NCBI RefSeq assembly: GCF_014203735.1
Contig: NZ_JACHJQ010000006.1
Location: 124,001 to 188,000, forward strand
Source: Actinophytocola algeriensis
Lineage (GTDB): Bacteria; Actinomycetota; Actinomycetes; Mycobacteriales; Pseudonocardiaceae
DNA: 64,000 nt
Reading direction: 5' to 3'
In this document: in pieces, positions 1 through 64,000 of the stretch
Layout of the letters: each line of letters opens with the position of its first letter
How positions within the stretch are numbered: the first letter of the stretch is position 1
Position numbers and translations under genes: made by a program
The notes under the pieces: model-generated
The model's input: only the letters and a program-made list of their open reading frames with translations
Database searches by the model: none
Told to the model about the DNA's origin: nothing

Positions 1-188
1 TCGGCGCTTTATGCGGGCCTTGAGCGAGGCCCGGACCCCCCTCGAGTCGCCCCTCGACGGCGGGGACGTGGAGCCCGGCGGCACCCGGCAGCAGGTCGTG
101 CCGGTGACATTTGCCGTCGACGCGAACCAGGTCACCCCGGTCGAGGACCGCCGCGGCGGGTGCGCGACCGGCCTGGTAGGAACGAGCC
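1..188. other. Left-edge stretch without a recognised gene
   Basis: I recognise no product in the bases before the pseudouridine synthase. On the minus strand a frame opens with GTG at 135 and runs off the left edge (45 codons, rich in Ser, Gly and Arg). It could be the start of a divergent gene, but nothing in it names a family. Confidence 0.2.
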
Positions 189-1100
189 GTGCGCCGTTCC
201 GCCCCGTCTCCCCTGCCGCAACGCGGCGGGCTCGACGCCGCGCGGCTGCGGCTCCCGGAGGACGGCGAGTGGCCGACGGTCCGGGCCTACCTGGTCGACC
301 GGCTGCCGAGGGTCGACCCGGCCCGCATCGACGCGATGCTCGCCGACGGCCGCTTCGTCGGCCGGGACGGTCCGTTCGCGCCCGGTTCCCCGTACGAGCC
401 GGGTTCGTTCGTGTGGTTCCACCGCGACCTGCCCGACGAGGTCCCGGTGCCCTTCGAGGTGGGCGTCGTGTACCGGGACGAGCACATCGTGGTCGCCGAC
501 AAGCCACACTTCCTGTCGACCATCCCCCGCGGCCAGCACATCGCCGAGACCGCGCTGGTGCGGCTGCGGACGCGGTTGGACCTCCCGTACCTGTCGCCTG
601 CGCACCGGCTGGACCGCCCGACGGCCGGGCTGGTGCTGTTCGTGGTGCGCCCTGAGCTGCGCGGCAAGTACCAGACGATGTTCCGGGACCGCCTCGTCCA
701 CAAGGAGTACGAGGCGATCGCCCCGACCCGGCCCGAGCTGGCACTGCCGACCGTGGTGCGCAGCCGCATCGTCAAGGAACGCGGGGTGATCACCGCGCAG
801 GAGGTCCCCGGCGAGCCGAACGCGGAGACCCGGGTGGAACTCCAGGCGGCCCGCGACGGCCTTGGCCGCTACCGCCTCCTCCCGGCCACGGGCCGCACCC
901 ACCAGCTGCGGCTCCACATGTGCGGCCTGGGCGTCCCCATCCTCGGTGACCCGTTCTACCCGGTCCTGGAGGACCGTCCCCTGGACGACTTCACCCGACC
1001 GCTGCAGCTGCTGGCGAAGGTCCTGTCGTTCGACGACCCGGTGACCGGCGAACCCCGCCGCTTCGAGAGCCGCCTGCGCCTGGCTCTGCACGTGTCCTGA
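189..1100 (+). CDS. RluA-family pseudouridine synthase
   Basis: Predicted to convert uridine to pseudouridine in rRNA or tRNA in the cytoplasm. The 303-residue protein has the family's catalytic block HRLDRPTAGLVLF near residues 139-151, whose Asp attacks the base, and the later conserved block GRTHQLRLHM near residue 237. A short N-terminal region that may be a degenerate S4-like RNA-binding segment precedes the catalytic domain. GTG at 189 is the first start of the frame that keeps this region. The product is chromosomal housekeeping and shows no functional link to its neighbours. The exact target site cannot be read from sequence, so no RluA/RluC/RluD symbol is given. Confidence 0.88.
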   Translation: MRRSAPSPLPQRGGLDAARLRLPEDGEWPTVRAYLVDRLPRVDPARIDAMLADGRFVGRDGPFAPGSPYEPGSFVWFHRDLPDEVPVPFEVGVVYRDEHIVVADKPHFLSTIPRGQHIAETALVRLRTRLDLPYLSPAHRLDRPTAGLVLFVVRPELRGKYQTMFRDRLVHKEYEAIAPTRPELALPTVVRSRIVKERGVITAQEVPGEPNAETRVELQAARDGLGRYRLLPATGRTHQLRLHMCGLGVPILGDPFYPVLEDRPLDDFTRPLQLLAKVLSFDDPVTGEPRRFESRLRLALHVS

Positions 1101-1133
1101 AGACGCTTCAGGGCGTTGAGCACGTTCAGCGCA

Positions 1134-1148
1134 ACGAAGGGGTCCTTC
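1134..1148. repeat. Solitary unit of the GAAGGGGTCCTTC repeat family
   Basis: Acgaaggggtccttc between two genes matches the core of the 30-bp tandem units found at 8469-8618 and 58874-59023. It is followed by 'gccgtgaaaggc', which also appears near the array at 8.1 kb. A single copy suggests a dispersed chromosomal family. Confidence 0.5.
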
Positions 1149-1270
1149 TGCCGTGAAAGGCCTGTGCCCACGCACCACGACGGTGCCGCAAGAAATCTTC
1201 GCCACCCTGTCCATTCCCAGCTCCCTGGTTCGACGTACCCGTGAACGAACCGCGTGAAGGGGAGAAGGAC

Positions 1271-2680
1271 ATGAAACGACTGCGCACGCTCGTCGCGGTG
1301 GCGGCCGTCGCCGCCGGGCTGGTGAGCGGACCGGCCACCGCGACCGCGACCGCGACCACGACCGCGGGGCCGGGGCCGGGGCGGCACACCTACACCGGCA
1401 GCATCGACGGCGCGGAGTACCGCGTCGAGACGCCCGCGCGGTGGAACGGCACGCTGATCCTGTTCAGCCACGGGTACATCCCGGACATGCCGGGGTTCCC
1501 GCCGGGCATCACGCTCGCCCACCGCGCCGAGACCGAGCAGTGGCTGCTCGACCACGGTTACGCGCTGGCGGGCTCCGACTACAAGGGCCGCTTCGGCATG
1601 CTGGTCGAGGAGGCGCTCACCGACCAGATGGCGCTGCTCGACTGGTTCGAGGACACGGTCGGCGAACCACGGCGCACCGTGTCGAGCGGGTTCTCGATGG
1701 GCGGCGGCATCGCGACCCATCTCGCCGAGCTGCACCCGGACCGGTTCGACGGCGTCCTGGCCATCGGTTCGCTGCAGGACATGCCGGCGAACCTGAACCG
1801 CGGGCTGGACGTCACGTTCGCGGTCCGCACACTGCTGACCGACGACCAGCGGCTCGAGCTGGTCAAGGCGACCGATCCGGTGCACAGCGTGCAGGTGCTG
1901 CAGCAGGGCGTGCAGCAGGCGCTGACCACGCCGGAGGGCAGGGCGAAGCTGGCGCTGATCGGCGCCGTCGGCCAGTTGCCGCGCTGGGCGACCGCGCACA
2001 GCCCTCGGCCGACGGACCTGGTCGAGGCGATCCGCCAGCAGGCGTGGTGGACCGAGGCGGCCTACGTGGCCTCGCTCGGCCCGACCGGCCGGGTCGACAT
2101 CGAACGCCGCGCGGGCGGTAACCCGTCGTCCAACGTCGGCGTCGACTACACCCGGCAGCTGGTGCGGTCCGGTGACCTGCCGTTCGTCGCGGAGGCGTAC
2201 CGGGCCTCGGGCGCGGACCTGCGGGCCGACCTGCGGGCACTGGTCGACGCGCCGCGCATCGCGGCCGACGAGAAGGCGGTGGCGTGGGCGACGCGGTACG
2301 GCGTCAGCGCCGCAACCACCCCGACGCCGGTGGTCACCCTGCACGGCATGGCCGAGGGCATCATCACCTCCGACGCCCGCTGGTACGGCGAGCAGGTCCG
2401 CCACCACGGCGACCCGAACCGGCTGCGCCAGCTGTACGTCGACCGCGGCGACCACGGCGCCTTCAGCGCGGCCGACGAGATCATCGCGCTCACCGCGCTG
2501 CTGCACCGCATCGAGACGGGCCGGTGGCAGAACCTGGGCCCCCGGACGTTGAACGCGAAGGTCGCGACGTTCACGCCGCAGCAGCAGACCGTGTTCGACA
2601 TCTACACGTTCGCGGACAAGGTGGTCCCGCCCGCGTTCACGAACCAGCAGCCGCCGAAGGCCCTGCGCCCGACGCGCTGA
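1271..2680 (+). CDS. Secreted alpha/beta hydrolase
   Basis: Exported serine hydrolase of unknown substrate, 469 residues. ATG at 1271 was chosen because it follows the purine-rich site ggggagaagg and opens directly into a signal peptide: basic MKRLR, an Ala/Val-rich core, then an Ala/Thr-rich stretch to about residue 36. The nucleophile elbow GFSMGGG is near residue 140. Possible acid and base positions follow late in the chain (HGMAEG, then GDHGAF near residue 395). An HGY motif near residue 66 may form the oxyanion hole. The C-terminal tail is long for a simple lipase. It converges with the SEFIR gene and shares a hairpin terminator with it. Esterase, lipase or peptidase activity are all possible. 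Confidence 0.75.
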   Translation: MKRLRTLVAVAAVAAGLVSGPATATATATTTAGPGPGRHTYTGSIDGAEYRVETPARWNGTLILFSHGYIPDMPGFPPGITLAHRAETEQWLLDHGYALAGSDYKGRFGMLVEEALTDQMALLDWFEDTVGEPRRTVSSGFSMGGGIATHLAELHPDRFDGVLAIGSLQDMPANLNRGLDVTFAVRTLLTDDQRLELVKATDPVHSVQVLQQGVQQALTTPEGRAKLALIGAVGQLPRWATAHSPRPTDLVEAIRQQAWWTEAAYVASLGPTGRVDIERRAGGNPSSNVGVDYTRQLVRSGDLPFVAEAYRASGADLRADLRALVDAPRIAADEKAVAWATRYGVSAATTPTPVVTLHGMAEGIITSDARWYGEQVRHHGDPNRLRQLYVDRGDHGAFSAADEIIALTALLHRIETGRWQNLGPRTLNAKVATFTPQQQTVFDIYTFADKVVPPAFTNQQPPKALRPTR

Positions 2681-2693
2681 CGGCTACGCGTGG

Positions 2694-2733
2694 AACCGGG
2701 CGGCGGCGATCAGCAACACGCCGCCGTCCGGTT
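2694..2733. terminator. Bidirectional hairpin terminator
   Basis: Arms aaccgggcggcgg (2694-2706) and ccgccgtccggtt (2721-2733) pair with one mismatch around a 14-base loop, in the 61-bp gap between two convergent genes. The gap position and stem strength support shared termination. Confidence 0.65.
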
Positions 2734-2741
2734 TCCTGCTG

Positions 2742-5700
2742 TCAGTCCAGGACGGCGAGTGCGGTGCGCACGCTCTTGGCCTCCGGGACGCCGAGCCGCT
2801 CGTACAGCCGGAGGGCCTCGCGGAGGTGGGCGTGCCCGTTGCCGACATAGCAGTCGCGGACCAGGCAGCGGCCCATGCCTTCCAGGGCGCGGGCCTCCTC
2901 CAGCTGGTTGCCGATCTCGCGGGCCAGTTCGAGGGCCTGTTTGTGGTGGGAGAAGGCGTCACCCGCCTCCGGCCAGCTCCACGCGAGGCGGCCCAGGTTG
3001 TTCAACGTCCCCGCCTTGCCGGTGCGGTCGTGCAGCTCGGTGCACAGCTCGAGCGCGCGGTCGAGGCTCGACGTCGCCTCGTGGCAGTCGCCCGTCAGCA
3101 GGTGGAGCACGCCGAGTTCGTTGTGGATCGCCGCCTCGCCGAGGCGGTCGCCGACCTTGGTGCAGAGGGCGCGGGCCTCCTCCAGTGTGTCGACAGCCGC
3201 GGCGTGGTCGTCCGGGGCGCGGTCGCCGCCCAGGTAGCGGGCCATGGCCAGGTCGGTCAGCGCGTTCGCCCGGCCCTGGCAGCTGCCGAGGTCGGTGAAC
3301 AACGCGTACGCGCGCTCTCCCACGGCCACCGCCTCGCGGTACCGGCCGACGGTCCGCAGCACGAAACCCAGGCGGCACAGGACGTTCGCGATACCCCTGC
3401 GGTCACCGAGCCGCTCGAACATGGCGGCCGCGCGGGTCAGGCCGCGCAGCGCGGGCGGGTGGTCCCCCGCCATCGCCTGGACGAGGCCGAGGTAGCTCAG
3501 CGCGTCCGCTTGTCCCTGCGTGCTGCCGATCTCGGTGAACACCGTGTATGCGCGGGCCAGTTCGGACGCGGCGGACCGGTAGCAGTCGGTCAAGTGCCGC
3601 ACCATGCCGAGCCGGTAGCGGGCGTTGGCCACGCCGAACCGGTCTCCCACCTCGTCGCACAGCGCGAGCGCGGCGGACAGGTTGGCGGTCGCGGCCGCGT
3701 GGTCGCCGGTGGTGTACTGGACGGTGCCGATGCACTGGATCACGTCGGCGGCGCCCATGAGGTCACCGCGCTGGGCGTACAGCTGGTGTGCCCGCACGAG
3801 GTCGGTCATCGCCGCCGCGTAGTCCTCGAGCAGGTGCCGCACCACGCCGCGGTTGCGCAGCGACACGGCCAGCCCCCGCAGGTCCCCGGTGCGTTCCGCG
3901 ACGCGGCAGGCCACGTCGTGGATGGCGAGCGCGTCGTCCCAGTGCCCCTGCTGCGCGAGGTAGGAGTGCAGCACGGCGGCGAGGTGCACGGTGTGCCTGG
4001 CCCTGCCGTGGCCGCGGGAGTACTCGACGCAGCTCGACAGGTTGATCCGCTCGGCCGCGAACCAGCGCACGGCGTCGGCCGGGGTCGCGAGGCGCGGCGC
4101 GTGTGCGGGCGGGGTGCCACAGCGCGGTTCGAGGACCCGGTCGTGCTGCGGCAGCAGCTCTGCGGCCGTCGTCGCGACGTGCACGTAGTAGTCGAGCACC
4201 CGTTCCACCACCGCGTCCGGGTCCTCGTCGGGGTCCGAGGCGATCAGCGTGCCGGCGAAGTGCCGGATCAGGTCGTGCAGCCGGTACCGGCCCGGCGCGG
4301 GTTCCTCGACGAGGTGGTTGAGGTACAGGGTTTCCAGCCGCGCCCTGGTGTCCTGGACCGTGGCGCGGCCCATCGCGGCGGCGGCGTCGAGGTCGAAGTC
4401 GATGCCGGGGTGCATGGAGAGCCTGCGGAACAGGCACTGCACGTCGGCGGGCAGGTCGCGGTAGGACGCGGCGAACGCGGTGACCACGCTGCGGTCGTCG
4501 GCGCGGATCTCGGCGAGGCGGTCGCGCGTCGACACGAGCTGTTCGGTCAGGTACCGCACGTCCCACGTCGGGTGGCTGCGCAGCCTGCCTGCCGCCAGCC
4601 CGATCGCGAGCGGCAGGTGCCCGCACAGCCGCACGAGCTCCGACTCGTCGCCGTCCGGCTGCCTGCCCGTCAGGCGCAGGAACATCTCGACGGCCTGCGC
4701 CGCGGGCAGCACCCCGAGCGGCAGCGGCCGCGCGTCCTCCAGCCCGGCGAGGCGGTGGCGGCTGGTGAGCAGCACCTGGCAGCCCGCGGTGCCCGGCAGC
4801 AGCGCCCGCACCTGCTCGTGGTCGGCCACGTCGTCCAGCAGCAGCAACATCTTCCGGCCCGCGAGCCGGTCCCGCCACACCCGGGCGCGGTCGTCGAGCG
4901 CGGCGGGCACGTGCCCGGCGGCGACCCCGACGGCGAGCAGCAGCGACCCGAGCGCGTCGACCGGTGTCACCGGCTGCTGGCCGGGCGTGTGGCCGCGCAG
5001 CTCCAGGAACAGGTGCCCGTCGGGGAACCGGTCGGCGACGAGGTGCGCGACGTGCACGGCGAACGCGGTCTTGCCGACGCCGGGCATGCCGTCCACGACG
5101 TGGATCGCCGCGTCGCCCTGCTCGACCGCCTGGTCGATCCGCGTGACCAGCGCGGCCAGCTCGCGGTCCCGCCCGGTGAACGACGCGACGTCCCTCGGCA
5201 GCGTCGACACGACCTCCGCCGCGCTGCGCAGCACGTCGTGCCGCACGCTCGCCGGCGCGGGCACCGGCCGCGGCCTTCCGGTGATCACCGCGAGGAGTTC
5301 CGCGACCCCGGCCGGGGTGATTTCCGGAACGTGGTAATGGCTCGCGCTCGCGGGCTGGAGATACAGCGGAATTTCCCCCGCCGACCTGCCGGGAAGTATT
5401 ACCGGAAGGATCTTGCGGGTCCACGTCGCGCGGTCGCCGTGCAGGAAATCCCGCAGCATTGCCGACTCGGTCTGCACGCCCCGGTTGCAGTCGGGCAGCG
5501 CCTCGCCGTCACCCGCCGTCCGGTACTGCGGCGACGCGATCACGATGACGTTGTCGGCGCACCGGAACTGGTCGATCATCCAGACGTACCAGTCCCTGCG
5601 CACATCGTCGTCCCACTCGTCGACGCGCACGTCGACGCCGAGGTGGCGGAGCAGCCCGCAGAACCGCAGCACCTGTCTCTTGTGCGCACGGGTGTCGTGC

Positions 5701-5759
5701 GCGTAGGAGACGAACACGCGCGGGAGTACCGGTGAGTCTGGCTGCGGTGCCGCGGTCAT
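2742..5759 (-). CDS. SEFIR-NB-ARC-TPR signalling ATPase
   Basis: A 1005-residue cytoplasmic STAND protein. The N-terminal block (about residues 14-150, starting RVFVSYAHDT) is a SEFIR/TIR-like domain. An NB-ARC ATPase follows, with Walker A GMPGVGKT near residue 225, Walker B KMLLLLDDV and the LLTSRHRL sensor. From about residue 560 to the end run ten or more tetratricopeptide repeats, the usual ligand-sensing part. ATG at 5759 is the start: the preceding 118 bases are AT-rich promoter-like DNA, and the domain begins just after it. Known bacterial SEFIR proteins include anti-phage NAD-consuming effectors, and STAND proteins oligomerise on binding a trigger. A defence or stress-sensing role is inference. 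No partner effector gene lies next to it, so the SEFIR domain would be its own effector. Confidence 0.85.
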   Translation of the reverse strand: MTAAPQPDSPVLPRVFVSYAHDTRAHKRQVLRFCGLLRHLGVDVRVDEWDDDVRRDWYVWMIDQFRCADNVIVIASPQYRTAGDGEALPDCNRGVQTESAMLRDFLHGDRATWTRKILPVILPGRSAGEIPLYLQPASASHYHVPEITPAGVAELLAVITGRPRPVPAPASVRHDVLRSAAEVVSTLPRDVASFTGRDRELAALVTRIDQAVEQGDAAIHVVDGMPGVGKTAFAVHVAHLVADRFPDGHLFLELRGHTPGQQPVTPVDALGSLLLAVGVAAGHVPAALDDRARVWRDRLAGRKMLLLLDDVADHEQVRALLPGTAGCQVLLTSRHRLAGLEDARPLPLGVLPAAQAVEMFLRLTGRQPDGDESELVRLCGHLPLAIGLAAGRLRSHPTWDVRYLTEQLVSTRDRLAEIRADDRSVVTAFAASYRDLPADVQCLFRRLSMHPGIDFDLDAAAAMGRATVQDTRARLETLYLNHLVEEPAPGRYRLHDLIRHFAGTLIASDPDEDPDAVVERVLDYYVHVATTAAELLPQHDRVLEPRCGTPPAHAPRLATPADAVRWFAAERINLSSCVEYSRGHGRARHTVHLAAVLHSYLAQQGHWDDALAIHDVACRVAERTGDLRGLAVSLRNRGVVRHLLEDYAAAMTDLVRAHQLYAQRGDLMGAADVIQCIGTVQYTTGDHAAATANLSAALALCDEVGDRFGVANARYRLGMVRHLTDCYRSAASELARAYTVFTEIGSTQGQADALSYLGLVQAMAGDHPPALRGLTRAAAMFERLGDRRGIANVLCRLGFVLRTVGRYREAVAVGERAYALFTDLGSCQGRANALTDLAMARYLGGDRAPDDHAAAVDTLEEARALCTKVGDRLGEAAIHNELGVLHLLTGDCHEATSSLDRALELCTELHDRTGKAGTLNNLGRLAWSWPEAGDAFSHHKQALELAREIGNQLEEARALEGMGRCLVRDCYVGNGHAHLREALRLYERLGVPEAKSVRTALAVLD

Positions 5760-5877
5760 GAATATGACTTTCCACGGGATTGATTGCTCGCGTGCGACGC
5801 ACGATATCAACCCTGGGCCAGAAACATTCGATGACCATGCCTATTGGTCCGACATGACAAAAGCAGGACAATTATTC
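5760..5877. promoter_or_regulatory. AT-rich intergenic region upstream of the SEFIR gene
   Basis: This 118-bp stretch is clearly lower in GC than its surroundings (for example cattcgatgaccatgcctat and acaattattctcag). It sits just upstream of the minus-strand SEFIR ATPase and downstream of a decayed monooxygenase. It probably carries the SEFIR gene promoter; no clear -35/-10 pair can be fixed. Confidence 0.4.
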
Positions 5878-6389
5878 TCAGGCCGCGGCACCGAACCAGC
5901 GGCCGAGTGCGGCGTGGCGCACGGCGCGGTCGGGACGCGGCGCGGACGAGGCCCATGCCACGTAACCGTCCGGCCGCAGCAGCAGTGCGGTCGCCGGGGC
6001 GGCGTCGGCGTGTGCGGTGACCGCGTCGACCCGGTCGTGCGCGCCTGCCAGCCCCTCGGCGAGCGCGCCGTCCCCGGTCAGGTCCAGCAGCAGCGGCCGC
6101 GCTCCCCTCGTCAGCTCGGCCAGCCGCACGGGACCGTTCTCGTTGCGCAGCACCAGATCCGGCGCCCACCGGCCGGCCGGCGGGTGCGTGTCGCCGGTGT
6201 AGTAGCAGATGTCCGCGCCGGTCGTCATGTCCGCGATGTGCCGCACGTTCGCCTTGTCCCGCAACAGTTCCGTGAACAGCTCGCGCAGCACGGTGACGTC
6301 GCTGCCCGGGCGATCAGCTCGCAGGCCGGCATCAGGCCGTTCGGTCCGGCGCCCGCGATGACCACATCGGCGGTCGCGCCGGTGGTCAG
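5878..6389 (-). pseudogene. Remnant of a PheA/TfdB-type FAD monooxygenase
   Basis: Two ends of an aromatic-ring flavin hydroxylase are present without the middle. The first codons give the FAD-binding Rossmann start DVVIAGAGPNGLMPACEL. The frame then breaks inside what should read ARAGSDVTVL. After one missing base it joins the C-terminal part RELFTELLRDKANVRHIADM, which ends in the thioredoxin-like domain (PLLLDLTGDG, RPDGYVAW). Intact members have roughly 500 residues, so about 300-350 are deleted. The probable original start now reads CTG, overlapping the TGA of the upstream TetR gene (CTGA), as if an ATGA coupling had mutated. The TetR gene probably once controlled it. The C-terminal 137 residues still form an open frame from 6291. 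Confidence 0.75.
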
Positions 6390-7021
6390 GTCGTTCTCCT
6401 CGGTGTCGGAAGTCCTTGGGACAGCTGGGCGAACGCGTCGCGCAGCAGGTCGGTGACGGCGCCGGGTGGTTCGGTGCGCAGCCAGTGCTCGACGGCGACC
6501 GCCATGGCGCCGCCGACCGCGGCGGCCACGAGCTTCGGGTAGAGGTCCAGCTCGGGGTCGGTGCCGGTGCGTTCGGCGACCACCGCCGCGAACTCGGCCT
6601 CGACCGCGGCGGCCGCCTTCAGGAACTCGCCCTGCAGCGCGGGTTCGCTGACCATCAGCCGCACGCCCTCGACCCACTGCTGGTCCGCCGGTTCGCGGTG
6701 GCTGTCCTGGCCCAGCGCGAACCGGGCCAGCGCGGCGTTGGTGATGGCCTCCCAGAGGGGCTCGTCCGCGGGCCGGGCCCGCAGTTCCTCCGCGATCGCC
6801 CTGGCGCGCTCGACCTGCCGCGCGGCGATCGCCTCACCCTTGCCGGCGAAGTAGTTGTTGAAGGTGCGCGGCGACACGCCTGCCTCGGCGGCGATGTCCT
6901 CGACCCGCACGTTGTCGAACCCGCGCTCCACCGTGAGCCGGATCGCGGCCCAGCTCAGCGCGATGCGCGTCTCCCGCTTCTTGCGCTCCCGCAGCCCGGA
7001 CGGCACGTCGTCGCTCTCCAT
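6386..7021 (-). CDS. TetR-family transcriptional regulator
   Basis: A 211-residue repressor-type protein. The N-terminal helix-turn-helix runs from about residue 10 to 60, with the typical run AAEAGVSPRTFNNYFAGKGE. The variable C-terminal ligand domain ends in the AVEHWLRTEPPGA region common in actinobacterial members. ATG at 7021 is preceded by AT-richer DNA that also serves the divergent universal stress gene. The stop codon overlaps the start of the monooxygenase remnant, so its regulated partner appears to have decayed. It may still repress itself or the divergent gene. The ligand is unknown. Confidence 0.88.
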   Translation of the reverse strand: MESDDVPSGLRERKKRETRIALSWAAIRLTVERGFDNVRVEDIAAEAGVSPRTFNNYFAGKGEAIAARQVERARAIAEELRARPADEPLWEAITNAALARFALGQDSHREPADQQWVEGVRLMVSEPALQGEFLKAAAAVEAEFAAVVAERTGTDPELDLYPKLVAAAVGGAMAVAVEHWLRTEPPGAVTDLLRDAFAQLSQGLPTPRRTT

Positions 7022-7043
7022 ACGATCACGGTACTCCCGATTA

Positions 7044-7058
7044 TTGCGCACTCCGCAA
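7044..7058. promoter_or_regulatory. Candidate TetR operator
   Basis: A perfect palindrome TTGCG-CACTC-CGCAA lies 23 bases upstream of the TetR start, in the 184-bp divergent region 7022-7205 shared with the universal stress gene. Position and symmetry fit an autoregulatory operator; binding is inferred. Confidence 0.4.
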
Positions 7059-7205
7059 AAATTCGTGTCCCGCAAGTTTGCCACGCGCCCTCTGACCTGC
7101 CGAACCACCACGGTGCGCGAGACAGTCGATTCGCACGGTGTGCGCCGTTTGATGACCACCTGAGACAGTGGGACCATGGGGAGTTGACCGGGAAGGAGTG
7201 CCACC

Positions 7206-8123
7206 ATGTCCGATCCCACCCGGAAACGCCCGATACTGACGGGTTTCGACGGCTCGGAGACCGCCCGCGGCGCGGTCACGTGGGCCGCGGCGGAAGCCTC
7301 CCGCAGGGACACCAGGTTGTTGGTGGCCCGAGCGTACGAACGCCCGATCAACGTCACAGACCTGAGCTGGACCCCGGTGGGGCTGCTGGAGCGCCTGCCG
7401 ACGTACACCCACAGGGACACCGCGGTACGAAGGCTGGCCAGGGACTGCCTCACCACGCACCCGGACCTGGCGGTGGAGACCACGATCCGGGCCGGCCACC
7501 CCAGCGACGTCCTGGCGACGCTGGCGGACGAGACCGATGCCGAGCTGGTCGTACTGGGCGCCGCCGAACACGGCCCGATAGCCAGACTGGTACTCGGCTC
7601 GGTGGCGGCGGACATGGTGCACCACGTGGCACGCCCGGTGATCGCGGTACGCCGGACCGAGGTGGCGGACCCCCAGGCACCGGTACTGCTGGGCCTTGCC
7701 GGAGTACCGGAGGACGGCCCGGCGGTGGAGTTCGCGTTCGACTTCGCGAAGACCCACAACGTCCCGCTCCACGCGGTACACGCGAGCAACAACCGCGCGG
7801 CACAAGCGGGAAGCCTGCTGGCCCCGTGGCGGGAACGCTACGCGCACGTCCGGGTGCACATCGAAGTCCTGCCGGACAAACCAGCACACGCACTGATCGA
7901 GAAGTCGAGGACTGCACGGCTGCTGATCGTGGGCTGCCACCACCACAAGGCACTGCACAGAATGCTGCAGGGCTCGGTGAGCCACACCTCGCTGTACCAC
8001 GCGGCATGCCCGGTAGCGATCATCCCGACAGCGACGCAGAATGGCGCGCTGCAACCCGCCCGTCCGGGGAGAAGGCCCGTCCGGCAGCACGCCCGTCGTG
8101 CGAGGACAAGCTTCAAGGCCTAG
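7206..8123 (+). CDS. Tandem universal stress protein (UspA family)
   Basis: A cytoplasmic stress protein of 305 residues with two Usp domains. Domain 1 (about 8-150) starts ILTGFDGSETARGAV and ends with the nucleotide-binding pattern VVLGAAEHGPIARLVLGSVAADMVHH, close to the G-2x-G-9x-G(S/T) motif. Domain 2 (about 158-295) is more diverged: it has IVGCHHHKALHRMLQGSVS followed by HAACPVAII. ATG at 7206 follows a good site, ggaaggagtgcc. Such proteins in actinobacteria are often induced in hypoxia or stationary phase. The divergent TetR gene may control it. The gene is followed by a composite repeat element rather than another gene. Confidence 0.88.
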   Translation: MSDPTRKRPILTGFDGSETARGAVTWAAAEASRRDTRLLVARAYERPINVTDLSWTPVGLLERLPTYTHRDTAVRRLARDCLTTHPDLAVETTIRAGHPSDVLATLADETDAELVVLGAAEHGPIARLVLGSVAADMVHHVARPVIAVRRTEVADPQAPVLLGLAGVPEDGPAVEFAFDFAKTHNVPLHAVHASNNRAAQAGSLLAPWRERYAHVRVHIEVLPDKPAHALIEKSRTARLLIVGCHHHKALHRMLQGSVSHTSLYHAACPVAIIPTATQNGALQPARPGRRPVRQHARRARTSFKA

Positions 8124-8169
8124 CGCCGCGCGACGTTGCCGGGATCCTTCGGTTGCCGTGAAAGAGATG

Positions 8170-8214
8170 TGCCCTCCGGGGGCTCCTCGCCGGAGGGGCA
8201 GGTCTCTGGGGTGG
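8170..8214. repeat. GC-rich hairpin of the composite repeat element (copy 1)
   Basis: The segment around ctccgggggctcctcgccgg followed by aggggcaggtct closely matches, in reverse complement, 59265-59304, and partially matches 19083-19125 and 47410-47445. It forms short GC-rich hairpins and lies just 3' of a gene in each case, suggesting a termination or REP-like role. Confidence 0.5.
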
Positions 8215-8249
8215 CTTGGGGTTGTTCGGTTGCGTTGGGTGCGGGTCTG

Positions 8250-8386
8250 CCTGCCATCCCGTCGACCTCCCTCCGGGCTATCACACCGGCTCAAGGGGGC
8301 GGTTCCGAGTTTTGGTGCCGGTTTGGGTTGTTGGTGCCCCCTTGATCCGGTGTGATCGGGCTTCGCCAGGTCGACGGGATGGCAGG
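8250..8386. repeat. Long inverted repeat element (copy 1)
   Basis: Outer arms 8250-8268 (cctgccatcccgtcgacct) and 8368-8386 are perfect 19-bp inverted repeats. Inner arms 8280-8300 and 8336-8356 (ccccttgatccggtgtgat) pair at 20 of 21 positions, leaving a loop of about 35 bases. No reading frame fits. The same nested structure recurs in opposite orientation at 59050-59215, so this is a repeated mobile-like or structural element and not a simple terminator. Confidence 0.8.
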
Positions 8387-8468
8387 GAGCCCCTTGGTGG
8401 CGGGCTTCCGCCCGTGCACGGTTGGCCTTCGTGCCATGAAAGGCGCTTTCAGGACGCGGCCCGATGTC

Positions 8469-8618
8469 ATGAAGGGCCCCTTCATCACGGTGAGCACAAC
8501 GAAGGGCCCCTTCATCACACCGGACGTTACGAAGGGGCCCTTCATCACCGTGAGCACAACGAAGGGGTCCTTCATCACACCGCGCGTGACGAAGGGGTCC
8601 TTCATCGCACCGGACGTC
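8469..8618. repeat. Five 30-bp tandem repeats (array 1)
   Basis: Five units of exactly 30 bp, each with the palindromic core acgaaggggcccttcatcac followed by about 10 variable bases. A degenerate copy precedes it (8436-8468) and another follows. The 10-codon period keeps frames open and yields MKGPF-like strings on paper, but there is no start site or protein logic. The same array type is at 58874-59023. Confidence 0.85.
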
Positions 8619-8710
8619 CCGACGGGGCTTTGTGGCATCGCAGCCGTCTTGAGAGCGTCTTTCCGGGGCATCCTGATCCCGGCTCAGCGTCCTATCCCAC
8701 CCTCACAACC

Positions 8711-8740
8711 CAGGACCCGGCAAACGTTGTGGACAGCGCT
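8711..8740. repeat. Short dispersed repeat
   Basis: The segment beginning caggacccggcaaacgttg recurs almost unchanged, in opposite orientation, at 18943-18973, each time in an intergenic or gene-end position. A related but weaker string occurs near 59320. It overlaps the last codon region of the ECF sigma gene. Confidence 0.55.
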
Positions 8741-9968
8741 AAGCCAGCCGCCGACGCAGGTGCGCCCGCTCTGGCTCCGACCCGGCCAGCGACAACGCCG
8801 TCCGATAAGCATCGGCCGCCTCGTCGAGCCGGCCGAGCCGCTGCAACAAGTCGGCCCGAGCCACGAAATACGGGTGATAGGAACGCAACAACGGCTCTTC
8901 CGCCAACTCATCCAACAGCAGGAGCCCGGCCGCCTCCCCATCACGCATGGCTACAGCGGCGGCGCGGTTCACGGCGACCACCGGCGACGGACCGAGCGCC
9001 ATCAACACGTCATACAGAGCAACGATCTGCGCCCAGTCGGTAGAAGCCAGATCCACCGCCTCGTCGTGCAACGCGGCGACAGCCGCCTGCACCCCGTACG
9101 GCCCCGGCGGACCGCCCGTCAAGGCAACGGCGGCCAGCTCAGCCCCCTCCGAGATCATGGCGCGATCCCAGAGCGCCCGGTCCTGCTCGTCCAGCAAGAG
9201 CAGTTCCCCGGACGCACCGGTACGGGCATCCCGGCGAGCGTGGGTGAGCAACATCAGCGCCAGCAGACCAGCCACCTCACGTTCGGCAGGCAGCAACCGG
9301 CGCAGGATCCGGGCCAGGCGGATGGCTTCCTCGGCCACCTCGAGGCGTTGCAACGACGGCCCGGCGCTGGCCGCGTACCCCTCCGTGAAGATCGAGTAGA
9401 GCACCTGCAACACCCCGGGCAACCGGGACGGCAACTCGTCGGCCCCGGGAACGCGGAACGGGATCCGCGCCGAGTGGATCTTCTTCTTGGCGCGCGTGAG
9501 CCGCTTGGCCATCGTCTCCCGGGGCACGAGGAACGCCCGCGCCACCTCAGGCGTGGTCAACCCGGCCAGGAACCGCAGCATCAGCGCGCCCCGGTCCTCC
9601 GCCGCGAGCGCCGGGTGCGCGCACGTGAAGAACAGCTGCAGCCGCTCGTCCGGCAGATCGACCCCGACCGGCGGCGAAGGGTCCGCCCGGTCGGCCTCCA
9701 CCCGCAGGATCGCCAGCCGGGTGCTCAAGGCCTGGTCCCGCCGCAAGCGATCGACGGCCTTGCGCCGGGCGGTGGTCATCAACCAGGCCCCAGGCCGGGG
9801 CGGCACCCCGTCGACGGGCCAGTGCACGAGCGCCGCCTCGATGGCCTCGGAAGTGACCTCCTCAGCCAGGTCCAGATCACCGAACCGGCGGACGAGGGCC
9901 GCCAGCAGGCGGCCGCGCTCCTCCCGGAACACGGCCGCCACCGCCCCCTCCGCGCCCTCGCCGCCCAC
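8739..9968 (-). CDS. ECF42-type RNA polymerase sigma factor
   Basis: An extracytoplasmic-function sigma factor of 409 residues with the long C-terminal extension typical of the ECF42 group. Sigma2 lies near the start (DLAEEVTSEAIEAAL, then GAWLMTTARRKAVDRLRR). Sigma4 includes the helix-turn-helix LTTPEVARAFLVPRETMAKR. From about residue 190 a TPR-like/SnoaL-free extension runs to the end (LLRSYHPYFVARADLLQRLG). GTG at 9968 sits 6 bases after the stop of the YCII gene, so translation is probably coupled. ECF42 factors are known to sit beside DGPF proteins, as here, and no anti-sigma gene is seen; the extension is thought to control activity. Confidence 0.9.
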   Translation of the reverse strand: MGGEGAEGAVAAVFREERGRLLAALVRRFGDLDLAEEVTSEAIEAALVHWPVDGVPPRPGAWLMTTARRKAVDRLRRDQALSTRLAILRVEADRADPSPPVGVDLPDERLQLFFTCAHPALAAEDRGALMLRFLAGLTTPEVARAFLVPRETMAKRLTRAKKKIHSARIPFRVPGADELPSRLPGVLQVLYSIFTEGYAASAGPSLQRLEVAEEAIRLARILRRLLPAEREVAGLLALMLLTHARRDARTGASGELLLLDEQDRALWDRAMISEGAELAAVALTGGPPGPYGVQAAVAALHDEAVDLASTDWAQIVALYDVLMALGPSPVVAVNRAAAVAMRDGEAAGLLLLDELAEEPLLRSYHPYFVARADLLQRLGRLDEAADAYRTALSLAGSEPERAHLRRRLA

Positions 9969-9973
9969 GACGC

Positions 9974-10306
9974 TCAGAAGTCCGCGATCGGCCGCACCAC
10001 GACCGACCCCGCGCCGCGCGCTCCTGGACACCGCGCGGCCCAGTCCAGGGCGACGTCGAGATCCGGCACGTCGATCACGTAGAACCCCCCGAGCACCTCG
10101 CGGGTCTCGGCGAAGGGCCCGTCGGTCACGGTCCGCGCACCGTCCGCACCGACCCGCACGGCCGTCGCGGTGACCAGGTCGGCCAGCGACTCCCCGGACA
10201 CGAAGACCCCGGCCTCCCTGACCTCCTTGTCGAAGGTCATCCACTCCCCCGGCTCACACCCCTGGTCCTCGACCGACCCGGCGTTGATCAGCAGCATGTA
10301 CTTCAC
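9974..10306 (-). CDS. YCII/DGPF-domain protein, ECF42 partner
   Basis: A 110-residue cytoplasmic protein with the YCII/DGPF fold: it starts KYMLLINAG and carries the signature TVTDGPFAETREVLGGFYVI at about residues 60-79. GTG at 10306 follows gagggagtc. It lies immediately upstream of the ECF42 sigma gene on the same strand, the conserved arrangement for this family. The biochemical activity is unknown; it may be a target or co-factor of the sigma factor. Confidence 0.88.
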   Translation of the reverse strand: MKYMLLINAGSVEDQGCEPGEWMTFDKEVREAGVFVSGESLADLVTATAVRVGADGARTVTDGPFAETREVLGGFYVIDVPDLDVALDWAARCPGARGAGSVVVRPIADF

Positions 10307-10353
10307 GACAAGACTCCCTCGGATACTGCGGCGACGTCCGCCGCATGACACCA

Positions 10354-11007
10354 CTACGGACGGGGTCCTGCCAAATGGACACGGCTCGGGAAATTTCTCC
10401 TGAGCAGGGTCACGCCGTAGCCGACGAGCCAGACGACCCACAGGACCCAGCCCGCGAGGCCGACGAACCCGAGGTTCCCGTCGACCACCGTGAACGCCAG
10501 TGACGCCGACGCGAACTGCAGCGCGGCCGCCACGTACCCGAGCCCCGCGTGCCACGGCCGGATCAGACCGGCACGGACACCGGCGACCGACAGCCCGACC
10601 AGCGCGGTCGCCAGGAACGTCCCGTTCAGCGCGAAGAACCCGTTGTGCAACGCCCACAACGTCGCCGTGTCACCGCCGGACGTCAGCGCGAGGCGCGTGG
10701 CGATGAGCGCCGCGAACGTCGCGTTCTGCAGCAGCACCCCCGCGAACCCGGTCAGGGCCCACACGCGCTCGGCGTGCCACAACGCGGTGACCGCGCTCGC
10801 GCCGAAGACCGTGGCGAGCAGCCAGGCCAGCGGGGTGAACGCGGACGAAAGACCGACCGCGTCCGAGGCGCCGAAGAAGTCCCTGACCTCGGCGAGCTCC
10901 GCACCTGGCAGCGGCAGGCCGGCACTCACGGCCACCACGTTCGCGGCGACGATCACCGCGGCGAAGCCGATGACCGCGTACCCGCCCACCCTGACTTGAA
11001 CATCCAT
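10354..11007 (-). CDS. Integral membrane protein of unknown function
   Basis: A 217-residue protein with about six hydrophobic segments spread over its whole length, for example VGGYAVIGFAAVIVAANVV near the start and GLAGWVLWVVWLVGYGVTLL near the end. No catalytic motif is visible. ATG at 11007 lies only 14 bases from the start of a divergent TetR gene, so the two very likely share a control region and this protein is probably the TetR target. DUF4386-like membrane proteins have a similar look, but I cannot confirm that assignment. Confidence 0.7.
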   Translation of the reverse strand: MDVQVRVGGYAVIGFAAVIVAANVVAVSAGLPLPGAELAEVRDFFGASDAVGLSSAFTPLAWLLATVFGASAVTALWHAERVWALTGFAGVLLQNATFAALIATRLALTSGGDTATLWALHNGFFALNGTFLATALVGLSVAGVRAGLIRPWHAGLGYVAAALQFASASLAFTVVDGNLGFVGLAGWVLWVVWLVGYGVTLLRRNFPSRVHLAGPRP

Positions 11008-11021
11008 GTATTCGTTATAGC

Positions 11022-11630
11022 ATGCGTCAAGTGAACACCAAGCGCCGTTACGAGTCGATGCGCCGCGCGAACCAGGCACAGCAGACCCGCGCCGACATCG
11101 CGCAGGCCGCGCACCGCCTGTTCGTGGCACGTGGCTGGGCGGCGACCACCGTCCGGGCCGTGGCCGAGGAAGCGGGCGTCTCCGTGCCGACCGTGTACGC
11201 GACCTACGGCGGCAAGACCGGCCTCGCGCAGGCGCTCGTCGACGCCGCCGCGCTCACCGCGGACCGGGCCAGGCAGCTGGAAGAACTGGAGTCCGCGCCG
11301 GACCCGGCCGGGCAGCTCGCCGCGATGGCCGCGTTCGACCGGCGCCTCTTCGAACGGGCCGGTGACGTCATCGCGCTGGTGCGGGCGGCGGGCGGTGACC
11401 TGGCGGACCTCTACGCGAACGGGCGACGGGACGCCGACGAGGTGCGCAGGCAGGTCTTCGAGTCGTGGCCGGCGGGCACCCTGCGCACCGACGTGCCCAC
11501 GGCGATCGACGTCTACGCGGCGCTGTGCACCATCGACGTGTACACGACGCTCACCGCGGAACGCGGCTGGCCGCCCGATCGGGTCGAGCAGTGGTGGCAG
11601 GGTGTGCTCGCCCGCGAACTCCTCGCCTGA
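11022..11630 (+). CDS. TetR-family transcriptional regulator
   Basis: A 202-residue regulator with a clear helix-turn-helix near residues 25-70 (TTVRAVAEEAGVSVPTVYAT). Two starts compete. ATG at 11022 leaves only 14 bases to the divergent membrane gene. ATG at 11058 (MRRANQAQQ) would leave 50 bases and room for promoters and an operator, and is perhaps more likely. Almost all of the divergent control DNA lies in this small interval, around ttcgttatagcatgcg. It probably represses the membrane protein gene; the ligand is unknown. Confidence 0.85.
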   Translation: MRQVNTKRRYESMRRANQAQQTRADIAQAAHRLFVARGWAATTVRAVAEEAGVSVPTVYATYGGKTGLAQALVDAAALTADRARQLEELESAPDPAGQLAAMAAFDRRLFERAGDVIALVRAAGGDLADLYANGRRDADEVRRQVFESWPAGTLRTDVPTAIDVYAALCTIDVYTTLTAERGWPPDRVEQWWQGVLARELLA

Positions 11631-11715
11631 CCTCGACTGGCGGTCCCCCGACCTGTGTGCTTAGGGTGACGGCGAGGGTGCTGGTTGTCATCTGCACTGG
11701 TGGGGAGGCCGTCAC

Positions 11716-12099
11716 ATGGCGAGTGACAGGCGAACCAGGGAGTACCTGCGATCCCTCGCCCGGCCGAAGGCGGCGCGACTGCGCGTCGAACAGGTCGTCG
11801 ACGGGCACCTGGTGCTGGTGCGCGTGACGGGTGAGCTCGACAACGTCACGGCGGGCATGTTGAGTGCGAAGCTGGCGGACGCGGAGGCGGCCGTGACGCC
11901 GCCCGCACCCGTCGTCGTGGACCTGACCGGGGTCAACTTCCTCGGCGCGGCCGGACTGTCGGTGCTCGTCGAACACCACGAACGGTGCGTGGAGCTGGGC
12001 GGTGCGCTGCTGATCGTGCCGGGCAGCAAGGCGGTGCGCCGGGCGATGGCGGTGACCGGGCTGGACGCGCGCCTGGTCCTCATCCCCGCCCCGTGGTAG
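11716..12099 (+). CDS. STAS-domain anti-sigma factor antagonist
   Basis: A 127-residue protein of the SpoIIAA/RsbV type, expected to bind an anti-sigma kinase and release a sigma factor. The fold is clear: DGHLVLVRVTGELDNVTAG, then VVVDLTGVNFLGAAGLSVL. The residue normally phosphorylated is a Ser at the start of the second helix (DSSGL or GSAGL). Here the sequence is GAAGL, so the acceptor Ser is Ala. If this reading is right, the protein cannot be switched off by its kinase. ATG at 11716 follows tggggagg. No kinase or phosphatase partner is nearby. Confidence 0.85.
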   Translation: MASDRRTREYLRSLARPKAARLRVEQVVDGHLVLVRVTGELDNVTAGMLSAKLADAEAAVTPPAPVVVDLTGVNFLGAAGLSVLVEHHERCVELGGALLIVPGSKAVRRAMAVTGLDARLVLIPAPW

Positions 12100-12144
12100 C
12101 CCGTACGGGTGACTGTGGACATACCCGCGTGACGAACCGGTGCG

Positions 12145-12168
12145 GCCGCTGTCCACTCAGACAGCGGC
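12145..12168 (+). terminator. Hairpin downstream of the STAS gene
   Basis: Arms gccgctgt (12145-12152) and acagcggc (12161-12168) form a perfect 8-bp stem with an 8-base loop, 45 bases after the STAS stop. No U-tract follows, so termination strength is uncertain. Confidence 0.4.
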
Positions 12169-12265
12169 TGCCCGCGCGATGACACGCGGGGTGGGGTCGG
12201 GCAGGCGGCCGCGTCCGTGCCGCGCGCCGAGGAGTGGGATCCGGGAGCGGTGCGCGCGGCACGAA

Positions 12266-12302
12266 GCGGGTGGCGCCGGTCTTGACGACCGGCGCCACCC
12301 GC
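12266..12302 (-). terminator. Strong hairpin terminator of the protease gene
   Basis: Perfect 16-bp stem with a 5-base loop: gcgggtggcgccggtc (12266-12281), loop ttgac, and its complement to 12302. It lies 24 bases past the stop of the minus-strand subtilase. It could also stop read-through from the STAS gene. Confidence 0.75.
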
Positions 12303-12325
12303 CTTGTCATGTCACTTCAGGACGG

Positions 12326-13900
12326 TCAGAGGTCGAGCGTCCAGCTGTCGATGTAGCCGACGTCGGCGCTGGCCGCGTCACGGACGCGGAGGTTCCAGCT
12401 GCCGTTGGCGGTCTCCGAGGACAGGTTCACCGAGTAGGTCTGGTTGATGTTGTTCGCACTGCCGCCCGAGCGGTTGTGCAGGTTGTACACCGAACCGTCC
12501 GGCGCGACGAGGTCGACGACCAGGTCACCGATGTAGGTGTGGACGATGCTGACCGCGACGCTCGCCGCGGCACCGCCGGTGCCCGTGCAACCCGCGACCG
12601 AGAGCGGGCTGCTCACCGTGGAGTTGTCGTTGATCGTGTAGTTGTTCGCGTTGGTCACGGCCGCGCAGGGGTTCGGCGGGATGACGGTGCCGGTGCCGGT
12701 GTACAGCAGGAGGTTCGGCGAACCGGTACCCGGGTTGGTGATCTTGTTCGGGGTGGCGTTGGCCTTCAGCGCGGACTGCACCGCCGCCGGGGAGGCGGAC
12801 GCGTTGGCGGCCAGGTACAGCGCTGCGGCGCCCGCCACGTGCGGGGCGGCCATCGACGTGCCGCTGATCGTGCTGGTGGCGGTGTCGCTGGTGCGCCACG
12901 CCGACGTGATGTCCTGGCCCGGCGCGAAGATGTCGGTGCAGGTGCCGTAGTTCGAGAACGAGGCACGCGCGTCGGTGCGGGTGCTCGCGTTGACCGTGAT
13001 CGCCTCCGCGACGCGGGCCGGGGTGAAGTTGCAGGCGTTGGAGTTCGAGTTGCCGGACGCGATGGCGTAGGTGACACCGTCGGCGATCGAGTTGCGGACC
13101 GCGTTCTCCGTGGCGGCGTCGGAACCCTGCGCGCCGAGGCTCATGTTCGCCACGGCCGGGCCGGAGGTGTGGTTCTGGGTCACCCAGTCGATGCCGGCGG
13201 CGACACCGGCGAACGAGCCGGAACCGTTGCAGTCCAGCACCTTCACGGCGACCAGGCGGGCGCCCTTGGCGAGGCCGTGCGCCGCGCCGCCGATGGTGCC
13301 CGCCACGTGCGTGCCGTGGCCGTTGCAGTCGGTGTTGTTGCCGTCCCCTGTGGTGTTGGTGCCCCACGTGGCGCGGCCGCCGAAGTCCTGGTGGGTGGTG
13401 CGGATACCCGTGTCGATCACGTACGCGGTGACGTTGCTCGCCGTGGTCGAGTACGAGTACTTGCTGTCCAGCGGCAGGTTGCGCTGGTCGACGCGGTCCA
13501 GGCCCCACGACGGCGGGTTCAGCTGGTCCACTGTGGTGTGTACGGTGCGGTTCTGCTGCACGTACGCCACGCTCGGGTCGGCGGCGAGCTTGCGCGCGGC
13601 GTCCTCGCTCATCGAACCGGCGAAGCCGCGCAAGGCCGACTTGTAGGTGTAGTCCACCTTGCTGTCGTACTTCGCGGCGAGGCTCGACACCTGGTCGCCG
13701 ACGCTCTGCGCGGACATCGCCGAGTCCTTGAACACGACGATGTAGCTGCCCTTGATCGCGTTGTCCGCACCGGCGTACAGGACGTCACCCTCAGCCGCCT
13801 GTGCCACCGTGGTCCCGAGGCCCATGCCGACCAGGGCGGCGGTCGCGGCGGCGAGCGTTGCGCCGAGAACCCGTCTCTTCGAAGCGCGTGACTCTCCCAT
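12326..13900 (-). CDS. Secreted subtilisin-like serine protease (proteinase K type)
   Basis: An exported S8 endopeptidase of 524 residues. A twin-basic signal peptide (MGESRASKRRVLGAT and a hydrophobic run ending AQAA) is followed by an I9 inhibitor propeptide (GSYIVVFKDS to about residue 110). The catalytic domain has Asp in YVIDTGI (near 163), His in NGHGTHVAGT (near 196) and Ser in GTSMAAPHVAG (near 348). After a short linker, the last 110 residues form a P/proprotein-convertase-like beta domain (IVHTYIGDLVVDLVAPDGS). ATG at 13900 is preferred to an upstream frame extension because it opens the signal peptide. It probably matures by autoprocessing outside the cell. A strong terminator follows it. 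Confidence 0.93.
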   Translation of the reverse strand: MGESRASKRRVLGATLAAATAALVGMGLGTTVAQAAEGDVLYAGADNAIKGSYIVVFKDSAMSAQSVGDQVSSLAAKYDSKVDYTYKSALRGFAGSMSEDAARKLAADPSVAYVQQNRTVHTTVDQLNPPSWGLDRVDQRNLPLDSKYSYSTTASNVTAYVIDTGIRTTHQDFGGRATWGTNTTGDGNNTDCNGHGTHVAGTIGGAAHGLAKGARLVAVKVLDCNGSGSFAGVAAGIDWVTQNHTSGPAVANMSLGAQGSDAATENAVRNSIADGVTYAIASGNSNSNACNFTPARVAEAITVNASTRTDARASFSNYGTCTDIFAPGQDITSAWRTSDTATSTISGTSMAAPHVAGAAALYLAANASASPAAVQSALKANATPNKITNPGTGSPNLLLYTGTGTVIPPNPCAAVTNANNYTINDNSTVSSPLSVAGCTGTGGAAASVAVSIVHTYIGDLVVDLVAPDGSVYNLHNRSGGSANNINQTYSVNLSSETANGSWNLRVRDAASADVGYIDSWTLDL

Positions 13901-14122
13901 GGCGTGGTTTCTCCTTTTGCAGGGCACAGCCGGACTCCCAACCCTCGAGGGAGTCGACTGTGGATGGAGATGGAGCAGGGGTTCGCGCGAACACATTCCA
14001 CATTTGTCGTAGGACGCCGGTCACACAAGAGAGTGAGACGGTTCCGCTCTGTTCTCTTGTGAACGTTTGCTTGCCCGCTGGGAAGAAGTTCGGCCCAGTG
14101 GGGCAGCGGATTGGGCCGTCTG

Positions 14123-14172
14123 CCGCGTCCCGTTCCGCGCGGAACGCCCTCTCGCGCGCGGAACGGACGCGG
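14123..14172 (-). terminator. Hairpin terminator after the esterase operon
   Basis: Arms beginning ccgcgtcccgttccgcgcg (14123-14141) and ending near 14172 pair almost perfectly with one bulged base. The structure lies just after the stop of the antigen-85-like gene (minus strand) and before the protease promoter. Confidence 0.6.
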
Positions 14173-14179
14173 GTGCCGG

Positions 14180-15256
14180 TCAGGGATGGCGCAGGCGCGC
14201 CATGACCAGTGACACGAAGTGGTCCATGTCGGCCTGCAGGCACGGCAGCTGCGCGTGCTTTCCGGTGCAGCCCGGCGCCCAGGTGCTGCCGTCGCCGTAG
14301 TCGGCGAACTCGAACGGGATGCCCGCGGCGCGGAGGTGGTCGGCGGTGACGAGTGCCGTCGCCCGCGCGCGGTGCTCGAGCACGGCTTGGACCGGGTTGT
14401 CCGCCAGGTTGCCGCCGTTGCCGACGTACATCGCGACGCCCATCCCGCGCAGCGTGCCAACGTGCTGGGCCGGGCTCTGCGCGTTCCACACCCCGTCGAA
14501 CGGCCACACCGGCGGCCCGAAGATCGCGTCGATCGGCACGGTCGGGCTGCCCGACGCGGCCAGCTGCGTCGTCGCGACCACCGCGGCCCGCAGCTCCTGG
14601 TTCAACAGGTCGAGACCACCGGAGAAGCTGCCGACGTAGCCGAACAGCTCAGGCCGGTGCTCGGCGTAGTGGAACGCGCCGAACCCGCCCATCGAGTGCC
14701 CGGAGATCACCCGGCCGTCGCGGGCGGCGACCGTGCGCAGGTTGGCGTCCACGAACGGGATCAGCTGGTCGAGGTGGAAGGTCTCCCAGTTCTGGGGGCC
14801 GAGCGAGCCGGGGTTGACCCAGTTCGAGTACCAGCCGCGGCCGCCCCCGTTGGGCTGCACGGTGATCAGCGGGACGCCCTCGGTCGCCTGCTCCGCGATC
14901 TGGAGGTTCGCCCGCGTGTTCGGGTAGTCCTGGTGACCGTGCAACGTGTACTGCACCGGGTACCGGGTGGCCGCGTCGGCACCGTCGTAGCCGTCCGGCA
15001 GCGTGACCATGACGACGTGCTCGTCCGCCTTCTGGTACTGCATCGGCTGGTAGCGCGGGACGGCGGTGGAGCGGACGGTGACGGTGAACGTGCGGTCGCT
15101 CCCCTCCACCCACACCGGCTGGGTCACGACGGTCAGCCCGAAACCGTCGGCGAACACGGGCGGCCCGGCCGCGGCCTGGGTGGCCTGCGCGGCGGGCACG
15201 GTCACCGCGGCCGCCGCGACGGCACCCGCCAGGGCGACCCTCGTCAGTACCTTCAT
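14180..15256 (-). CDS. Secreted antigen-85-like esterase
   Basis: A 358-residue exported alpha/beta hydrolase of the esterase D/antigen 85 group. A signal peptide (MKVLTRVALAGAVAAAAVTV to AQA) comes first. The core begins at VVMVTLPDGYDGADAATRYPVQYTLHG in two adjoining parts. The nucleophile is in ISGHSMGGFGAF near residue 187, and a late DMDHFVSLVMARL supplies a likely catalytic His. Mycobacterial relatives transfer mycolic acids to trehalose, but Pseudonocardiales lack mycolates, so simple esterase activity is more likely. Its ATG at 15256 overlaps the stop of the upstream secretion-like gene by 4 bases (ATGA), placing it last in a four-gene operon. Confidence 0.85.
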   Translation of the reverse strand: MKVLTRVALAGAVAAAAVTVPAAQATQAAAGPPVFADGFGLTVVTQPVWVEGSDRTFTVTVRSTAVPRYQPMQYQKADEHVVMVTLPDGYDGADAATRYPVQYTLHGHQDYPNTRANLQIAEQATEGVPLITVQPNGGGRGWYSNWVNPGSLGPQNWETFHLDQLIPFVDANLRTVAARDGRVISGHSMGGFGAFHYAEHRPELFGYVGSFSGGLDLLNQELRAAVVATTQLAASGSPTVPIDAIFGPPVWPFDGVWNAQSPAQHVGTLRGMGVAMYVGNGGNLADNPVQAVLEHRARATALVTADHLRAAGIPFEFADYGDGSTWAPGCTGKHAQLPCLQADMDHFVSLVMARLRHP

Positions 15257-15960
15257 CCGGACTCTCCTTCGCTGTGCTGACTGCTGATCCCGCTGAGCAC
15301 GTGCCTGCCCGCTCGCATCACCGCGACCGCACCGGCGACGAGCTCGAGCAGGTTCCGCCCGCTCGCCACCCACGCCGCGAGCGTGCTCGCGATCCGTTCC
15401 CCCGCGGCCACGGCGATGCCGACGCACCACGGGACCGCGGCCGCGACGCTGGTGCCGAACGTCGCCGCCGACCGGGCCAGCGCCTCGGTCATGACGGGGA
15501 CGATCTCGGCGACCGCCTCGGCGACGATCCCCGCCACGATCCGCGCGACCCGCTCGGCCACCTCGGCCACGCCTGCCAGCGCGCTCGCCACGACGGTGCA
15601 GCTCACGCCGAGCACGGCGAGCGCGTCGGCGTAGTCGTCGCGGTCGGCATCGTCGTGACCGCCTGCCGTCCGCCGGTACGTGGCCACGGCCGACAGCACG
15701 TCCCGGCCCGCGCGGTCGTACTCCCGCGCACCGCACGTCACCGGGGCCGGGTCGCCGCTCAGCTGGTCGAGCGGCTCCCGCAGGAACGCCACGAACGGCG
15801 CCAGCCACCCGAGTCCTGCACTGTCCAGTCCGGACAGTGCGGGGCTCTGGGGCGCGGGTGCCGCCGGCGGGTCGCCTAGCTCCGCTGCCACCCAGGTCTG
15901 CTGCCGCACGGCGGTGGTCAGGGCGGTGATCTCCGCGAGCAACGCGGCCGCGCCGCTCAC
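15253..15960 (-). CDS. WXG/Esp-like helical protein of a secretion-associated operon
   Basis: A 235-residue, Ala-rich, largely helical protein with no recognised catalytic motif. The segment RVARIVAGIVAEAVAEIVPVM and the following helix near AAWVASGRNLLELVAGAVAVM resemble the membrane-active or amphipathic helices of proteins associated with type VII (ESX) secretion. GTG at 15960 overlaps the previous stop, and its own stop overlaps the esterase start. Position between an EspC-like protein and an exported esterase suggests a substrate or chaperone of an ESX-like route. This role is inferred, since no EccC ATPase gene is in the window. Confidence 0.6.
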   Translation of the reverse strand: MSGAAALLAEITALTTAVRQQTWVAAELGDPPAAPAPQSPALSGLDSAGLGWLAPFVAFLREPLDQLSGDPAPVTCGAREYDRAGRDVLSAVATYRRTAGGHDDADRDDYADALAVLGVSCTVVASALAGVAEVAERVARIVAGIVAEAVAEIVPVMTEALARSAATFGTSVAAAVPWCVGIAVAAGERIASTLAAWVASGRNLLELVAGAVAVMRAGRHVLSGISSQHSEGESG

Positions 15961-16187
15961 CGGGGTGCCGCCCGGCGCAGGGCGGCACCCAGCTCGTCCG
16001 ATGTGGACACCGCGTGGGCGAGGGCGGCCGCGGCCTCCCCCATCGCCGACTGCAGGTCGGCGATGGGGGACTGCACGAGCCCGCCGAGCGGCTGGTCGCC
16101 GAGCGCGTCCGGCAGCTGCGCGGCCACGACCGTCAGCTCGTCGGCGACGATGTCGAGGCCGGCGGCGTGCGCCTCGTGCGGGGTCAC
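15957..16187 (-). CDS. EspC/WXG100-like small protein
   Basis: A 76-residue helical protein starting TPHEAHAAGLDIVADEL, consistent with the EspC-like ESX substrate family in length and in its two-helix pattern broken at DALGDQPLGGL. It lacks a clear WXG turn. GTG at 16187 overlaps the YbaB-like stop (GTGA), and the stop overlaps the next GTG, so expression is coupled throughout the operon. Confidence 0.6.
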   Translation of the reverse strand: MTPHEAHAAGLDIVADELTVVAAQLPDALGDQPLGGLVQSPIADLQSAMGEAAAALAHAVSTSDELGAALRRAAPR

Positions 16188-16531
16188 GGCTCCCGCTCCG
16201 CCGGGAGGTGGCTGGTGACGATCTCCAGGGCCGGACCCTTGCCGAGGTAGTCCGTCATGATCCCGGCGACCCGTGCGGCCGCCGCCAGCCGCGCCTGCCG
16301 CACGGTGGTGACGATGAGCCGCGCGAGCCGGTCGGCCGCCATCTCCCCGACCGCCGGGGTGAGCGTGACGTCGTCGAGCGCGCCACCCGCGCCGACGGTC
16401 ACCGTGACCTCACCGCCGGGTGAGCTCGCGCGGCCGCCCGCGTCCCGCAGGCGTTCGCCCGCCGCCGCCGCGTTCGCGGCCGTGCGGCGGAGCCGCTCCT
16501 CGTACTGCGACAGCCACTGCGCCGGATCCAC
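16184..16531 (-). CDS. YbaB/EbfC-like protein
   Basis: A 115-residue protein of the YbaB nucleoid-associated fold. It has an N-terminal helix (QYEERLRRTAANAAAAGERL) and a beta section EVTVTVGAGGALDDVTLTP, the pattern also seen in ESX-linked YbaB-like proteins of actinobacteria. GTG at 16531 is preferred to an ATG at 16555 because gaaggggc sits just before it. It is the first gene of the overlapping four-gene operon, so it may act in the same secretion-associated function rather than as a DNA-binding protein. Confidence 0.65.
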   Translation of the reverse strand: MDPAQWLSQYEERLRRTAANAAAAGERLRDAGGRASSPGGEVTVTVGAGGALDDVTLTPAVGEMAADRLARLIVTTVRQARLAAAARVAGIMTDYLGKGPALEIVTSHLPAEREP

Positions 16532-16638
16532 GTGTGCCCCTTCCCTGACCGGCACCGAGGTTCGCGCCGACGGCGGCGGTGGAGCCAGGCCAGCCCACCG
16601 GCCATATGTGGCCGGGACCGCTCACCAGGGACGACGGC

Positions 16639-18897
16639 TCAGCGACCGGCGGCGTAGGTGGCGGCCAGGTGATCTTGGAGGCGGGCGTGCCGGAACTGGT
16701 AGACCGCACCCGCCCTGCGCAGCACCCCGCGCCGGTAGGCGTCGTCGAGGAAGGCGGTGACCGCGAACGGCAGCCTGCCCGTCAGCGGCAGCCACACCCG
16801 CCCGAACACCACCCACTGACCCCACGCGGTCAGGCTCAGCGCGTACCCGAGCCCACCGCCGATGCCGCCGACCAGGCCGAGCGCCATGCCGAACAGCGGG
16901 TTCCACATGAAGGTCATCCCGAGCCGCGCCCCGGCAGGCAACAGGTTCAGCAGCTCCACCGCGAGCCAGGTCGCGCCCGTGACGACCACCGCGAACGCGG
17001 GCCCGAACACCAGCACCTGCACGACGACCGTCCCGCGGTCGGCGCGCAGCAGGTCGCCGGGACTGCCCGCGGAGGTGATGTCCAGCGGCGTCTCGCACCA
17101 GGCCATGAGCCCGAGCGCGAGCCCGCCGCCGAGCGCGAACACGACACCGAACACGAGCGCGTCGGTCATCCCGTACTGGATGCCCCGCCCCACGCCGAGC
17201 ACGATGGAGCTGGTCAGCTCGCGCATGATGCCGAGCAGGAGCCCGGCCGTCATGCCCGCCGCCGCGCCCAACCGGGTCCTGGCGGCGAGGTGGCCGCGCC
17301 GGTGCACGCGGCCGCGCAGGCGCAGCCGTACCCGCGACGGCCGCAGCGCCACCGGCTGGTGCTTCGCCGTGAGCCCGTGCGCCAGCCCGAACGCCAGGCC
17401 CCCGACCAGCCCGAGCAGGGTGCCGAACACGACACCGTACCTGGTCAGGCCGCCCATGATGATGGCCTCGGCGACGATGTCCACCCCGCCGACGACCACC
17501 GCGATCACGAGCGCGACGACGAGCACCCGCACCGGGCGGCGCAGCGAGGTCCCGAACCGCCACCACTCCAGGTCGTGGGTGCCGCGCCGGGCCAGGTGGT
17601 GGGCGAGGTAGCCGAGCCAGTGCCGCACCCGGTCCGGGTCGAACCGCCGGTCCTCGGCCTGCTCGCGGTAGACGGTCGGGACGAAGTTGCCGAGCAGGTG
17701 CTCCTCGACGGCTTCCGGCGTGGGAAACCGGGCGGTGTCCAGCAGTACGGCCGGGTCGTGGTCGGGGGTGTCGCTGTAGATGGTGCGGGCCAGGCCCACC
17801 ATCAGCGGGGTGGTCAGGACCGTCGCGAGGTTGGTGCCCGCGATGCTGTCCGGGTGGTCGCGCAGCTCGTCGAGGACCGGCGTCCACGCGGTGCCGCCGT
17901 GCTTGCGGGTGGTGCGGGGCAGGTAGTCGGCCAGGTCGGTGGCGGTGAGGTCGGTCATCCGCACCCCGGCCGCCGAGGTCAGGACATCGGTCCCGGCGAC
18001 GGCGGCGGCGTACTCCTCGTTCCGGCTGGTGAGCAGGAGCGGCAACGTCGTCTTGTTGAGCGCCTCCAGCGCGGCCCGGTGCAGACCCCGGGCGATCTCG
18101 TCGAAGCCGTCGAGTACCGGCAGGATGCGATCTTCCGCCACGAGAGCCGCCGCCAGTGATGACCCGTCCGGGCCCGGAGCGGCCAGGCCGGGGTGGTCGC
18201 GGAGGAGCTGGTCGGTGAGCCAGTCCCGCAGCGGGGTGGTGGTGGGGTGCCACGAACCGAGGCTGAAGATCACCGGCACCGCATCGGTCTCGGCGCGGGT
18301 CTTGAGGACGTCCAGGACGAACCTCAGCGCGAGGATCGTCTTGCCTGACCCGGCTTGCCCCAGCACCACCAGCCTTCCGGACTCCACTTTTCGGTAGACG
18401 TCGACGATCTGGTCCAGCCGGCCGGAGAGGTTCAGCGGGGACGCTCTGCCGCCAACGGCCGCCTTCCGGATGTTGGTCCAGGAGTCGGTCAGCTCTCCTT
18501 CGACCGTCCGCCAGCGGACGGGCAGGGGGAACGGGTCGTGGATCTGGCGTTGTTCCTCCTCGCGCTGCCATCGTGCGCGGACGGCGTGGGCCAGTTGGTC
18601 CGCGGCGTCGGTCAGTCGTGGGTTGGCCGGTGGGCGTTCCGGTTCCCGTGGTTGTGGTTGCGGTTGTGGATGTTGTGTGTGCCCGGCCGCGGCGAACAGT
18701 TCGACCCGTTCTGTGTCGGCCAGTTCGAGTGCGTCGGCCAGTCTTCGGACCGTGCCCACCCTGGGGTCGGCGCGTTCGCCGGTTTCCAGCCCCCGGATGG
18801 TGCGGACTCCCAACTCGGAGCGTTCGGCCAGGCCTTCCTGCGTCATGCCTACCCTTGCGCGCAGTTGCCGCAGCAGTGGGCCGAACTGGCTGGTCAC
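16639..18897 (-). CDS. HTH-NACHT ATPase with membrane-spanning C-terminus
   Basis: A 752-residue STAND protein. An XRE/Cro-type helix-turn-helix occupies residues 5-60 (QLRARVGMTQEGLAERSELG). A NACHT ATPase follows, with Walker A LGQAGSGKTIL near 182, Walker B ILPVLDGFDEI near 262 and the LLLTSRNEEY sensor. From about residue 430 to 700 there are roughly eight hydrophobic segments (VLVVALVIAVVVGGVDIV, GAAAGMTAGLLLGIM and others). A soluble tail ending QFRHARLQDHLAATYA resembles the NACHT winged-helix end motif. GTG at 18897 opens the HTH domain. A DNA-binding domain, signalling ATPase and membrane part in one chain suggest a membrane-linked sensor or defence protein. The function is not known. 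Confidence 0.8.
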   Translation of the reverse strand: MTSQFGPLLRQLRARVGMTQEGLAERSELGVRTIRGLETGERADPRVGTVRRLADALELADTERVELFAAAGHTQHPQPQPQPREPERPPANPRLTDAADQLAHAVRARWQREEEQRQIHDPFPLPVRWRTVEGELTDSWTNIRKAAVGGRASPLNLSGRLDQIVDVYRKVESGRLVVLGQAGSGKTILALRFVLDVLKTRAETDAVPVIFSLGSWHPTTTPLRDWLTDQLLRDHPGLAAPGPDGSSLAAALVAEDRILPVLDGFDEIARGLHRAALEALNKTTLPLLLTSRNEEYAAAVAGTDVLTSAAGVRMTDLTATDLADYLPRTTRKHGGTAWTPVLDELRDHPDSIAGTNLATVLTTPLMVGLARTIYSDTPDHDPAVLLDTARFPTPEAVEEHLLGNFVPTVYREQAEDRRFDPDRVRHWLGYLAHHLARRGTHDLEWWRFGTSLRRPVRVLVVALVIAVVVGGVDIVAEAIIMGGLTRYGVVFGTLLGLVGGLAFGLAHGLTAKHQPVALRPSRVRLRLRGRVHRRGHLAARTRLGAAAGMTAGLLLGIMRELTSSIVLGVGRGIQYGMTDALVFGVVFALGGGLALGLMAWCETPLDITSAGSPGDLLRADRGTVVVQVLVFGPAFAVVVTGATWLAVELLNLLPAGARLGMTFMWNPLFGMALGLVGGIGGGLGYALSLTAWGQWVVFGRVWLPLTGRLPFAVTAFLDDAYRRGVLRRAGAVYQFRHARLQDHLAATYAAGR

Positions 18898-19120
18898 ATC
18901 ACGCCTCTCGGGATCCTGCCGATGCTGGATCCCGAGCCTAGTGCTGTGTCCACCAACGTTTGCCGGGTCCTGCGGCGGGTCCGGCCAGCCGACGGTGATC
19001 GCCCGTGCCGGGATGGGGCTGCCGTGAGGGCGCGCAGGCGCCGGGGGCGAGCCCCACACCACACCCGAGGCTGCCTGCCATCCCAGAGACCTGCCTCCGG
19101 CGAGGAGCCGCCGGAGGCAA
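18898..19120. repeat. Repeat-bearing intergenic region
   Basis: 223 bp between the NACHT gene start and the stop of the cutinase-like gene. It carries the inverted copy of the 8711 repeat (18943-18973, with the core caacgtttgccgggtcctg). It also carries a partial copy of the composite element (19070-19120: ctgcctgccatccc joined to a gagacctg...ccggcgagga hairpin). The hairpin lies right after the cutinase-like stop and may terminate it. The NACHT promoter must also lie here. Confidence 0.55.
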
Positions 19121-20056
19121 CTACGCGGCCTGGATCAGCTTGAACCACGGTGACGTGTTCGCCAGGTGGTCCAGTACCGGTTGGGGGACCAGTGCGGCCA
19201 GGCCGTTGCGAGCCGCCACCAGTTCTGCTCGGCCCGCGTTGCCGCCCAGTAGTTGCTGGATCTGCCACGGGGTGCCGAGCGGGATCGGCAGTGGGGGGCC
19301 GTAACCGACGCGCGGGGGCTGGCGGTGCAGCACCAGGCCGTTGCCCAGGTCCCGGGCGGGGTTGAGGTCGTAGCCGTGGTCACCGCTGGCGTAGCCGACC
19401 AGGCCGTTCGCGAAGGCTGCCAGGTTCGTGATCATGTTGGTGGAGTTGCAGATGCCGTCGTTCTCGTTGCAGATGTTGCGTACTGCCAGGTCTCCGTAGG
19501 ACTGGCCGCCGTGCATTGTCACGCCGGGCAGGATGGTGGGCACGTTGGTCTCTATGCCGCCCGCTATGCCGCCGAGGCCGCCGTCGCCGAAGGGCCTGCG
19601 TGGGTTGCCGTACAGGACGCCGTTCAGCAAGCCGTGTGGGATCGCTGATTCCCCGGCCAGTCTTTGCAGCACGTCACCCGCTACCACCGCGCCCTCCGAG
19701 TAGCCCGCCAACACCAGCCGGGCGCCCGGGCATGCCGCGTGGAAGTCGCGCACCGCGCGGTCCAGTTTCGCGGTTCCCTCCGCCACCGACGCGTCCAGTG
19801 CGAGGCGGTCCACGATGGGGAACACGCCGGCGAAGTACGGGACCTGGATGATCTGCCAGCCTGCGGGTGGGTTCGCGTTGAAGCCGGACCGGTTCCAGTT
19901 GGCGAGTGACTCGCCGTTCCCGTACCCGTCCGTCTCGAAGACCGCGGTGCCGGGGCACGCCGCCGCCGGCGACGACGACGCCGTTGCCGACGGCACCGTG
20001 ACGGCGACGGCCACCGCGGCCAGCGCTACGGCCAGCGTGCCTAGCCTTCGCACCAT
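19121..20056 (-). CDS. Secreted cutinase/PE-PPE-type serine hydrolase
   Basis: A 311-residue exported hydrolase. Signal peptide MVRRLGTLAVALAAVAVAVT and on to ATA. The nucleophile lies in LVLAGYSEGAVVAGDVL near residue 119, the Gly-Tyr-Ser-x-Gly elbow of cutinases and mycobacterial PE-PPE domain hydrolases. A possible late catalytic His is in SGDHGYDLNPAR. A cysteine near the mature N-terminus (AAACPGTAVF) and CPGARLV near residue 110 can form the usual disulfide. Start ATG 20056 follows aggaggga. Possible substrates are cutin-like polyesters, triacylglycerols or cell-wall lipids. Confidence 0.8.
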   Translation of the reverse strand: MVRRLGTLAVALAAVAVAVTVPSATASSSPAAACPGTAVFETDGYGNGESLANWNRSGFNANPPAGWQIIQVPYFAGVFPIVDRLALDASVAEGTAKLDRAVRDFHAACPGARLVLAGYSEGAVVAGDVLQRLAGESAIPHGLLNGVLYGNPRRPFGDGGLGGIAGGIETNVPTILPGVTMHGGQSYGDLAVRNICNENDGICNSTNMITNLAAFANGLVGYASGDHGYDLNPARDLGNGLVLHRQPPRVGYGPPLPIPLGTPWQIQQLLGGNAGRAELVAARNGLAALVPQPVLDHLANTSPWFKLIQAA

Positions 20057-20186
20057 GTGGGTCCCTCCTGGTAGCGACTGATTCGTCACTGATCGTGCCA
20101 AGGAGAGCCCGGAGAGTCAGTGCGTTCGGGGTGGCTCAGATGCGCCACTGCGCAAACAGGCCACGCCGACGGCCCGGTGCGCCCGG

Positions 20187-22331
20187 TCAGAAGCGCAGCC
20201 ACGTGCCGGCGAGGCCCTGCTGTTCCACCCCCGGCCTGCGGAAGTCGCACACACCCGTCGGGAAGATCTCCGTCAGCCGGGCCCATTCCGCGTCGGTGAA
20301 CGGGACGCCGTAGCTCGCGCGCTCCGGGGGTGCCACCTGGCACTTGATCACGTCCGCGGCGATGTCCGCGCCCGCTACCTCTCGGGGGAAGGAGCCCGAC
20401 GGGTACAGGCGTTCGCACGTGCTCGCCGGGTTCCGGTCCAAGGGCTCCGCCACGAACTCCGGGGTGGTGGTTCTCGTCATGCAGCCTTCGCGCAGCTCCG
20501 CCGGTTTCGCGCGGACGACCTTGTCGATGCGCGGTGCGGCTGACTCGTCCTCGGCCAGCGCGGTCAGCCAGCGGTCCATCTGCGTGATCGCGTGCCGCAC
20601 GAGTGGGCTGTTCGTGCCCAGCAGGCCGTACCGGGCGTCCTCGAGGAGGCTCACCCGGTTCGCCGCCGTGCCGTTGGCCTTCTCGAGCCGTGCCTGCATG
20701 GAGAGGCTGTGGTAGCGGACGTGGATGTCACCGCCTGCCTGGTCGTCGTGGTAGGCGCGGTAGTCGATGATCGGGATGTCCGCCAGGCCGCCGCCACCGT
20801 TGGTCAGCCTGCCGGTCCGGTACGCGGTGCGGGCCGCGGTCAGGTCGGCCCTGGTTCGCCTCGGCACGATGTTCGCGTCCGCGTCGAAGCCGCCGACGCC
20901 CGCGTTCAGGTCCAGGAACTGTCGCACCGCAATGGTTCCGTCTCGCAGCGCCGCCAGTCCGTACTGGACGCCGACGTTGTCCAGCGGCCTGCGTGCGAAC
21001 CCCGTCGCCAGGTCGGTGCCGTAGACGTTCACCGCGTGGTCGTACACGTCGCAGCGCGCGCCGTCCGGGTTGTCCTCCGGGTCGTATCGCTGGTCTTCCG
21101 GCAGCGCGCCGCAGAACACCCGCGGGTCGATGCGGCGCGCGCCCTGCGCGACGTTCGGGGCGGTGGCGTAGGTGACGAACCCGGTGACCGCGCGCTTCTG
21201 CTCCGCCGTCCAGCCGTCGGCGCCGCTCAGGTAGGTGTGCAGCAGCCAGGCGTCGGTGATCATGTACACCGTCGCGAAACCGACCTCGGGGAACGAGCAC
21301 GCCGGGATGATGCCGTCGAAGATCCCCGGGTAGTTGTCGGCGATCTGGTGCGCCTGGTACGAACCGCCGGAGCAGCCGTAACCGATCGTGTGCCGGACCG
21401 GGCCGTACCGTTCGACGAACCGTTCCTTGACCATCATCGCGGTCTCGGCCGCGGTCAGGTCCTGGCAGTTCATGCCGAACACGTTCAGCGACGACGACAC
21501 GACCGCGAAACCCTTGCCCAGCATGAAACTGTCGGTCACGCCGCCCGTCGTGTCGCCCTGCCGGTACCAGCCACCGGTGCAGCCGCCGCCGAGCGTGTAG
21601 ATCACCCGCCCGTTCCACCCGGACGGCCGGGCGAACGGCGTCGGTTCCGGTTCGGCGAGCGGGTCGTGGAGCACCGCGTGCTGGTAGATCCCGCGGTTCA
21701 CCGTCCCGGTCTCCATGCGCACGATGAACGGCACCGTGGCACCGGCCGACGTGGTGGTGGTCGCGAGGTCGTCCGGGTAGTCGCCTGCGTCCGCGGGCCA
21801 CGGGGCGTAGGCGCCGCGGGTGGTGCGGTAGAAGTGGTCGGCCCTGGTGGCGATGGAGCAGTCGGCGTCCAGCGGCGCGCCGAGGTCGTCGCCGAGCACG
21901 GGCAGTTCGAAGTCCTCGGTCTCGCACACGAACGGCCGCTGGTGCGGCCCGGAGAACACCGGTCCCTCGACGGGGTGGTTCACGATCGGCAGCACGGCGG
22001 CCGCGGCACCCGGCGCGCGGGCGACGATCGTGTTGCGCCCCAGGCGAAAGCCGTCGACCAGACCGGTCAGCGTCCACGTCGCGGGGTCCCACCGGAAGCG
22101 GTCGGTGACGTCCGTGCCGTCACGCAGAACCCGCACGCGGTGCGTCCCGGCCGGGACCGACACCCGCAGCAGCGCGTCCCCGCCGGTGACGGTGTCCGCT
22201 CTGCCGGACAGGACCGTGACGCCGAGACGGCCGCCGGGTGCGGCGGCCGCTACCTGCGGCAGCAGCAGGACGACGAGCGCGGCGACGAACACCCGGGCCA
22301 GGAAACGCTTGACGACCTTGTTCTGCGACAC
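20187..22331 (-). CDS. Secreted DUF6351/tannase-like hydrolase
   Basis: A large exported protein, 714 residues. A signal peptide (VVKRFLARVFVAALVVLLLP to AAA) is followed by an Ig-like N-terminal domain to about residue 110. The main domain looks like a tannase-type alpha/beta hydrolase: IGYGCSGGSYQAHQIADNYPG contains the probable nucleophile elbow GCSGGS, and many Cys pairs fit an extracellular fold. A late DIHVRYHS could supply the His. It resembles actinobacterial DUF6351 proteins in length and in the opening PVFSGPHQRPFVCET; that assignment is from memory. GTG at 22331 is the start. Substrate unknown. Confidence 0.7.
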   Translation of the reverse strand: MSQNKVVKRFLARVFVAALVVLLLPQVAAAAPGGRLGVTVLSGRADTVTGGDALLRVSVPAGTHRVRVLRDGTDVTDRFRWDPATWTLTGLVDGFRLGRNTIVARAPGAAAAVLPIVNHPVEGPVFSGPHQRPFVCETEDFELPVLGDDLGAPLDADCSIATRADHFYRTTRGAYAPWPADAGDYPDDLATTTTSAGATVPFIVRMETGTVNRGIYQHAVLHDPLAEPEPTPFARPSGWNGRVIYTLGGGCTGGWYRQGDTTGGVTDSFMLGKGFAVVSSSLNVFGMNCQDLTAAETAMMVKERFVERYGPVRHTIGYGCSGGSYQAHQIADNYPGIFDGIIPACSFPEVGFATVYMITDAWLLHTYLSGADGWTAEQKRAVTGFVTYATAPNVAQGARRIDPRVFCGALPEDQRYDPEDNPDGARCDVYDHAVNVYGTDLATGFARRPLDNVGVQYGLAALRDGTIAVRQFLDLNAGVGGFDADANIVPRRTRADLTAARTAYRTGRLTNGGGGLADIPIIDYRAYHDDQAGGDIHVRYHSLSMQARLEKANGTAANRVSLLEDARYGLLGTNSPLVRHAITQMDRWLTALAEDESAAPRIDKVVRAKPAELREGCMTRTTTPEFVAEPLDRNPASTCERLYPSGSFPREVAGADIAADVIKCQVAPPERASYGVPFTDAEWARLTEIFPTGVCDFRRPGVEQQGLAGTWLRF

Positions 22332-22347
22332 GGGTTTCCTCGCTCAC

Positions 22348-22394
22348 GGCGTCGTTGATCACCCGTAAGCAACTTACGAACAATCAACGACGCC
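22348..22394 (-). promoter_or_regulatory. Nested inverted repeat between two secreted-protein genes
   Basis: Outer arms ggcgtcgttgat (22348-22359) and atcaacgacgcc (22383-22394) are perfect. Inside lies a second perfect palindrome cgtaag-caa-cttacg (22364-22378). The structure sits 14 bases past the RCC1-protein stop and 17 bases before the DUF6351-gene start, so it could be a terminator or an operator. Confidence 0.55.
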
Positions 22395-22407
22395 GGTCAA
22401 GGATTTC

Positions 22408-24714
22408 CTATGTGAACGGCACCACCGCGGCACCCGGGCCGATCGCGGTGACGCCGGTGAGCCCGGCCACCCGCACTGGCACCGTCGCGCGGCACCCGGT
22501 CGGCTGCGTGCACGTGCCGCCCGCACCCAGCCCGCTGTCCTCGTCCCCACCCCACGCCCAGACCGTGCCGTCGGCACGCAACGCGTAACCGGTGGCCCAC
22601 CCGGCGGCGAGTGCCGTCACGTCCGACAGGCCGGTGACCCGCACCGGAGTCGAGGAGTAGCACGCGTTGCAGAACACGCCGTTGCCGAGTTGGCCCTGGT
22701 CGTTCGAACCCCAGGCCGAGACGGAGCCGTCGGCGTGCAGCGCGTACGCGGCGGACGCCGCGCTCGTCAGTGCCGTGACGCCGGACAGGCCGGCCACCCG
22801 CACCGGCACCCGGGAGTGGCACGGGGCCACACCACAGGTGACGCCGGTGCCGAGTTGTCCCTGGTCGCCAAGGCCCCACGCCCACACCGTGCCGTCGGAC
22901 CGCAGGGCGTACGCGGTGTAGCCGTTGGCGCCGATCGCGGTGACGTCGGTCAGCCCGGCGACCTGGACCAGTGTGTCCGACTTCTCCACGGTGGAACCGT
23001 CGCCGAGGAGCCCTTCCTGGTTGCTCCCCCACGCCACGACCGTGCCGTCGGACCGCAGCGCGTACGAGGTGAACGTGGTGGTCGCGACCGCGGTGATCCC
23101 GGTGAGCCCGTTGATCGGCACCGGTGTGTTGCCGCGGGGGCCCAGCGCGCTGTCGAACATGACGCCCCAGCCCCGCACCGTGCCGTCGTCGAGCAGGGCG
23201 AGCCCGTGGAAGGCACCCGCGGCGAGTGCGGTGACCCCGGTCAGGCCCGGTATCCGGGTGGGTGCCTGTGACCAGTCGCCGGACCAGCCGCCGCCCAGCT
23301 GGCCGTAGAAGTTGGTGCCCCACGCCGAGACCGTGCCGTCGGTGTGCAGGGCGTAGCGGTCGACCGCGCCGCCCGCGACGGCGGCGACCCCGGACACCTC
23401 GGTCACCGGCGCGGCGGTGGGTGACGACGGGACGCGCGGCCCCCGGCCCAGTTGCCAGCTCTCGTTGTCGCCCCAGGTGTACAGGCAGTCGGTCGTGCAC
23501 GTCGCGGGCGGCAGGACGAACGCGCCCGCGAGGTCGGCGAGCACGTGCACGCTGCCCCAGAAGTTGTGCACGGTGACCGGCCGGACCGGGCTGAGCGCGA
23601 CCGCGGCGAGGTTGGCGGCGGTCTCACCGGCGGCGAGGTTCAGGACGGACCCGACCGAGCCCGGGGTGCCCTCACCCGACCAGACCGACACGTACGTCGA
23701 GCCGGTGGCGCCGACCCCGGTGAGGTTCATCAGGACCGCGGTGGCGCCTGCGGGCACCCGGGGGCCCGGGTCGACGACGACGGGATAGCCAGCGTGGACC
23801 GGACCGGAGCCGTTGCGGGTGTCCAGCACCCTGCTCGGCGACAGCGGCACGAACGTGGCGCCGAACGCCGGTGTGTAGAACCCGACCCTGTCGATGACCA
23901 GGTTCACCTGACCGGCGAGGTTGTACAGGCTCACCTGGTCACCCGCACCGAGAGCGACGGTCACCAGGTTCGGCCGGGTGCCACCCGCACCCAGGTTCAC
24001 GTTCGACGCGGTCGGCCGCGTGGTCCCGGTCGGCCACGCCGTGACGAAGGTCGACGCCGTCGCGTCGGTCGCGGTCAGGTTGAGGGTCACGGCGGTCGCG
24101 CCGGGGGGCACCGCGCCGGTCAGGTCGAGCACGCGGGTGCCGCCGGGACCGAGCGGACCGCCCTGCTGCCGGGTGTCGAGCCTGCGGCTCGGCAACGTCG
24201 CGGTGTAGAGGGCGCCCGCGCCGGGTGCGTAGTAGCCGGCGAGGTCGGCCAGCAGGTGGACGTCGCCGGCGTGGTTGTACAGGTCGACGGTTCGCCCGGT
24301 GCCCAGCGCCACGGTCACGAGGTTCGGCCGGACGTCACCGGCGACCACGTTGAGGTTGGACGCGACCGGCCGGGCCTGCCCGTGCGGGAAGACGGTCACG
24401 TAGGTCGCCGCCGTGGGCGCCACGGCCGTCACGTTCAGCACCACGGCGGTCGCGTTGGACGGCACCCTGGCCGACAGGTTCAGCGCGATCGTCTGCGCGG
24501 CCCCGACGGGCCCGGTGACTCCGCCGGTACCGGAGCGGGTGTCGAGCACACGCACCGGCGACAGCGGCGTGAACGCCGACCCTTGTTCGTCGGCGGCGGG
24601 TGCCGAGGACACAGCCGCCGGTGCCGGAGTGGCGGCCCGCGCGGGTGTGGCGGCCACCGCCAGCGTTGCGGCGGCCAGCACGACGGTCAGCGCGGCTGAC
24701 ATGAAGGACCGCAT
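22408..24714 (-). CDS. Secreted RCC1-propeller protein with RVLDTR repeats
   Basis: A 768-residue exported protein. The signal peptide (MRSFMSAALTVVLAAATLAV to ARA) is followed by three beta domains of about 120-125 residues, each opening SPVRVLDTR or a close variant (RRLDTR, RVLDTR) and containing NLTxxxxxxxTYVTV. From about residue 420 seven WG-type repeats (WGDNESWQLG, WGTNFYGQLG, and similar) form a complete RCC1 seven-bladed propeller. A CTTDCLY cysteine pair marks the junction. It has no enzymatic motif and is probably a cell-surface or secreted binding protein. ATG at 24714 opens the signal peptide; longer upstream extension of the frame is not credible. Confidence 0.85.
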   Translation of the reverse strand: MRSFMSAALTVVLAAATLAVAATPARAATPAPAAVSSAPAADEQGSAFTPLSPVRVLDTRSGTGGVTGPVGAAQTIALNLSARVPSNATAVVLNVTAVAPTAATYVTVFPHGQARPVASNLNVVAGDVRPNLVTVALGTGRTVDLYNHAGDVHLLADLAGYYAPGAGALYTATLPSRRLDTRQQGGPLGPGGTRVLDLTGAVPPGATAVTLNLTATDATASTFVTAWPTGTTRPTASNVNLGAGGTRPNLVTVALGAGDQVSLYNLAGQVNLVIDRVGFYTPAFGATFVPLSPSRVLDTRNGSGPVHAGYPVVVDPGPRVPAGATAVLMNLTGVGATGSTYVSVWSGEGTPGSVGSVLNLAAGETAANLAAVALSPVRPVTVHNFWGSVHVLADLAGAFVLPPATCTTDCLYTWGDNESWQLGRGPRVPSSPTAAPVTEVSGVAAVAGGAVDRYALHTDGTVSAWGTNFYGQLGGGWSGDWSQAPTRIPGLTGVTALAAGAFHGLALLDDGTVRGWGVMFDSALGPRGNTPVPINGLTGITAVATTTFTSYALRSDGTVVAWGSNQEGLLGDGSTVEKSDTLVQVAGLTDVTAIGANGYTAYALRSDGTVWAWGLGDQGQLGTGVTCGVAPCHSRVPVRVAGLSGVTALTSAASAAYALHADGSVSAWGSNDQGQLGNGVFCNACYSSTPVRVTGLSDVTALAAGWATGYALRADGTVWAWGGDEDSGLGAGGTCTQPTGCRATVPVRVAGLTGVTAIGPGAAVVPFT

Positions 24715-24815
24715 GACTTTCCTTCCCCAGGAGATCCCCCGACCCCAGTGACGGCAGCAGCGTAGCCACACCCACCGACATCCGGCACCCGCCGGCCGGG
24801 AGCCCGGGCACCGCC

Positions 24816-25652
24816 TCACCGCGGTGCGCTGGTGACCAGATCCGCGAAGGAGCGGACCAGTGGGCTCGGGTCCGAGGTCTGCCACGCGACGACGAGGTGG
24901 CACGGCGGTTTGCCCCGCAACGGCACCGCGGTGAGGCCGTCGGGCAGCGGGTGGCCGAGCGGCGCGACACCCACGGTTCCGTTCCACAGCACGGCTTGCA
25001 TGCACTCGTGCACCGTGCGGACCACCGGTCCCTCGCGCCCCGGTCCCGCCCAGTAGGCGCACCACACGGGGTCGGTCCCCGCCGGCAGGCGGAACCAGCG
25101 GCGGTCCGCCAGTTCGCCGGGATCGAGCACCGCGCGGGCGGCGAGCGGGTCGTCGGCGCGGAGGACGACACCGACCGGGTCTGTGCGCAGGATGTGCGCG
25201 GTCATGCCGGTGTCGCCGAACGGGGTGCGGGTGAACACCACGTCGGCGAGGCCGGACCGCAGGCCGGCGGTCGGGTCGGCCAGGTCGGTCTCGCGGATCC
25301 GGACGTGCACGCCGGGGTGCCGCTCCCGGAACACGGCGACCAGCCGCGAGCCGGCCTGTTCGACGCTGTCGGCGAGGGTGCCGATCGTGAGGGTGGTGGC
25401 GGCCGTGACCTTCGCGCGCACCTGGTCGGCCTGCGCCAGCAGCGCGCGGGCCTCGTCGTGGAGTGCGGCGCCCGCGGGGGTGAGCGTGACGCCCGTGGGT
25501 GACCGGTTCAGCAGCACGGCACCGAGGTCGGTCTCGAGCTGTTTGATGGCCCTGGACAGCGGTGGCTGCGTCATGTGCAGGCGGGCCGCGGCCCGGCCGA
25601 AGTGCAGCTCGTCGGCGACCGCGACGAAGTAGCGGAGCGTGCGCAGGTCCAT
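24816..25652 (-). CDS. LysR-family transcriptional regulator
   Basis: A 278-residue LTTR. The N-terminal winged helix-turn-helix is clear (LRTLRYFVAVADELHFGRAA, then LHMTQPPLSRAIKQLETDLG). The effector domain starts near residue 90 (LTIGTLADSV). ATG at 25652 lies 82 bases from the start of the divergent metallo-hydrolase gene, the classic LTTR layout. A matching palindrome is present between them. It is expected to activate the hydrolase gene in response to an unknown small molecule. Confidence 0.9.
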   Translation of the reverse strand: MDLRTLRYFVAVADELHFGRAAARLHMTQPPLSRAIKQLETDLGAVLLNRSPTGVTLTPAGAALHDEARALLAQADQVRAKVTAATTLTIGTLADSVEQAGSRLVAVFRERHPGVHVRIRETDLADPTAGLRSGLADVVFTRTPFGDTGMTAHILRTDPVGVVLRADDPLAARAVLDPGELADRRWFRLPAGTDPVWCAYWAGPGREGPVVRTVHECMQAVLWNGTVGVAPLGHPLPDGLTAVPLRGKPPCHLVVAWQTSDPSPLVRSFADLVTSAPR

Positions 25653-25661
25653 CACCTGCGA

Positions 25662-25680
25662 CGATACGCGCGCGGTATCG
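25662..25680. promoter_or_regulatory. LysR-type binding box
   Basis: A perfect palindrome cgatac-gcgcgcg-gtatcg contains the T-N11-A core of LTTR sites (ATAC-N7-GTAT). It sits 10 bases upstream of the LysR start in the divergent region. Confidence 0.65.
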
Positions 25681-25734
25681 GGGATGCGTGATCGGTGTTG
25701 GACGGTGGCCCGACGGCCGCGATGAGCTGTGCTC

Positions 25735-26619
25735 ATGAACGAGATCGCGGATCCGGTCGTCCGGGTCGAGCAGGTGCGGGAACTCGCCGGGGACCTGGTC
25801 GTCATCCCCGACCGGCGGGTGCCGCTGGTGCCGAACATCGGGCTGGTCGGCGGCGCGGAGGCGGTGCTGGTGGTCGACACCGGCATGGGCACGGAGAACG
25901 CGGAGACCGTGCTGCGGTTCGCGACCGAGTTCGCGCGCGGGCGCAGGCTCTACGTCACGAGCACCCACTTCCACCCCGAGCACGCGTTCGGCGCACACGT
26001 GTTCGCCGGGGCGGCGACGTACCTGGTCAACCGCGCGCAGGCCGCCGACCTGACGCACAAGGGGCCTGGCTACCTGCACATGTTCACCGGCCTCGGCGAG
26101 GCCGTCGCCCGGCGCCTCGCCGGTGTCCGGCTGCCGGCACCCGACGTCGTCTACGACCGGGAGCACGACCTGGACCTCGGTGGCCGGGTCGTGCGCCTGC
26201 GGGCGACCGGCCGGGCGCACAGCAACGGCGACCAGGTGGTCACGGTGCCGGACGCGGGGGTGATGTTCACCGGTGACCTCGTGGAGGCAGGCCAGTTCGC
26301 GATCTTCCCGTGGTTCCCGCCGCACGACACCGACGTGTCCGGCACCCGCTGGCTCGCGGTCATGGCGCGGCTCGCCGGGCAGCGGCCCTCGGTGGTGGTG
26401 CCGGGGCACGGCGACATCGGCGACGCGGGTCTGCTGACCGACGTCCACGACTACCTGGCGGCACTGCGCGACGAGACGTGGCGGCGCCGCGACTCGGCCA
26501 TGCCTGAGGACACGATCGTCGCGGAGGTCCGCGCCGCGATGCTCGCTCGCCACCCGGATTGGGAAGGTCGCGAGTGGATCGAGCACGGCGTTCGGTGTCT
26601 GTGCGCCGAGCACGCGTAG
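25735..26619 (+). CDS. MBL-fold metallo-hydrolase
   Basis: A 294-residue cytoplasmic metallo-beta-lactamase-fold enzyme. The metal site is STHFHPEHAFG (near 77-87), an HxHxEH variant of the usual HxHxDH. Later ligands include ATGRAHSNGDQVV, GVMFTGDLVEAG and VVPGHGDIG. ATG at 25735 lies 82 bases from the divergent LysR gene and is likely its target. Substrates in this fold range from lactones to glutathione thioesters; the choice cannot be made from sequence. Confidence 0.87.
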   Translation: MNEIADPVVRVEQVRELAGDLVVIPDRRVPLVPNIGLVGGAEAVLVVDTGMGTENAETVLRFATEFARGRRLYVTSTHFHPEHAFGAHVFAGAATYLVNRAQAADLTHKGPGYLHMFTGLGEAVARRLAGVRLPAPDVVYDREHDLDLGGRVVRLRATGRAHSNGDQVVTVPDAGVMFTGDLVEAGQFAIFPWFPPHDTDVSGTRWLAVMARLAGQRPSVVVPGHGDIGDAGLLTDVHDYLAALRDETWRRRDSAMPEDTIVAEVRAAMLARHPDWEGREWIEHGVRCLCAEHA

Positions 26620-26693
26620 GTGACATTCCTCGCCGGGCGTTCCGCACGGGGTGCTTTGTCCTCGCCGGACGGGCCTCCTCGCCGGTACGCCGT

Positions 26694-26728
26694 GCCCGGT
26701 GCCGTGGCCGTCAACCACGGCACCGGGC
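26694..26728. terminator. Bidirectional hairpin terminator
   Basis: A perfect 14-bp stem, gcccggtgccgtgg (26694-26707) with its complement 26715-26728 and a 7-base loop, between the convergent metallo-hydrolase and GDSL lipase genes. The bases before it (26640-26690) contain a fragment of the dispersed ccggacggg/cctcgccgg repeat. Confidence 0.75.
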
Positions 26729-26733
26729 TCGCG

Positions 26734-27543
26734 TCAGCCCGTGAGCGCGGTCAGCGCGGCGAGGTAGCCGTCGCGGTGGCCTGCCGCGTTCGGGTGGTAG
26801 GACTCGTTGAGCTTCTCCCACTCCAGGGTGGTCACCCACTCGTCGTTGCCGGAGCAGAGGGTGTGCGGGTCGAACACCGGGCGCGCGTCGAGGTAGGTGA
26901 ACCCGGCCGCGCCTGCCTGCGTGGAGATCACGTCCGCGAGGGTGTCCGCCGCCGAGTTCAGCGCGGTGCGTTCCCGGTCGCTCAGTCCGATGATGCCGCA
27001 GTCGCCGCCGATCGTGTACAGCCGCGGGTAGCCGACCACCACGACCCGCGCCGAGGGCGCCGCCGCGCGGACCGCGCCGTACAGCTGGCCGAGCGCGGCG
27101 GGCAGTACCCCGGTCGCGGCGGCCTTCGCCTGCTCGACACCGTCGATGCAGTCCTGGTCGTCGAGCGTGAGGATGCAGTTCTGCAGCACGGCGACGAACC
27201 CGACGTCGTTGCCGCCGACCTGCACCGTCACGAGCGTGGTGTCGGCGGTCAGCTGCGGCACCTGCTGCGCGAGCATCTCCTGCGCGGTCGCGCCGGAGCA
27301 GGACGCCTCGGTGAACGCGACGTCCGGGTGCGCCGCCGCCCACAGCCGGGGGTAGGTGAGCGGGCCGCGGCGGCACGGGTCCTGCTCGCTGGGGTCGTCG
27401 TAGGTGTAGGTGCCCGGCGCCACGGCGTAGGAGTCGCCGAGTGCGACGTACTTGCCCGCGGCCGCCGACGCGGGCGCGGCCAGCACGGTCGCCGACACGG
27501 CGGCGGCGAGTAACGCGGGCAGGGCGAATCTGGTCATGCGCAT
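26734..27543 (-). CDS. Secreted SGNH/GDSL-family lipase or esterase
   Basis: A 269-residue exported hydrolase. The signal peptide (MRMTRFALPALLAAAVSATV to ASA) precedes block I, KYVALGDSYA (nucleophile Ser), block III VTVQVGGNDVGF and the final catalytic His in SYHPNAAGHRDGY. Cysteines at EQDPCRRG, TEASCSG, QNCIL and QDCID fit the disulfide pattern of streptomycete-type lipases. It lies 28 bases downstream of the glycosyltransferase gene on the same strand. It may therefore be transcribed with the biosynthetic operon, though a secreted lipase is not an obvious pathway enzyme. Confidence 0.9.
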   Translation of the reverse strand: MRMTRFALPALLAAAVSATVLAAPASAAAGKYVALGDSYAVAPGTYTYDDPSEQDPCRRGPLTYPRLWAAAHPDVAFTEASCSGATAQEMLAQQVPQLTADTTLVTVQVGGNDVGFVAVLQNCILTLDDQDCIDGVEQAKAAATGVLPAALGQLYGAVRAAAPSARVVVVGYPRLYTIGGDCGIIGLSDRERTALNSAADTLADVISTQAGAAGFTYLDARPVFDPHTLCSGNDEWVTTLEWEKLNESYHPNAAGHRDGYLAALTALTG

Positions 27544-27571
27544 GGCACCACTCCGTAGTAGCAGGGATGGG

Positions 27572-28747
27572 TCACCGGGACGCGGACGCGCCCCGACGTC
27601 GGGGAACCGCTGTGGCGGCGAGGAAGTCGGCCGCGGCGCGCACGGCGTCGCCGGTACGCAGGCGGCGGCCGATCGCCGCGGCGGCCGCGTGGTGACCGGT
27701 GGCCGGGTCGAGCACCGCGTCGACGGCGGCGGCGAGCCGGGGCGCGTCGACACGGCCGAACCGCACCCGCACGCCGGCCCCCGCGTCGACGACCTGCCCG
27801 GCGACGATCGGCTGGTCGTCCCGGATCGGCGCGAGCACCAACGGCACGCCGTGCCACAGGGACTCGCAGACGGTGCCGTGCCCGCCGTGCGACACCACCG
27901 CGTCCACTTCGGACAGCAGGGCGAGCTGCGGCACGTACTCGCGCACGATGGTCCCGGCGGGCAGCGGCACGTCGGCGAGCACGTGCCCTGGGTCGGCGAT
28001 GACGCCCTGGACGCGGTCGGCGAGCAGGTGCAGCGCGGCGGCGGCCTCGGTGAGGAAGCGGGTGCCCGCATCGGTGTTCGCGGTGCCGAGGGTGACGAGC
28101 ACGACCGCGCGGTCCAGGTCGATGTCCTGCCAGGGGAAGTCGGGCTCGGTGCGGCGCGGCGCGATCGCGGGGCCGAGGACGTGGATGCCGGGGCCGGTCT
28201 CGCCCACCAGCTCGCGGGCGGTGAACGCGAGCACGCCGTGCGGGGAGAACCGCGGGTCGCTCGTGCCGCCTGGTCCGTCCCGCAGCGCGGCGAGCCTGCC
28301 GGTGAGCCACGCCGCCACCTTGGGCAGCCCGGCGAGCGGGTCGACCAGTTCGGCCGAGGTGGTCGACGAGGTCACGTGCGGCACGCCGAACCGTTCCGCC
28401 GCAAGGGCTCCGGCGACGGCGTGCTGGTCGGTGAGCACGACGTCGGGGGTGAAGGTGTCGAGCGCGTGCGTCACACCGGGTGCCATGGTGATGGCGAGCG
28501 GGAGGAGGAACTCGTCCCAGAGGAACCGGAACGCGGCCGGGCCGGTGAGCTCGGGTGACCTGGCGAGCCCGCGGTCCGGCATGGCGCACGCGAAGACGCG
28601 CTGGTCGCTCCCGGCGAGGCGGTGGACCAGGTCGGGCAGCCCGGCCCAGGCGACGTCGTGGCCCCGGTTCCGCAGCTCGGCCGCGACCCCGACGAGCGGG
28701 TTGACGTGCCCGACGAGCGGCGGCACGGTGATCAGGAAGCGGCTCAC
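27572..28747 (-). CDS. MGT-family glycosyltransferase
   Basis: A 391-residue GT-B fold enzyme (GT1 family, macrolide glycosyltransferase type), likely to move a sugar from a nucleotide donor to the cluster product. The N-terminal acceptor domain begins SRFLITVPPLVGHVNPLVG. The C-terminal donor motif is SHGGHGTVCESLWHGVPLVL near residue 300. GTG at 28747 overlaps the stop of the hydrolase gene (GTGA), so it is translationally coupled to the PKS operon. No sugar-biosynthesis genes are in the window, so the donor may come from primary metabolism. It could also glycosylate the product for self-protection. Confidence 0.87.
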   Translation of the reverse strand: MSRFLITVPPLVGHVNPLVGVAAELRNRGHDVAWAGLPDLVHRLAGSDQRVFACAMPDRGLARSPELTGPAAFRFLWDEFLLPLAITMAPGVTHALDTFTPDVVLTDQHAVAGALAAERFGVPHVTSSTTSAELVDPLAGLPKVAAWLTGRLAALRDGPGGTSDPRFSPHGVLAFTARELVGETGPGIHVLGPAIAPRRTEPDFPWQDIDLDRAVVLVTLGTANTDAGTRFLTEAAAALHLLADRVQGVIADPGHVLADVPLPAGTIVREYVPQLALLSEVDAVVSHGGHGTVCESLWHGVPLVLAPIRDDQPIVAGQVVDAGAGVRVRFGRVDAPRLAAAVDAVLDPATGHHAAAAAIGRRLRTGDAVRAAADFLAATAVPRRRGASASR

Positions 28748-29544
28748 GGCGCGGCCTCCGCCAGCGTGTGTTCGTGCACCCACGCCAGGATCAGGTCCCT
28801 CGTCTCCTGGGGACGTTCCACCAGCACCGAGTGCCCCTGGTCCGGCAGCACCACCGTCCGGCACCGCGCCACCTTCGCCGCCAGGTCCGGCACCTGCTCC
28901 GCCAGCCCCGACTCGTCGCCGAACAACGCCAGCAGGGGCCGGGTCAGCGCACCGAGGTCGTCGGCGATCACGCGGCTCGCCGGGACGTCCTCGGCGAGGG
29001 TGGTCGACTCGAAGATCCGGTGTGCCACTGTGGACAGTCGCGCGGTGTGGGCGCCGTAGTTGGCCGAGATCCAGCCGAACGCCTCCGCCCGCGCCAGTCG
29101 CGTCTTCGCGTCGGCCAGGCCCTCGGCCATGTGCCCGGTCCACACGGCGACCGGTGGCTCGGCCTCGATCATCGTCACCGTCGCGACCCTGGCCGGGTGC
29201 CAGGCGGAGAACGCGGTCGCGACCGTGCCGCCGAACGAGTTGCCGACCACGTGCGCGGGCCGCGTCTCGCCCAGCGCGTCGAGCAGCGCCGCCAGGTCGT
29301 CGACGAAGTCCTCCAGGCGGTACCCGGTCGCGGGGCGGTCGGTGCGGCCGTGGCCGCGCAGGTCGTACATCAGCACGTCCATGCCCGCCGTCGCGAACGC
29401 CGGGCCCAGCGTGAAGTAGTAGCTCGCCAGGCTGTCGGTGAGCAGTCCGTGCACGAACACCACCAGCGGCCGCCCGTCACCGTGCCAGGCGCCGAGCCGC
29501 GCGGCGTGCGTGGTGATGCCGCCGGTGCGCAGTCGCTCGGTCAT
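28744..29544 (-). CDS. Alpha/beta hydrolase, possible chain-release enzyme
   Basis: A 266-residue cytoplasmic hydrolase. The oxyanion motif VFVHGLLTDS is near residue 30, the nucleophile is in VVGNSFGGTVA near residue 103, and DQGHSVLVERP near the end supplies the His. ATG at 29544 overlaps the ACP stop by 4 bases (ATGA). Because it sits directly after a discrete ACP and two iterative PKS genes that lack any thioesterase domain, a role in releasing or cyclising the polyketide chain is a reasonable inference. It could also modify a later intermediate. Confidence 0.82.
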   Translation of the reverse strand: MTERLRTGGITTHAARLGAWHGDGRPLVVFVHGLLTDSLASYYFTLGPAFATAGMDVLMYDLRGHGRTDRPATGYRLEDFVDDLAALLDALGETRPAHVVGNSFGGTVATAFSAWHPARVATVTMIEAEPPVAVWTGHMAEGLADAKTRLARAEAFGWISANYGAHTARLSTVAHRIFESTTLAEDVPASRVIADDLGALTRPLLALFGDESGLAEQVPDLAAKVARCRTVVLPDQGHSVLVERPQETRDLILAWVHEHTLAEAAP

Positions 29545-29843
29545 GCGGCCGCCGCCAGTGACGCGACCACGTGGTCGACGAGCCTGCCGACGGTCAGCGC
29601 GATGATCTCGTCCAGCTCCAGCGCGCCGACGAACTCGGCGAAGTTGACGCGCTCGCCGTAGTGCGAACGCAGCGCGCCGGATAGCACGACGAGGTCGATG
29701 CTCTCCAGCTCGAGGTCGTCGTGGAACGTCGTGGCGCGGGTGATCTCGACGTCGTCGAGGCCGAGGTCGGCGCCGACCGTGCGCAACATGCCTGCGATGT
29801 CGGCGAGCACGGCCGCCGGGTCGGTGCTCAGGTCGGTGGTCAT
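29541..29843 (-). CDS. Discrete acyl carrier protein
   Basis: A 100-residue ACP. The phosphopantetheine attachment Ser is in DDLELESIDLVVLSGAL near residue 50, an LESID variant of the usual DSL. Negatively charged helices surround it. ATG at 29843 overlaps the stop of PKS B (TGATG); GTG at 29846 is an alternative. It is probably charged by the PPTase domain fused to PKS B and carries an extender, starter or the finished chain between the PKS pair and other enzymes such as the KAS III. Confidence 0.88.
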   Translation of the reverse strand: MTTDLSTDPAAVLADIAGMLRTVGADLGLDDVEITRATTFHDDLELESIDLVVLSGALRSHYGERVNFAEFVGALELDEIIALTVGRLVDHVVASLAAAA

Positions 29844-32800
29844 CACTGGTCTCCTTCAGGTTCGAGGGTCCACGCCACGACGTGGCCGGGCACCTCCGCG
29901 AGCCCGGCCCGGTAACTCGTCTGTCCATACTGGACGGTGAGGGTCGCGGTGGCGGCGGCGACGACCCGGAATCGCCGCGGGTCACCGCGCAGCCCGGTCC
30001 CGCACGCCTTCGCGACCGCCTCCTTGGCCGCCCAGAACCGGGTGAACCACAGGTCCGTGCCCGAGGAGCCGGCCAATTCGTCGAGCACCGCCAGTTCCTC
30101 GGCGGCACACGCCGCCTCGACCGCCGACCGCGGCCGGGTGACGACCTCCTCGATGTCGACGCCGCACGGTCCCCTGCGCGCGATCGCGACCCCGAACTCG
30201 CCGCGGTGCGCGATCGACACGGTCAGGTCGCCGACGTCGCGCCCGTACACGCCGCGCACGACCGGCCGCCCGGACGGCTCGTTGTCGACCACCAGCTCCG
30301 CGGGGAAGATCTCGCCCTCCGCCTCAGCCCACAGGACCTGCCGCACGGCGTCCTTCGCGGCGATCCGGCCGAGCAGCCACGACCGCCTGCGCCGAGGGGG
30401 CAGCGCCGCGTACGTCTCCCGTTCCGCACCGCCGAGGACGTTGCGCATGATCAGCTCGCGGGTGGCGAGGTCGGGCCAGCGTTCGCGGACCAGCGCCCAG
30501 CCACCGGATTGCACCGACGACAGCGTGAACGTGCCGGGGTACCGGTCGACCTCGCGGATGCCGGGGTCGGTGTCGAAGCGGCGGTCGGCCCAGCCGGTCA
30601 GGTCCGCCCACACCCGGCCGTCGTGCACGAGCTGCATGTCCGCGGTGAGCGTCGAGTCCGTGACCTCGGTGATCCGCACGAGGCATTCGAGGGTGGCGTC
30701 CGGACCTGGCTGGGGGCCGAAGACCCGCAGCCGCCGCAGGCCGACCGGGAACACGGTGGTGCGCTCGGTGAGCGTGGCCATGATCCAGTAGCCGAGCACC
30801 TGGCCCACGTTGTCGAGCAGCGCACCAGGCGCGGGCAGCGCGGCGAGCCGCGCCCGCACGTGCCGCGCGCCGATCGCCGTCAGCTCCCGCACGCCCTGGA
30901 ACCGGGGTCCGTGGAACATCCAGCGCTCGTCGTACAGCTGCTCGGCCCTCAGCTCCGGCACCCGCTCGGTCGACGGATCGAACCGCCACGGTGGCGGTGG
31001 CTCCGGATAGCCGGCCGCGGTCTCGACGACGGCGCCGGCGCGGTCGCCGAGGGTGACCTCGGTGCGGCCGGGACCCGCGGTCCGGGTGTGGACCGGGAGG
31101 TCGGTGGCGGGGATGGCCTCGATCCACTTCGTCATGCGCGCGTCGTGCAGGGCGACCGCGACCGTGCCGGGGGCGGTGGCGAGGTCCGCGAGGTGGGTGA
31201 GGACGGTGGTGGCAGGCACGATCGGCCACCGGTCGCGGTCGTCGGGCCAGCCGGGGCGCTGCCGGAAGAAGCAGTGGTCCAGCAGGTACGGCATGGTCGC
31301 GACGTCGACCCGCAGCACGCTCGGCCGCTCCGGCGCATGTTGCCGCGCCCGCTGCGCCGGTACGGCCGTGATCAGCTCCGCCGCCACGGACGCGGTGTCC
31401 AGCAACAGGGCCGACAGCTCGGCGGCCACCGGGTAGCGGGCACCCGCCCGGCCGAGCACGCCGAGCGCGGACTCGGCCGGGACGGGTTCGGGGCGCACCG
31501 GCACGGTGCACGCTCCCCGTTCATGGGCGGGCAGCGACACCAGGGCGCCACCGAGATCGAGCCGCACGCCCTGGCTCCGTCCCACGGGAGCGGTGGGACG
31601 GGCGTGCCGGGCACCGGGCAGCGGCTCGAGGTCGGGCGCGGCGCCGTCCACCCACAGCGCGGTGACCACCCTGCGCAGCTGCGCGAGGCAGTCCCGCGCG
31701 GCCGCGTGGGCCGCGACGACGAGGTGGTCCCGGCCCGCGAGCGTGTCGCCGACCAGCGAACCCAGCTGACCGGCGCCGAGCTGGACGAACACGCGGAAAC
31801 CCGCGTCGTGCATGGCTTCCGCGAGCTGCCGGAACCGCACCGGTTCGAGGAGGTGCCGCACGAACAGGTCCCGTACCGCCCATGGCTCCGGGGGGTACGG
31901 CGACGCGGTGGTCGCCGACCAGACCGGCGTGGTCGGCGGGTGGAGCGTGTACCGCTCCGCGGCGGCGCGGATCGGGCCGACGTAGGGCGCGAGCATCGGG
32001 GTGTGGAAGCCGGACCGGAACGGCAGGACCTGCCCGAGCACCCCGCGCCCGCGCAGGGTGGTCACGAGTGCCTCGACGGCGTCCTGCGGCCCGCACACCA
32101 TCGACTGGTTCGGCGCGTTGTCGTGGGACAGCACGACATCCGTGCGGTCCCCCAGTTCCGCCAGTACCGTGTCGGCCGGCACGCCGAGCGCGGCGAACAC
32201 GACACCGGGCACCCGCAGCGCGTCCGGGTCGAACCCGGCCAGGAACGCGTCGACCTCCTCGGTGCGGTGGAGGCCGCCGCACGCCATGGCTGTCCACTCG
32301 CCGACGCTGTGCCCGGCGACCGCGTCGGGCACGATCCCCAGGCGCCGCAACGCGGTGTCGAGGACCCGGCCGAGCTGGAACACCGCACGCCCGTGCCTGC
32401 CGACGTCACCGACCACACCGCCGCTCCCGCCCACGCCCCATGGCAGACCGAACGCGGCCGCGAGCCCGTCGACGTTCGGCTCGAACTCCGCTTCCAGCCC
32501 CGGGAACAGGAACGCGATCCGCCCGCCCAGTGGCGCGGGGCTGAACCACACGTCGCCCCGGCCGCGCCACGGGGTGCCCTTCGCGACCGCCTTGCGTGCC
32601 AGTGCCAGGCGGCGCGGGGTCGGGTCGACGACGCCGAGCCGCACCGGGTCGGTGACCGTCGTGCGTTCGTCGAGTCCGGCGGCGAGCACGTCGGTGTCGG
32701 ACTCGTCGAGCAGCGCGGCGAGCGTGCCGCGGTCGGGGGCCGCGAGCCGCAGCACCCGCTCCGGTTCGGTCACGACGGCCGGTCGCCGGGCGGGCGCGTC

Positions 32801-34138
32801 GAGCACGACGTGCGCGTTCACGCCGCCGAACCCGAACGCGTTGACCCCAGCGCGGCGAGGTGCGCCCGCGGGCCACGGGCGAGCGGTGGCGAGAACCGAG
32901 AACCGGGTGGCGGCCAGCGCCGGGTTGGGGTCCTCGCAGTGCAGGGTCGGGGGGAGCACTCCGTGGTACAGCGCCAACGCGGCCTTGACCAGTCCCGCGA
33001 CCCCGGCGGCGGGCATGGTGTGGCCGATCATGGACTTGACCGACCCGATCGCGGCGCGCTCGCCGGTCGCCGGTCCGAACACCTCGGCGATCGTGCGGAG
33101 TTCCGCGGCGTCACCGGCGGGGGTGGCGGTGCCGTGGGCTTCGAGGAGGCCGATCGAGTCCGGTGCGGCCGGGTCGAGCCCGGCGGCGGCCCACGCCTGC
33201 CGCACCGCGCGCACCTGGCCGCCGGGGTCGGGGTTGACGAGGCTCGCGGTGCGCCCGTCGCTCGCCACGCCGGTGCCCGCGATGACCGCGTACACCCGGT
33301 CACCGTCGCGTTCGGCGTCGCTGAGCCGTTTCAGGACCACGACGCCGGTGCCCTCGCCGATGAGCACGCCGTCGGCGTCGCGGTGCAGCGGCCGGATCCG
33401 TTCGCTGCGGGACAGCGCGCCGAGGCGGGAGAAGACGCTCCACAGCGTGATGTCGTGGCAGTGGTGCACTCCGCCCGCGAGGACCACGTCGCAGCGCCCG
33501 GAGTCCAGCTCCCGCACCGCGTGGTCCACGGCGACCAGCGACGACGCGCACGCGGCGTCCACCGTGTACGCGGGGCCGCGCAGGTCGAGCCGGTTCGCCA
33601 CGCGGGACGCGGCGAGGTTGGGCACGAGGCCGATGGCGGACTCGGGGCTGGCGTGATCGTCGAAGGCGTCGCGGACCCGGTCGAGCTGGGCCTCCGTGAG
33701 GTCCGGCACGAGTTCCCGCAGCGTGCGGACGACCTGGCTCGCGGTGCGGACCTGCTGGTCGAGGCGGACGAGCCCGGGGGTGAGGTAGCCGCCGCGACCG
33801 AGGATGATGCCCGCGCGCTGCCGGTCCGCGGGCAGCGCGCCGCCCGCGTCGGCGATGGCGGCGGCCGCGACCTGCAGGGCGATGAGCTGGTCGGGTTCGG
33901 TGCCGGGGACCGAGTTGGGCATGATGCCGAACCGGGTGACGTCGACCGCCGCGTCGACGAACCCGCCACGGCGGCAGTAGACCCGGTCCGGGTAGTACTC
34001 GGCGTCCCACCGGTCGCCGGGGACCTCACGGATGGCGTCGACGCCATCGACGATGTTGCGCCAGTAGGTGTCGAGGTCCGGCGCCCCCGGGAAGAGCACC
34101 GACATCCCGACGATCGCGACCGGTGTCACGGCGGTCAC
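29843..34138 (-). CDS. Iterative PKS B: KS-AT-DH-phosphopantetheinyl transferase
   Basis: A 1431-residue megasynthase. KS (about 5-425): active Cys in DAACASSLVA near 196, the first His in EAHGTATPAGD, the second in GSVKSMIGHTMPAAG. AT (about 520-830): GHSVGEW near 611, SGFHTPM later. A hot-dog dehydratase region starts near YLLDHCFFRQRPG (about 953). The last 250 residues are a Sfp/EntD-type PPTase (VSIAHRGEFGVAI, GVDIEEV near 1328, FWAAKEAVAKACG). GTG at 34138 overlaps PKS A's stop (GTGA). Having a KS-AT-DH unit with a fused PPTase beside a KS-AT-ACP-KR protein matches PUFA synthases and heterocyst-glycolipid or enediyne-like iterative systems. The order differs from the enediyne PksE, which carries all domains in one chain. 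It has no ACP of its own. Confidence 0.88.
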   Translation of the reverse strand: MTAVTPVAIVGMSVLFPGAPDLDTYWRNIVDGVDAIREVPGDRWDAEYYPDRVYCRRGGFVDAAVDVTRFGIMPNSVPGTEPDQLIALQVAAAAIADAGGALPADRQRAGIILGRGGYLTPGLVRLDQQVRTASQVVRTLRELVPDLTEAQLDRVRDAFDDHASPESAIGLVPNLAASRVANRLDLRGPAYTVDAACASSLVAVDHAVRELDSGRCDVVLAGGVHHCHDITLWSVFSRLGALSRSERIRPLHRDADGVLIGEGTGVVVLKRLSDAERDGDRVYAVIAGTGVASDGRTASLVNPDPGGQVRAVRQAWAAAGLDPAAPDSIGLLEAHGTATPAGDAAELRTIAEVFGPATGERAAIGSVKSMIGHTMPAAGVAGLVKAALALYHGVLPPTLHCEDPNPALAATRFSVLATARPWPAGAPRRAGVNAFGFGGVNAHVVLDAPARRPAVVTEPERVLRLAAPDRGTLAALLDESDTDVLAAGLDERTTVTDPVRLGVVDPTPRRLALARKAVAKGTPWRGRGDVWFSPAPLGGRIAFLFPGLEAEFEPNVDGLAAAFGLPWGVGGSGGVVGDVGRHGRAVFQLGRVLDTALRRLGIVPDAVAGHSVGEWTAMACGGLHRTEEVDAFLAGFDPDALRVPGVVFAALGVPADTVLAELGDRTDVVLSHDNAPNQSMVCGPQDAVEALVTTLRGRGVLGQVLPFRSGFHTPMLAPYVGPIRAAAERYTLHPPTTPVWSATTASPYPPEPWAVRDLFVRHLLEPVRFRQLAEAMHDAGFRVFVQLGAGQLGSLVGDTLAGRDHLVVAAHAAARDCLAQLRRVVTALWVDGAAPDLEPLPGARHARPTAPVGRSQGVRLDLGGALVSLPAHERGACTVPVRPEPVPAESALGVLGRAGARYPVAAELSALLLDTASVAAELITAVPAQRARQHAPERPSVLRVDVATMPYLLDHCFFRQRPGWPDDRDRWPIVPATTVLTHLADLATAPGTVAVALHDARMTKWIEAIPATDLPVHTRTAGPGRTEVTLGDRAGAVVETAAGYPEPPPPWRFDPSTERVPELRAEQLYDERWMFHGPRFQGVRELTAIGARHVRARLAALPAPGALLDNVGQVLGYWIMATLTERTTVFPVGLRRLRVFGPQPGPDATLECLVRITEVTDSTLTADMQLVHDGRVWADLTGWADRRFDTDPGIREVDRYPGTFTLSSVQSGGWALVRERWPDLATRELIMRNVLGGAERETYAALPPRRRRSWLLGRIAAKDAVRQVLWAEAEGEIFPAELVVDNEPSGRPVVRGVYGRDVGDLTVSIAHRGEFGVAIARRGPCGVDIEEVVTRPRSAVEAACAAEELAVLDELAGSSGTDLWFTRFWAAKEAVAKACGTGLRGDPRRFRVVAAATATLTVQYGQTSYRAGLAEVPGHVVAWTLEPEGDQ

Positions 34139-37100
34139 CAGCCTGACGCGGTGTACACGACCGCGTGCGTGTCCGGTGCGCCCCAGGCGAGTTCCCGCAG
34201 CAGCGCGAGCGGTCCCTCGTCGGGGTCGATGAGCTTGATGCCGCGCGCGACGTAGGAGCGCATCAGCTCCGGCGTCACCATGCCACCGTTGGTCTCCCCG
34301 GCCGCCCACGGTCCCCAGTGGACGGTCAGCCCGCGGCGGTCCGGGGTGGACCAGCGGCGGCCGAGTGCCTCGAGCGCGTCGTTGGCGGCGGCGTAGTCGG
34401 ACTGGCCGCGGTTGCCGAGCGCGGCGGCGATGCTGCCGAACAGGACCGCGAACCTCGGCCGGCCTTCCTGGAGTGTGCCGACCGTGTCGAGGAGTGTCGC
34501 CGCACCGTCCACTTTGGTGCCGAAGACCCGGCGGAACGACTCGACGGTCTTGTCGGCGACGAGCTTGTCCTCGATGATCCCGGCGGCGTAGACGACGCCG
34601 TCGAGCCGGCCGTGGTCGGCGTGGACCCGTTTGACGGTGGCACGCAGGGCTTCCGCGTCGCGCACGTCGACGCAGTGGTAGCGCACCTCGCTGCCGAGTT
34701 CTTCGAGAGTCGCGATCGTGCCCGCGACCTCCTGCCCGGCGAGCGCGGCGGCGACGGCCCGCTCGATCTCGGCCGGTGCGGTCATGCCCGCGTCGATGAA
34801 GGCCTTCCGCAGTTCGTCGCGGGTGCCGGTGGTGGGGTCGGCCGGCTGGGGCGTGCGGCCGACCAGCTCGATCCGGCACCGCGCGGCCGCGGCGAGGGTG
34901 CGGGCGAACCGGGCGGTGATGCCGCGGGCGCCGCCGACGAGGAGGACGACGGAGTCGCGGCCGAGCCCGGCGGCCCGCGCTTCGGCGGCACCGTCGCCGG
35001 CCGGTCCCGCGCCGGTGGCACCGAGGGTGCCGAGCCCGACAGGCCGCAGGCGCAGGACGGCCCTGGCTTTGTCATGCAGGACAACGGGTTCGCCGGTGGG
35101 TGCGGCGAGTTCCGCGACGATCGCGGTGGCCGGGTCGGCGGTCTCGACGAGGGTCACGGTGGTGTCCGGGTACTCGCGGGCGACCGACCGGAAGAAGCCG
35201 CGGAGCCCGGTGGGTGCGCCGGGTGCCTGGACGCCGAGCAGCCGCTTCGGTCCGCGGGCGAGCACCTGCTGGAAGAGCGGGAACGCCTCGGGCAGCGGCT
35301 CGTCACCGGCGAGGTAGACGACCGTGTCGGCGGTGTCGTTGACGGTGGCTCCCGCAGTTCGCAGCGCGTCGGCGAGTTCGACAGCCGGTCCGTCGCGGAG
35401 CACGGTGACGGTGGTGTCCTCGGGCAGTGCGTCGTCCGTGGCCGGCACCTCCTCGGCGACCAGTTCGAGCCGCTCCGGCGCGACGACCGAGCCGTCGCCC
35501 TCCTCCTGCGGCCCGTCGAGCAGAGCGACGATGGCGGCGGCGGTGCGGGCGGCACCGAACGACTCCACGTCCCCGGCCGCCAACCCGAGACGTGCGGCCA
35601 GCTCTCCCGCGATCTCCGTCCGCTTGATGGAGTCGATGCTCAGGTCCGCCTCCAGATCCAACTGGGGATCGATCATCTCGGCGGGGTAACCGGTCCGCTC
35701 CGCGATCACCGCGAGCACGGTGTCCAGCACGGACTCCTCGACGGGCTCGGGTACCACCACGGGAGACGGTGCGAGAGCGGGCGCCGGCACCGGTGCCGGC
35801 GCCGGTACCTGCGCGCCGCCGAGGTAGCTCATCAGCACGTCCCGCTGCGCGGCGACCAGCTCGCGGCTGCTGCGGAGGAACTCGGCGACGAGGGCGTCGG
35901 ACGACTGTTGCGACATGACCAACTCCGGGACTCGACGGGCAGGTTGCAGAGCACCGGGAACGACCGCACCGTCCACCCGGCGGACCAGCTGCCCGTCGAC
36001 CGTCCAGGCCGGCGGATCGGGCAGCGGCACCACGTTCGGATCACGCACGTCCCGGCCCGCGAACAGCGGCCCGGTCCGCAGGTCCACCCCGGCCACGGCG
36101 AGCCGGGCGACGGCGGTCAGCAGCCCCGCGAGCCCGGGCCGCTCCTCCAGCGCGACTGTCTTGTGTGGACGGTCGCCGAGGGTGGCCAGGACCAGCCCGC
36201 TCAGCACGCGACCGGGACCGACCTCGACGAAGGTGCGAATGCCTGCGTCGTACATGGCACCGACCTGGTCGGCGAACCGCACGGGCGCACCGATCTGGGC
36301 GGCCAGCTCGGCCCGCACGTCAGCGGGATAGGGCGCCGCGGTCCGGTTCGACCACACCGTCAGCTCGGGCGGCCGCACGTCGAGCCCGGCCAGCGTCTCG
36401 GCGAACACGGCACCGGCCCCTGCGACGAGCGGACTGTGGAACGCACACGCGACGGGGATCGGCCTGGCCGTCAACCCGGCGGCCCGCAACGCCTCCACCG
36501 CCGCGGCGACCGCCGCGCCCGACCCGGAGATGACGGTCTGCTGAGGGGAGTTGAGGTTGGCGAGAACAACGGGGAGATCGTGGAGAAGGGACCCGATCGT
36601 CGCTTCGTCGGCGGTGACCGCGGCCATCGTGCCCGGGTCGCCGTCGCGGACCGCCGCCAGGATCGCCGACGCGCGGGCCGCGCTCGCCGCGGGCAGGTCG
36701 GCGGGGTCCAGCGCGCCCGCCACCGTCAACGCCACCAGTTCGCCGTAGCTGTGGCCCGCCACCGCGTCCGGGCGGATGCCCAGCCCCGCCAGCACCTCCG
36801 CCGCCGCCAGTTCCACCATCCCCAGCACGGGCTGGGCCACCGCCGTGTCCGTCACCCGGGCCTGCTGTGCGGCGGCCGTGTCCGCGTCGAACGCCGTCGG
36901 CGGGTACAGCGCCCCGGCCCACCGCGCATCCAGGTGCCGGTGCAGCTCCGGGAACGCGACGAACAGCTCCGCCAGCATCCCCGGCCGCTGACTCCCCTGC
37001 CCCGGGAACAGGAACGCGACGCCACCGCCGACGGGCGTCCGCACGAACAACCCCGCCGCCGGGTCGTGCTCACCCGCCGCCGCACGCGTGAGCAGAGCCG

Positions 37101-40100
37101 TCAGCTCCGCCAGTGACGACGCCACCACCGCGATCCGCACCGGGTCGCCGCGTTCGGCCGCCAGGTCGCTGCGCCGGGACGCGCTCGCCGCCAGGTCCCG
37201 CAGCCGCACGCCGTCCCCGGCCGGCCCCAGCAGCGCCTCGGCGGCCCGGCGTGCGGTGTCGTCGTCCTGACCGCGGAACGTGAACAACTCCGCGGGCCAC
37301 TCGTCGAGTGCGTGCGCCGCGGGTGCCTGTGCGTGCGCTCGCAACACCACGTGGAAGTTGGTGCCCCCGAACCCGAACGCGCTCACCCCGGCGATCCGCC
37401 GCGCCGGTTCGGCCACCCACGGACTGGCCGACGTGTGGAACACGAACGGGCTGTCCTGGCCCCACGCCGCGTTCGGCGACGTCAGGTTCCTCGTCGGCGG
37501 CACCACCCCGTGGTGGACGGCGAGGGCCGCCTTGATCAGGCCGGCCAGCCCCGCCGCGCACTTCGTGTGCCCGATCTGCGACTTCACCGACCCCAGCGCG
37601 CACGAACCCGGCGACGCACCCGCGGCACCGAACACGTCGGTCAGCGTCGCCAGTTCGGTGCGGTCGCCGACGACCGTCCCGGTGCCGTGCGCCTCGACCA
37701 GCCCCACCTCCGCCGGTGACACACCCGCGTTGCGGTAGGCGCGGGTCAGCGCGGCCCGCTGGCCCTCCGGCCGCGGCGCCGTGAGGCCCAGCGCACGGCC
37801 GTCGCTCGCGCTGCCGACGCCGTCGATCACCGCGTAGATCCGGTCGCCGTCGCGTTCGGCGTCGGCCAGTCGCTTCAGCACCACGCACGCCACGCCCTCG
37901 CCAAGCGCGATGCCGTCCGCCGCCGCGTCGAACGTGGCCGAGCGGCCGGACGGGGAGAGCGCGTGGACCGACGAGAACAGCAGGTAGTCGTTGATGCCGT
38001 TGTGCAGGTCGGCGCCGCCGCACAGCACGAGGTCGCTGGTGGCGGCCGTCAGCTCCTTGCACGCCACGTCGACCGCGGTCAGCGACGACGCGCACGCCGC
38101 GTCGACCGTGTAGTTCGCGCCGCCCAGGTTGAGCCGGTTCGCGATCCGGCCCGCGATGACGTTCGCGAGCATGCCTGGGAACGAGTCCTCGGTCAGCTCC
38201 GGCAGCTGCTCCGCGAGCCCGTCCGGCAGCGAGCCGAGGTAGCCGGGCAGCACCGTCCGCAACGTGGTCGCGTTCGACAGGTCGCTGCCCGCCTCCGCAC
38301 CGAACACCACCGACGTGCGGTCGTGCGCGGCGTCGGCGTACCCCGCGTCCGTGAGCGCACGCCGCGCCGCCTCCAGCGCGAGGAGCTGCACCGGCTCGAT
38401 GTGCGCCAACGAGGCGGGCGGGATGCCGTAGCTCAGCGGGTCGAACGGGATCTCCGGCAGGAACCCGCCCCACCTCGACGGGGTGCGATCACCTGCCTCG
38501 TCACCGCTGCCGAAGTAGACGGACGGGTCCCAGCGGTGTGCGGGCACCTCGGTCACGGAGTCCGTGCCCGCCACCACGTTCGCCCAGTACGTCGCGAGGT
38601 CCGGGGCGCCGGGGAACATGGCCGACATACCGACGATCGCGATCCGCAACGGTTCTGGCGACGGCTCGGCCGCCGGTTCGTCGCGCAGCTGCACCGCCCG
38701 CCGGGTGAAGAACGCCGCCGCGCCCTCGGTCACCGACCGGTGCAGCGCGGCGACCGTCGTGACGCGATCCCGCAGCACGGCGACCTCACCGGCCATGAAC
38801 ATGCCCTCGGCGGCCTGCCGGTCCTCGCCGACCGCACGCAGCTCGTCGCCGACGCGCTCGATACCCTTGCTGGCCACGCGAAGCCGCCCGATGTTGAGCT
38901 GTTCGAGCCGCTCCCACACCTCCCGCTCCGGCACCCCGTCCGCACGCAGCGCGGCGGCCGTGCGCGCGAAGTCGGCGGTGAACCCGCTGTGGACGCACCG
39001 GGTCGCGTGGCCCGGCGCGGTCTCGAGCAGGTCGGTCCGCGCGGCGGCGACGACCTGGCGCTGGAACAGCGGCCGGATCGCGCCGGACGCGACCGCCTCC
39101 TCGGTGAACAGGTACGCGGTGCCCATGAGCACCCCGACCTCGACGCCGGCACGGACGAGGGGCGCGGCCATCGCGGCGATCATCGCGACGGACACCTCGT
39201 CGTGCACGCCGCCCGCGAACAGCACCGCGGGCGGCGTGCCTCCCTCTTCCACGTGCCCCCGAACCACCTCGAGCTGGCTCTGCCAGAGAGGAAAGCTGTT
39301 GCGCGGCCCCACGTGCCCGCCGCACTCGGCGCCCTCGAACACGAACCGGCGCGCACCGGCGGCGAGGAACTGGCGCAGCAGCCCGGGTGACGGCACGTGC
39401 AGGTAGGTGGTGATGCCGTCGGCCTCCAGCGCGGCGGCCTGCGCGGGACGGCCGCCCGCGATGATCGCGTGGGTCGGCCGCAGCTCCCGCACCACGTCGA
39501 GCTGCGCGGTGCGGATCTCCTCGGCCGCGAACCCGAGGATGCCGACGCCCCACGGCCGGTCGCCGAGCAGCTCCCTGGTGCGGGTGAGCACGTCGCGCGT
39601 CTGGTCCGCTGTGGACAGTGCGAGCGCGAGGAACGGCAGCCCGCCCTCGCCCGCGACGGCGGCGGCGAACGCGGGCTGGTCGCTCACGCGGGTCATCGGC
39701 CCCTGCGCGACGGGCAACGCGGTACCCAGCGCCGGGCCGCCGGTGGTCAGCGCGTCGGCGGGTGCCTGGTCGGCGACCGCGGCACGCACCGCGGCCCGGA
39801 TGCCGCGCACGGCGGCGCCGACCGAGGGCCAGCGGGTCGCGAACGACGTGGCGAGCCCGACGTCCTGCCCGGCCGGGAGGTCGCCCCGCCCGCGCCGCAG
39901 TACCCGGAACCCGTGGCGCACCTCGGTTTCCGACCCGTCAAGGCCGCGGAGCGCGCCGGTCGCGGCCGTGGGGAGCCCGGCGTCGGCGTACAGCGCGAAC
40001 TGGGTGTCGAGCACGACCCCGGCCGCGCCACCGACGACCGCGGCGGCCGCGGTGTCCGGCCCGATGCCGCCCCACGCCCACACCGGCACGCCGATCCCGG

Positions 40101-40551
40101 GGTCGGCGAGCAGCTGCTGCAGGAGCACGAACGTGCCCAGTTCCCCTGTCACACCACCGCATTCGGCGCCGCGGGCGAGCAGCCCGGCCGCGCCCGCGGC
40201 GACCGCGGCCCGCGCGGCGGCGACCGAGCCGACCTCGGCGAGGACGGTCCGGCCGGGGAACTCGGCGGCGGCGCGGCCGGGGTCGGCGAGCAGGACGACG
40301 TGCGCGGACTCCGGCAGCTCGCCGAACGTCACACCGGGCCGGATCCGCACCCCGAACGGGTGCGGTGACCAGGCGGCCGTGCGGTCGAGGAGTTCACCCG
40401 CCCGCCGGGCGTCGCCGGCGGGGAGTTCGAGCACCCCGAGCGCGCCCGCGGCGGTCGCGGCGGCGGTGAGACGGGGTGATGGCTGGTGCACAGGGTTGAC
40501 GACGATGACAAGCCCGCGTGCGGAAGTGACGTCGTTCTCGCGGTGAAGCAT
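34135..40551 (-). CDS. Iterative PKS A: tandem NPD/ER-KS-AT-ACP-KR (PUFA-synthase-like)
   Basis: A 2138-residue megasynthase. Two FMN TIM-barrel domains of the 2-nitropropane-dioxygenase/PfaD type fill about residues 15-600; each has a GAECGG motif, and the second opens LPVAQGPMTRVSD. KS starts near 637, with active Cys DAACASS near 819 and GSVKSQIGHTKCAAG. AT follows with GHSYGEL near 1267 and CAFHSP. A Pro/Ala-rich linker leads to one ACP with ADLSIDSIKRTEI near 1640, a PUFA-type motif. The KR (VGGARGITARFA near 1873; SDYAAAND) ends the chain. ATG at 40551 follows cgggag. PfaD-like domains act as enoyl reductases in PUFA synthases, so A and B together could run full reduction cycles. The product is unknown. 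Confidence 0.9.
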   Translation of the reverse strand: MLHRENDVTSARGLVIVVNPVHQPSPRLTAAATAAGALGVLELPAGDARRAGELLDRTAAWSPHPFGVRIRPGVTFGELPESAHVVLLADPGRAAAEFPGRTVLAEVGSVAAARAAVAAGAAGLLARGAECGGVTGELGTFVLLQQLLADPGIGVPVWAWGGIGPDTAAAAVVGGAAGVVLDTQFALYADAGLPTAATGALRGLDGSETEVRHGFRVLRRGRGDLPAGQDVGLATSFATRWPSVGAAVRGIRAAVRAAVADQAPADALTTGGPALGTALPVAQGPMTRVSDQPAFAAAVAGEGGLPFLALALSTADQTRDVLTRTRELLGDRPWGVGILGFAAEEIRTAQLDVVRELRPTHAIIAGGRPAQAAALEADGITTYLHVPSPGLLRQFLAAGARRFVFEGAECGGHVGPRNSFPLWQSQLEVVRGHVEEGGTPPAVLFAGGVHDEVSVAMIAAMAAPLVRAGVEVGVLMGTAYLFTEEAVASGAIRPLFQRQVVAAARTDLLETAPGHATRCVHSGFTADFARTAAALRADGVPEREVWERLEQLNIGRLRVASKGIERVGDELRAVGEDRQAAEGMFMAGEVAVLRDRVTTVAALHRSVTEGAAAFFTRRAVQLRDEPAAEPSPEPLRIAIVGMSAMFPGAPDLATYWANVVAGTDSVTEVPAHRWDPSVYFGSGDEAGDRTPSRWGGFLPEIPFDPLSYGIPPASLAHIEPVQLLALEAARRALTDAGYADAAHDRTSVVFGAEAGSDLSNATTLRTVLPGYLGSLPDGLAEQLPELTEDSFPGMLANVIAGRIANRLNLGGANYTVDAACASSLTAVDVACKELTAATSDLVLCGGADLHNGINDYLLFSSVHALSPSGRSATFDAAADGIALGEGVACVVLKRLADAERDGDRIYAVIDGVGSASDGRALGLTAPRPEGQRAALTRAYRNAGVSPAEVGLVEAHGTGTVVGDRTELATLTDVFGAAGASPGSCALGSVKSQIGHTKCAAGLAGLIKAALAVHHGVVPPTRNLTSPNAAWGQDSPFVFHTSASPWVAEPARRIAGVSAFGFGGTNFHVVLRAHAQAPAAHALDEWPAELFTFRGQDDDTARRAAEALLGPAGDGVRLRDLAASASRRSDLAAERGDPVRIAVVASSLAELTALLTRAAAGEHDPAAGLFVRTPVGGGVAFLFPGQGSQRPGMLAELFVAFPELHRHLDARWAGALYPPTAFDADTAAAQQARVTDTAVAQPVLGMVELAAAEVLAGLGIRPDAVAGHSYGELVALTVAGALDPADLPAASAARASAILAAVRDGDPGTMAAVTADEATIGSLLHDLPVVLANLNSPQQTVISGSGAAVAAAVEALRAAGLTARPIPVACAFHSPLVAGAGAVFAETLAGLDVRPPELTVWSNRTAAPYPADVRAELAAQIGAPVRFADQVGAMYDAGIRTFVEVGPGRVLSGLVLATLGDRPHKTVALEERPGLAGLLTAVARLAVAGVDLRTGPLFAGRDVRDPNVVPLPDPPAWTVDGQLVRRVDGAVVPGALQPARRVPELVMSQQSSDALVAEFLRSSRELVAAQRDVLMSYLGGAQVPAPAPVPAPALAPSPVVVPEPVEESVLDTVLAVIAERTGYPAEMIDPQLDLEADLSIDSIKRTEIAGELAARLGLAAGDVESFGAARTAAAIVALLDGPQEEGDGSVVAPERLELVAEEVPATDDALPEDTTVTVLRDGPAVELADALRTAGATVNDTADTVVYLAGDEPLPEAFPLFQQVLARGPKRLLGVQAPGAPTGLRGFFRSVAREYPDTTVTLVETADPATAIVAELAAPTGEPVVLHDKARAVLRLRPVGLGTLGATGAGPAGDGAAEARAAGLGRDSVVLLVGGARGITARFARTLAAAARCRIELVGRTPQPADPTTGTRDELRKAFIDAGMTAPAEIERAVAAALAGQEVAGTIATLEELGSEVRYHCVDVRDAEALRATVKRVHADHGRLDGVVYAAGIIEDKLVADKTVESFRRVFGTKVDGAATLLDTVGTLQEGRPRFAVLFGSIAAALGNRGQSDYAAANDALEALGRRWSTPDRRGLTVHWGPWAAGETNGGMVTPELMRSYVARGIKLIDPDEGPLALLRELAWGAPDTHAVVYTASGW

Positions 40552-41022
40552 CAGCACTCCCGACAAGCACGATGGATGACGGTGCGTACTCAACTGACAG
40601 CGGGCAGGAACGGTCAACCAACGAAAGGACCGCCACCAGATGGGCGAGCACGGGCGCAGACGCACCGCGCACCACCGCGCGCACGCTCTGAGCAGTGCGT
40701 TCTCCCGACCGTCACCCGAGCGGGGAGGAACGGGTGCCGCCAACCGTCCCACACCACCTGTCGCCTTTCACGTTCGCGAACCGAATTCCCCGTGTTCCCG
40801 GTTGTCATCTGATTGCGTGACACTCGCGCCGCATTGTCAATTCCGCTTGAATTGGGCATTAATGCGACTGGAGGACCGGCCCGGTCCAGCGCGTTCGCCA
40901 CCACCACCGCGGCACGAGCCGTATTCCAGGATTCCCCGGCAGGAACGGCGTGGCTATTTTCGCCTTGTCGCCTCGGCTCAATCCCGGCGTCGGTGCTCGC
41001 GCGTACTCGCAGGAGGGACAAC
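40552..41022. promoter_or_regulatory. Divergent control region of the PKS operon and P450 gene
   Basis: 471 bp between the PKS A start (minus) and the P450-like start (plus). No convincing gene lies in it. The middle, around 40780-40860, is AT-richer (gcgaaccgaattccccgtg, gtcaattccgcttgaattgg) and probably holds both promoters. The SARP activator may bind here, but I see no clear heptamer repeats. Confidence 0.5.
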
Positions 41023-42084
41023 ATGATCGGGTTCAGCACCGCCCCCAGCACGACGGTCGACAGCAGGGGCGGCACGTGCATGTACTCGCAGATCGACACG
41101 CTGCGCGCGCAGGGACCCGCGGTCGCCGCCGAGTTCCCGGAGGGCTTCCGCGCCTGGGTCGTCACCCGAGGCGAGGTGGTGCGGCGGCTGCTGCCGCACC
41201 CCGGGGTGTCGCGCGACCTGAAGAAGAACGTGCCCGGCTACGAGCCCGGTGAGGTCAAGTGGCTGTCGCCGTGGGTGGACGTGGAGTCGATGTCCACCGC
41301 CGAGGGCCGCGAGCACCAGCGGCTGCGCGAGCTGGTGGCGCCCGCGCTGACCCCGGAGCGGATCGACGCGATGCGCCCGCGCCTGGAGGAGATCGCCGCG
41401 AACCTGCTCGACGACCTCGAGACCCGGCCCCCGGACGAACCCCTTGACCTGCACACCGCGTACTCGCAGCAGCTGCCGACGCGGCTGCAGTGCGACCTGT
41501 ACGGCGTGCCGGAAGACCTGCGGCCGGAGGTGCTGCGGATCCTGCGCGTGGTGCTCAACACCGACAACGTGCCGGCGGAGGAGTCGGCGGCGGTCTTCAC
41601 CGACATGAACGTCGCGATGCGCACGCTGATCGACCTGAAGCGCCGCGAGCCTGCCGACGACCTGACGAGTTTCCTGCTCGCCGCCCGCCTCGACGGCGAG
41701 GCGCCGCTGAGCGAGCAGGAGCTGGTGGACATGCTGTTCCCGCTGATCGGTGACGGCAGCCAGACCACGGTGTCGCTGATCGACCACACCGTGCGCGAGC
41801 TGCTCGCCAACCCGGACCAGCTGAAGACCGTGCTGGCCGACCCGTCCCGCATCGACCGCGAGAACGAGGAACACATCGCGTTCGGCGCGGGCCCGCACTT
41901 CTGCCCCGGTGCCCGGCTCGCCCGGCTCGCGGCGCACGTCGCCGTGCCCGCGTTGTTCGCCAGGTTCCCCGACCTCGCGCTCGCCGTCGCACCGGACGAG
42001 GTCCGGTCTCCGCACTCGTTCATCGCGAACGACGTCGCCGCGCTGCCGGTGGTGTTGCGGCATCGCGCGGTGAAGGCCGCGTGA
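41023..42084 (+). CDS. Cytochrome P450 homologue lacking the ExxR/meander region
   Basis: A 353-residue P450-family protein; normal bacterial members have about 400. The N-terminal half is ordinary, with the I-helix near PLIGDGSQTTVSLIDHTV and the heme loop FGAGPHFCPGARLAR with its Cys ligand. Between them, LADPSRIDRENEEHIAFGAG joins regions normally separated by some 65-70 residues. That missing part should hold the K-helix ExxR, the beta-sheet lining the pocket and most of the meander. The frame is unbroken, so it is an in-frame deletion, not a frameshift. ATG at 41023 follows a strong aggaggg. The product may be inactive, or may have become a non-catalytic partner. It is coupled to the next gene. 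Confidence 0.85.
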   Translation: MIGFSTAPSTTVDSRGGTCMYSQIDTLRAQGPAVAAEFPEGFRAWVVTRGEVVRRLLPHPGVSRDLKKNVPGYEPGEVKWLSPWVDVESMSTAEGREHQRLRELVAPALTPERIDAMRPRLEEIAANLLDDLETRPPDEPLDLHTAYSQQLPTRLQCDLYGVPEDLRPEVLRILRVVLNTDNVPAEESAAVFTDMNVAMRTLIDLKRREPADDLTSFLLAARLDGEAPLSEQELVDMLFPLIGDGSQTTVSLIDHTVRELLANPDQLKTVLADPSRIDRENEEHIAFGAGPHFCPGARLARLAAHVAVPALFARFPDLALAVAPDEVRSPHSFIANDVAALPVVLRHRAVKAA

Positions 42085-42593
42085 ACATGACCGACAGCCC
42101 GGCAGCCCGCACCCGCCGGTTGCTCGACGAAGCGAGATACCTGTCGCTCGCGACCGTGTCCACCGACGAGCACCCGTGGTCGGCGGTGCTCCAGTACGCG
42201 TGGCTCGCCGACCCGCTGCGGTTCCTGTTCGGCTCGGCCACGCAGTCGCGGCACAGCATGGACATCGCGGCCCGCCCACTGGTCAGCGGCTCGCTGTTCA
42301 CCTCGGGCGGCGCGCTGATGGCGGTGGACGGCGCGCAGTTCGCGGGCGTGTGCCGTGAACTGTCCACAGAGGAGGTTGAGCTGTACCACGCGACGTTCTA
42401 CGACGCGGTGCTGCCCGACGCCGCTGACCGTGCCGAGTGGACACTCCCGGTGTCGGCGCTGGTGGCTCCGGCTCCGCACCGGCTGTACCTGGTGGAGGTC
42501 GAGCAGTGGTGGCTCGTCGACACTCGCACGTGGGCGGAGGACCGCATCGACCGGCGCGCCGAGGTGCCGCTGTCCGCGCTGTCTGGCATGTAG
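42081..42593 (+). CDS. FMN-binding split-barrel (PNPOx-like) protein
   Basis: A 170-residue protein of the pyridoxamine-phosphate-oxidase-like/flavin reductase fold: ARYLSLATVSTDEHPWSAVLQYAW, then SATQSRHSMDIAARPLVSGSLF, the usual FMN-binding strands. GTG at 42081 overlaps the P450 stop (GTGA); ATG at 42087 is an alternative with better spacing from gaagg. Family members reduce flavins, F420 substrates or act as heme-binding proteins. Coupling to the P450-like gene suggests a joint redox role, or a leftover of one if the P450 is dead. Confidence 0.75.
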   Translation: MNMTDSPAARTRRLLDEARYLSLATVSTDEHPWSAVLQYAWLADPLRFLFGSATQSRHSMDIAARPLVSGSLFTSGGALMAVDGAQFAGVCRELSTEEVELYHATFYDAVLPDAADRAEWTLPVSALVAPAPHRLYLVEVEQWWLVDTRTWAEDRIDRRAEVPLSALSGM

Positions 42594-42613
42594 GGCTGGT
42601 CCGCAAGGGGTCT

Positions 42614-43264
42614 TCAACCGACGCGTCTGCGGACCAGTGCCATGTCCTCTTCTGGCAGGGCGTCGGCTACCAGGAGGCGGGGCAGCAGGTCGGGGGCGGT
42701 GGTGAACGCGCGGAACGCCAGCGCGACGGTCACGTCGTGGTCGGGTCGGTGCACCACCTCGATCGGGTCGCCCGCGCGGATCTCGCCGGGTTCGAGCACG
42801 CGGAAGTAGGCGCCCGGTTCGGCCGCGGCGGTGAAGGTCTTGATCCAGCCGCGCTCGGCCATCCAGCCCTGGAACGTGCCGCACGGGGTGCGTGGGCACG
42901 ACACCTCGAGCAGCAGGTCGGGGCCGACTCGCCACCGCTCGCCGACCAGTGCCGCGTCCACGTCGACGCCGAGTGTGGTCAGGTTCTCGCCGAACACGCC
43001 GTCGGACAGTGGTTTGCCCAGTCGTTCGGCCCAGCGGTCGAGGGCTTCGCGCGAGTAGGCGTACACGGCCTGGTCGTCGCCGCCGTGGTGGGCGATGTCG
43101 TACACCCGGTCGCCCGCGAGCCCGACGGCACCGGTGCCCTTCGGTCCTGGTGCGTGCACCGCGACCGGGCCTGGCACGGGCCTCTTGTCGATCCCCGTGG
43201 TGCCGGAGGTCTTCCACGGGTTTTCCCTCGGCACGCCGATGTTCACTGACTTGAGGACGGGCAT
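42614..43264 (-). CDS. MOSC-domain protein
   Basis: A 216-residue protein of the MOSC family (molybdenum cofactor sulfurase C-terminal domain, YiiM type). The signature GLAGDRVYDIAHHGGDDQAVYAY starts near residue 45, and the conserved Cys lies in LLEVSCPRTPCGTF near residue 118. YiiM-like proteins help reduce N-hydroxylated compounds in other bacteria. ATG at 43264 is preferred to a long upstream frame. It is convergent with the PNPOx-like gene and 11 bases downstream of the TenA-like gene. No direct link to the PKS pathway is evident. Confidence 0.87.
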   Translation of the reverse strand: MPVLKSVNIGVPRENPWKTSGTTGIDKRPVPGPVAVHAPGPKGTGAVGLAGDRVYDIAHHGGDDQAVYAYSREALDRWAERLGKPLSDGVFGENLTTLGVDVDAALVGERWRVGPDLLLEVSCPRTPCGTFQGWMAERGWIKTFTAAAEPGAYFRVLEPGEIRAGDPIEVVHRPDHDVTVALAFRAFTTAPDLLPRLLVADALPEEDMALVRRRVG

Positions 43265-43275
43265 ACCCGGCGATG

Positions 43276-43923
43276 CTAGGCGAGGCCGTCGGCCAGGGCA
43301 TCCCAGAATGCGTCTTCCAGGGCGCTCACGATCCGGGCGGTCCGCACGGCCTCGTCGGCGTCCTCGCCGTTCGCGAGCCCCGCCGCGACGACCGCCATCG
43401 CCTGGTCCAGCAGTTCCGGTGGGGTCTCCGAGAAGAACAGGAAGTGGCCGACCGCTTCCTCGGACAACCCGTACTCCGCCCGCAGCGCGGCCGCCACCCG
43501 CGCGTACGTGCCACCCGACTCGTCCACGTTCGCCAGCAGTGCCAGCGCCATCGCGCTGCTCGGCCCGGACACCGCCACCTGTGTCAGGTACGCGGGGTAG
43601 GCCTGCGCGAGCGGCACCGGCTCGTACGCCGCCAACTCGGCCGCGCCCATGCCGACCGCGGCCGCGAAGTCGTCCAGCAGCCGCAGCGCCTCCGCCTCGC
43701 CCTGGGCGAGGGTGAGGTACAGGTCGCCGGCGGGCGCGGCCGGGAACCGGGACGCGAGGATGGCCTGGCTGCGCCGGTCGCTGCCGACCAGCCGGTACAG
43801 CTCCGCCGCGAGCCACCGCAGCCGCTCCTCGGGCACCGCACCCGTCTCAAGCAGGTCGACAAAGCGGTTGCGCGAGGCGTGCTTTGCGATCTCGGTCCGC
43901 GCGCGCGAGACGATGTCGGTCAT
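43276..43923 (-). CDS. TenA-like/heme-oxygenase-fold helical protein without cysteine
   Basis: A 215-residue all-helical protein with TenA-family features: AYPAYLTQVAVSGPSSAMALALLANVDE aligns with the core of thiaminase II. TenA enzymes need a catalytic Cys, but I see no Cys anywhere in this chain. The fold is shared with heme-oxygenase-like diiron oxidases used in natural product clusters, and an EEAVGH (ExxxH) pattern near residue 160 could be a metal motif. That reading is speculative. ATG at 43923 gives the correct N-terminus. It is divergent from the MFS exporter gene and probably co-transcribed with the MOSC gene. Confidence 0.6.
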   Translation of the reverse strand: MTDIVSRARTEIAKHASRNRFVDLLETGAVPEERLRWLAAELYRLVGSDRRSQAILASRFPAAPAGDLYLTLAQGEAEALRLLDDFAAAVGMGAAELAAYEPVPLAQAYPAYLTQVAVSGPSSAMALALLANVDESGGTYARVAAALRAEYGLSEEAVGHFLFFSETPPELLDQAMAVVAAGLANGEDADEAVRTARIVSALEDAFWDALADGLA

Positions 43924-44112
43924 CCATCGATACCAGCACCGGGTATACCCGCCTGTCCAGGGGTGCGAGTGCGTTGCGAGTGCACTACCAGTGTGGTGCA
44001 AGGCGTTGTTGCCAGAGTCGGGCTTAGTCACCAGTACCGGTTCCATACCCATACCCCCATAGGGTACGCTCGGTCCACTGTCAGTCAGCCGAGAGTCACG
44101 AAGGGAACTCCG
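43924..44112. promoter_or_regulatory. Divergent region upstream of the exporter gene
   Basis: 189 bp between the TenA-like and MFS starts. A short direct repeat (gcgagtgcgttgcgagtgca, 43966-43985) and an AT-richer run near ccatacccccatagggtacg suggest promoter and regulator sites. No specific site can be assigned. Confidence 0.35.
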
Positions 44113-45690
44113 ATGTCCTCTGCGAACACGTCCTCCGGGCCGCGAGCCGGTCGCAGGGAGTGGCTGGGACTGGGCCTGCTGGTACTTCCCTCCCTGCTCC
44201 TGTTCATGATGCTGACGATCCTGTTCCTGGCGATCCCGCACATCGCCAAGGATCTCAACCCCAGCAGCACCGAACTGCTGTGGATCCTCGACATCTACGG
44301 CTTCACCATGGCCGGTTTCCTCGTCGCCATGGGCACACTGGCCGACAAGATCGGCCGCAGGCGGCTGCTGATCATCGGCGCCGCGGTGTTCGGGCTCGTG
44401 TCGGTCCTCGCCGCGCTCACCGACGACCCGGCCCTGATGATCCTGTGGCGCGCGATCCTCGGCGTCGCCGCGGCCACGCAGATGCCCTCGACACTGGGCC
44501 TGATCTTCTCCATGTTCCACAACGCGAAGCAGCGCGGCATCGCGATCGGCGTGTGGGCCGCCAGCATCTCCGCCGGTGTCACGCTCGGCCCGATCGTGTC
44601 CGCCGTCCTGCTCGAGGCGTTCTCGTGGCGGGCGACGTTCCTGGTCGCGGTGCCGATCATGGCGATCGTGGTGATCGGTGCCCCGCTGGTGCTGCCCGCC
44701 CACACCGACTCGTGGGGTTCGAAGCTCGACCTGCTGTCCGTCGGCCTGCTGCTCGCCACGCTCCTGCCGTTCATCTACGGCGTGAAGACCCTCGCCAAGG
44801 ACGACTCGCTCGGCGTCGCGCTCGGCACCATCGCGGCCGGGATCGCGTTCGGCGCCTGGTTCGTGGTGCGGCAGCTGCGGATCGAGTCACCACTGCTCGA
44901 CGTGCGCCTGTTCGCCAACCGCACCGTCTCCGGCGCACTCGGCGTGTTCATCCTCGCCGCGGCGGGCATGGGTGGCGTCTACCTGATGTTCACGCAGTAC
45001 CTGCAGCTGGTCGCGGCCCTGTCCCCGCTGCGGACCGCGCTCGCCATCCTGCCGGCCGCGGTGCTCCTGGTCGGTGTGTCGCTGGTGTCGCCGGTCCTCG
45101 CGCGGCGGGTGAGCCCTGGCATCATCATCGGGGTCGGCCTCGTCGTCCAGGTGGTCGGCTACCTGATGCTCACGCAGGTCGAGAGCACGGCCGGGCTGCC
45201 GCTGCTGATCGCGGGCTTCATCGTGCTGTACCCGGCGGTGAACCCGGCCATGGCGCTCACCACCGACATGATCGTCGGCGCGGTGCCGCCGGAGAAGGCC
45301 GGTGCGGCGTCGGGTCTGTCGACCACCGCGAACGACCTTGGCATCTCGCTGGGCATCGCCCTGATCGGCAGCATCGGCGTCGCCGTGTACCGCGGCGAGA
45401 TCACCGGCACCCTGCCGGGTGGCCTGCCCGAGGAGACCACCGCGGCGGCACGCGACAGCCTCGACGGCGCGGTGTCGGCGGCGAGCGGCCTGTCCCCGGA
45501 CGTCGCCACGACGGTGCTGGAGCCCGCACGGGCCGCGTTCACGAGCGGTCTCAACCTCGGCGCGCTGGTCGCCGCGGTGATCGCCGCGGCAGGTGCGGTG
45601 CTGGCGTTCGCCCGGCTCCGCCAGGTGCCGCCGACCGGCGCCCCCGCACCCGCGGAGTCCACTCAGGACCGGGAAGTCGAGACAACGTAA
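44113..45690 (+). CDS. MFS drug exporter (EmrB/QacA, DHA2 family)
   Basis: A 525-residue membrane transporter with about 14 hydrophobic spans. Motif A is GTLADKIGRRRLLIIG near residue 75, and a motif-C-like ASISAGVTLGPIVSAVLL is near residue 155. A charged cytoplasmic tail ends AESTQDREVETT. ATG at 44113 follows gaagggaac. Proton-coupled exporters of this type commonly give self-resistance to the product of a biosynthetic cluster. It is followed 24 bases later by the acyl-CoA dehydrogenase gene, with which it forms an operon. Confidence 0.9.
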   Translation: MSSANTSSGPRAGRREWLGLGLLVLPSLLLFMMLTILFLAIPHIAKDLNPSSTELLWILDIYGFTMAGFLVAMGTLADKIGRRRLLIIGAAVFGLVSVLAALTDDPALMILWRAILGVAAATQMPSTLGLIFSMFHNAKQRGIAIGVWAASISAGVTLGPIVSAVLLEAFSWRATFLVAVPIMAIVVIGAPLVLPAHTDSWGSKLDLLSVGLLLATLLPFIYGVKTLAKDDSLGVALGTIAAGIAFGAWFVVRQLRIESPLLDVRLFANRTVSGALGVFILAAAGMGGVYLMFTQYLQLVAALSPLRTALAILPAAVLLVGVSLVSPVLARRVSPGIIIGVGLVVQVVGYLMLTQVESTAGLPLLIAGFIVLYPAVNPAMALTTDMIVGAVPPEKAGAASGLSTTANDLGISLGIALIGSIGVAVYRGEITGTLPGGLPEETTAAARDSLDGAVSAASGLSPDVATTVLEPARAAFTSGLNLGALVAAVIAAAGAVLAFARLRQVPPTGAPAPAESTQDREVETT

Positions 45691-45713
45691 GGCAAACAGC
45701 GGAGGGACGCCTC

Positions 45714-47396
45714 GTGTCTACTGTGGAGAGCTTCGGCGGTGCGCTGTTCAGCGGCCGGTTCCGGCCGGACCTGCTGGACCCGCCGCCGGGGCCCCGGCTC
45801 GACGCGGACAGCGAGGCGTTCCTCGCGCGGCTGCGCGACTTCTGCACCGGCAAGGTCGACAGCACCCAGATCGAACGCGAGAACCGGATCCCCGACGAGG
45901 TCATCGCCGGGCTGAAGGACATCGGCGCGTTCGCCATCAAGCTCCCGCGCGAGTACGGCGGTCTCGGCCTGCCAGGGCTCTGCTACCTGCGTGCGCTGAT
46001 GATCGTGAACACCACCCACTCCGCGCTCGGTGAGCTGCTGGCCGCGCACCAGGCGATCGGCCTGACGCAGCCGGTCCTGCTGTTCGGCACCGACGAGCAG
46101 AAGCGGGCGTTCCTGCCGAGGTGTGTGCGGGAGATCTCCGCGTTCACCCTCACCGAGCCCGACATCGGCAACGACCCGTTCCGCATGCGCACCACCGCCG
46201 TGCGCTCGGCCGACGGCTCGTACCGGCTCAGCGGGCTGAAGTCGTGGGTCACCAACGGGGTCCTGGCCGACCTGATCGTCGTGCTGGCGATGGTGCCGGA
46301 CGCGGGCATGACCGCGTTCGTGGTCGAGGCCCGCTCCCCCGGCGTCACGGTGGAGCACCGCGGCGAGTTCCTGGGCCTGCGTGGGCTGGAGAACGGGGTG
46401 CTGCGGTTCCATGACGTGGTCGTGCCGCCGGGTCACCGGATCGGGCCGGAAGGGCAGGGCCTGCAGGTCGCGCTCGCGGCCCAGGACACCGGCAGGCTGT
46501 CGCTGCCCGCGGTGTCCGCGGCGGCGGCCAAGTGGAGCCTGAAGATCGCCCGCGAGTGGTCCCGCGTGCGTGTCCAGTGGGACAAGCCGATCGGCGAACA
46601 CGAGGCGGTGGCCGCGAAGATCTCGTTCATCGCGGCCACGGCGTTCGCGCTGGAGGCCATGGTCGAGGTGACCGGCAGGCACGCGGACGCGGGCGCCGAC
46701 ACGCACGTGGAGGCGGAGCTGGCGAAACTGTTCGCGTCGGAGAAGACGTGGCAGGTGGCCGACGAGCTGCTGCAGATCCGCGGTGGTCGTGGCTATGAGA
46801 CGGCGGAGTCCGCCTCGGCTCGCGGTGAACGCGGTGTGCCGGTGGAACAGCTGCTGCGGGACGTCCGCATCGGCCGCATCTTCGACGGTTCGACCGAGGC
46901 CCTGCGCGGCTTCATCGCACAGGAGGCGCTGGGGCTTGCTCCGGCTACCGCGGACCCGGTGGCGTTGGAGGGGCCGTTGGCGCCGCACCTGCGGTTCGTG
47001 GAGCGCACGTGTCGCAGCGTCGCCCAGCACTTCGCGCACGGCAGGACCCGCTGGGGCACGGAACTGGAGGAACGGCAACTGTTCCTGGGCCGCCTGGTGG
47101 ACATCACGGCCGAGCTGTACGCCATGAGCGTGAGCTGCGTGTACGCGAAGGAGACCGCTGCCACCGAACTGGCGGACGCGTTCTGCCACCAGGCCCGTCT
47201 GCGCATCGCGGAGTTGTTCGGCCGCCTGTGGAGCAACACCGACGACCACGACCGCGCCGTGGCCCGGGGTGTGCTCGGGGACCGCTACACGTGGCTGGAG
47301 GACGGCATCCTGGATCCGTCGATCGAGGGGCCTTGGATCGCCGAGCCTGCGCTGGGTCCGTCCGAGTTGGAGAACCTGCACCGTCGGGTGGTGTGA
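45714..47396 (+). CDS. Acyl-CoA (or acyl-ACP) dehydrogenase
   Basis: A 560-residue flavoenzyme, longer than the usual 380-400. Residues about 30-400 form the standard ACAD fold: FTLTEPDIGNDP and LSGLKSWVTNG contact FAD and substrate, and RVQWDKPIGEHEAVAAKI forms the helical core. An extra helical C-terminal domain of about 150 residues follows, as in VLCAD-like enzymes. At the site of the catalytic Glu of MCAD/VLCAD (YEGT or FEGT) the sequence reads FDGSTEAL, an Asp. GTG at 45714 follows ggaggga. It probably introduces a double bond into an acyl chain of this pathway, with KAS III and the hydroxyacyl-CoA dehydrogenase nearby. Confidence 0.87.
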   Translation: MSTVESFGGALFSGRFRPDLLDPPPGPRLDADSEAFLARLRDFCTGKVDSTQIERENRIPDEVIAGLKDIGAFAIKLPREYGGLGLPGLCYLRALMIVNTTHSALGELLAAHQAIGLTQPVLLFGTDEQKRAFLPRCVREISAFTLTEPDIGNDPFRMRTTAVRSADGSYRLSGLKSWVTNGVLADLIVVLAMVPDAGMTAFVVEARSPGVTVEHRGEFLGLRGLENGVLRFHDVVVPPGHRIGPEGQGLQVALAAQDTGRLSLPAVSAAAAKWSLKIAREWSRVRVQWDKPIGEHEAVAAKISFIAATAFALEAMVEVTGRHADAGADTHVEAELAKLFASEKTWQVADELLQIRGGRGYETAESASARGERGVPVEQLLRDVRIGRIFDGSTEALRGFIAQEALGLAPATADPVALEGPLAPHLRFVERTCRSVAQHFAHGRTRWGTELEERQLFLGRLVDITAELYAMSVSCVYAKETAATELADAFCHQARLRIAELFGRLWSNTDDHDRAVARGVLGDRYTWLEDGILDPSIEGPWIAEPALGPSELENLHRRVV

Positions 47397-47690
47397 TTCG
47401 GTGGTGGGGTTTGTCCTCGCCGGACGGGCAGGTCTCCGGGGTGGCGGGGGCCTTGTTTTGGTTGCGTTGGGTGCGGGTCTCCCTGGTAGGCGGCTTTCGC
47501 CACCGTTGGGCTTTGCCCGCTTTCGCTTTTGCCCGCGTGGGTTGACCCCGCTTTGGGGGCGGGCTGTGCTTGATTGCCGCGAAAGGCGCGTTCAGGGCAC
47601 TGGGCGTCCCTAACGCGCCTTTCGCAGCACCAGTCGTGTCGGTAACGCGCCTTTCGCGGCAGAAGTTGGCTGTCTGTGCGCGCGCCTCGA
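47397..47690. repeat. Intergenic repeats between convergent genes
   Basis: 294 bp without a gene. A partial composite-element hairpin (cctcgccggacgggcaggtc, 47413-47432) lies just after the dehydrogenase stop. A strong hairpin is at 47579-47625: gcgaaaggcgcgtt pairs with aacgcgcctttcgc. A third half-unit aacgcgcctttcgcgg follows at 47643. The last two probably form a bidirectional terminator and belong to the same dispersed family as the unit at 8436. Confidence 0.65.
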
Positions 47691-48737
47691 TCAGACTGGC
47701 GTGGCCTTGATCATCGACAGCGGACCGGCTGCCTTCAGGGCCACCGACTCCACCGAGAAGCCCGTTTCCGCGAGCAGGGTGCGGAAGTGGCTCTCCGTAC
47801 GCTCGCGGCCGCCGGAGTTCACCAGCATGTTCATGTCCGTGTAGAACGGGATCGGCTCGCCGGGGGCGGCGGTCTCCGGCAGCACCGACCCCACGATCAG
47901 CAGCGTCGCGTCCTCGGGGATGTGGGCGCGGACGGTGCGCAGGATCGCCTTCGCGGGCCCGTCGTCCCAGTCCTGGAAGACGCTCTTGATGATGTACAGG
48001 TCACCACCGTCGGGCACGGCTTCGAAGAAGTCGCCCGGTACCACCGTGGTGCGCTCCGAGAGCCCAGCGGCGGCCAGGACGGACGCGGCCTGCGCCACGC
48101 CGGCCGGACTGTCGAACACCACACCGGAAAGGCCCGGGTTGGCGCGCAGGATCGCCGACACGAGGGTGCCGTCGCCGCCGCCGATGTCCACCACCTTGCG
48201 CACGCCGGAGAAGTCGTACGCCGCCGCGATGTGGCCTGCCGCGATGCGGGACTCCTGGCCCATCGCGACGTTGAACAGCTCCGACAGCTCGGGCAGGTCC
48301 GCGAGGAAGGCGTAGATGTTCTTGCCGAACACGTGGTCCCACGCCGCCTCACCGGTGCGGACCGCGTGGGCAAGGCCCTGCCACGCGCTGAAGTGCGACT
48401 CGTGGGTGAACATGCGCGTGAACGCGTAGAGCGAGTCCGGCGAGTCGGTGCGCAGGAGGTCGCCGACCTCGGTCAGGCCGAACGTGCCGGGGGTCGGCTC
48501 GGTGGTGAGGCCGACCGACGCGAGCAGGCGCAGCAACCGGCGCAGCGACGGCTCGTGCGTGCCGGTCGCGGCAGCCAGTGCCGTGCTCGTGTCCACACCG
48601 GAGTGGATGAGGTCGGCGAGGCGCAGTTCGGCGGCGAGGCCCAGCGCGTGCGCGTGCATGTAGCCGCCGATCTTCTCGATCAGCGCGGCGCGGTTGCGCA
48701 GCTTCACCGCGGCGTCGGCGGGAACTGTGCTGGTCAT
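47691..48737 (-). CDS. SAM-dependent O-methyltransferase with altered catalytic site
   Basis: A 348-residue methyltransferase of the plant-COMT/actinobacterial polyketide type. The N-terminal dimerisation and winged-helix part covers about 1-100, followed by the SAM site VVDIGGGDGTLVSAIL near residue 183. In this family the general-base His lies in the motif LHDWDD; here it reads VFQDWDD, so His is Gln. The SAM site looks intact. ATG at 48737 overlaps the GNAT-like stop (ATGA), making it the last gene of a coupled operon with the A-T-R, Aat-like and GNAT-like genes. It may methylate a group that needs no base, use another residue, or bind without methylating. Confidence 0.85.
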   Translation of the reverse strand: MTSTVPADAAVKLRNRAALIEKIGGYMHAHALGLAAELRLADLIHSGVDTSTALAAATGTHEPSLRRLLRLLASVGLTTEPTPGTFGLTEVGDLLRTDSPDSLYAFTRMFTHESHFSAWQGLAHAVRTGEAAWDHVFGKNIYAFLADLPELSELFNVAMGQESRIAAGHIAAAYDFSGVRKVVDIGGGDGTLVSAILRANPGLSGVVFDSPAGVAQAASVLAAAGLSERTTVVPGDFFEAVPDGGDLYIIKSVFQDWDDGPAKAILRTVRAHIPEDATLLIVGSVLPETAAPGEPIPFYTDMNMLVNSGGRERTESHFRTLLAETGFSVESVALKAAGPLSMIKATPV

Positions 48738-49504
48738 GATGGAGCACCTTTCGTCAGGAACGAATCCAACCGGTGCCGAACCCACACGTTGGGCTCGACG
48801 TAGACAGCGCGGTCGTGCTCCACGCTGACCTCGACCGGGTTCAGTGCGCCCGGCACCGTCACCGGCCCACTGGTGTCGAACGGCAGCCCGGTCCAGTCGC
48901 GCCACTGGGCGAGACTGCCGGTGATCGTCATCGAGGCCGGGCAGACGCCGATGATCTGCCCGCCCTCCCGCACGTGCACCCGCAGCCACGGGTCCTCCGG
49001 CAGTCCGTCGTCGCGAGTACGTGCCACGTAGGAGTCCATGGGCATCTCCGGCACGAGGTGTTTCCTGCTGGGCCGCACCGGGACCACCACGTCGCGGAAA
49101 CCGTGTTCGCGGGCGTTGTCGGCCACCGCGGCGAGCGTCCGGCCGGACAGGTGCCGGGACCGCTGCCCCGGCACGACCGCGACCTCCAGCGCGCACAACG
49201 TGTTCAGCGGGCGGCCGTCGTGGGTGTCGAGCATGGACAGCCGCAGCGCCTCGTCCCACCCGGTGTCGGGCAGGGTCTCCGGATCACCGTCCCAGCAGAA
49301 CGGCACGGTGGCGGCCCGCGCGACCACGTCGTCGCCGTCGAGGACGACGAGCTGGTGTTCCGCGTGCCGTTCGAACGCCCACGTGATCACGACGGGGTCG
49401 GGGCGGATGAACTCCGGCCACGTGGCCTCCATCTCGAGCATCGCGGTCTCGAGGTCCGGCCGCTCCGCGAGCGACACCACCCGCGGTGCCTCGAGGGTGG
49501 TCAT
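48734..49504 (-). CDS. GNAT-like acyltransferase
   Basis: A 256-residue protein with a GNAT-like core. The central strand and loop CALEVAVVPGQRSRHLSGRTL, in two parts, resembles the acyl-CoA pyrophosphate loop (V-x-P-x5-G-x-x-L), near residue 105-125. The N-terminal strands VVSLAERPDLETAML and the C-terminal VYVEPNVWVRHRLD complete the fold. ATG at 49504 overlaps the Aat-like stop by 4 bases. Since Aat is itself a GNAT-fold enzyme, two such transferases lie side by side here. It may acylate an amine made by this operon. Donor and acceptor are not known. Confidence 0.6.
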   Translation of the reverse strand: MTTLEAPRVVSLAERPDLETAMLEMEATWPEFIRPDPVVITWAFERHAEHQLVVLDGDDVVARAATVPFCWDGDPETLPDTGWDEALRLSMLDTHDGRPLNTLCALEVAVVPGQRSRHLSGRTLAAVADNAREHGFRDVVVPVRPSRKHLVPEMPMDSYVARTRDDGLPEDPWLRVHVREGGQIIGVCPASMTITGSLAQWRDWTGLPFDTSGPVTVPGALNPVEVSVEHDRAVYVEPNVWVRHRLDSFLTKGAPS

Positions 49505-50268
49505 GCCGCCAGCCCCCGTGCCGGCAACGGGTCGGCCGGCATCGCGGTCACCGCGGAGCCGTGTTCCCGCAACAGCTCCAGGTACCTGGCTCGCGGAATC
49601 GGCACCGCGCCGATGAGCCGGGCGTGGTCGCCGTCGTGCTGCACGTCGACCGCGACGCCGCCGCTCCCGGCCATCCGCCGCACCAGACAGGCGATCGCGA
49701 CCTTCGACGCGCCGCTGGCGAGGGTGAACTGCGAGTCGGCGGAGAACACGCCGCCGATCCGCACGCCGAACGTGCCGCCGACCAGGTCGTCGCCGTCCCA
49801 CACCTCCACGCTGTGCGCGTGCCCGGCCTCGTGCAGCCGCACGAGGCTCGCGACCAGCCGGTCGGTCAGCCACCGCGGTTCGCGGCCGGCCCGGCACTGC
49901 CGCACCACGCGCTCGAAGCAGGCGTCCACGGTGGTCGTCCAGTCGACCTTGTTGCGCAGCTGCTTGCGGAGGCTGCGCTGGAGGCGGACCTCGTCGACGA
50001 GGATCACCGGCCGCGGGTCCGGCGAGCACCACGCGACCGCGTACGGGTCGGCGCTCTCCCCCAGCACGGGCACCCGGCCCTCGTAGGACATCTCGCTGAG
50101 GATCTTCTGTTCCTCGGTGTCGGCCGGGAACGGGTACAGCCCGTGCCGGTAGGCGTCGAGGAGGGTCGCCGGGGTGAGGTCGTCGTGGAACGCGACCGGG
50201 CCGTCGGCGGGCGCCTCGGTGAGGTCGAGGTCGCGCCACGGCGTCGTGGTGCGCAGATCGCTGTCCAT
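49501..50268 (-). CDS. Leucyl/phenylalanyl-tRNA-protein-transferase-like (Aat-like) enzyme
   Basis: A 255-residue member of the Aat family, which moves an amino acid from aminoacyl-tRNA to an amine. Family features are present: DAYRHGLYPFP, VAWCSPDPRPVILV, RSLRKQLRNKVDWTTTVD, GHAHSVEVWDGDDLVGGTFG and the FSADSQFTLASGASKVAI block. Housekeeping Aat has IDTQ near the end; here it reads VDVQHDGDHARLIGAVPIPR, which is close. ATG at 50268 overlaps the A-T-R stop (TGATG), and its own stop overlaps the GNAT-like start, so it is firmly inside a biosynthetic operon. A role in tRNA-dependent aminoacylation of a pathway intermediate is inferred. A simple housekeeping role in protein N-degron tagging is less likely given this position. 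Confidence 0.82.
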   Translation of the reverse strand: MDSDLRTTTPWRDLDLTEAPADGPVAFHDDLTPATLLDAYRHGLYPFPADTEEQKILSEMSYEGRVPVLGESADPYAVAWCSPDPRPVILVDEVRLQRSLRKQLRNKVDWTTTVDACFERVVRQCRAGREPRWLTDRLVASLVRLHEAGHAHSVEVWDGDDLVGGTFGVRIGGVFSADSQFTLASGASKVAIACLVRRMAGSGGVAVDVQHDGDHARLIGAVPIPRARYLELLREHGSAVTAMPADPLPARGLAA

Positions 50269-53200
50269 CACGCGGCTCGCAGGAAGTCGATGTCGGTCAG
50301 GTAGTCGAGGTAGCTGTCGAGCATCGCCGCGTCGACCGGCGGGATCACGATCCCGCTGCCCCGCAGCGCGTTCTCCACGTTCGTGCGGCTGAACTCCGGG
50401 AACGTGTCCTCCAGGTACATCTCCGCGACGCTCATCTCGCCGGTGGCGCAGCGGTCGATGAACAGCGGCGCGAACGGCGTCATCGGGTGCTCCGGGTTCT
50501 CCACCGCGAGCGTCACCAGCTCGTCGAGCCACTCCTGCCAGGACACCTCCCGGATCTCGTGCCCCCGCGCCCGCATCCTGGCCACCAGCTCGGCGATGTT
50601 GACCTTGCCGGGATTGGTGAGGTGGTAGACGTCGCCGCGTGGCAGGGAGGTCGCGGCGATGTGCGCGACGGCGGCGGCGAACACGTCGACCGGCGTGTAG
50701 TCCAGCGGTAGCTCCGCGACCGGCGCGGTGCCGGTGTCGACGACGAACTTCTTCATCGCGCACATCTCGGTCGCGGTGTTCCACGCGCCGGTGACGCGGT
50801 CACCGGAGATGTCGGCGGCGCGGTAGATCGCGACCGGCAGGCCCTGCTCGGCCGCCTTGAGCAGCAACGCCTCCGCGACCCACTTGCTCTCCACGTACCC
50901 GACCGAGAGGTGGTCGGCGTGCGCGAGCGGGGTGGTCTCGGTGACGTGCCGCACCCCGGCCGTGCCGAACCCGGCGACCACCGCCATCGTGGACGTGTAG
51001 TGGACCGGGATGTTGCGGTACCTGGCGGCCATGCGGATGATCTCGCGGGTGCCCTCGACGTTCGCCGGGCGCATGTGCGAGTACGGGTAGATGAAGTTGA
51101 CGAGGCCGCCGGGGTGGTGGATCACGTCGGCCGTGCGCGCCAGCCGGTCGAAGTCAGCTTCGGACAGCCCGAGACCGGGTGCGGCGAGGTCCCCGGGGAC
51201 GGCCACGATCCGGCCCGCGATGCGGTACTCGGCGAGGTCGTCGCCGTGGTAGTGCACGGCGGTGGACTGGAGGCGGGCCATGGCCTCGTCGGCACCGTCG
51301 GCGCGCACCAGGCAGTGCACGACCGCGTCCGTCGTGGAGAGCAGCTCACGCAGCAGGTAGGTGCCGAGGAAGCCGGTGGCGCCGGTGAGGAACACGTGCT
51401 CCGGCGCCCGCCAGGACGGCGCGTCCGGCACCGAAGCGGAGATCGGTACGTCCAGTTCGGACTCGGCGGCGAAGTCGACGCGCTTGCGGGTGTCGTCGCC
51501 GGGCAGCGTGCCGGCCCGCGCGGCCTGCACGGCGAACGCGAAGCTGCGCAGCGACGCGTCCTCGAGCAGCAGCCGGATCAACGGCCGCACCTGGGTGATC
51601 ATCACGCCGAACGTGCCGCGCACCTTGGCGAGCAGCTCCGCGGCGAGGATCGAGTTGCCGCCCAGGGCGAAGAAGTTGTCGTGCGGGCCGACCCGGTCCC
51701 GCTCAAGCACTTGGCACCACAGCCGCGCCACACCCCGCTCGAACAGGCTCACGACCGTCGAGCCGTCCTCTTCGGACCCCTCGGTCACCACCGGCGCTGG
51801 CAGCGCGGTCAGGTCGACCTTGCCGTTGGCCTTCAGCGGCAGCTCGGGCAGCGCGACGAACGCCGACGGCACCAGGTAGTCCGGCAGGAACCCGGCCGCG
51901 AAGTCCCGCAGCTCCTTCGCGTCGAGCGACGCACCGGGCGGCACCGTGTAGTACGCGGCGAGCCTGCGCTGGCCGTGCTGCTCGTAGTCGGTCACCGCGA
52001 CGTTGCCGACCAGCTCGTGCGCGGCGAGGGTCGCCTCGACCTCGCCGGGTTCCACCCGGAAGCCGCGGATCTTGAGCTGCCGGTCGATCCGCCCGACCAC
52101 CTCGAGGTTCCCGTCGGGCGTCCAGGCGCCGAGGTCGCCGGTGCGGTACAGGCGCCCGTCGGAGAACGGGTCCGGCACGTACCGCTCGCGGGCGCGGGCG
52201 TCCGCGGACAGGTACCGCGCGACACCCCGCCCGCCGATGCAGATCTCGCCGCGTTCCCCGTCGGGCACCGGCCGCAGCTCCTCGTCGAGGACGTGCACGG
52301 TCGTGCCGGGCAGCGGCGGCCCGACCGGTGCCGCGCCACGGGGCGGGAGGATGTCGGCCGTCAGGTCCACGACGCACGAGGTGATCGTGGTCTCGGTGAG
52401 ACCGTAGGCGTTGACGAGCCGCACACCCGGCAGCAGCTCGAGCGCGGTGCGGCAGTCCTCGGCCAGCACCGCCTCACCGCCCACGATCGACAGCCGCACC
52501 GGCAGCTCGACCGGACGTGCGGCGTACTCGGTGAGGAACCGCCGCCAGTACGCCGGTGTGAGGTCCATGACCGTGACGCCGTGCGCGCGGAGCCGGTCCG
52601 GCAGCTCGCTCGGCGCCCACGCCAGGTCCGGCAGCACGAGCGCCGCGCCCGCGGTCAGCGCGACCATGATCTGCTCGATGGACGTGTCGAACGACAGCGC
52701 GCCGAACTGCAGCACGCGGTCGTCGGGGGTGATCCCGTACCAGTCGACCAGCTCGGTGATCACGTAGCTCAGCGCCGCGTGGTGGACCACCACCCCCTTC
52801 GGGGTGCCGGTCGAGCCGGAGGTGTAGATGACGTACGCGGCGTCGGAAGCGGACACGAACACCTCGGGCGGGGCCGCGGGGTAGCCGCCGGCGTCACCGG
52901 CCGCCGCGGTGACGACGAGCTCCGCGAACGTGGTGAAGCGATGCGCGTCCTTCGCCTGCGTGATGACGGTCGTGCACCCCGTCTCCCGCGCGAACCCGCG
53001 GATCCGGCTGTCCGGGACACCGGGCTCGACCGGCAGGTACGTCCCGCCCGCCGCGAGGATGCCCAGCACGGCGACGATCGTGTCGATGGACCGTTCCAGG
53101 TGGACCATCACGACCGACTCGGGCCCGGTGCCGTTGTGGCGCAGGAAGTTCGCCAGCCGGAAGGCGCGTGCTGCCAGCTCGGCGTAGGTGACCTGCTGGT

Positions 53201-53288
53201 CCCCGGACACGACCGCGATGCCGTCCGGCCGTTGTGCGGCCCTCGCGGCGAACAGTTCATGGACATTCGGCTGCCGGCGGATGTTCAT
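50268..53288 (-). CDS. NRPS-like A-T-R protein (adenylation-thiolation-reductase)
   Basis: A 1006-residue single-module enzyme. Adenylation domain, about 10-490: AYVIYTSGSTGTPKGVVV (A3), LSFDTSIEQI, NAYGLTETTI, GDLGAWTPDGNLEVVGR (A7-A8) and NGKVDLTALP. Carrier protein with DNFFALGGNSILAAELL, Ser near 545. Reductase (thioester-reductase SDR) from about 635: VFLTGATGFLGTYLL, and YVESK of the catalytic dyad near 800. Such enzymes activate an acid as an adenylate, load it on the carrier and release it with NAD(P)H as an aldehyde or alcohol. There is no condensation domain. ATG at 53288 begins the domain. The substrate code cannot be read with confidence. An aldehyde product would suit the nearby aldehyde dehydrogenase. 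Confidence 0.9.
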   Translation of the reverse strand: MNIRRQPNVHELFAARAAQRPDGIAVVSGDQQVTYAELAARAFRLANFLRHNGTGPESVVMVHLERSIDTIVAVLGILAAGGTYLPVEPGVPDSRIRGFARETGCTTVITQAKDAHRFTTFAELVVTAAAGDAGGYPAAPPEVFVSASDAAYVIYTSGSTGTPKGVVVHHAALSYVITELVDWYGITPDDRVLQFGALSFDTSIEQIMVALTAGAALVLPDLAWAPSELPDRLRAHGVTVMDLTPAYWRRFLTEYAARPVELPVRLSIVGGEAVLAEDCRTALELLPGVRLVNAYGLTETTITSCVVDLTADILPPRGAAPVGPPLPGTTVHVLDEELRPVPDGERGEICIGGRGVARYLSADARARERYVPDPFSDGRLYRTGDLGAWTPDGNLEVVGRIDRQLKIRGFRVEPGEVEATLAAHELVGNVAVTDYEQHGQRRLAAYYTVPPGASLDAKELRDFAAGFLPDYLVPSAFVALPELPLKANGKVDLTALPAPVVTEGSEEDGSTVVSLFERGVARLWCQVLERDRVGPHDNFFALGGNSILAAELLAKVRGTFGVMITQVRPLIRLLLEDASLRSFAFAVQAARAGTLPGDDTRKRVDFAAESELDVPISASVPDAPSWRAPEHVFLTGATGFLGTYLLRELLSTTDAVVHCLVRADGADEAMARLQSTAVHYHGDDLAEYRIAGRIVAVPGDLAAPGLGLSEADFDRLARTADVIHHPGGLVNFIYPYSHMRPANVEGTREIIRMAARYRNIPVHYTSTMAVVAGFGTAGVRHVTETTPLAHADHLSVGYVESKWVAEALLLKAAEQGLPVAIYRAADISGDRVTGAWNTATEMCAMKKFVVDTGTAPVAELPLDYTPVDVFAAAVAHIAATSLPRGDVYHLTNPGKVNIAELVARMRARGHEIREVSWQEWLDELVTLAVENPEHPMTPFAPLFIDRCATGEMSVAEMYLEDTFPEFSRTNVENALRGSGIVIPPVDAAMLDSYLDYLTDIDFLRAA

Positions 53289-53319
53289 GTGACCCCTTTG
53301 GTACGAGTGTTGGCCCGTC

Positions 53320-53778
53320 TCACGCGGCCTGTGCGTGGAGCCATTCCGTGAACGCGTCCAGGTCCGGGAGGACGACGGTGGCGAACGCGCGCACCACGAA
53401 GTCGTCGGTCTCCCCGGTGATCACCACGACCGTGGCGCCGCCGCGGTGTGCCGCCTGCACCTCGGCGACCGCGTCCGCCGCGCTCTCCTGGTCCGGCAGC
53501 CACGCGACGCACACGTCGCTGCCGGCGGCGAGGCCGGTGAGCCGGTGGAACTCGGCGGGCACCTGCGACTCGGTGCGCAGCCACGCGTCGAGCGGGTCGT
53601 GCACCACCGCGTTCGGGTGTCGGGAGCGGATGGCACCGGCGAGCCGCTCGCGCGGGTCGGCGACGGCCGCACGCACCCCGCGGCGCACCCCTTCGGTCAG
53701 GCCGACGAGGTAGAAGGAACGCTCGGCGAGCGCGGGTGCCCCCGCCCTCATCCGCAGCCGGTAATCCGCGAAGTCCAT
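53320..53778 (-). CDS. Conserved-looking protein of unknown function
   Basis: A 152-residue soluble protein I do not recognise. It has alternating strands and helices. SDVCVAWLPDQESAADAVAEV followed by GGATVVVITGETDDFVVRAF resembles a nucleoside 2-deoxyribosyltransferase-like or flavodoxin-like Rossmann half, but without a convincing catalytic motif. ATG at 53778 is the start. It sits 31 bases upstream of the A-T-R gene and 71 bases downstream of the hydroxyacyl-CoA dehydrogenase gene, all on the same strand, so it is probably expressed with the pathway operon. Confidence 0.55.
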   Translation of the reverse strand: MDFADYRLRMRAGAPALAERSFYLVGLTEGVRRGVRAAVADPRERLAGAIRSRHPNAVVHDPLDAWLRTESQVPAEFHRLTGLAAGSDVCVAWLPDQESAADAVAEVQAAHRGGATVVVITGETDDFVVRAFATVVLPDLDAFTEWLHAQAA

Positions 53779-53795
53779 CACGCTCAGCGTTGTCC

Positions 53796-53849
53796 GGTTC
53801 GCTCCGCATGCTCCGCCCTGTGCTTTATGGTTCGCTCCGCATGCTCCGC
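53796..53849. repeat. 21-bp direct repeat in an operon gap
   Basis: The sequence ggttcgctccgcatgctccg plus one further c occurs at 53796-53816 and again at 53829-53849, a 33-bp period. Each unit contains the palindrome-like gctccgcatgctccgc. The repeats fill most of the 71-bp gap between the hydroxyacyl-CoA dehydrogenase stop and the next gene, and may act in RNA processing or termination. Confidence 0.7.
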
Positions 53850-54737
53850 TCACGCCGCCACCTTCACTTTCTCCCGCACCGGATAGTCGTAGAACCCGCG
53901 GCCCGACTTCTTGCCGAGCAGCCCGGCCGAGACCATGCGGGACAGCAGTGGCGGCGGCGAGTAGTGCGGCTCGCGGTACTCGTTGTAGAGCGACTCGCTG
54001 ATGGCCTGCACGATGTCCAGCCCGATGAGGTCGGACAGCGCGAACGGGCCCATCGGGTGCGCGCAGCCGAGCTTCATGGCGGTGTCGATGTCCGCCATCG
54101 ACGCCACCCCCGACTCGTACACGCGGATCGCGGACAGCAGGTACGGGATCAGCAGCGCGTTCACCACGAACCCGGACCGGTCCTTCGTGCGCACGACCTG
54201 CTTGCCGAGCACCTCGGTCACGAACGTCTCCGCCACGTCGACGGTGTCGTCCTCGGTGAGCACCGAGCCGACCAGCTCCACCAGCGGGAGCACGGTGACG
54301 GGGTTGAAGAAGTGCGTGCCGACGACCTTGCCCGGCCGGTCGGTGACGCGGCCCAGCTGGACGATCGGGAACGACGACGTGTTCGAGCCGAGGATCGCGT
54401 TCTCGTCGACGACCACCTTGTCGAGCGTGGCGAACACGTCCAGCTTGACCGACTCCTGCTCGGGCCCGGCCTCGATGACAAACTGGCGGTCGGCGAAGTC
54501 GCTGAGGTCGGCGGTGAACGACACCCGCGCGAGCGCGGCGTCCCGGTCACCCTCGGAGATCTTTCCCTTGCGCAGCCCGTTGTCCAGCGAGCCGGTGAGC
54601 CTGCGCCTGCCGTCCGCCTCCCGGCCCGGCCGCGACACCGCGACGAGCACGTCGAGCCCGGCACGGGCGCAGACCTCGGCGAGACCGGCGCCCATCACAC
54701 CGCATCCCACGACGCCGACGCGTCGAATCCTGTTCAT
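53850..54737 (-). CDS. 3-hydroxyacyl-CoA dehydrogenase (3-hydroxybutyryl-CoA dehydrogenase type)
   Basis: A 295-residue cytoplasmic oxidoreductase. The NAD(P)-binding motif VGVVGCGVMGAGLAEV starts at residue 7. The catalytic His lies in VVGTHFFNPVT near 145, the assisting Glu probably in LVELVGS, and the C-terminal helical domain has GCAHPMGPFALSDLIGLDI. It interconverts 3-hydroxyacyl-CoA and 3-oxoacyl-CoA. It is 7 bases downstream of the KAS III gene, so the two likely work together: KAS III makes a beta-ketoacyl thioester and this enzyme reduces it, or it supplies an unusual starter or extender unit. Confidence 0.92.
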   Translation of the reverse strand: MNRIRRVGVVGCGVMGAGLAEVCARAGLDVLVAVSRPGREADGRRRLTGSLDNGLRKGKISEGDRDAALARVSFTADLSDFADRQFVIEAGPEQESVKLDVFATLDKVVVDENAILGSNTSSFPIVQLGRVTDRPGKVVGTHFFNPVTVLPLVELVGSVLTEDDTVDVAETFVTEVLGKQVVRTKDRSGFVVNALLIPYLLSAIRVYESGVASMADIDTAMKLGCAHPMGPFALSDLIGLDIVQAISESLYNEYREPHYSPPPLLSRMVSAGLLGKKSGRGFYDYPVREKVKVAA

Positions 54738-54744
54738 GGTGACA

Positions 54745-55743
54745 TCACTTCCTTGCGGGGGCGGCCCACCGGAGCAGGCTCGCGCCCATGGACATCCCGC
54801 CGCCGAAACCGAGCAGCAGGACCAGGTCGCCGTCGGCCAGCAGGCCGGCGCGGTTGGCCTCGTCGAGCGTCACCGGTACCGACGCGCTGCCGACGTTGCC
54901 GTACTTCTCCACGGTGCGATGGGTGGTCGCACCGGCCAGCCCGCAGCGCTCGACCAGCTGCGCGAGCAGCCTGCCGTTCGCCTGGTGCGGCACGACGTGG
55001 TCGACGTCTGCCGCGGTCAACCCGGCGCGGGCCAGCAGTTTGTCCACGAACGGCGGCACCTCGTGCAGGACGATGTCGGTGACGTCCCTGCCCTTCATCC
55101 GGAAGAAGTGCCCGCCCTCGGCGAGGGTCTTGTGCGACGCGGGGCGCCTGCTGCCGCCCGCGTCGACCCGGATCACGTCGTGCCGGTCGCCGCGGGTCGC
55201 CAGGTCGTACCCGTCGAAACCGCGGTCGTCCCCGACACCGCCGACGACCGCGGCGCCCGCGCCGTCACCGAACAGCACCGCGGTGCGCCGGTCGTCGAAG
55301 TCCAGGATGCGTGAGTACAGGTCGGCGCCGACCACGAGCGCGTGCGCGCCCGGCCGTGCCGCCACGAGGCTCTGCGCCAGCACCAGGCCGTGCACGAAGC
55401 CCGCGCATACGGCGTTGACGTCGAAGCACGCGGCCCCGTAGGCGCCGACGAGGTCCTGCACGAGGCAGGACGTGGGTGGTTGTGGGTGGTCACCGGTCGA
55501 CGTCGACACGATGAGGTAGTCGATGCGGTCGACCGAGAGGCCGGCCTGGTCGAGCGCGCGGGTCGCGGCGGCCGCCGCGAGATCCGAGGTCGCTTCGGCG
55601 CCCGCCGCGAACCGGCGGGCGCGGATGTCGGTCTTGCTGGTGATCGCCTCGGCGGTGGTGCCGGGGACGCGCTGGGCGAGCTCGGCGTTGGTCACGACCC
55701 ACTCCGGCATGTACGACCCAGTCCCGATAATTCCGATGGACAC
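54745..55743 (-). CDS. 3-oxoacyl-ACP synthase III (FabH-like KAS III)
   Basis: A 332-residue ketosynthase. The catalytic triad is visible: Cys in DVNAVCAGF near residue 112, His in HVVPHQANGRLLAQL near 248 and Asn in EKYGNVGSASVP near 278. GTG at 55743 follows gggaggatcg and opens SIGIIGTGSYMPE. It condenses an acyl-CoA starter with malonyl-ACP. In this cluster it probably primes the iterative PKS pair or makes the unit handled by the following hydroxyacyl-CoA dehydrogenase. It could also be a CerJ/ChlB3-like acyltransferase, as its Cys-His-Asn set is shared with that group. Confidence 0.92.
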   Translation of the reverse strand: MSIGIIGTGSYMPEWVVTNAELAQRVPGTTAEAITSKTDIRARRFAAGAEATSDLAAAAATRALDQAGLSVDRIDYLIVSTSTGDHPQPPTSCLVQDLVGAYGAACFDVNAVCAGFVHGLVLAQSLVAARPGAHALVVGADLYSRILDFDDRRTAVLFGDGAGAAVVGGVGDDRGFDGYDLATRGDRHDVIRVDAGGSRRPASHKTLAEGGHFFRMKGRDVTDIVLHEVPPFVDKLLARAGLTAADVDHVVPHQANGRLLAQLVERCGLAGATTHRTVEKYGNVGSASVPVTLDEANRAGLLADGDLVLLLGFGGGMSMGASLLRWAAPARK

Positions 55744-55881
55744 CGATCCTCCCGGCTCGTTTTCCCCATCAGATGGTGCATCGCGAATGGTGCCGTGAGC
55801 AATGCGAACCATTGGGACTGCACAGCAATTGGCCGGGGAAATTACCGGCGAATTCCACGCGGTGTTACCGGGTCGTGGAAA
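55744..55881 (-). promoter_or_regulatory. Promoter region of the KAS III operon
   Basis: 138 bp upstream of KAS III, notably AT-richer than its neighbours (for example cagcaattggccggggaaat). It separates the IDI-like stop from the KAS III start and probably holds a promoter for the minus-strand genes KAS III to methyltransferase. No gene is seen. Confidence 0.4.
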
Positions 55882-56364
55882 TCACGCCGCGGGCGGTACC
55901 GCCACGTCGGCGACCGGCCAGCCGGCCGGGTCGGCACCGAGCGCGCTCAGCGCCGCGACCTGCGGGCCGCACCACGGGGCCACCATGAGGTCGCCCGCCG
56001 TCACCGCGTACACGAAGTCGGTCCACGCGACCCATTCGAAGTCGCCGACCGCCGCCGGGTCGGGGTGCGGTGGTTCGTCGGTGACGACCCGGTACACCGG
56101 GCCCGCCGCACCCGTTGTCGCGCAGTGGAAACCGGGCAGCACCAGCTCCGCCACCGCGGTGGTGAGACCCAGCTCGTCGCGCAGCGCGCGGGCCACCGCG
56201 TCCTCGGTGGACTCACCGGGGTCGGCGTCGCCGTGGCAGGAGTTGCTCCACACCCCGGGCCAGGTCTTCTTGGTCTGTCCGCGCATGGTGAGCAGCAGCC
56301 GGGCGTCGCTGGTGAAGACGTAACAGGAGAAGGCCCCGCCCTGCTGGTGTCGTGACGGTCTCAT
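55882..56364 (-). CDS. IDI-like Nudix protein without the catalytic residues
   Basis: A 160-residue protein clearly related to type 1 isopentenyl-diphosphate isomerase: KKTWPGVWSNSCHGDADPGE matches the family block KK(T/A)WPGVWTNS-C-GHP-x-GES. The catalytic Cys and the metal-binding His of that block (C-G-H) are His and Asp here. The His before the first strand is missing, and the ENE segment carrying the second catalytic Glu is absent (GAAGPVY instead). IDI chemistry is therefore unlikely. It could be another Nudix hydrolase or a regulator. ATG at 56364 follows aggggag. It lies 43 bases after the SARP gene on the same strand and is probably co-transcribed with it. Confidence 0.8.
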   Translation of the reverse strand: MRPSRHQQGGAFSCYVFTSDARLLLTMRGQTKKTWPGVWSNSCHGDADPGESTEDAVARALRDELGLTTAVAELVLPGFHCATTGAAGPVYRVVTDEPPHPDPAAVGDFEWVAWTDFVYAVTAGDLMVAPWCGPQVAALSALGADPAGWPVADVAVPPAA

Positions 56365-56407
56365 GTGGCTCCCCTGCCTTTCGCGGTCGCTGGGAGGTCG
56401 GGGATGG

Positions 56408-57181
56408 TCAGGCGTAGACGGGGACCTGGATCGACGCGTCGTGCTCCAGGATCATGTGCTGCAGCGCCTGCAGCTCAGGGCCGGGTTCGATGCCGAGCCC
56501 GTCGACCAGCGCGGTCCTGGTCCTGCGGTAGACGTTGAGCGCGTCGACCTGGCGGCCGGAGCGGTAGAGCGCGAGCATGAACTGGATGCACAGCCGCTCA
56601 CGCAGTGGTTCCGCGGCGGTCAGCACCTCCAGCTCGGGGGTGATCTCGCGGTGCCTGCCGCACTGCAGCTCGGCGTCGAAGCAGTCCTCGAGCGCGGTCA
56701 GCCGCTCGTCCTCGATGGCACTCAGCTCCGACCACGTGGTGCCGGACTCGACGAGGTCGGCGAGCGCGCGCCCGCGCCAGAGGCTCAGCGCCTCCCGGAA
56801 CAGGTGGGTGCCCCGCGCGGGTTCACCAGCACCCGCCGCCGCACGTCCACTGTGGACGAGCCGGCGGAACCGGTACATGTCGACGTCGTCCGGGTCGACG
56901 CGCAGCTGGTAGCCGGGCGCGTGCGTGAGCAGCTGCGCGGAGCAGTCGGGGCCGGCGGCGGCGAGCATGCGCCGGATCGCGGACACCGCGTTCTGCACCA
57001 TCTTCCGCGCCGTCGACGGGGGCTGGCAGTCCCACAGCGCGTTCAGCATGCGGCTGTTGGGCACCACCTGGTTGGCGTGCAGGAGCAGATAGCCGAGGAC
57101 AGCACGTTGCTTGACACCACCGAGATCGATGCGGCTGGTGCCCTCGCTGACTTCCAACGAACCGAGTAAGTGGAATTTCAT
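56408..57181 (-). CDS. SARP-family transcriptional activator
   Basis: A 257-residue Streptomyces antibiotic regulatory protein. An OmpR-type winged-helix domain covers about 1-95 (LGGVKQRAVLGYLLLHANQVVP), and the bacterial transcriptional activator (BTAD) domain covers about 100-250 (AALSLWRG-like REALSLWRGRALADL). ATG at 57181 lies in a divergent control region with the SnoaL-like gene. Such activators switch on whole biosynthetic clusters. It is the only obvious pathway-specific regulator in the window and probably controls the KAS III, PKS and SnoaL transcription units. Confidence 0.92.
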   Translation of the reverse strand: MKFHLLGSLEVSEGTSRIDLGGVKQRAVLGYLLLHANQVVPNSRMLNALWDCQPPSTARKMVQNAVSAIRRMLAAAGPDCSAQLLTHAPGYQLRVDPDDVDMYRFRRLVHSGRAAAGAGEPARGTHLFREALSLWRGRALADLVESGTTWSELSAIEDERLTALEDCFDAELQCGRHREITPELEVLTAAEPLRERLCIQFMLALYRSGRQVDALNVYRRTRTALVDGLGIEPGPELQALQHMILEHDASIQVPVYA

Positions 57182-57215
57182 GGCTATTCACTCCGACCAC
57201 TGAACATTGCCCTGG

Positions 57216-57235
57216 ATGTGAACCGATGGTCACAT
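57216..57235. promoter_or_regulatory. Candidate operator between SARP and SnoaL genes
   Basis: The near-perfect palindrome atgtgaaccgatggtcacat lies 35 bases upstream of the SARP start, in the 235-bp divergent region 57182-57416. It could be a site for autoregulation or for a global regulator; the symmetry is unlike the direct heptamers bound by SARPs. Confidence 0.5.
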
Positions 57236-57416
57236 GGCGGGTCAGTGGCTGGGAACCCCGTCGCGCGATACGTGAAGAACCCACACCCGCTCGATGAACG
57301 GATCAGACGAAAGTCAGGAACGTCCGCACTGGTTGTGGAGCACCCTCCGGTCGCACAATTCTTGACGACATCTGGGAATCTCGCCAATCGACCGGGATCC
57401 GGTAGGAGGAACAACG

Positions 57417-58007
57417 ATGGCCACACCGATCGCACGGGCCGCGGGCAAGAAGCAGCCCGGCGGCCTGGACCCGGTGTTCCTGAAGGACTGGGCGGACCGC
57501 AACCTCGCCGCGTGGGAAGCGCTGGACGCCGAGGCCGTTGCCGACACGTGCACCGACGACATCGTCTGGACGGACCCGAGCGTGCCGTGGCCCATCCGGG
57601 GCCGCAAGGAACTGATCAAGGTGATCAACGCGTTCGCGACGTCCTACCCGGATCTGAAGATCACGCGCGTGAGCGACCCGATCCCGTCGCCGACCGAGCA
57701 GCTGGGCATCGCCCGCTACACGATGACGGGCACGCTCACGAAGTTGTGGCCGTTCACCAACATGGCGCCGACCGGCCAGTCCATGTCGGTGCGCTGCATC
57801 GACGAGTGGGTCTTCCGCGACGGCCTGCTCGCGAGCAACACCACGATCTACGACTGCCTGCAGACCGCGCGCCAGCTGGGCATCGTCCCGCCGCCGAACA
57901 CGCTGCAGTCGAAGGTGATGAGCAAGGTGCAGCACCTGCGTGCACGCAGCCTGCGTGCGAAGGCCGCGTGCCCCGCCTGCGGGTACCAGAAGAACCACAC
58001 GCACTGA
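57417..58007 (+). CDS. SnoaL-like protein with a cysteine-rich tail
   Basis: A 196-residue NTF2/SnoaL-like cone-barrel protein. The core runs from DRNLAAWEALDAEAVADTC to RCIDEWVFRDGLLASNTTIYD. This fold includes polyketide cyclases, but the family also has unrelated hydratases and binding proteins. An unusual basic tail of about 40 residues ends ACPACGYQKNHTH, with a CxxC and two His, possibly half a zinc site. ATG at 57417 follows taggaggaac. It starts the plus-strand pair with the SDR gene and is divergent from SARP. Ring closure of the polyketide is a reasonable guess, but the metal-like tail suggests something else may be added. Confidence 0.8.
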   Translation: MATPIARAAGKKQPGGLDPVFLKDWADRNLAAWEALDAEAVADTCTDDIVWTDPSVPWPIRGRKELIKVINAFATSYPDLKITRVSDPIPSPTEQLGIARYTMTGTLTKLWPFTNMAPTGQSMSVRCIDEWVFRDGLLASNTTIYDCLQTARQLGIVPPPNTLQSKVMSKVQHLRARSLRAKAACPACGYQKNHTH

Positions 58008-58022
58008 CGTCTGGGGCACATC

Positions 58023-58826
58023 ATGAAACTGGTTGGCCGTACGGTGCTCGTCACCGGAGCGTCCAGTGGCATCGGCGAGGCCGTGGCCCGCGAGGCACAC
58101 GCCCGCGGCGCGACGGTGTTGCTGGTCGCCCGAGGTGAGACCAAGCTGAAGGCACTCGCCGCCGAACTGGGGATGCGCGCCCACCACTACGCGTGTGACG
58201 TGGGCTCCGCGCCCGCGGTGGCGGAGCTGGCCTCCGCCGTACAGGCGGACGGGCACGCCGTCGACGTGGTGGTGAACAGTGCGGGCTCCGGCCGGTGGGT
58301 GTCCATCGAGGACGCCGCGCCCGAGGAACTGGTGGCGATGGCCACCGTGCCGTACCTCGCCGCGCTCCTCACCACACGCGCGTTCGTGAACGGCATGATC
58401 GACCGCCGCGCGGGCTGGATCGTGAACGTCAACTCGGGGGTCTCCCGGGCGGTCTGGCCGGGCGCCGTCGGCTACGCGAGCGCCCGCTGGGCACTGCGCG
58501 GCCTTGACCTGGCGTTGAAGAGCGACCTGCGAGGCACCGGCGTCGGCGTCACGGAGATCGTGCTGGGCACGGTGAGCACCAGCTACTTCGCGAACAACCC
58601 GGACTCCGAGGACAAGCTGCCGAAGATCGCCAAGATCGTGCCGACGGTGACGCCGGAACAGGTGGCCGCGGCGCTGTGCAAGGCGATCGAACGCAAACGC
58701 GGCACGGTGATCATGCCGTGGCAGATGAAGTTCGTGTCCACGTCGAGCCAGCACTTCCCGAGAATGAACCACTTCATGCTGTGGTTCACCGGCGCAAGGC
58801 GCAAAGGCTCGCTACTGAAACGCTGA
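58023..58826 (+). CDS. Short-chain dehydrogenase/reductase with Lys-to-Arg change
   Basis: A 267-residue SDR. The nucleotide-binding motif is LVTGASSGIGEAVA, followed by VNSAGSG. The catalytic region reads VNVNSGVSRAVWPGAVGYASAR: Ser and Tyr are in place, but the Lys of YxxxK is Arg. Arg may hold the cofactor ribose but usually lowers activity strongly. The C-terminal tail carries a basic, aromatic run (NHFMLWFTGARRKGSL) that may be membrane-peripheral. ATG at 58023 follows the SnoaL-like stop by 15 bases. A strong terminator follows. It could reduce a keto group of the product or act as a structural partner. Confidence 0.85.
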   Translation: MKLVGRTVLVTGASSGIGEAVAREAHARGATVLLVARGETKLKALAAELGMRAHHYACDVGSAPAVAELASAVQADGHAVDVVVNSAGSGRWVSIEDAAPEELVAMATVPYLAALLTTRAFVNGMIDRRAGWIVNVNSGVSRAVWPGAVGYASARWALRGLDLALKSDLRGTGVGVTEIVLGTVSTSYFANNPDSEDKLPKIAKIVPTVTPEQVAAALCKAIERKRGTVIMPWQMKFVSTSSQHFPRMNHFMLWFTGARRKGSLLKR

Positions 58827-58836
58827 CCAGCAAACG

Positions 58837-58868
58837 AAGAGGGGCCTCCCGCGGGAGGCCCCTCTTTT
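58837..58868 (+). terminator. Intrinsic terminator of the SnoaL-SDR operon
   Basis: A 14-bp perfect stem (aagaggggcctccc pairs with gggaggcccctctt around a 2-base turn), followed by tttt, 11 bases after the SDR stop. This is the clearest rho-independent terminator in the window. Confidence 0.85.
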
Positions 58869-58873
58869 GCGCG

Positions 58874-59023
58874 ATGAAGGACCCCTTCATCACACCCACC
58901 ACAACGAAGGACTCCTTCATCACACCCAACGCAACAAAGGGCTCCTTCATCACACCCGCCGCAACAAACCGGCCCTTCATCACACCCAGCACAACGAAGG
59001 GGCCCTTCATCACACCGAAGGCG
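58874..59023. repeat. Five 30-bp tandem repeats (array 2)
   Basis: Five units of exactly 30 bp, with the core acgaaggggcccttcatcac or variants and about 10 changing bases (cccaccaca, cccaacgca and others). It begins 5 bases after a terminator. It is the counterpart of the array at 8469-8618, with the neighbouring inverted-repeat element in reversed order, so the two loci are inverted copies. Confidence 0.88.
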
Positions 59024-59049
59024 AGACACAAGCCCCACACAAAGCAAGA

Positions 59050-59215
59050 CTGCCTGCCATCCCGTCGACCTGGCGCAGCCCGATCACACCGGTTCAAGGG
59101 GGCCATACCCGAGCACGCCGTGACCGACCACGCCCGACCGAGCAGCAAGACAACCGGAAGGGCCCCCTTGGGCCGGTGTGATAGCACGCAGTGAGGTCGA
59201 CGGGATGGCAGGCAG
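59050..59215. repeat. Long inverted repeat element (copy 2)
   Basis: Outer arms 59050-59071 (starting ctgcctgccatcccgtcgac) and 59194-59215 are perfect over 22 bp. Inner arms 59082-59104 (starting gatcacaccggttcaagggg) and 59161-59182 also pair well, around a loop of about 56 bases. The arms match copy 1 at 8250-8386, while the loops differ. No protein is encoded. The last arm is followed at 59265-59304 by the same GC-rich ccggcgagg hairpin. Confidence 0.82.
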
Positions 59216-59264
59216 ACCACCGAAAAGAGTCCCTGCCAAAGAACCGAAGATGCCAACCCCCACC

Positions 59265-59304
59265 ATCCCGGAGACCTGCCCCTCCGGCGAGGAGCCCCCG
59301 GAGG
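59265..59304. repeat. GC-rich hairpin of the composite repeat element (copy 2)
   Basis: The segment near gacctgcccctccggcgagg matches 8170-8214 in reverse complement and completes the inverted copy of the composite element. It lies 87 bases past the stop of the aldehyde dehydrogenase gene on the minus strand and may also terminate it. Confidence 0.55.
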
Positions 59305-59390
59305 GCCGCCGGAGGCCAACTCAGGACCCGCCGGACAAACGCCAAAGGCCCCTCCGAGAACAAGTCTCGAAGGGGCCCGCGAGGACCACG

Positions 59391-60950
59391 TCACTTCAGG
59401 CGCAACGCCTTCATGATCTGGTAGATCCGCGTGTTCTGGTTGGCCAGCTGCTCGTGCGTCACGCCCGGCTTGGGGTCGAAGCTGATGCCGTGCTGGCTGG
59501 CCACGATCTGTACGTCGCACATCGACAGCAGGCCCTGCTCGCCGTGCCGGCGCCCGTAGCCGGAAGCCTTCCGGCCGCCCATGGGAGCGTCGTAGGAGAT
59601 GTGCGTGGACACGTAGCCCTCGTTGATGTTCACCGCGCCCGACTTGATCTGCGCGGCCAGGCGGTGGGCCTTGCCCAGGTCCTTGGTCCAGATGCTCGCG
59701 TTCAGGCCGTACTCGGTCGCGTTCGCCAGCTTCAGTGCCTCGTCCTCGTCGGTGAACGGGTAGACCGACACCACCGGTCCGAACGTCTCCTCCGTCGCGA
59801 TCTCGCACGCCGGGGTCACACCGGTGAGCACCGTCGGCTCGTAGAAGTACGGGCCCAGGTCCGGGCGTGCGCGGCCACCTGCCTCGACACGAGCGCCCTT
59901 GGCCACCGCGTCGTCCACGTGGCGGGCCACCTTGTCGAACTGGCGCTGGTGGGACAGGGAACCCAGGTCGTACTCGAAGTCGAAGCCCTGGCCCAGCTTC
60001 AGTTCGCGCGTGTGCGCCGCCAGCTTCTCCACGAACGTCTGGTAGATCGACTGGTGCACGTAGATGCGTTCCGAGCACAGGCACATCTGCCCGCCGCTCA
60101 CGAAGCCCGCACGTGCCGCTGCCGGGATCACCTTGTCGAGGTCGGCGTCCGGGAAGACCAGCATCGGGTTCTTGCCACCGAGCTGCATCGTCGCGCCGAT
60201 CAGGCGGCGGGCCGCGGCCTCCGCGATCTTCTTGCCCGCCTCGTTGCCGCCGGTGAAGCACACGTGGTCGGCGCCGTCGATCAGTGCCTGGCCGATGTCA
60301 CCTGGCTCGCCCACCACGATCTGCCACAGGCCGGCGGGCAGGCCGGCCTTGATCAGCAGTTCGCGGGCGAGGAGCGGGGCCAGCGCGGTCTGCGTGTCCG
60401 GCTTGAACACCACACCGTTGCCCGCGATCAGCGCGGGGATGACGTCGCAGATGCCGTCCGAGATCGGGTAGTTGAACGGCGAGATCACCGCGACGACACC
60501 CTTGGGGTGGCGCAGCTCGGTCACCCGGGTGGCGAACGGGATGCCGCCCTTGCGGCTGCGCGGTGAGAGGTACGCCTTCGCGTTCCGCGCGTAGTACAGC
60601 GCCATGCCCGCCACGTCGATGGTCTCCTCGAAGGCGGTGAACCGGGCCTTGCCCGTCTGCGCCTGGATGAGGTCCATCAGCTTCTTGTTGTGCAGGACCA
60701 GCTTGTAGTACCGGGTGAACACCTTCGCCCGCTCGGCGAGCGACGTGGCGGCCCACCTGGCCTGCGCGCCCCGCGCCTTGGCGAACGCGGCGGCGACGTC
60801 CGCCGGTGTCGACGTGGCCACGTCGACCAGTGGCTCACCGGTCCACGGGGCGTACGCCGTCACGGTGGGTCCGGTGCCCGTCAACTGAGCGGCGAGCTGC
60901 CTGGTCAGCCCCTCGGGAAGCAGGGGCTTCCGGCTGATGGAGATAGTCAC
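59391..60950 (-). CDS. Aldehyde dehydrogenase (succinic semialdehyde type) with Glu-to-Gln change
   Basis: A 519-residue NAD(P)-dependent aldehyde dehydrogenase closest in style to GabD2-type succinic-semialdehyde dehydrogenases. Cofactor region: VVAVISPFNYPISDG and FTGGNEAGKKI. The catalytic Cys is in GGQMCLCSERIYV near residue 292, and ETFGPVVSVYPF follows. The usual general-base Glu lies in ELGGKNP; here the sequence is MQLGGKNPML, a Gln. ATG at 60950 starts the chain, and PKS C ends 24 bases upstream on the same strand. It may oxidise the aldehyde released by the A-T-R enzyme, or the Gln may leave a thioester-forming activity only. Confidence 0.87.
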   Translation of the reverse strand: MTISISRKPLLPEGLTRQLAAQLTGTGPTVTAYAPWTGEPLVDVATSTPADVAAAFAKARGAQARWAATSLAERAKVFTRYYKLVLHNKKLMDLIQAQTGKARFTAFEETIDVAGMALYYARNAKAYLSPRSRKGGIPFATRVTELRHPKGVVAVISPFNYPISDGICDVIPALIAGNGVVFKPDTQTALAPLLARELLIKAGLPAGLWQIVVGEPGDIGQALIDGADHVCFTGGNEAGKKIAEAAARRLIGATMQLGGKNPMLVFPDADLDKVIPAAARAGFVSGGQMCLCSERIYVHQSIYQTFVEKLAAHTRELKLGQGFDFEYDLGSLSHQRQFDKVARHVDDAVAKGARVEAGGRARPDLGPYFYEPTVLTGVTPACEIATEETFGPVVSVYPFTDEDEALKLANATEYGLNASIWTKDLGKAHRLAAQIKSGAVNINEGYVSTHISYDAPMGGRKASGYGRRHGEQGLLSMCDVQIVASQHGISFDPKPGVTHEQLANQNTRIYQIMKALRLK

Positions 60951-60974
60951 GTGTCTTGTCCTTCCGGGTGCGGG

Positions 60975-62891
60975 TCAGATCGCTCGGCCGCCCGCCGCGT
61001 CCGTCGGCGGGTCTATCCAGTGACGGGATCGCTGGAAGCTGTACTTCGGCGCGGAGACCTTTCTCGGGCTCCGCCCCTCGTGGTAGGCGCGCCAGTCGAT
61101 GCGGGCCCCGGCCAGCCACAGCCTGGCCAGCACGTCTGCGATGCCATCGGTGCCCGGCAGGGTCACGACCACGTCCGAGGACGATTCCTCGACCACACCC
61201 CAGTGCATCAGCAACCTGGCCATCGCGCGCCCATGGTCGGAGCACTCGTCGAACGAATCCCGGTAGACCGGTTCGGTCCGGTACAGCTCGTCGTCGGCCG
61301 GGGCGGGGCCGGTGTACTCGAACCGGACTCCCATGCCCTGGCGCGGGTCGGTGCGCTCGAGCACACCGGACTCGAAGCCGGCGGCGGACGAGGCCACCAC
61401 GGCCCTGCGGTGCGCGAAGACCCGGCGGCCCGTCTGCAGGGTGAACGCCAGGTCCGCGATGTCCACACCGGACGCGACCAGCTCGGCCAGCCGCGCACCG
61501 AAGGAGTCCGCGGCCTCGGCGGTCCGCGCGGACCACACCAGCACCTGCCGCGCGCGCCTCGGCAGACCAGCCGCCCTGGACAGCACGGGGGCCTCCTCGA
61601 CCACCACGTGTGCGTTCGCGCCGCCAAGGCCGAACGCGCTCACCCCGGCCCGGCGCGGCCGCTCACCCCGCGGCCACGGCCGCCGTTCGGTGACGACCGC
61701 CATGCTGGTGCGCGCGAGCTGCGCGTTGGGGCGGGTGTGGTTGATCGTCGGCGGGATCTCCTCGTGCGACAGGGCCAGCGCGACCTTCATCAGACCGGCG
61801 ACCCCCGCCGCGCGGTCCAGGTGGCCGAGGTTCGGCTTCACGGAGCCGATCGCGAGGGGCGAGTCACCGAACACCTGCCGCAGCGCGGCCACCTCGATGG
61901 AGTCGCCGAGTGCGGTGCCGGTGCCGTGTGCCTCCAGGTAGTCCAGGTCGGTGGGTTCGAGACCGGCGGCGGCCAGTGCCTCCGCCACCACCCCGGCCTG
62001 CCCCCGCACACCCGGCGCGACCCACGCCGCCTTCGCCGCGCCGTCGTGGTTGACCGCCCAGCCGCGGATGACGCCGTACACGCGGTCCCCGTCGGCGACC
62101 GCGTCGGCGAGCCTGCGCAGCACCACGACCCCGAGGCCGTTGCCGGTGCCGTGCGGGGTGCCCTCGCCCGCCTCGTCGAAGGCGCGGCAGCGGCCGTCCG
62201 GGGACGACGTGCCACCAGGCTCGTACCGGTAGCCGACGCGGTGCGGCACCTCGATCGCGACCCCGCCCGCGAGCGCGACGTCGCACTCGCCGGTCAGCAG
62301 GCTGGTGCAGGCCACGGACACCGCGACGAGCGAGGTCGCGCAGTACGCCTGCACACCGACGCTCGGGCCGGTCAGCCCGAGCGTGTGCGACACCCGGCTG
62401 GTCAGGGAGTCCTTGTCGTTGCACAGCCCGATCGCGAGCTTGCCGGCCCCGGCGACCAGTTCCTTGTGCTGGATCAGGTTGTAGATCATGTACGTGCTCA
62501 TCTGGCTGCCCGCGAACACGCCGACGAGCCCCGGCGCGCGGTCCGGGTCGATCCCGGCGTCCTCCAGCGCGTGCCACGCGTTCTCGAGGAACAACCGCTG
62601 CTGCGGGTCCATCAACGCGGCCTCGTGCTCCGGGTAGCCGAAGAAGCCCGCGTCGAACAGCTCGATGTCGTCGAGCACGGCCGCGGCGGGCACGTAGGAC
62701 GGGTCGGCGATCAGCTCCGGGTCCTCACCGGCGGCGAGGAGTTCTTCCCGGCTGAACCAGGTGACGCATTCCTTGCCGTCACGCAGGTTCCGCCACAGCT
62801 CGTCGGTGTCCCGGCTGCCGGGGAACTGCCCGGCCATGCCGACGATGGCGATGTCGGTGCCGGAGTCGGCCGGGGCGCGCTCGGTCGTCAC
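60975..62891 (-). CDS. PKS C: ketosynthase with eroded acyltransferase
   Basis: A 638-residue type I PKS protein. KS covers about 12-440: active Cys in VQAYCATSLVAV near 182, EAHGTGTALGDS, and IGSVKPNLGHLDRAAG. The usual KS-AT linker (VLVWSARTAEAAD and AFTLQTGRRVFAHRRA) is present. The AT is reduced to its edges: ELYRTEPVYRDSFDEC is an AT N-terminal piece without the GQGAQ strand, and LARLWLAGARIDW and YSFQRSRHWID are the post-AT linker. The GHSxGE core is gone, and there is no carrier domain. GTG at 62891 overlaps the stop of PKS D (GTGA). A trans-acting AT and ACP would be required for function. Confidence 0.85.
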   Translation of the reverse strand: MTTERAPADSGTDIAIVGMAGQFPGSRDTDELWRNLRDGKECVTWFSREELLAAGEDPELIADPSYVPAAAVLDDIELFDAGFFGYPEHEAALMDPQQRLFLENAWHALEDAGIDPDRAPGLVGVFAGSQMSTYMIYNLIQHKELVAGAGKLAIGLCNDKDSLTSRVSHTLGLTGPSVGVQAYCATSLVAVSVACTSLLTGECDVALAGGVAIEVPHRVGYRYEPGGTSSPDGRCRAFDEAGEGTPHGTGNGLGVVVLRRLADAVADGDRVYGVIRGWAVNHDGAAKAAWVAPGVRGQAGVVAEALAAAGLEPTDLDYLEAHGTGTALGDSIEVAALRQVFGDSPLAIGSVKPNLGHLDRAAGVAGLMKVALALSHEEIPPTINHTRPNAQLARTSMAVVTERRPWPRGERPRRAGVSAFGLGGANAHVVVEEAPVLSRAAGLPRRARQVLVWSARTAEAADSFGARLAELVASGVDIADLAFTLQTGRRVFAHRRAVVASSAAGFESGVLERTDPRQGMGVRFEYTGPAPADDELYRTEPVYRDSFDECSDHGRAMARLLMHWGVVEESSSDVVVTLPGTDGIADVLARLWLAGARIDWRAYHEGRSPRKVSAPKYSFQRSRHWIDPPTDAAGGRAI

Positions 62892-64000
62892 GCTGCCCCC
62901 TTCCTGGCCTGCGCGATGGCCCGCCGCCGCGCACCCCGCGCCGCCTGTGCGTCCACCGCGGTGGGCCGCGGCGCGGCGTCCGCGGTGTTCTCGGTGCCCA
63001 CGGTGTTCTCGGTGAGCGAGTCGAGCAGCTCGGCGAACTGGGCGGGTGTCGGCCGTTCGAACAGGCTGGCCGCGGACAGCTCGACGTCGTACTCCTTCGC
63101 CAGCCGGGTCACGACGGCGAGGCCGATCATGGACGTGCCGCCCAGTTCGAAGAACGGGTCGTTGACGCCGATCGCGTCGATGCCGAGGTGCTCCTCCCAG
63201 GCCTGGGTGACCGCGCGCTCGGTCGGGGTGCCGGCGGGCAGGAACGGCGCGCGCAGGTCGGGCCGCGGGAAGCGCTCGACGTTGACGTGCTCCTCCCGCG
63301 CGAACGGCGTCGGAGTGTGGTTCGGCCAGAACCTGGTGCGCTGGAAGGGGTAGGTCGGCAGGTCGACGAACTGTCCGGCACCGGCCCAGCGCACCGGCAC
63401 ACCCAGCTCCCACAGCCGTCCGAGCGTGGCGAGCCACTCCGGCCTGCCGTCGGTGCGCAGCGCGACCTGACCGGCGCCGGGGTCGGCCGCGAGGACCACG
63501 TCCACGCGTCCGGCCAGCTCCTCGGCGGTACCGGACGCGGCGATCGGCAGCAGCCTGCCCAGCGCGGCGACCGGGTCCGCGGCGTCGAACGCGGGCTCGA
63601 CGGCCGCCAGGTCCGCCGCCCACGCGGTGTCGCCGACGACGAAACCCAGTGCCTGCTTGCCTGCCGCCGCCTGCGTGCCGGTGAACCCGGACCGCAGCCG
63701 CGCGACGGCGTCGGCGACGTCCCGGCACACCAGCGCCCGCCGCACCCGCAGCGCCGACCGTCCTTTCTGGACGGTGTGGGCCACGTCGGCGAGCGCGAGG
63801 TCCGGGGTGGACTCGAGGTGGTCGGCGAGTGCCGTGGCGAGCGCGGCCAGGCCGGCCTCGCTCCCGGCGGACAGCGTGAGCAGCTGCCATTCCTCGTCGG
63901 GGGTGACCGCCTGCTCGGTGGCAGGTGCCTGCTCGATGATCACGTGTGCGTTGGTGCCCGACCAGCCGAACGCGCTGATCCCGGCACGGCGAGGTGCGCC
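62888..64000 (-). CDS. PKS D (partial): KS C-terminus, eroded AT, carrier protein
   Basis: The window shows the last 370 residues; the gene continues past the right edge. It begins in the final part of a KS (GISAFGWSGTNAHVIIE). The KS-AT linker (LADVAHTVQKGRSALRVRRALV) is followed by a short stretch replacing the AT. The post-AT linker LGRLWELGVPVRWAG and DLPTYPFQRTRFWP is intact, and a carrier protein has FFELGGTSMIGLAVV. No GHSxGE motif occurs, so the AT core is missing as in PKS C. The carrier resembles NRPS/PKS hybrid types. Its stop overlaps the PKS C start, so the two are co-expressed. Upstream domains cannot be seen. Confidence 0.85.
   Translation of the reverse strand, partial: GAPRRAGISAFGWSGTNAHVIIEQAPATEQAVTPDEEWQLLTLSAGSEAGLAALATALADHLESTPDLALADVAHTVQKGRSALRVRRALVCRDVADAVARLRSGFTGTQAAAGKQALGFVVGDTAWAADLAAVEPAFDAADPVAALGRLLPIAASGTAEELAGRVDVVLAADPGAGQVALRTDGRPEWLATLGRLWELGVPVRWAGAGQFVDLPTYPFQRTRFWPNHTPTPFAREEHVNVERFPRPDLRAPFLPAGTPTERAVTQAWEEHLGIDAIGVNDPFFELGGTSMIGLAVVTRLAKEYDVELSAASLFERPTPAQFAELLDSLTENTVGTENTADAAPRPTAVDAQAARGARRRAIAQARKGAA

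Follow-up and report, generated by a model that had tools for sequence, protein, structure and literature searches.

We find that the Aat homologue encoded in the window (the whole 64,000-nucleotide stretch of Actinophytocola algeriensis DNA that was analysed) keeps steady company with a nonribosomal peptide synthetase (NRPS) made up of adenylation, carrier and thioester reductase domains (A-T-R; the protein is called ATR below). Aat is known for transferring Leu or Phe from tRNA onto the N-terminal Arg or Lys of proteins. The partnership with ATR suggests that here an amino acid may be borrowed from the protein-making machinery for a small molecule. We favour, with modest confidence, the interpretation that an Aat-fold aminoacyl-tRNA transferase has been recruited from protein tagging to natural-product synthesis, where it would add a tRNA-derived residue to the amine of an ATR-bound amino acid ahead of reductive release.

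The Aat-like gene lies between the ATR gene and a gene for a GNAT-like protein, and the original prediction that it overlaps both is borne out by the coordinates (Table 1). Its ATG shares one base with the ATR stop at 50268, with an alternative GTG start at 50271, and its stop and the first codon of the GNAT-like gene, an ATG, overlap by four bases. Related loci take two forms. In 13 cassette loci further genes accompany ATR and Aat, and ATR, Aat and the GNAT-like protein are present in all 13. The other 14 loci (L047-L060), found in Streptomyces and Kitasatospora, are bare ATR-Aat pairs.

Table 1. Features at and around the ATR-Aat locus of the window. Fractions are of the 13 cassette loci, with homologues counted at >38% identity.
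Feature	Coordinates	Strand	Length (aa)	Remarks
Cytochrome P450	41023..42084	+	353	10/13 cassette loci
Pyridoxamine-5'-phosphate-oxidase-like protein (PNPOx-like)	42081..42593	+	170	10/13 cassette loci
TenA/haem-oxygenase-like protein	43276..43923	-	215	12/13 cassette loci
MFS efflux transporter	44113..45690	+	525	7/13 cassette loci
Acyl-CoA-dehydrogenase-like flavoprotein	45723..47396	+	557	12/13 cassette loci
O-methyltransferase (PF00891)	47691..48737	-	348	12/13 cassette loci
GNAT-fold protein	48734..49504	-	256	13/13 cassette loci; nearest SxtA, CurA and GphF decarboxylase domains
Aat-like (PF03588) aminoacyl-tRNA transferase homologue	49501..50268	-	255	assigned by profile, sequence, fold and residues
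A-T-R NRPS (adenylation, carrier, thioester reductase)	50268..53288	-	1006	code DTEDIGAITK
3-hydroxyacyl-CoA-dehydrogenase-like protein	53850..54737	-		74% homologue, among loci read, only beside the Micromonospora cassette
BTAD/SARP-type regulator	56408..57181	-		67% identical homologue only beside the Micromonospora cassette

The Aat-like protein matches PF03588 at 150.6 bits, against a gathering score of 22.7, and the E. coli LF-transferase at 1.8e-35, and the fold test identifies it as having the LF-transferase fold. It scores 129.3 bits against the equivalog model TIGR00667, below the cut-off of 143.55, and the ATR-linked Aats of L040 (130.1) and L050 (128.6) also fall short; the Citrobacter Aat (281.2 bits) and an Actinoplanes housekeeping copy (189.7) pass. 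The FemAB profile gave no match to the protein up to E 1, where only PF03588 and a weak PF13480 match were seen. A plasmid search gave 38 records, all below 60% identity, and 20 listed of these were below 40%.

The 27 ATR-linked Aats were compared with a presumed housekeeping set of 88 further Aats (L062-L149), using the numbering of the E. coli LF-transferase. Functional roles in Aat are assumed for D186, Q188, W49, W111 and the pocket residues. The catalytic D186 and Q188 are kept in 27 of 27 and 88 of 88 sequences (the 14-row column of this count retains the duplicate extractions L008/L020 and L009/L021), and correspond to Asp208 and Gln210 of the window protein. Sixteen columns are invariant in both sets, and by the limits used just two flip between them. 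All 88 have Tyr145 and Glu156, whereas each of the 27 has Phe and Asp there (Phe167 and Asp178 in the window protein). Position 49 is Trp in 78 of the 88 and Phe in 26 of the 27.

A profile search found a single PF03588 gene in the window's genome. Counting that genome, the family is present in 4 of 60 relatives, in 17 of 390 genomes of the host family and in 111 of 396 genomes sampled across the phylum. The second, housekeeping aat contemplated by the original prediction is therefore absent here, but most of the host family carries no aat at all.

ATR orthologues of at least 63% identity occur seven times in the 390 family genomes, the window's included, and all seven adjoin an Aat. The remaining A-T-R proteins of the family are at most 43% identical to the window ATR; the 23 of these that were fetched all have other codes, and none comes from the 17 PF03588 genomes. 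Seven of the 19 family Aat genes are ATR-linked; that of G137 (L029) lies inside another NRPS cluster, that of G265 (L032) beside an NRPS cluster, and the remaining ten in other settings. Among the listed matches of the named collection (at least 80 loci), 22 Aats align at 50% identity or more, so that there are at least this many, and an A-T-R gene stands directly upstream of 21 of them, the exception (L061) being a fragment without ATR. Of 392 Streptomyces genomes, 19 have PF03588 genes, 21 in all, and 17 of these genes follow an A-T-R gene; six of these ATR-linked genomes repeat loci of the named collection. As a control we took 71 other Aat loci (1.34 Mb). An ATR-like NRPS match was present in only two, L029 and L032, and in none of the 58 control loci L062-L119. 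All gene models of fetched loci are our own gene calls rather than annotation, and L041 was left out as a copy of L022. The neighbourhoods of close homologues thus agree with what was predicted. The prediction had named two findings that together would count against it, and one of these, that this is the only aat in the genome, is the case; the other, that close homologues lie outside biosynthetic clusters, is not.

The identities of ATR and Aat co-vary over 26 loci (r 0.977, with none of 2000 permutations as high), although such co-variation can arise from shared descent alone. For ATR and Aat alike, the Micromonospora pair resembles that of Actinophytocola more than that of Actinoplanes, as expected if the two genes move as a unit.

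In a tree of 130 rows, which contains two duplicated pairs (L008/L020 and L009/L021), a group supported at 100/99 holds the 27 ATR-linked Aats, the fragment L061 and L017, which comes from an NRPS cluster. They are joined by L010 and L013, again at 100/99, and lie apart from the 88 Aats taken as housekeeping, so that a clade of cluster-linked members, as proposed, is recovered. L017 sits among the ATR-linked Aats, which is why the label 'ATR' has to change twice on the tree. In a 62-row tree the ATR group is joined at 97/91 by L188 and L208, each of which lies near NRPS genes; L206 falls with L017 inside it, L010 and L013 lie outside, and the placement of L207, a very long branch, is uncertain. 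Of the 22 genomes taken from the named collection, 20 hold one PF03588 gene. Actinoplanes solisilvae has an ATR-linked Aat and a separate housekeeping-type copy (231 bits), which has no ATR-like gene within 14 kb. G919 holds two Aats, the second also being part of an ATR-Aat pair. Taken together, the tree, the neighbourhoods and the separate housekeeping copy lend support, at the level of sequence, to the predicted aminoacyl-tRNA-dependent step in making a small molecule.

Pfam assigns AMP-binding, PP-binding and NAD_binding_4 domains to ATR, and no condensation domain (PF00668) was found in it or in the nearby genes scanned. The carrier Ser and the reductase Tyr/Lys are intact in 27 of 27 proteins, and the NADPH motif is present, the nucleotide motif of L027 being TGVSGFLG. 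At what we take to be the ten classical code positions of the A domain, the window code recurs in 22 of 26 full reads, and those of L026, L027, L056 and L060 deviate at one or two positions; the ATR of L045 was called without its N-terminus and its code is partial. The nearest solved A domains over the specificity stretch are ApnA A1 (2.9e-12) and CmnG (6.8e-12), which we take to activate Arg/Tyr and capreomycidine, respectively. In the alignment, ApnA A1 also has a Glu opposite the Glu at 239, and CmnG also has an Asp opposite the Asp at 278. These two pocket residues, read with those specificities, suggest that the substrate is a guanidino or other basic amino acid. The best NCBIfam model for ATR is MxcG, presumably lysine-activating, at 599 bits for the window protein and 638 for L050, with a cut-off far above at 2300; Lys as well as Arg is therefore possible. 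An MxcG that could have served as a lysine-type reference for the code was sought in 96 genomes and, under strict limits, none matched; on the specificity code nothing was found in open-licence papers.

The domains and the code lead us to propose that the A domain would activate a basic, perhaps guanidino, amino acid and load it onto the carrier. In place of a condensation domain, Aat would then join an amino acid taken from aminoacyl-tRNA to the amine of the residue bound to ATR, with the carrier thioester standing in for its protein substrate. The R domain, with its intact motifs, would reduce the dipeptidyl thioester to a dipeptide aldehyde, which may close on the free amine to give a (dihydro)pyrazinone. 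This may be the end product of the bare pairs; in the window cassette the GNAT-like, O-methyltransferase, acyl-CoA-dehydrogenase-like and TenA-like proteins would tailor the core, although a pyrazinone does not obviously need a GNAT-like decarboxylase or an acyl-CoA-dehydrogenase-like enzyme. The main reason for placing the acceptor on the carrier is that the Arg/Lys acceptor rule of Aat matches the ATR code, and this conserved logic of a basic acceptor makes a sharp prediction. For E. coli Aat, the accessible text of PMC4810233 gives N-terminal Arg/Lys as acceptors and excludes beta-branched donors.

Alternatively, the Aat-like protein could be tRNA-dependent but act after release, on the free amino aldehyde or alcohol from ATR or on a side-chain amine. 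The genetic linkage and catalytic residues apply equally here, an A-T-R protein standing alone could be expected to yield a reduced amino acid unaided, and the functional relatives VlmA and Orf11 use free small molecules, according to the accessible part of a 2026 review (PMC12945691). The overlap and co-divergence of ATR and Aat are better suited to direct hand-over, without proving it, and we consider action after release rather unlikely.

Transfer onto the ATR-bound amine also assumes that tRNA is still the donor. The protein might have given up tRNA and, as a GNAT-fold acyltransferase, move an acyl or aminoacyl group from acyl-CoA or an acyl-carrier. Aat indeed shares the GNAT fold, and all 27 proteins carry E156D and Y145F, with W49 replaced by Phe in 26 of them; nevertheless we give this only a small chance. 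The donor pocket is more polar in the cassette-form Aats: of these 13, 11 have T144 and 12 have Q158. Of the 14 pair-form Aats, 13 have V144 and all have M158. The two forms may therefore use different donors. Together with Y145F and E156D, the polar cassette pocket means that the donor may not be Leu/Phe, or that tRNA use could be altered. It is highly improbable that this is an ordinary protein-tagging Aat riding in the cluster, perhaps controlling the level of a cluster protein. In favour of this, the genome has no other PF03588 gene and the catalytic residues are intact. Against it, most genomes of the family (all but the 17 of 390) and of the Streptomyces sampled (19 of 392 have at least one) lack Aat, and the ATR-linked group is distinct. 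The three members scanned score 128.6 to 130.1 bits against the TIGR00667 cut-off of 143.55, which two housekeeping copies pass, and a housekeeping copy, where there is one, lies apart from the ATR-linked gene.

Our preferred reading, transfer from tRNA to a carrier-bound residue, can be set against known systems. The window protein shares family, fold and catalytic Asp/Gln with LF-transferase (Aat; PF03588, TIGR00667; E. coli 2z3k), but it lies below the equivalog cut-off, carries Y145F/E156D, is coupled to an NRPS and is rare in its host family. Reductive release of a short peptide aldehyde, as proposed here, is likewise a feature of AusA-type pyrazinone synthetases and of leupeptin/antipain-type aldehydes. 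Compared with AusA, the window ATR has no condensation domain and one A domain, and its first residue would be tRNA-derived. In Xenorhabdus, leupeptin is made with separate AMP-dependent ligases and a reductase, and ring closure of an Arg aldehyde on Leu/Val is the assumed origin of the pyrazinones arglecin and argvalin (both from the accessible part of PMC11212599). The FemABX-type enzymes (VlmA, PacB, DhpH-C/DhpK and Orf11, with Sba18/Sbb17 solved) are of a different family from the window Aat, whose proposed partner is an amino acid on the A-T-R protein. A dipeptide built with aminoacyl-tRNA recalls the cyclodipeptide synthases, but these use two aminoacyl-tRNAs and a Ser nucleophile (accessible part of PMC12945691), whereas in the window one residue would come via an NRPS A domain. 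As far as its accessible text goes, the same review describes FemABX-type GNAT-fold, cyclodipeptide synthase, LanB-like and aaRS-like enzymes as aminoacyl-tRNA-dependent in natural-product synthesis, and the term Aat does not occur in that text. We found no report of a biosynthetic enzyme of the Aat family in the open-licence literature, and this is weak evidence of absence because only open-licence papers were covered.

If the proposal is correct, the Aat family joins the few enzyme families known to use aminoacyl-tRNA for natural products, and the bacterial N-end rule becomes tied to secondary metabolism. A question that would follow is how the coupling between NRPS and tRNA pools works. ATR with Aat constitutes a testable two-gene pathway, and genome-mining rules probably list it as a stand-alone A-T-R only.

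We also considered a valanimycin-like azoxy logic and rejected it; Aat has no FemAB-type match, and Pfam finds no flavin N-hydroxylase family in the cassette (compare the accessible part of PMC9379638). Nor do we regard the cassette as part of the adjacent PUFA-like PKS. In the stretches read, relatives carry the cassette without those PKS genes, which we therefore treat as neighbours.

The composition of the cassette varies. L046 (Nocardiopsis) has ATR, Aat and the GNAT-like gene alone, and a MOSC gene occurs in the window only among the 13 loci. The 3-hydroxyacyl-CoA-dehydrogenase-like protein is a doubtful member of the cassette, since its homologue was seen only at Micromonospora. No GNAT-like gene was seen in the 14 bare pairs, the contig of L047 stopping 218 nt past Aat. 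In L050, the one bare pair scanned, ATR bears an N-terminal MbtH domain. In the 13 Streptomyces pairs (L047-L059) a same-strand gene of ~1040-1076 aa lies upstream of ATR, at about 3.4-6.7 kb within each locus; that of L050 encodes a PAS-GGDEF-EAL protein of the cyclic-di-GMP type.

The name GNAT-like holds for the fold of the protein that follows Aat, but its nearest relatives in fold and sequence are GNAT-like decarboxylase domains rather than ordinary acetyltransferases, and it has no Pfam match. Its His177, invariant in 13 of 13, aligns with a CurA His, and the CurA Thr meets an Arg, in a weak alignment; we take H389 and T355 to be the catalytic residues of CurA. The window P450 is shorter than its nine homologues (391-415 aa), as a single in-frame gap, about 60 residues long, takes out its ExxR region. 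Judged by this gap it is probably not a working P450, and this strain may therefore make a simpler product. The TenA-like protein has a single invariant His across 12 homologues. Haem-oxygenase-like diiron oxidases presumably bind iron through three His and three carboxylates, so that this is not a standard enzyme of that kind.

Aat also meets NRPS genes in other settings. Four Streptomyces Aats do not follow ATR, and all four have NRPS or PKS genes near them, adjoining Aat in L207 and L208, ~1.5 kb away in L206, and in L205 in the form of a Pfam-confirmed NRPS gene about 5 kb from Aat. Hence 21 of 21 Aat genes of the 392 Streptomyces genomes are near NRPS or PKS genes. There are at least four gene settings: the ATR pair or cassette; MbtH/TubC-C-A-T with a carbamoyltransferase; A-T with PALP/OCD; and A-T with KS-T. 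L205 makes a fifth, roughly read only. PF03588 enzymes could be a hidden class of condensation-domain substitutes that feed amino acids of the translation pool to NRPS carrier-bound residues, a generalisation for and against which we judge the chances even. If it were true, Streptomyces would have lost Aat as an N-degron tagging enzyme while retaining its fold for natural-product synthesis.

L029 and L206 contain a second conserved Aat-bearing NRPS cluster, with MbtH, TubC-C-A-T and others, and a carbamoyltransferase in L206; the Aats of L029 (host family) and L206 (Streptomyces) are 79% identical. In L208 (3177-12301) an A-T gene lies directly upstream of Aat, its code not cleanly readable, and PALP and ornithine-cyclodeaminase-like genes are nearby, a pairing known from diaminopropionate synthesis. 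In L207 (7060-12466) an A-T gene, a 282-aa gene, Aat and a KS-T PKS stand in a row, and the code of this A-T, two genes upstream of Aat, is DVENVGAPTK, resembling that of the window.

Aat-like genes were seen in further surroundings. Tandem pairs lie in polysaccharide-looking loci of two genomes of one genus (L034, 9353-10696; L036, 9391-10837), and the Pfam scan covered both genes of L034. In L030 (8201-11963), within a cobalamin region, an Aat-like gene has a FemAB-like gene on one side and a GNAT-CobU-CbiC run on the other.

Next to the cassette, at 27572-40551 of the window, are iterative PKS/PUFA-synthase-like genes (NMO-KS-AT-ACP-KR and KS-AT-DH-PPTase), together with ACP, hydrolase and glycosyltransferase genes. 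At 2742-5717 the window encodes a SEFIR/TIR-NB-ARC-TPR protein of 991 aa, possibly a defence or signalling gene.
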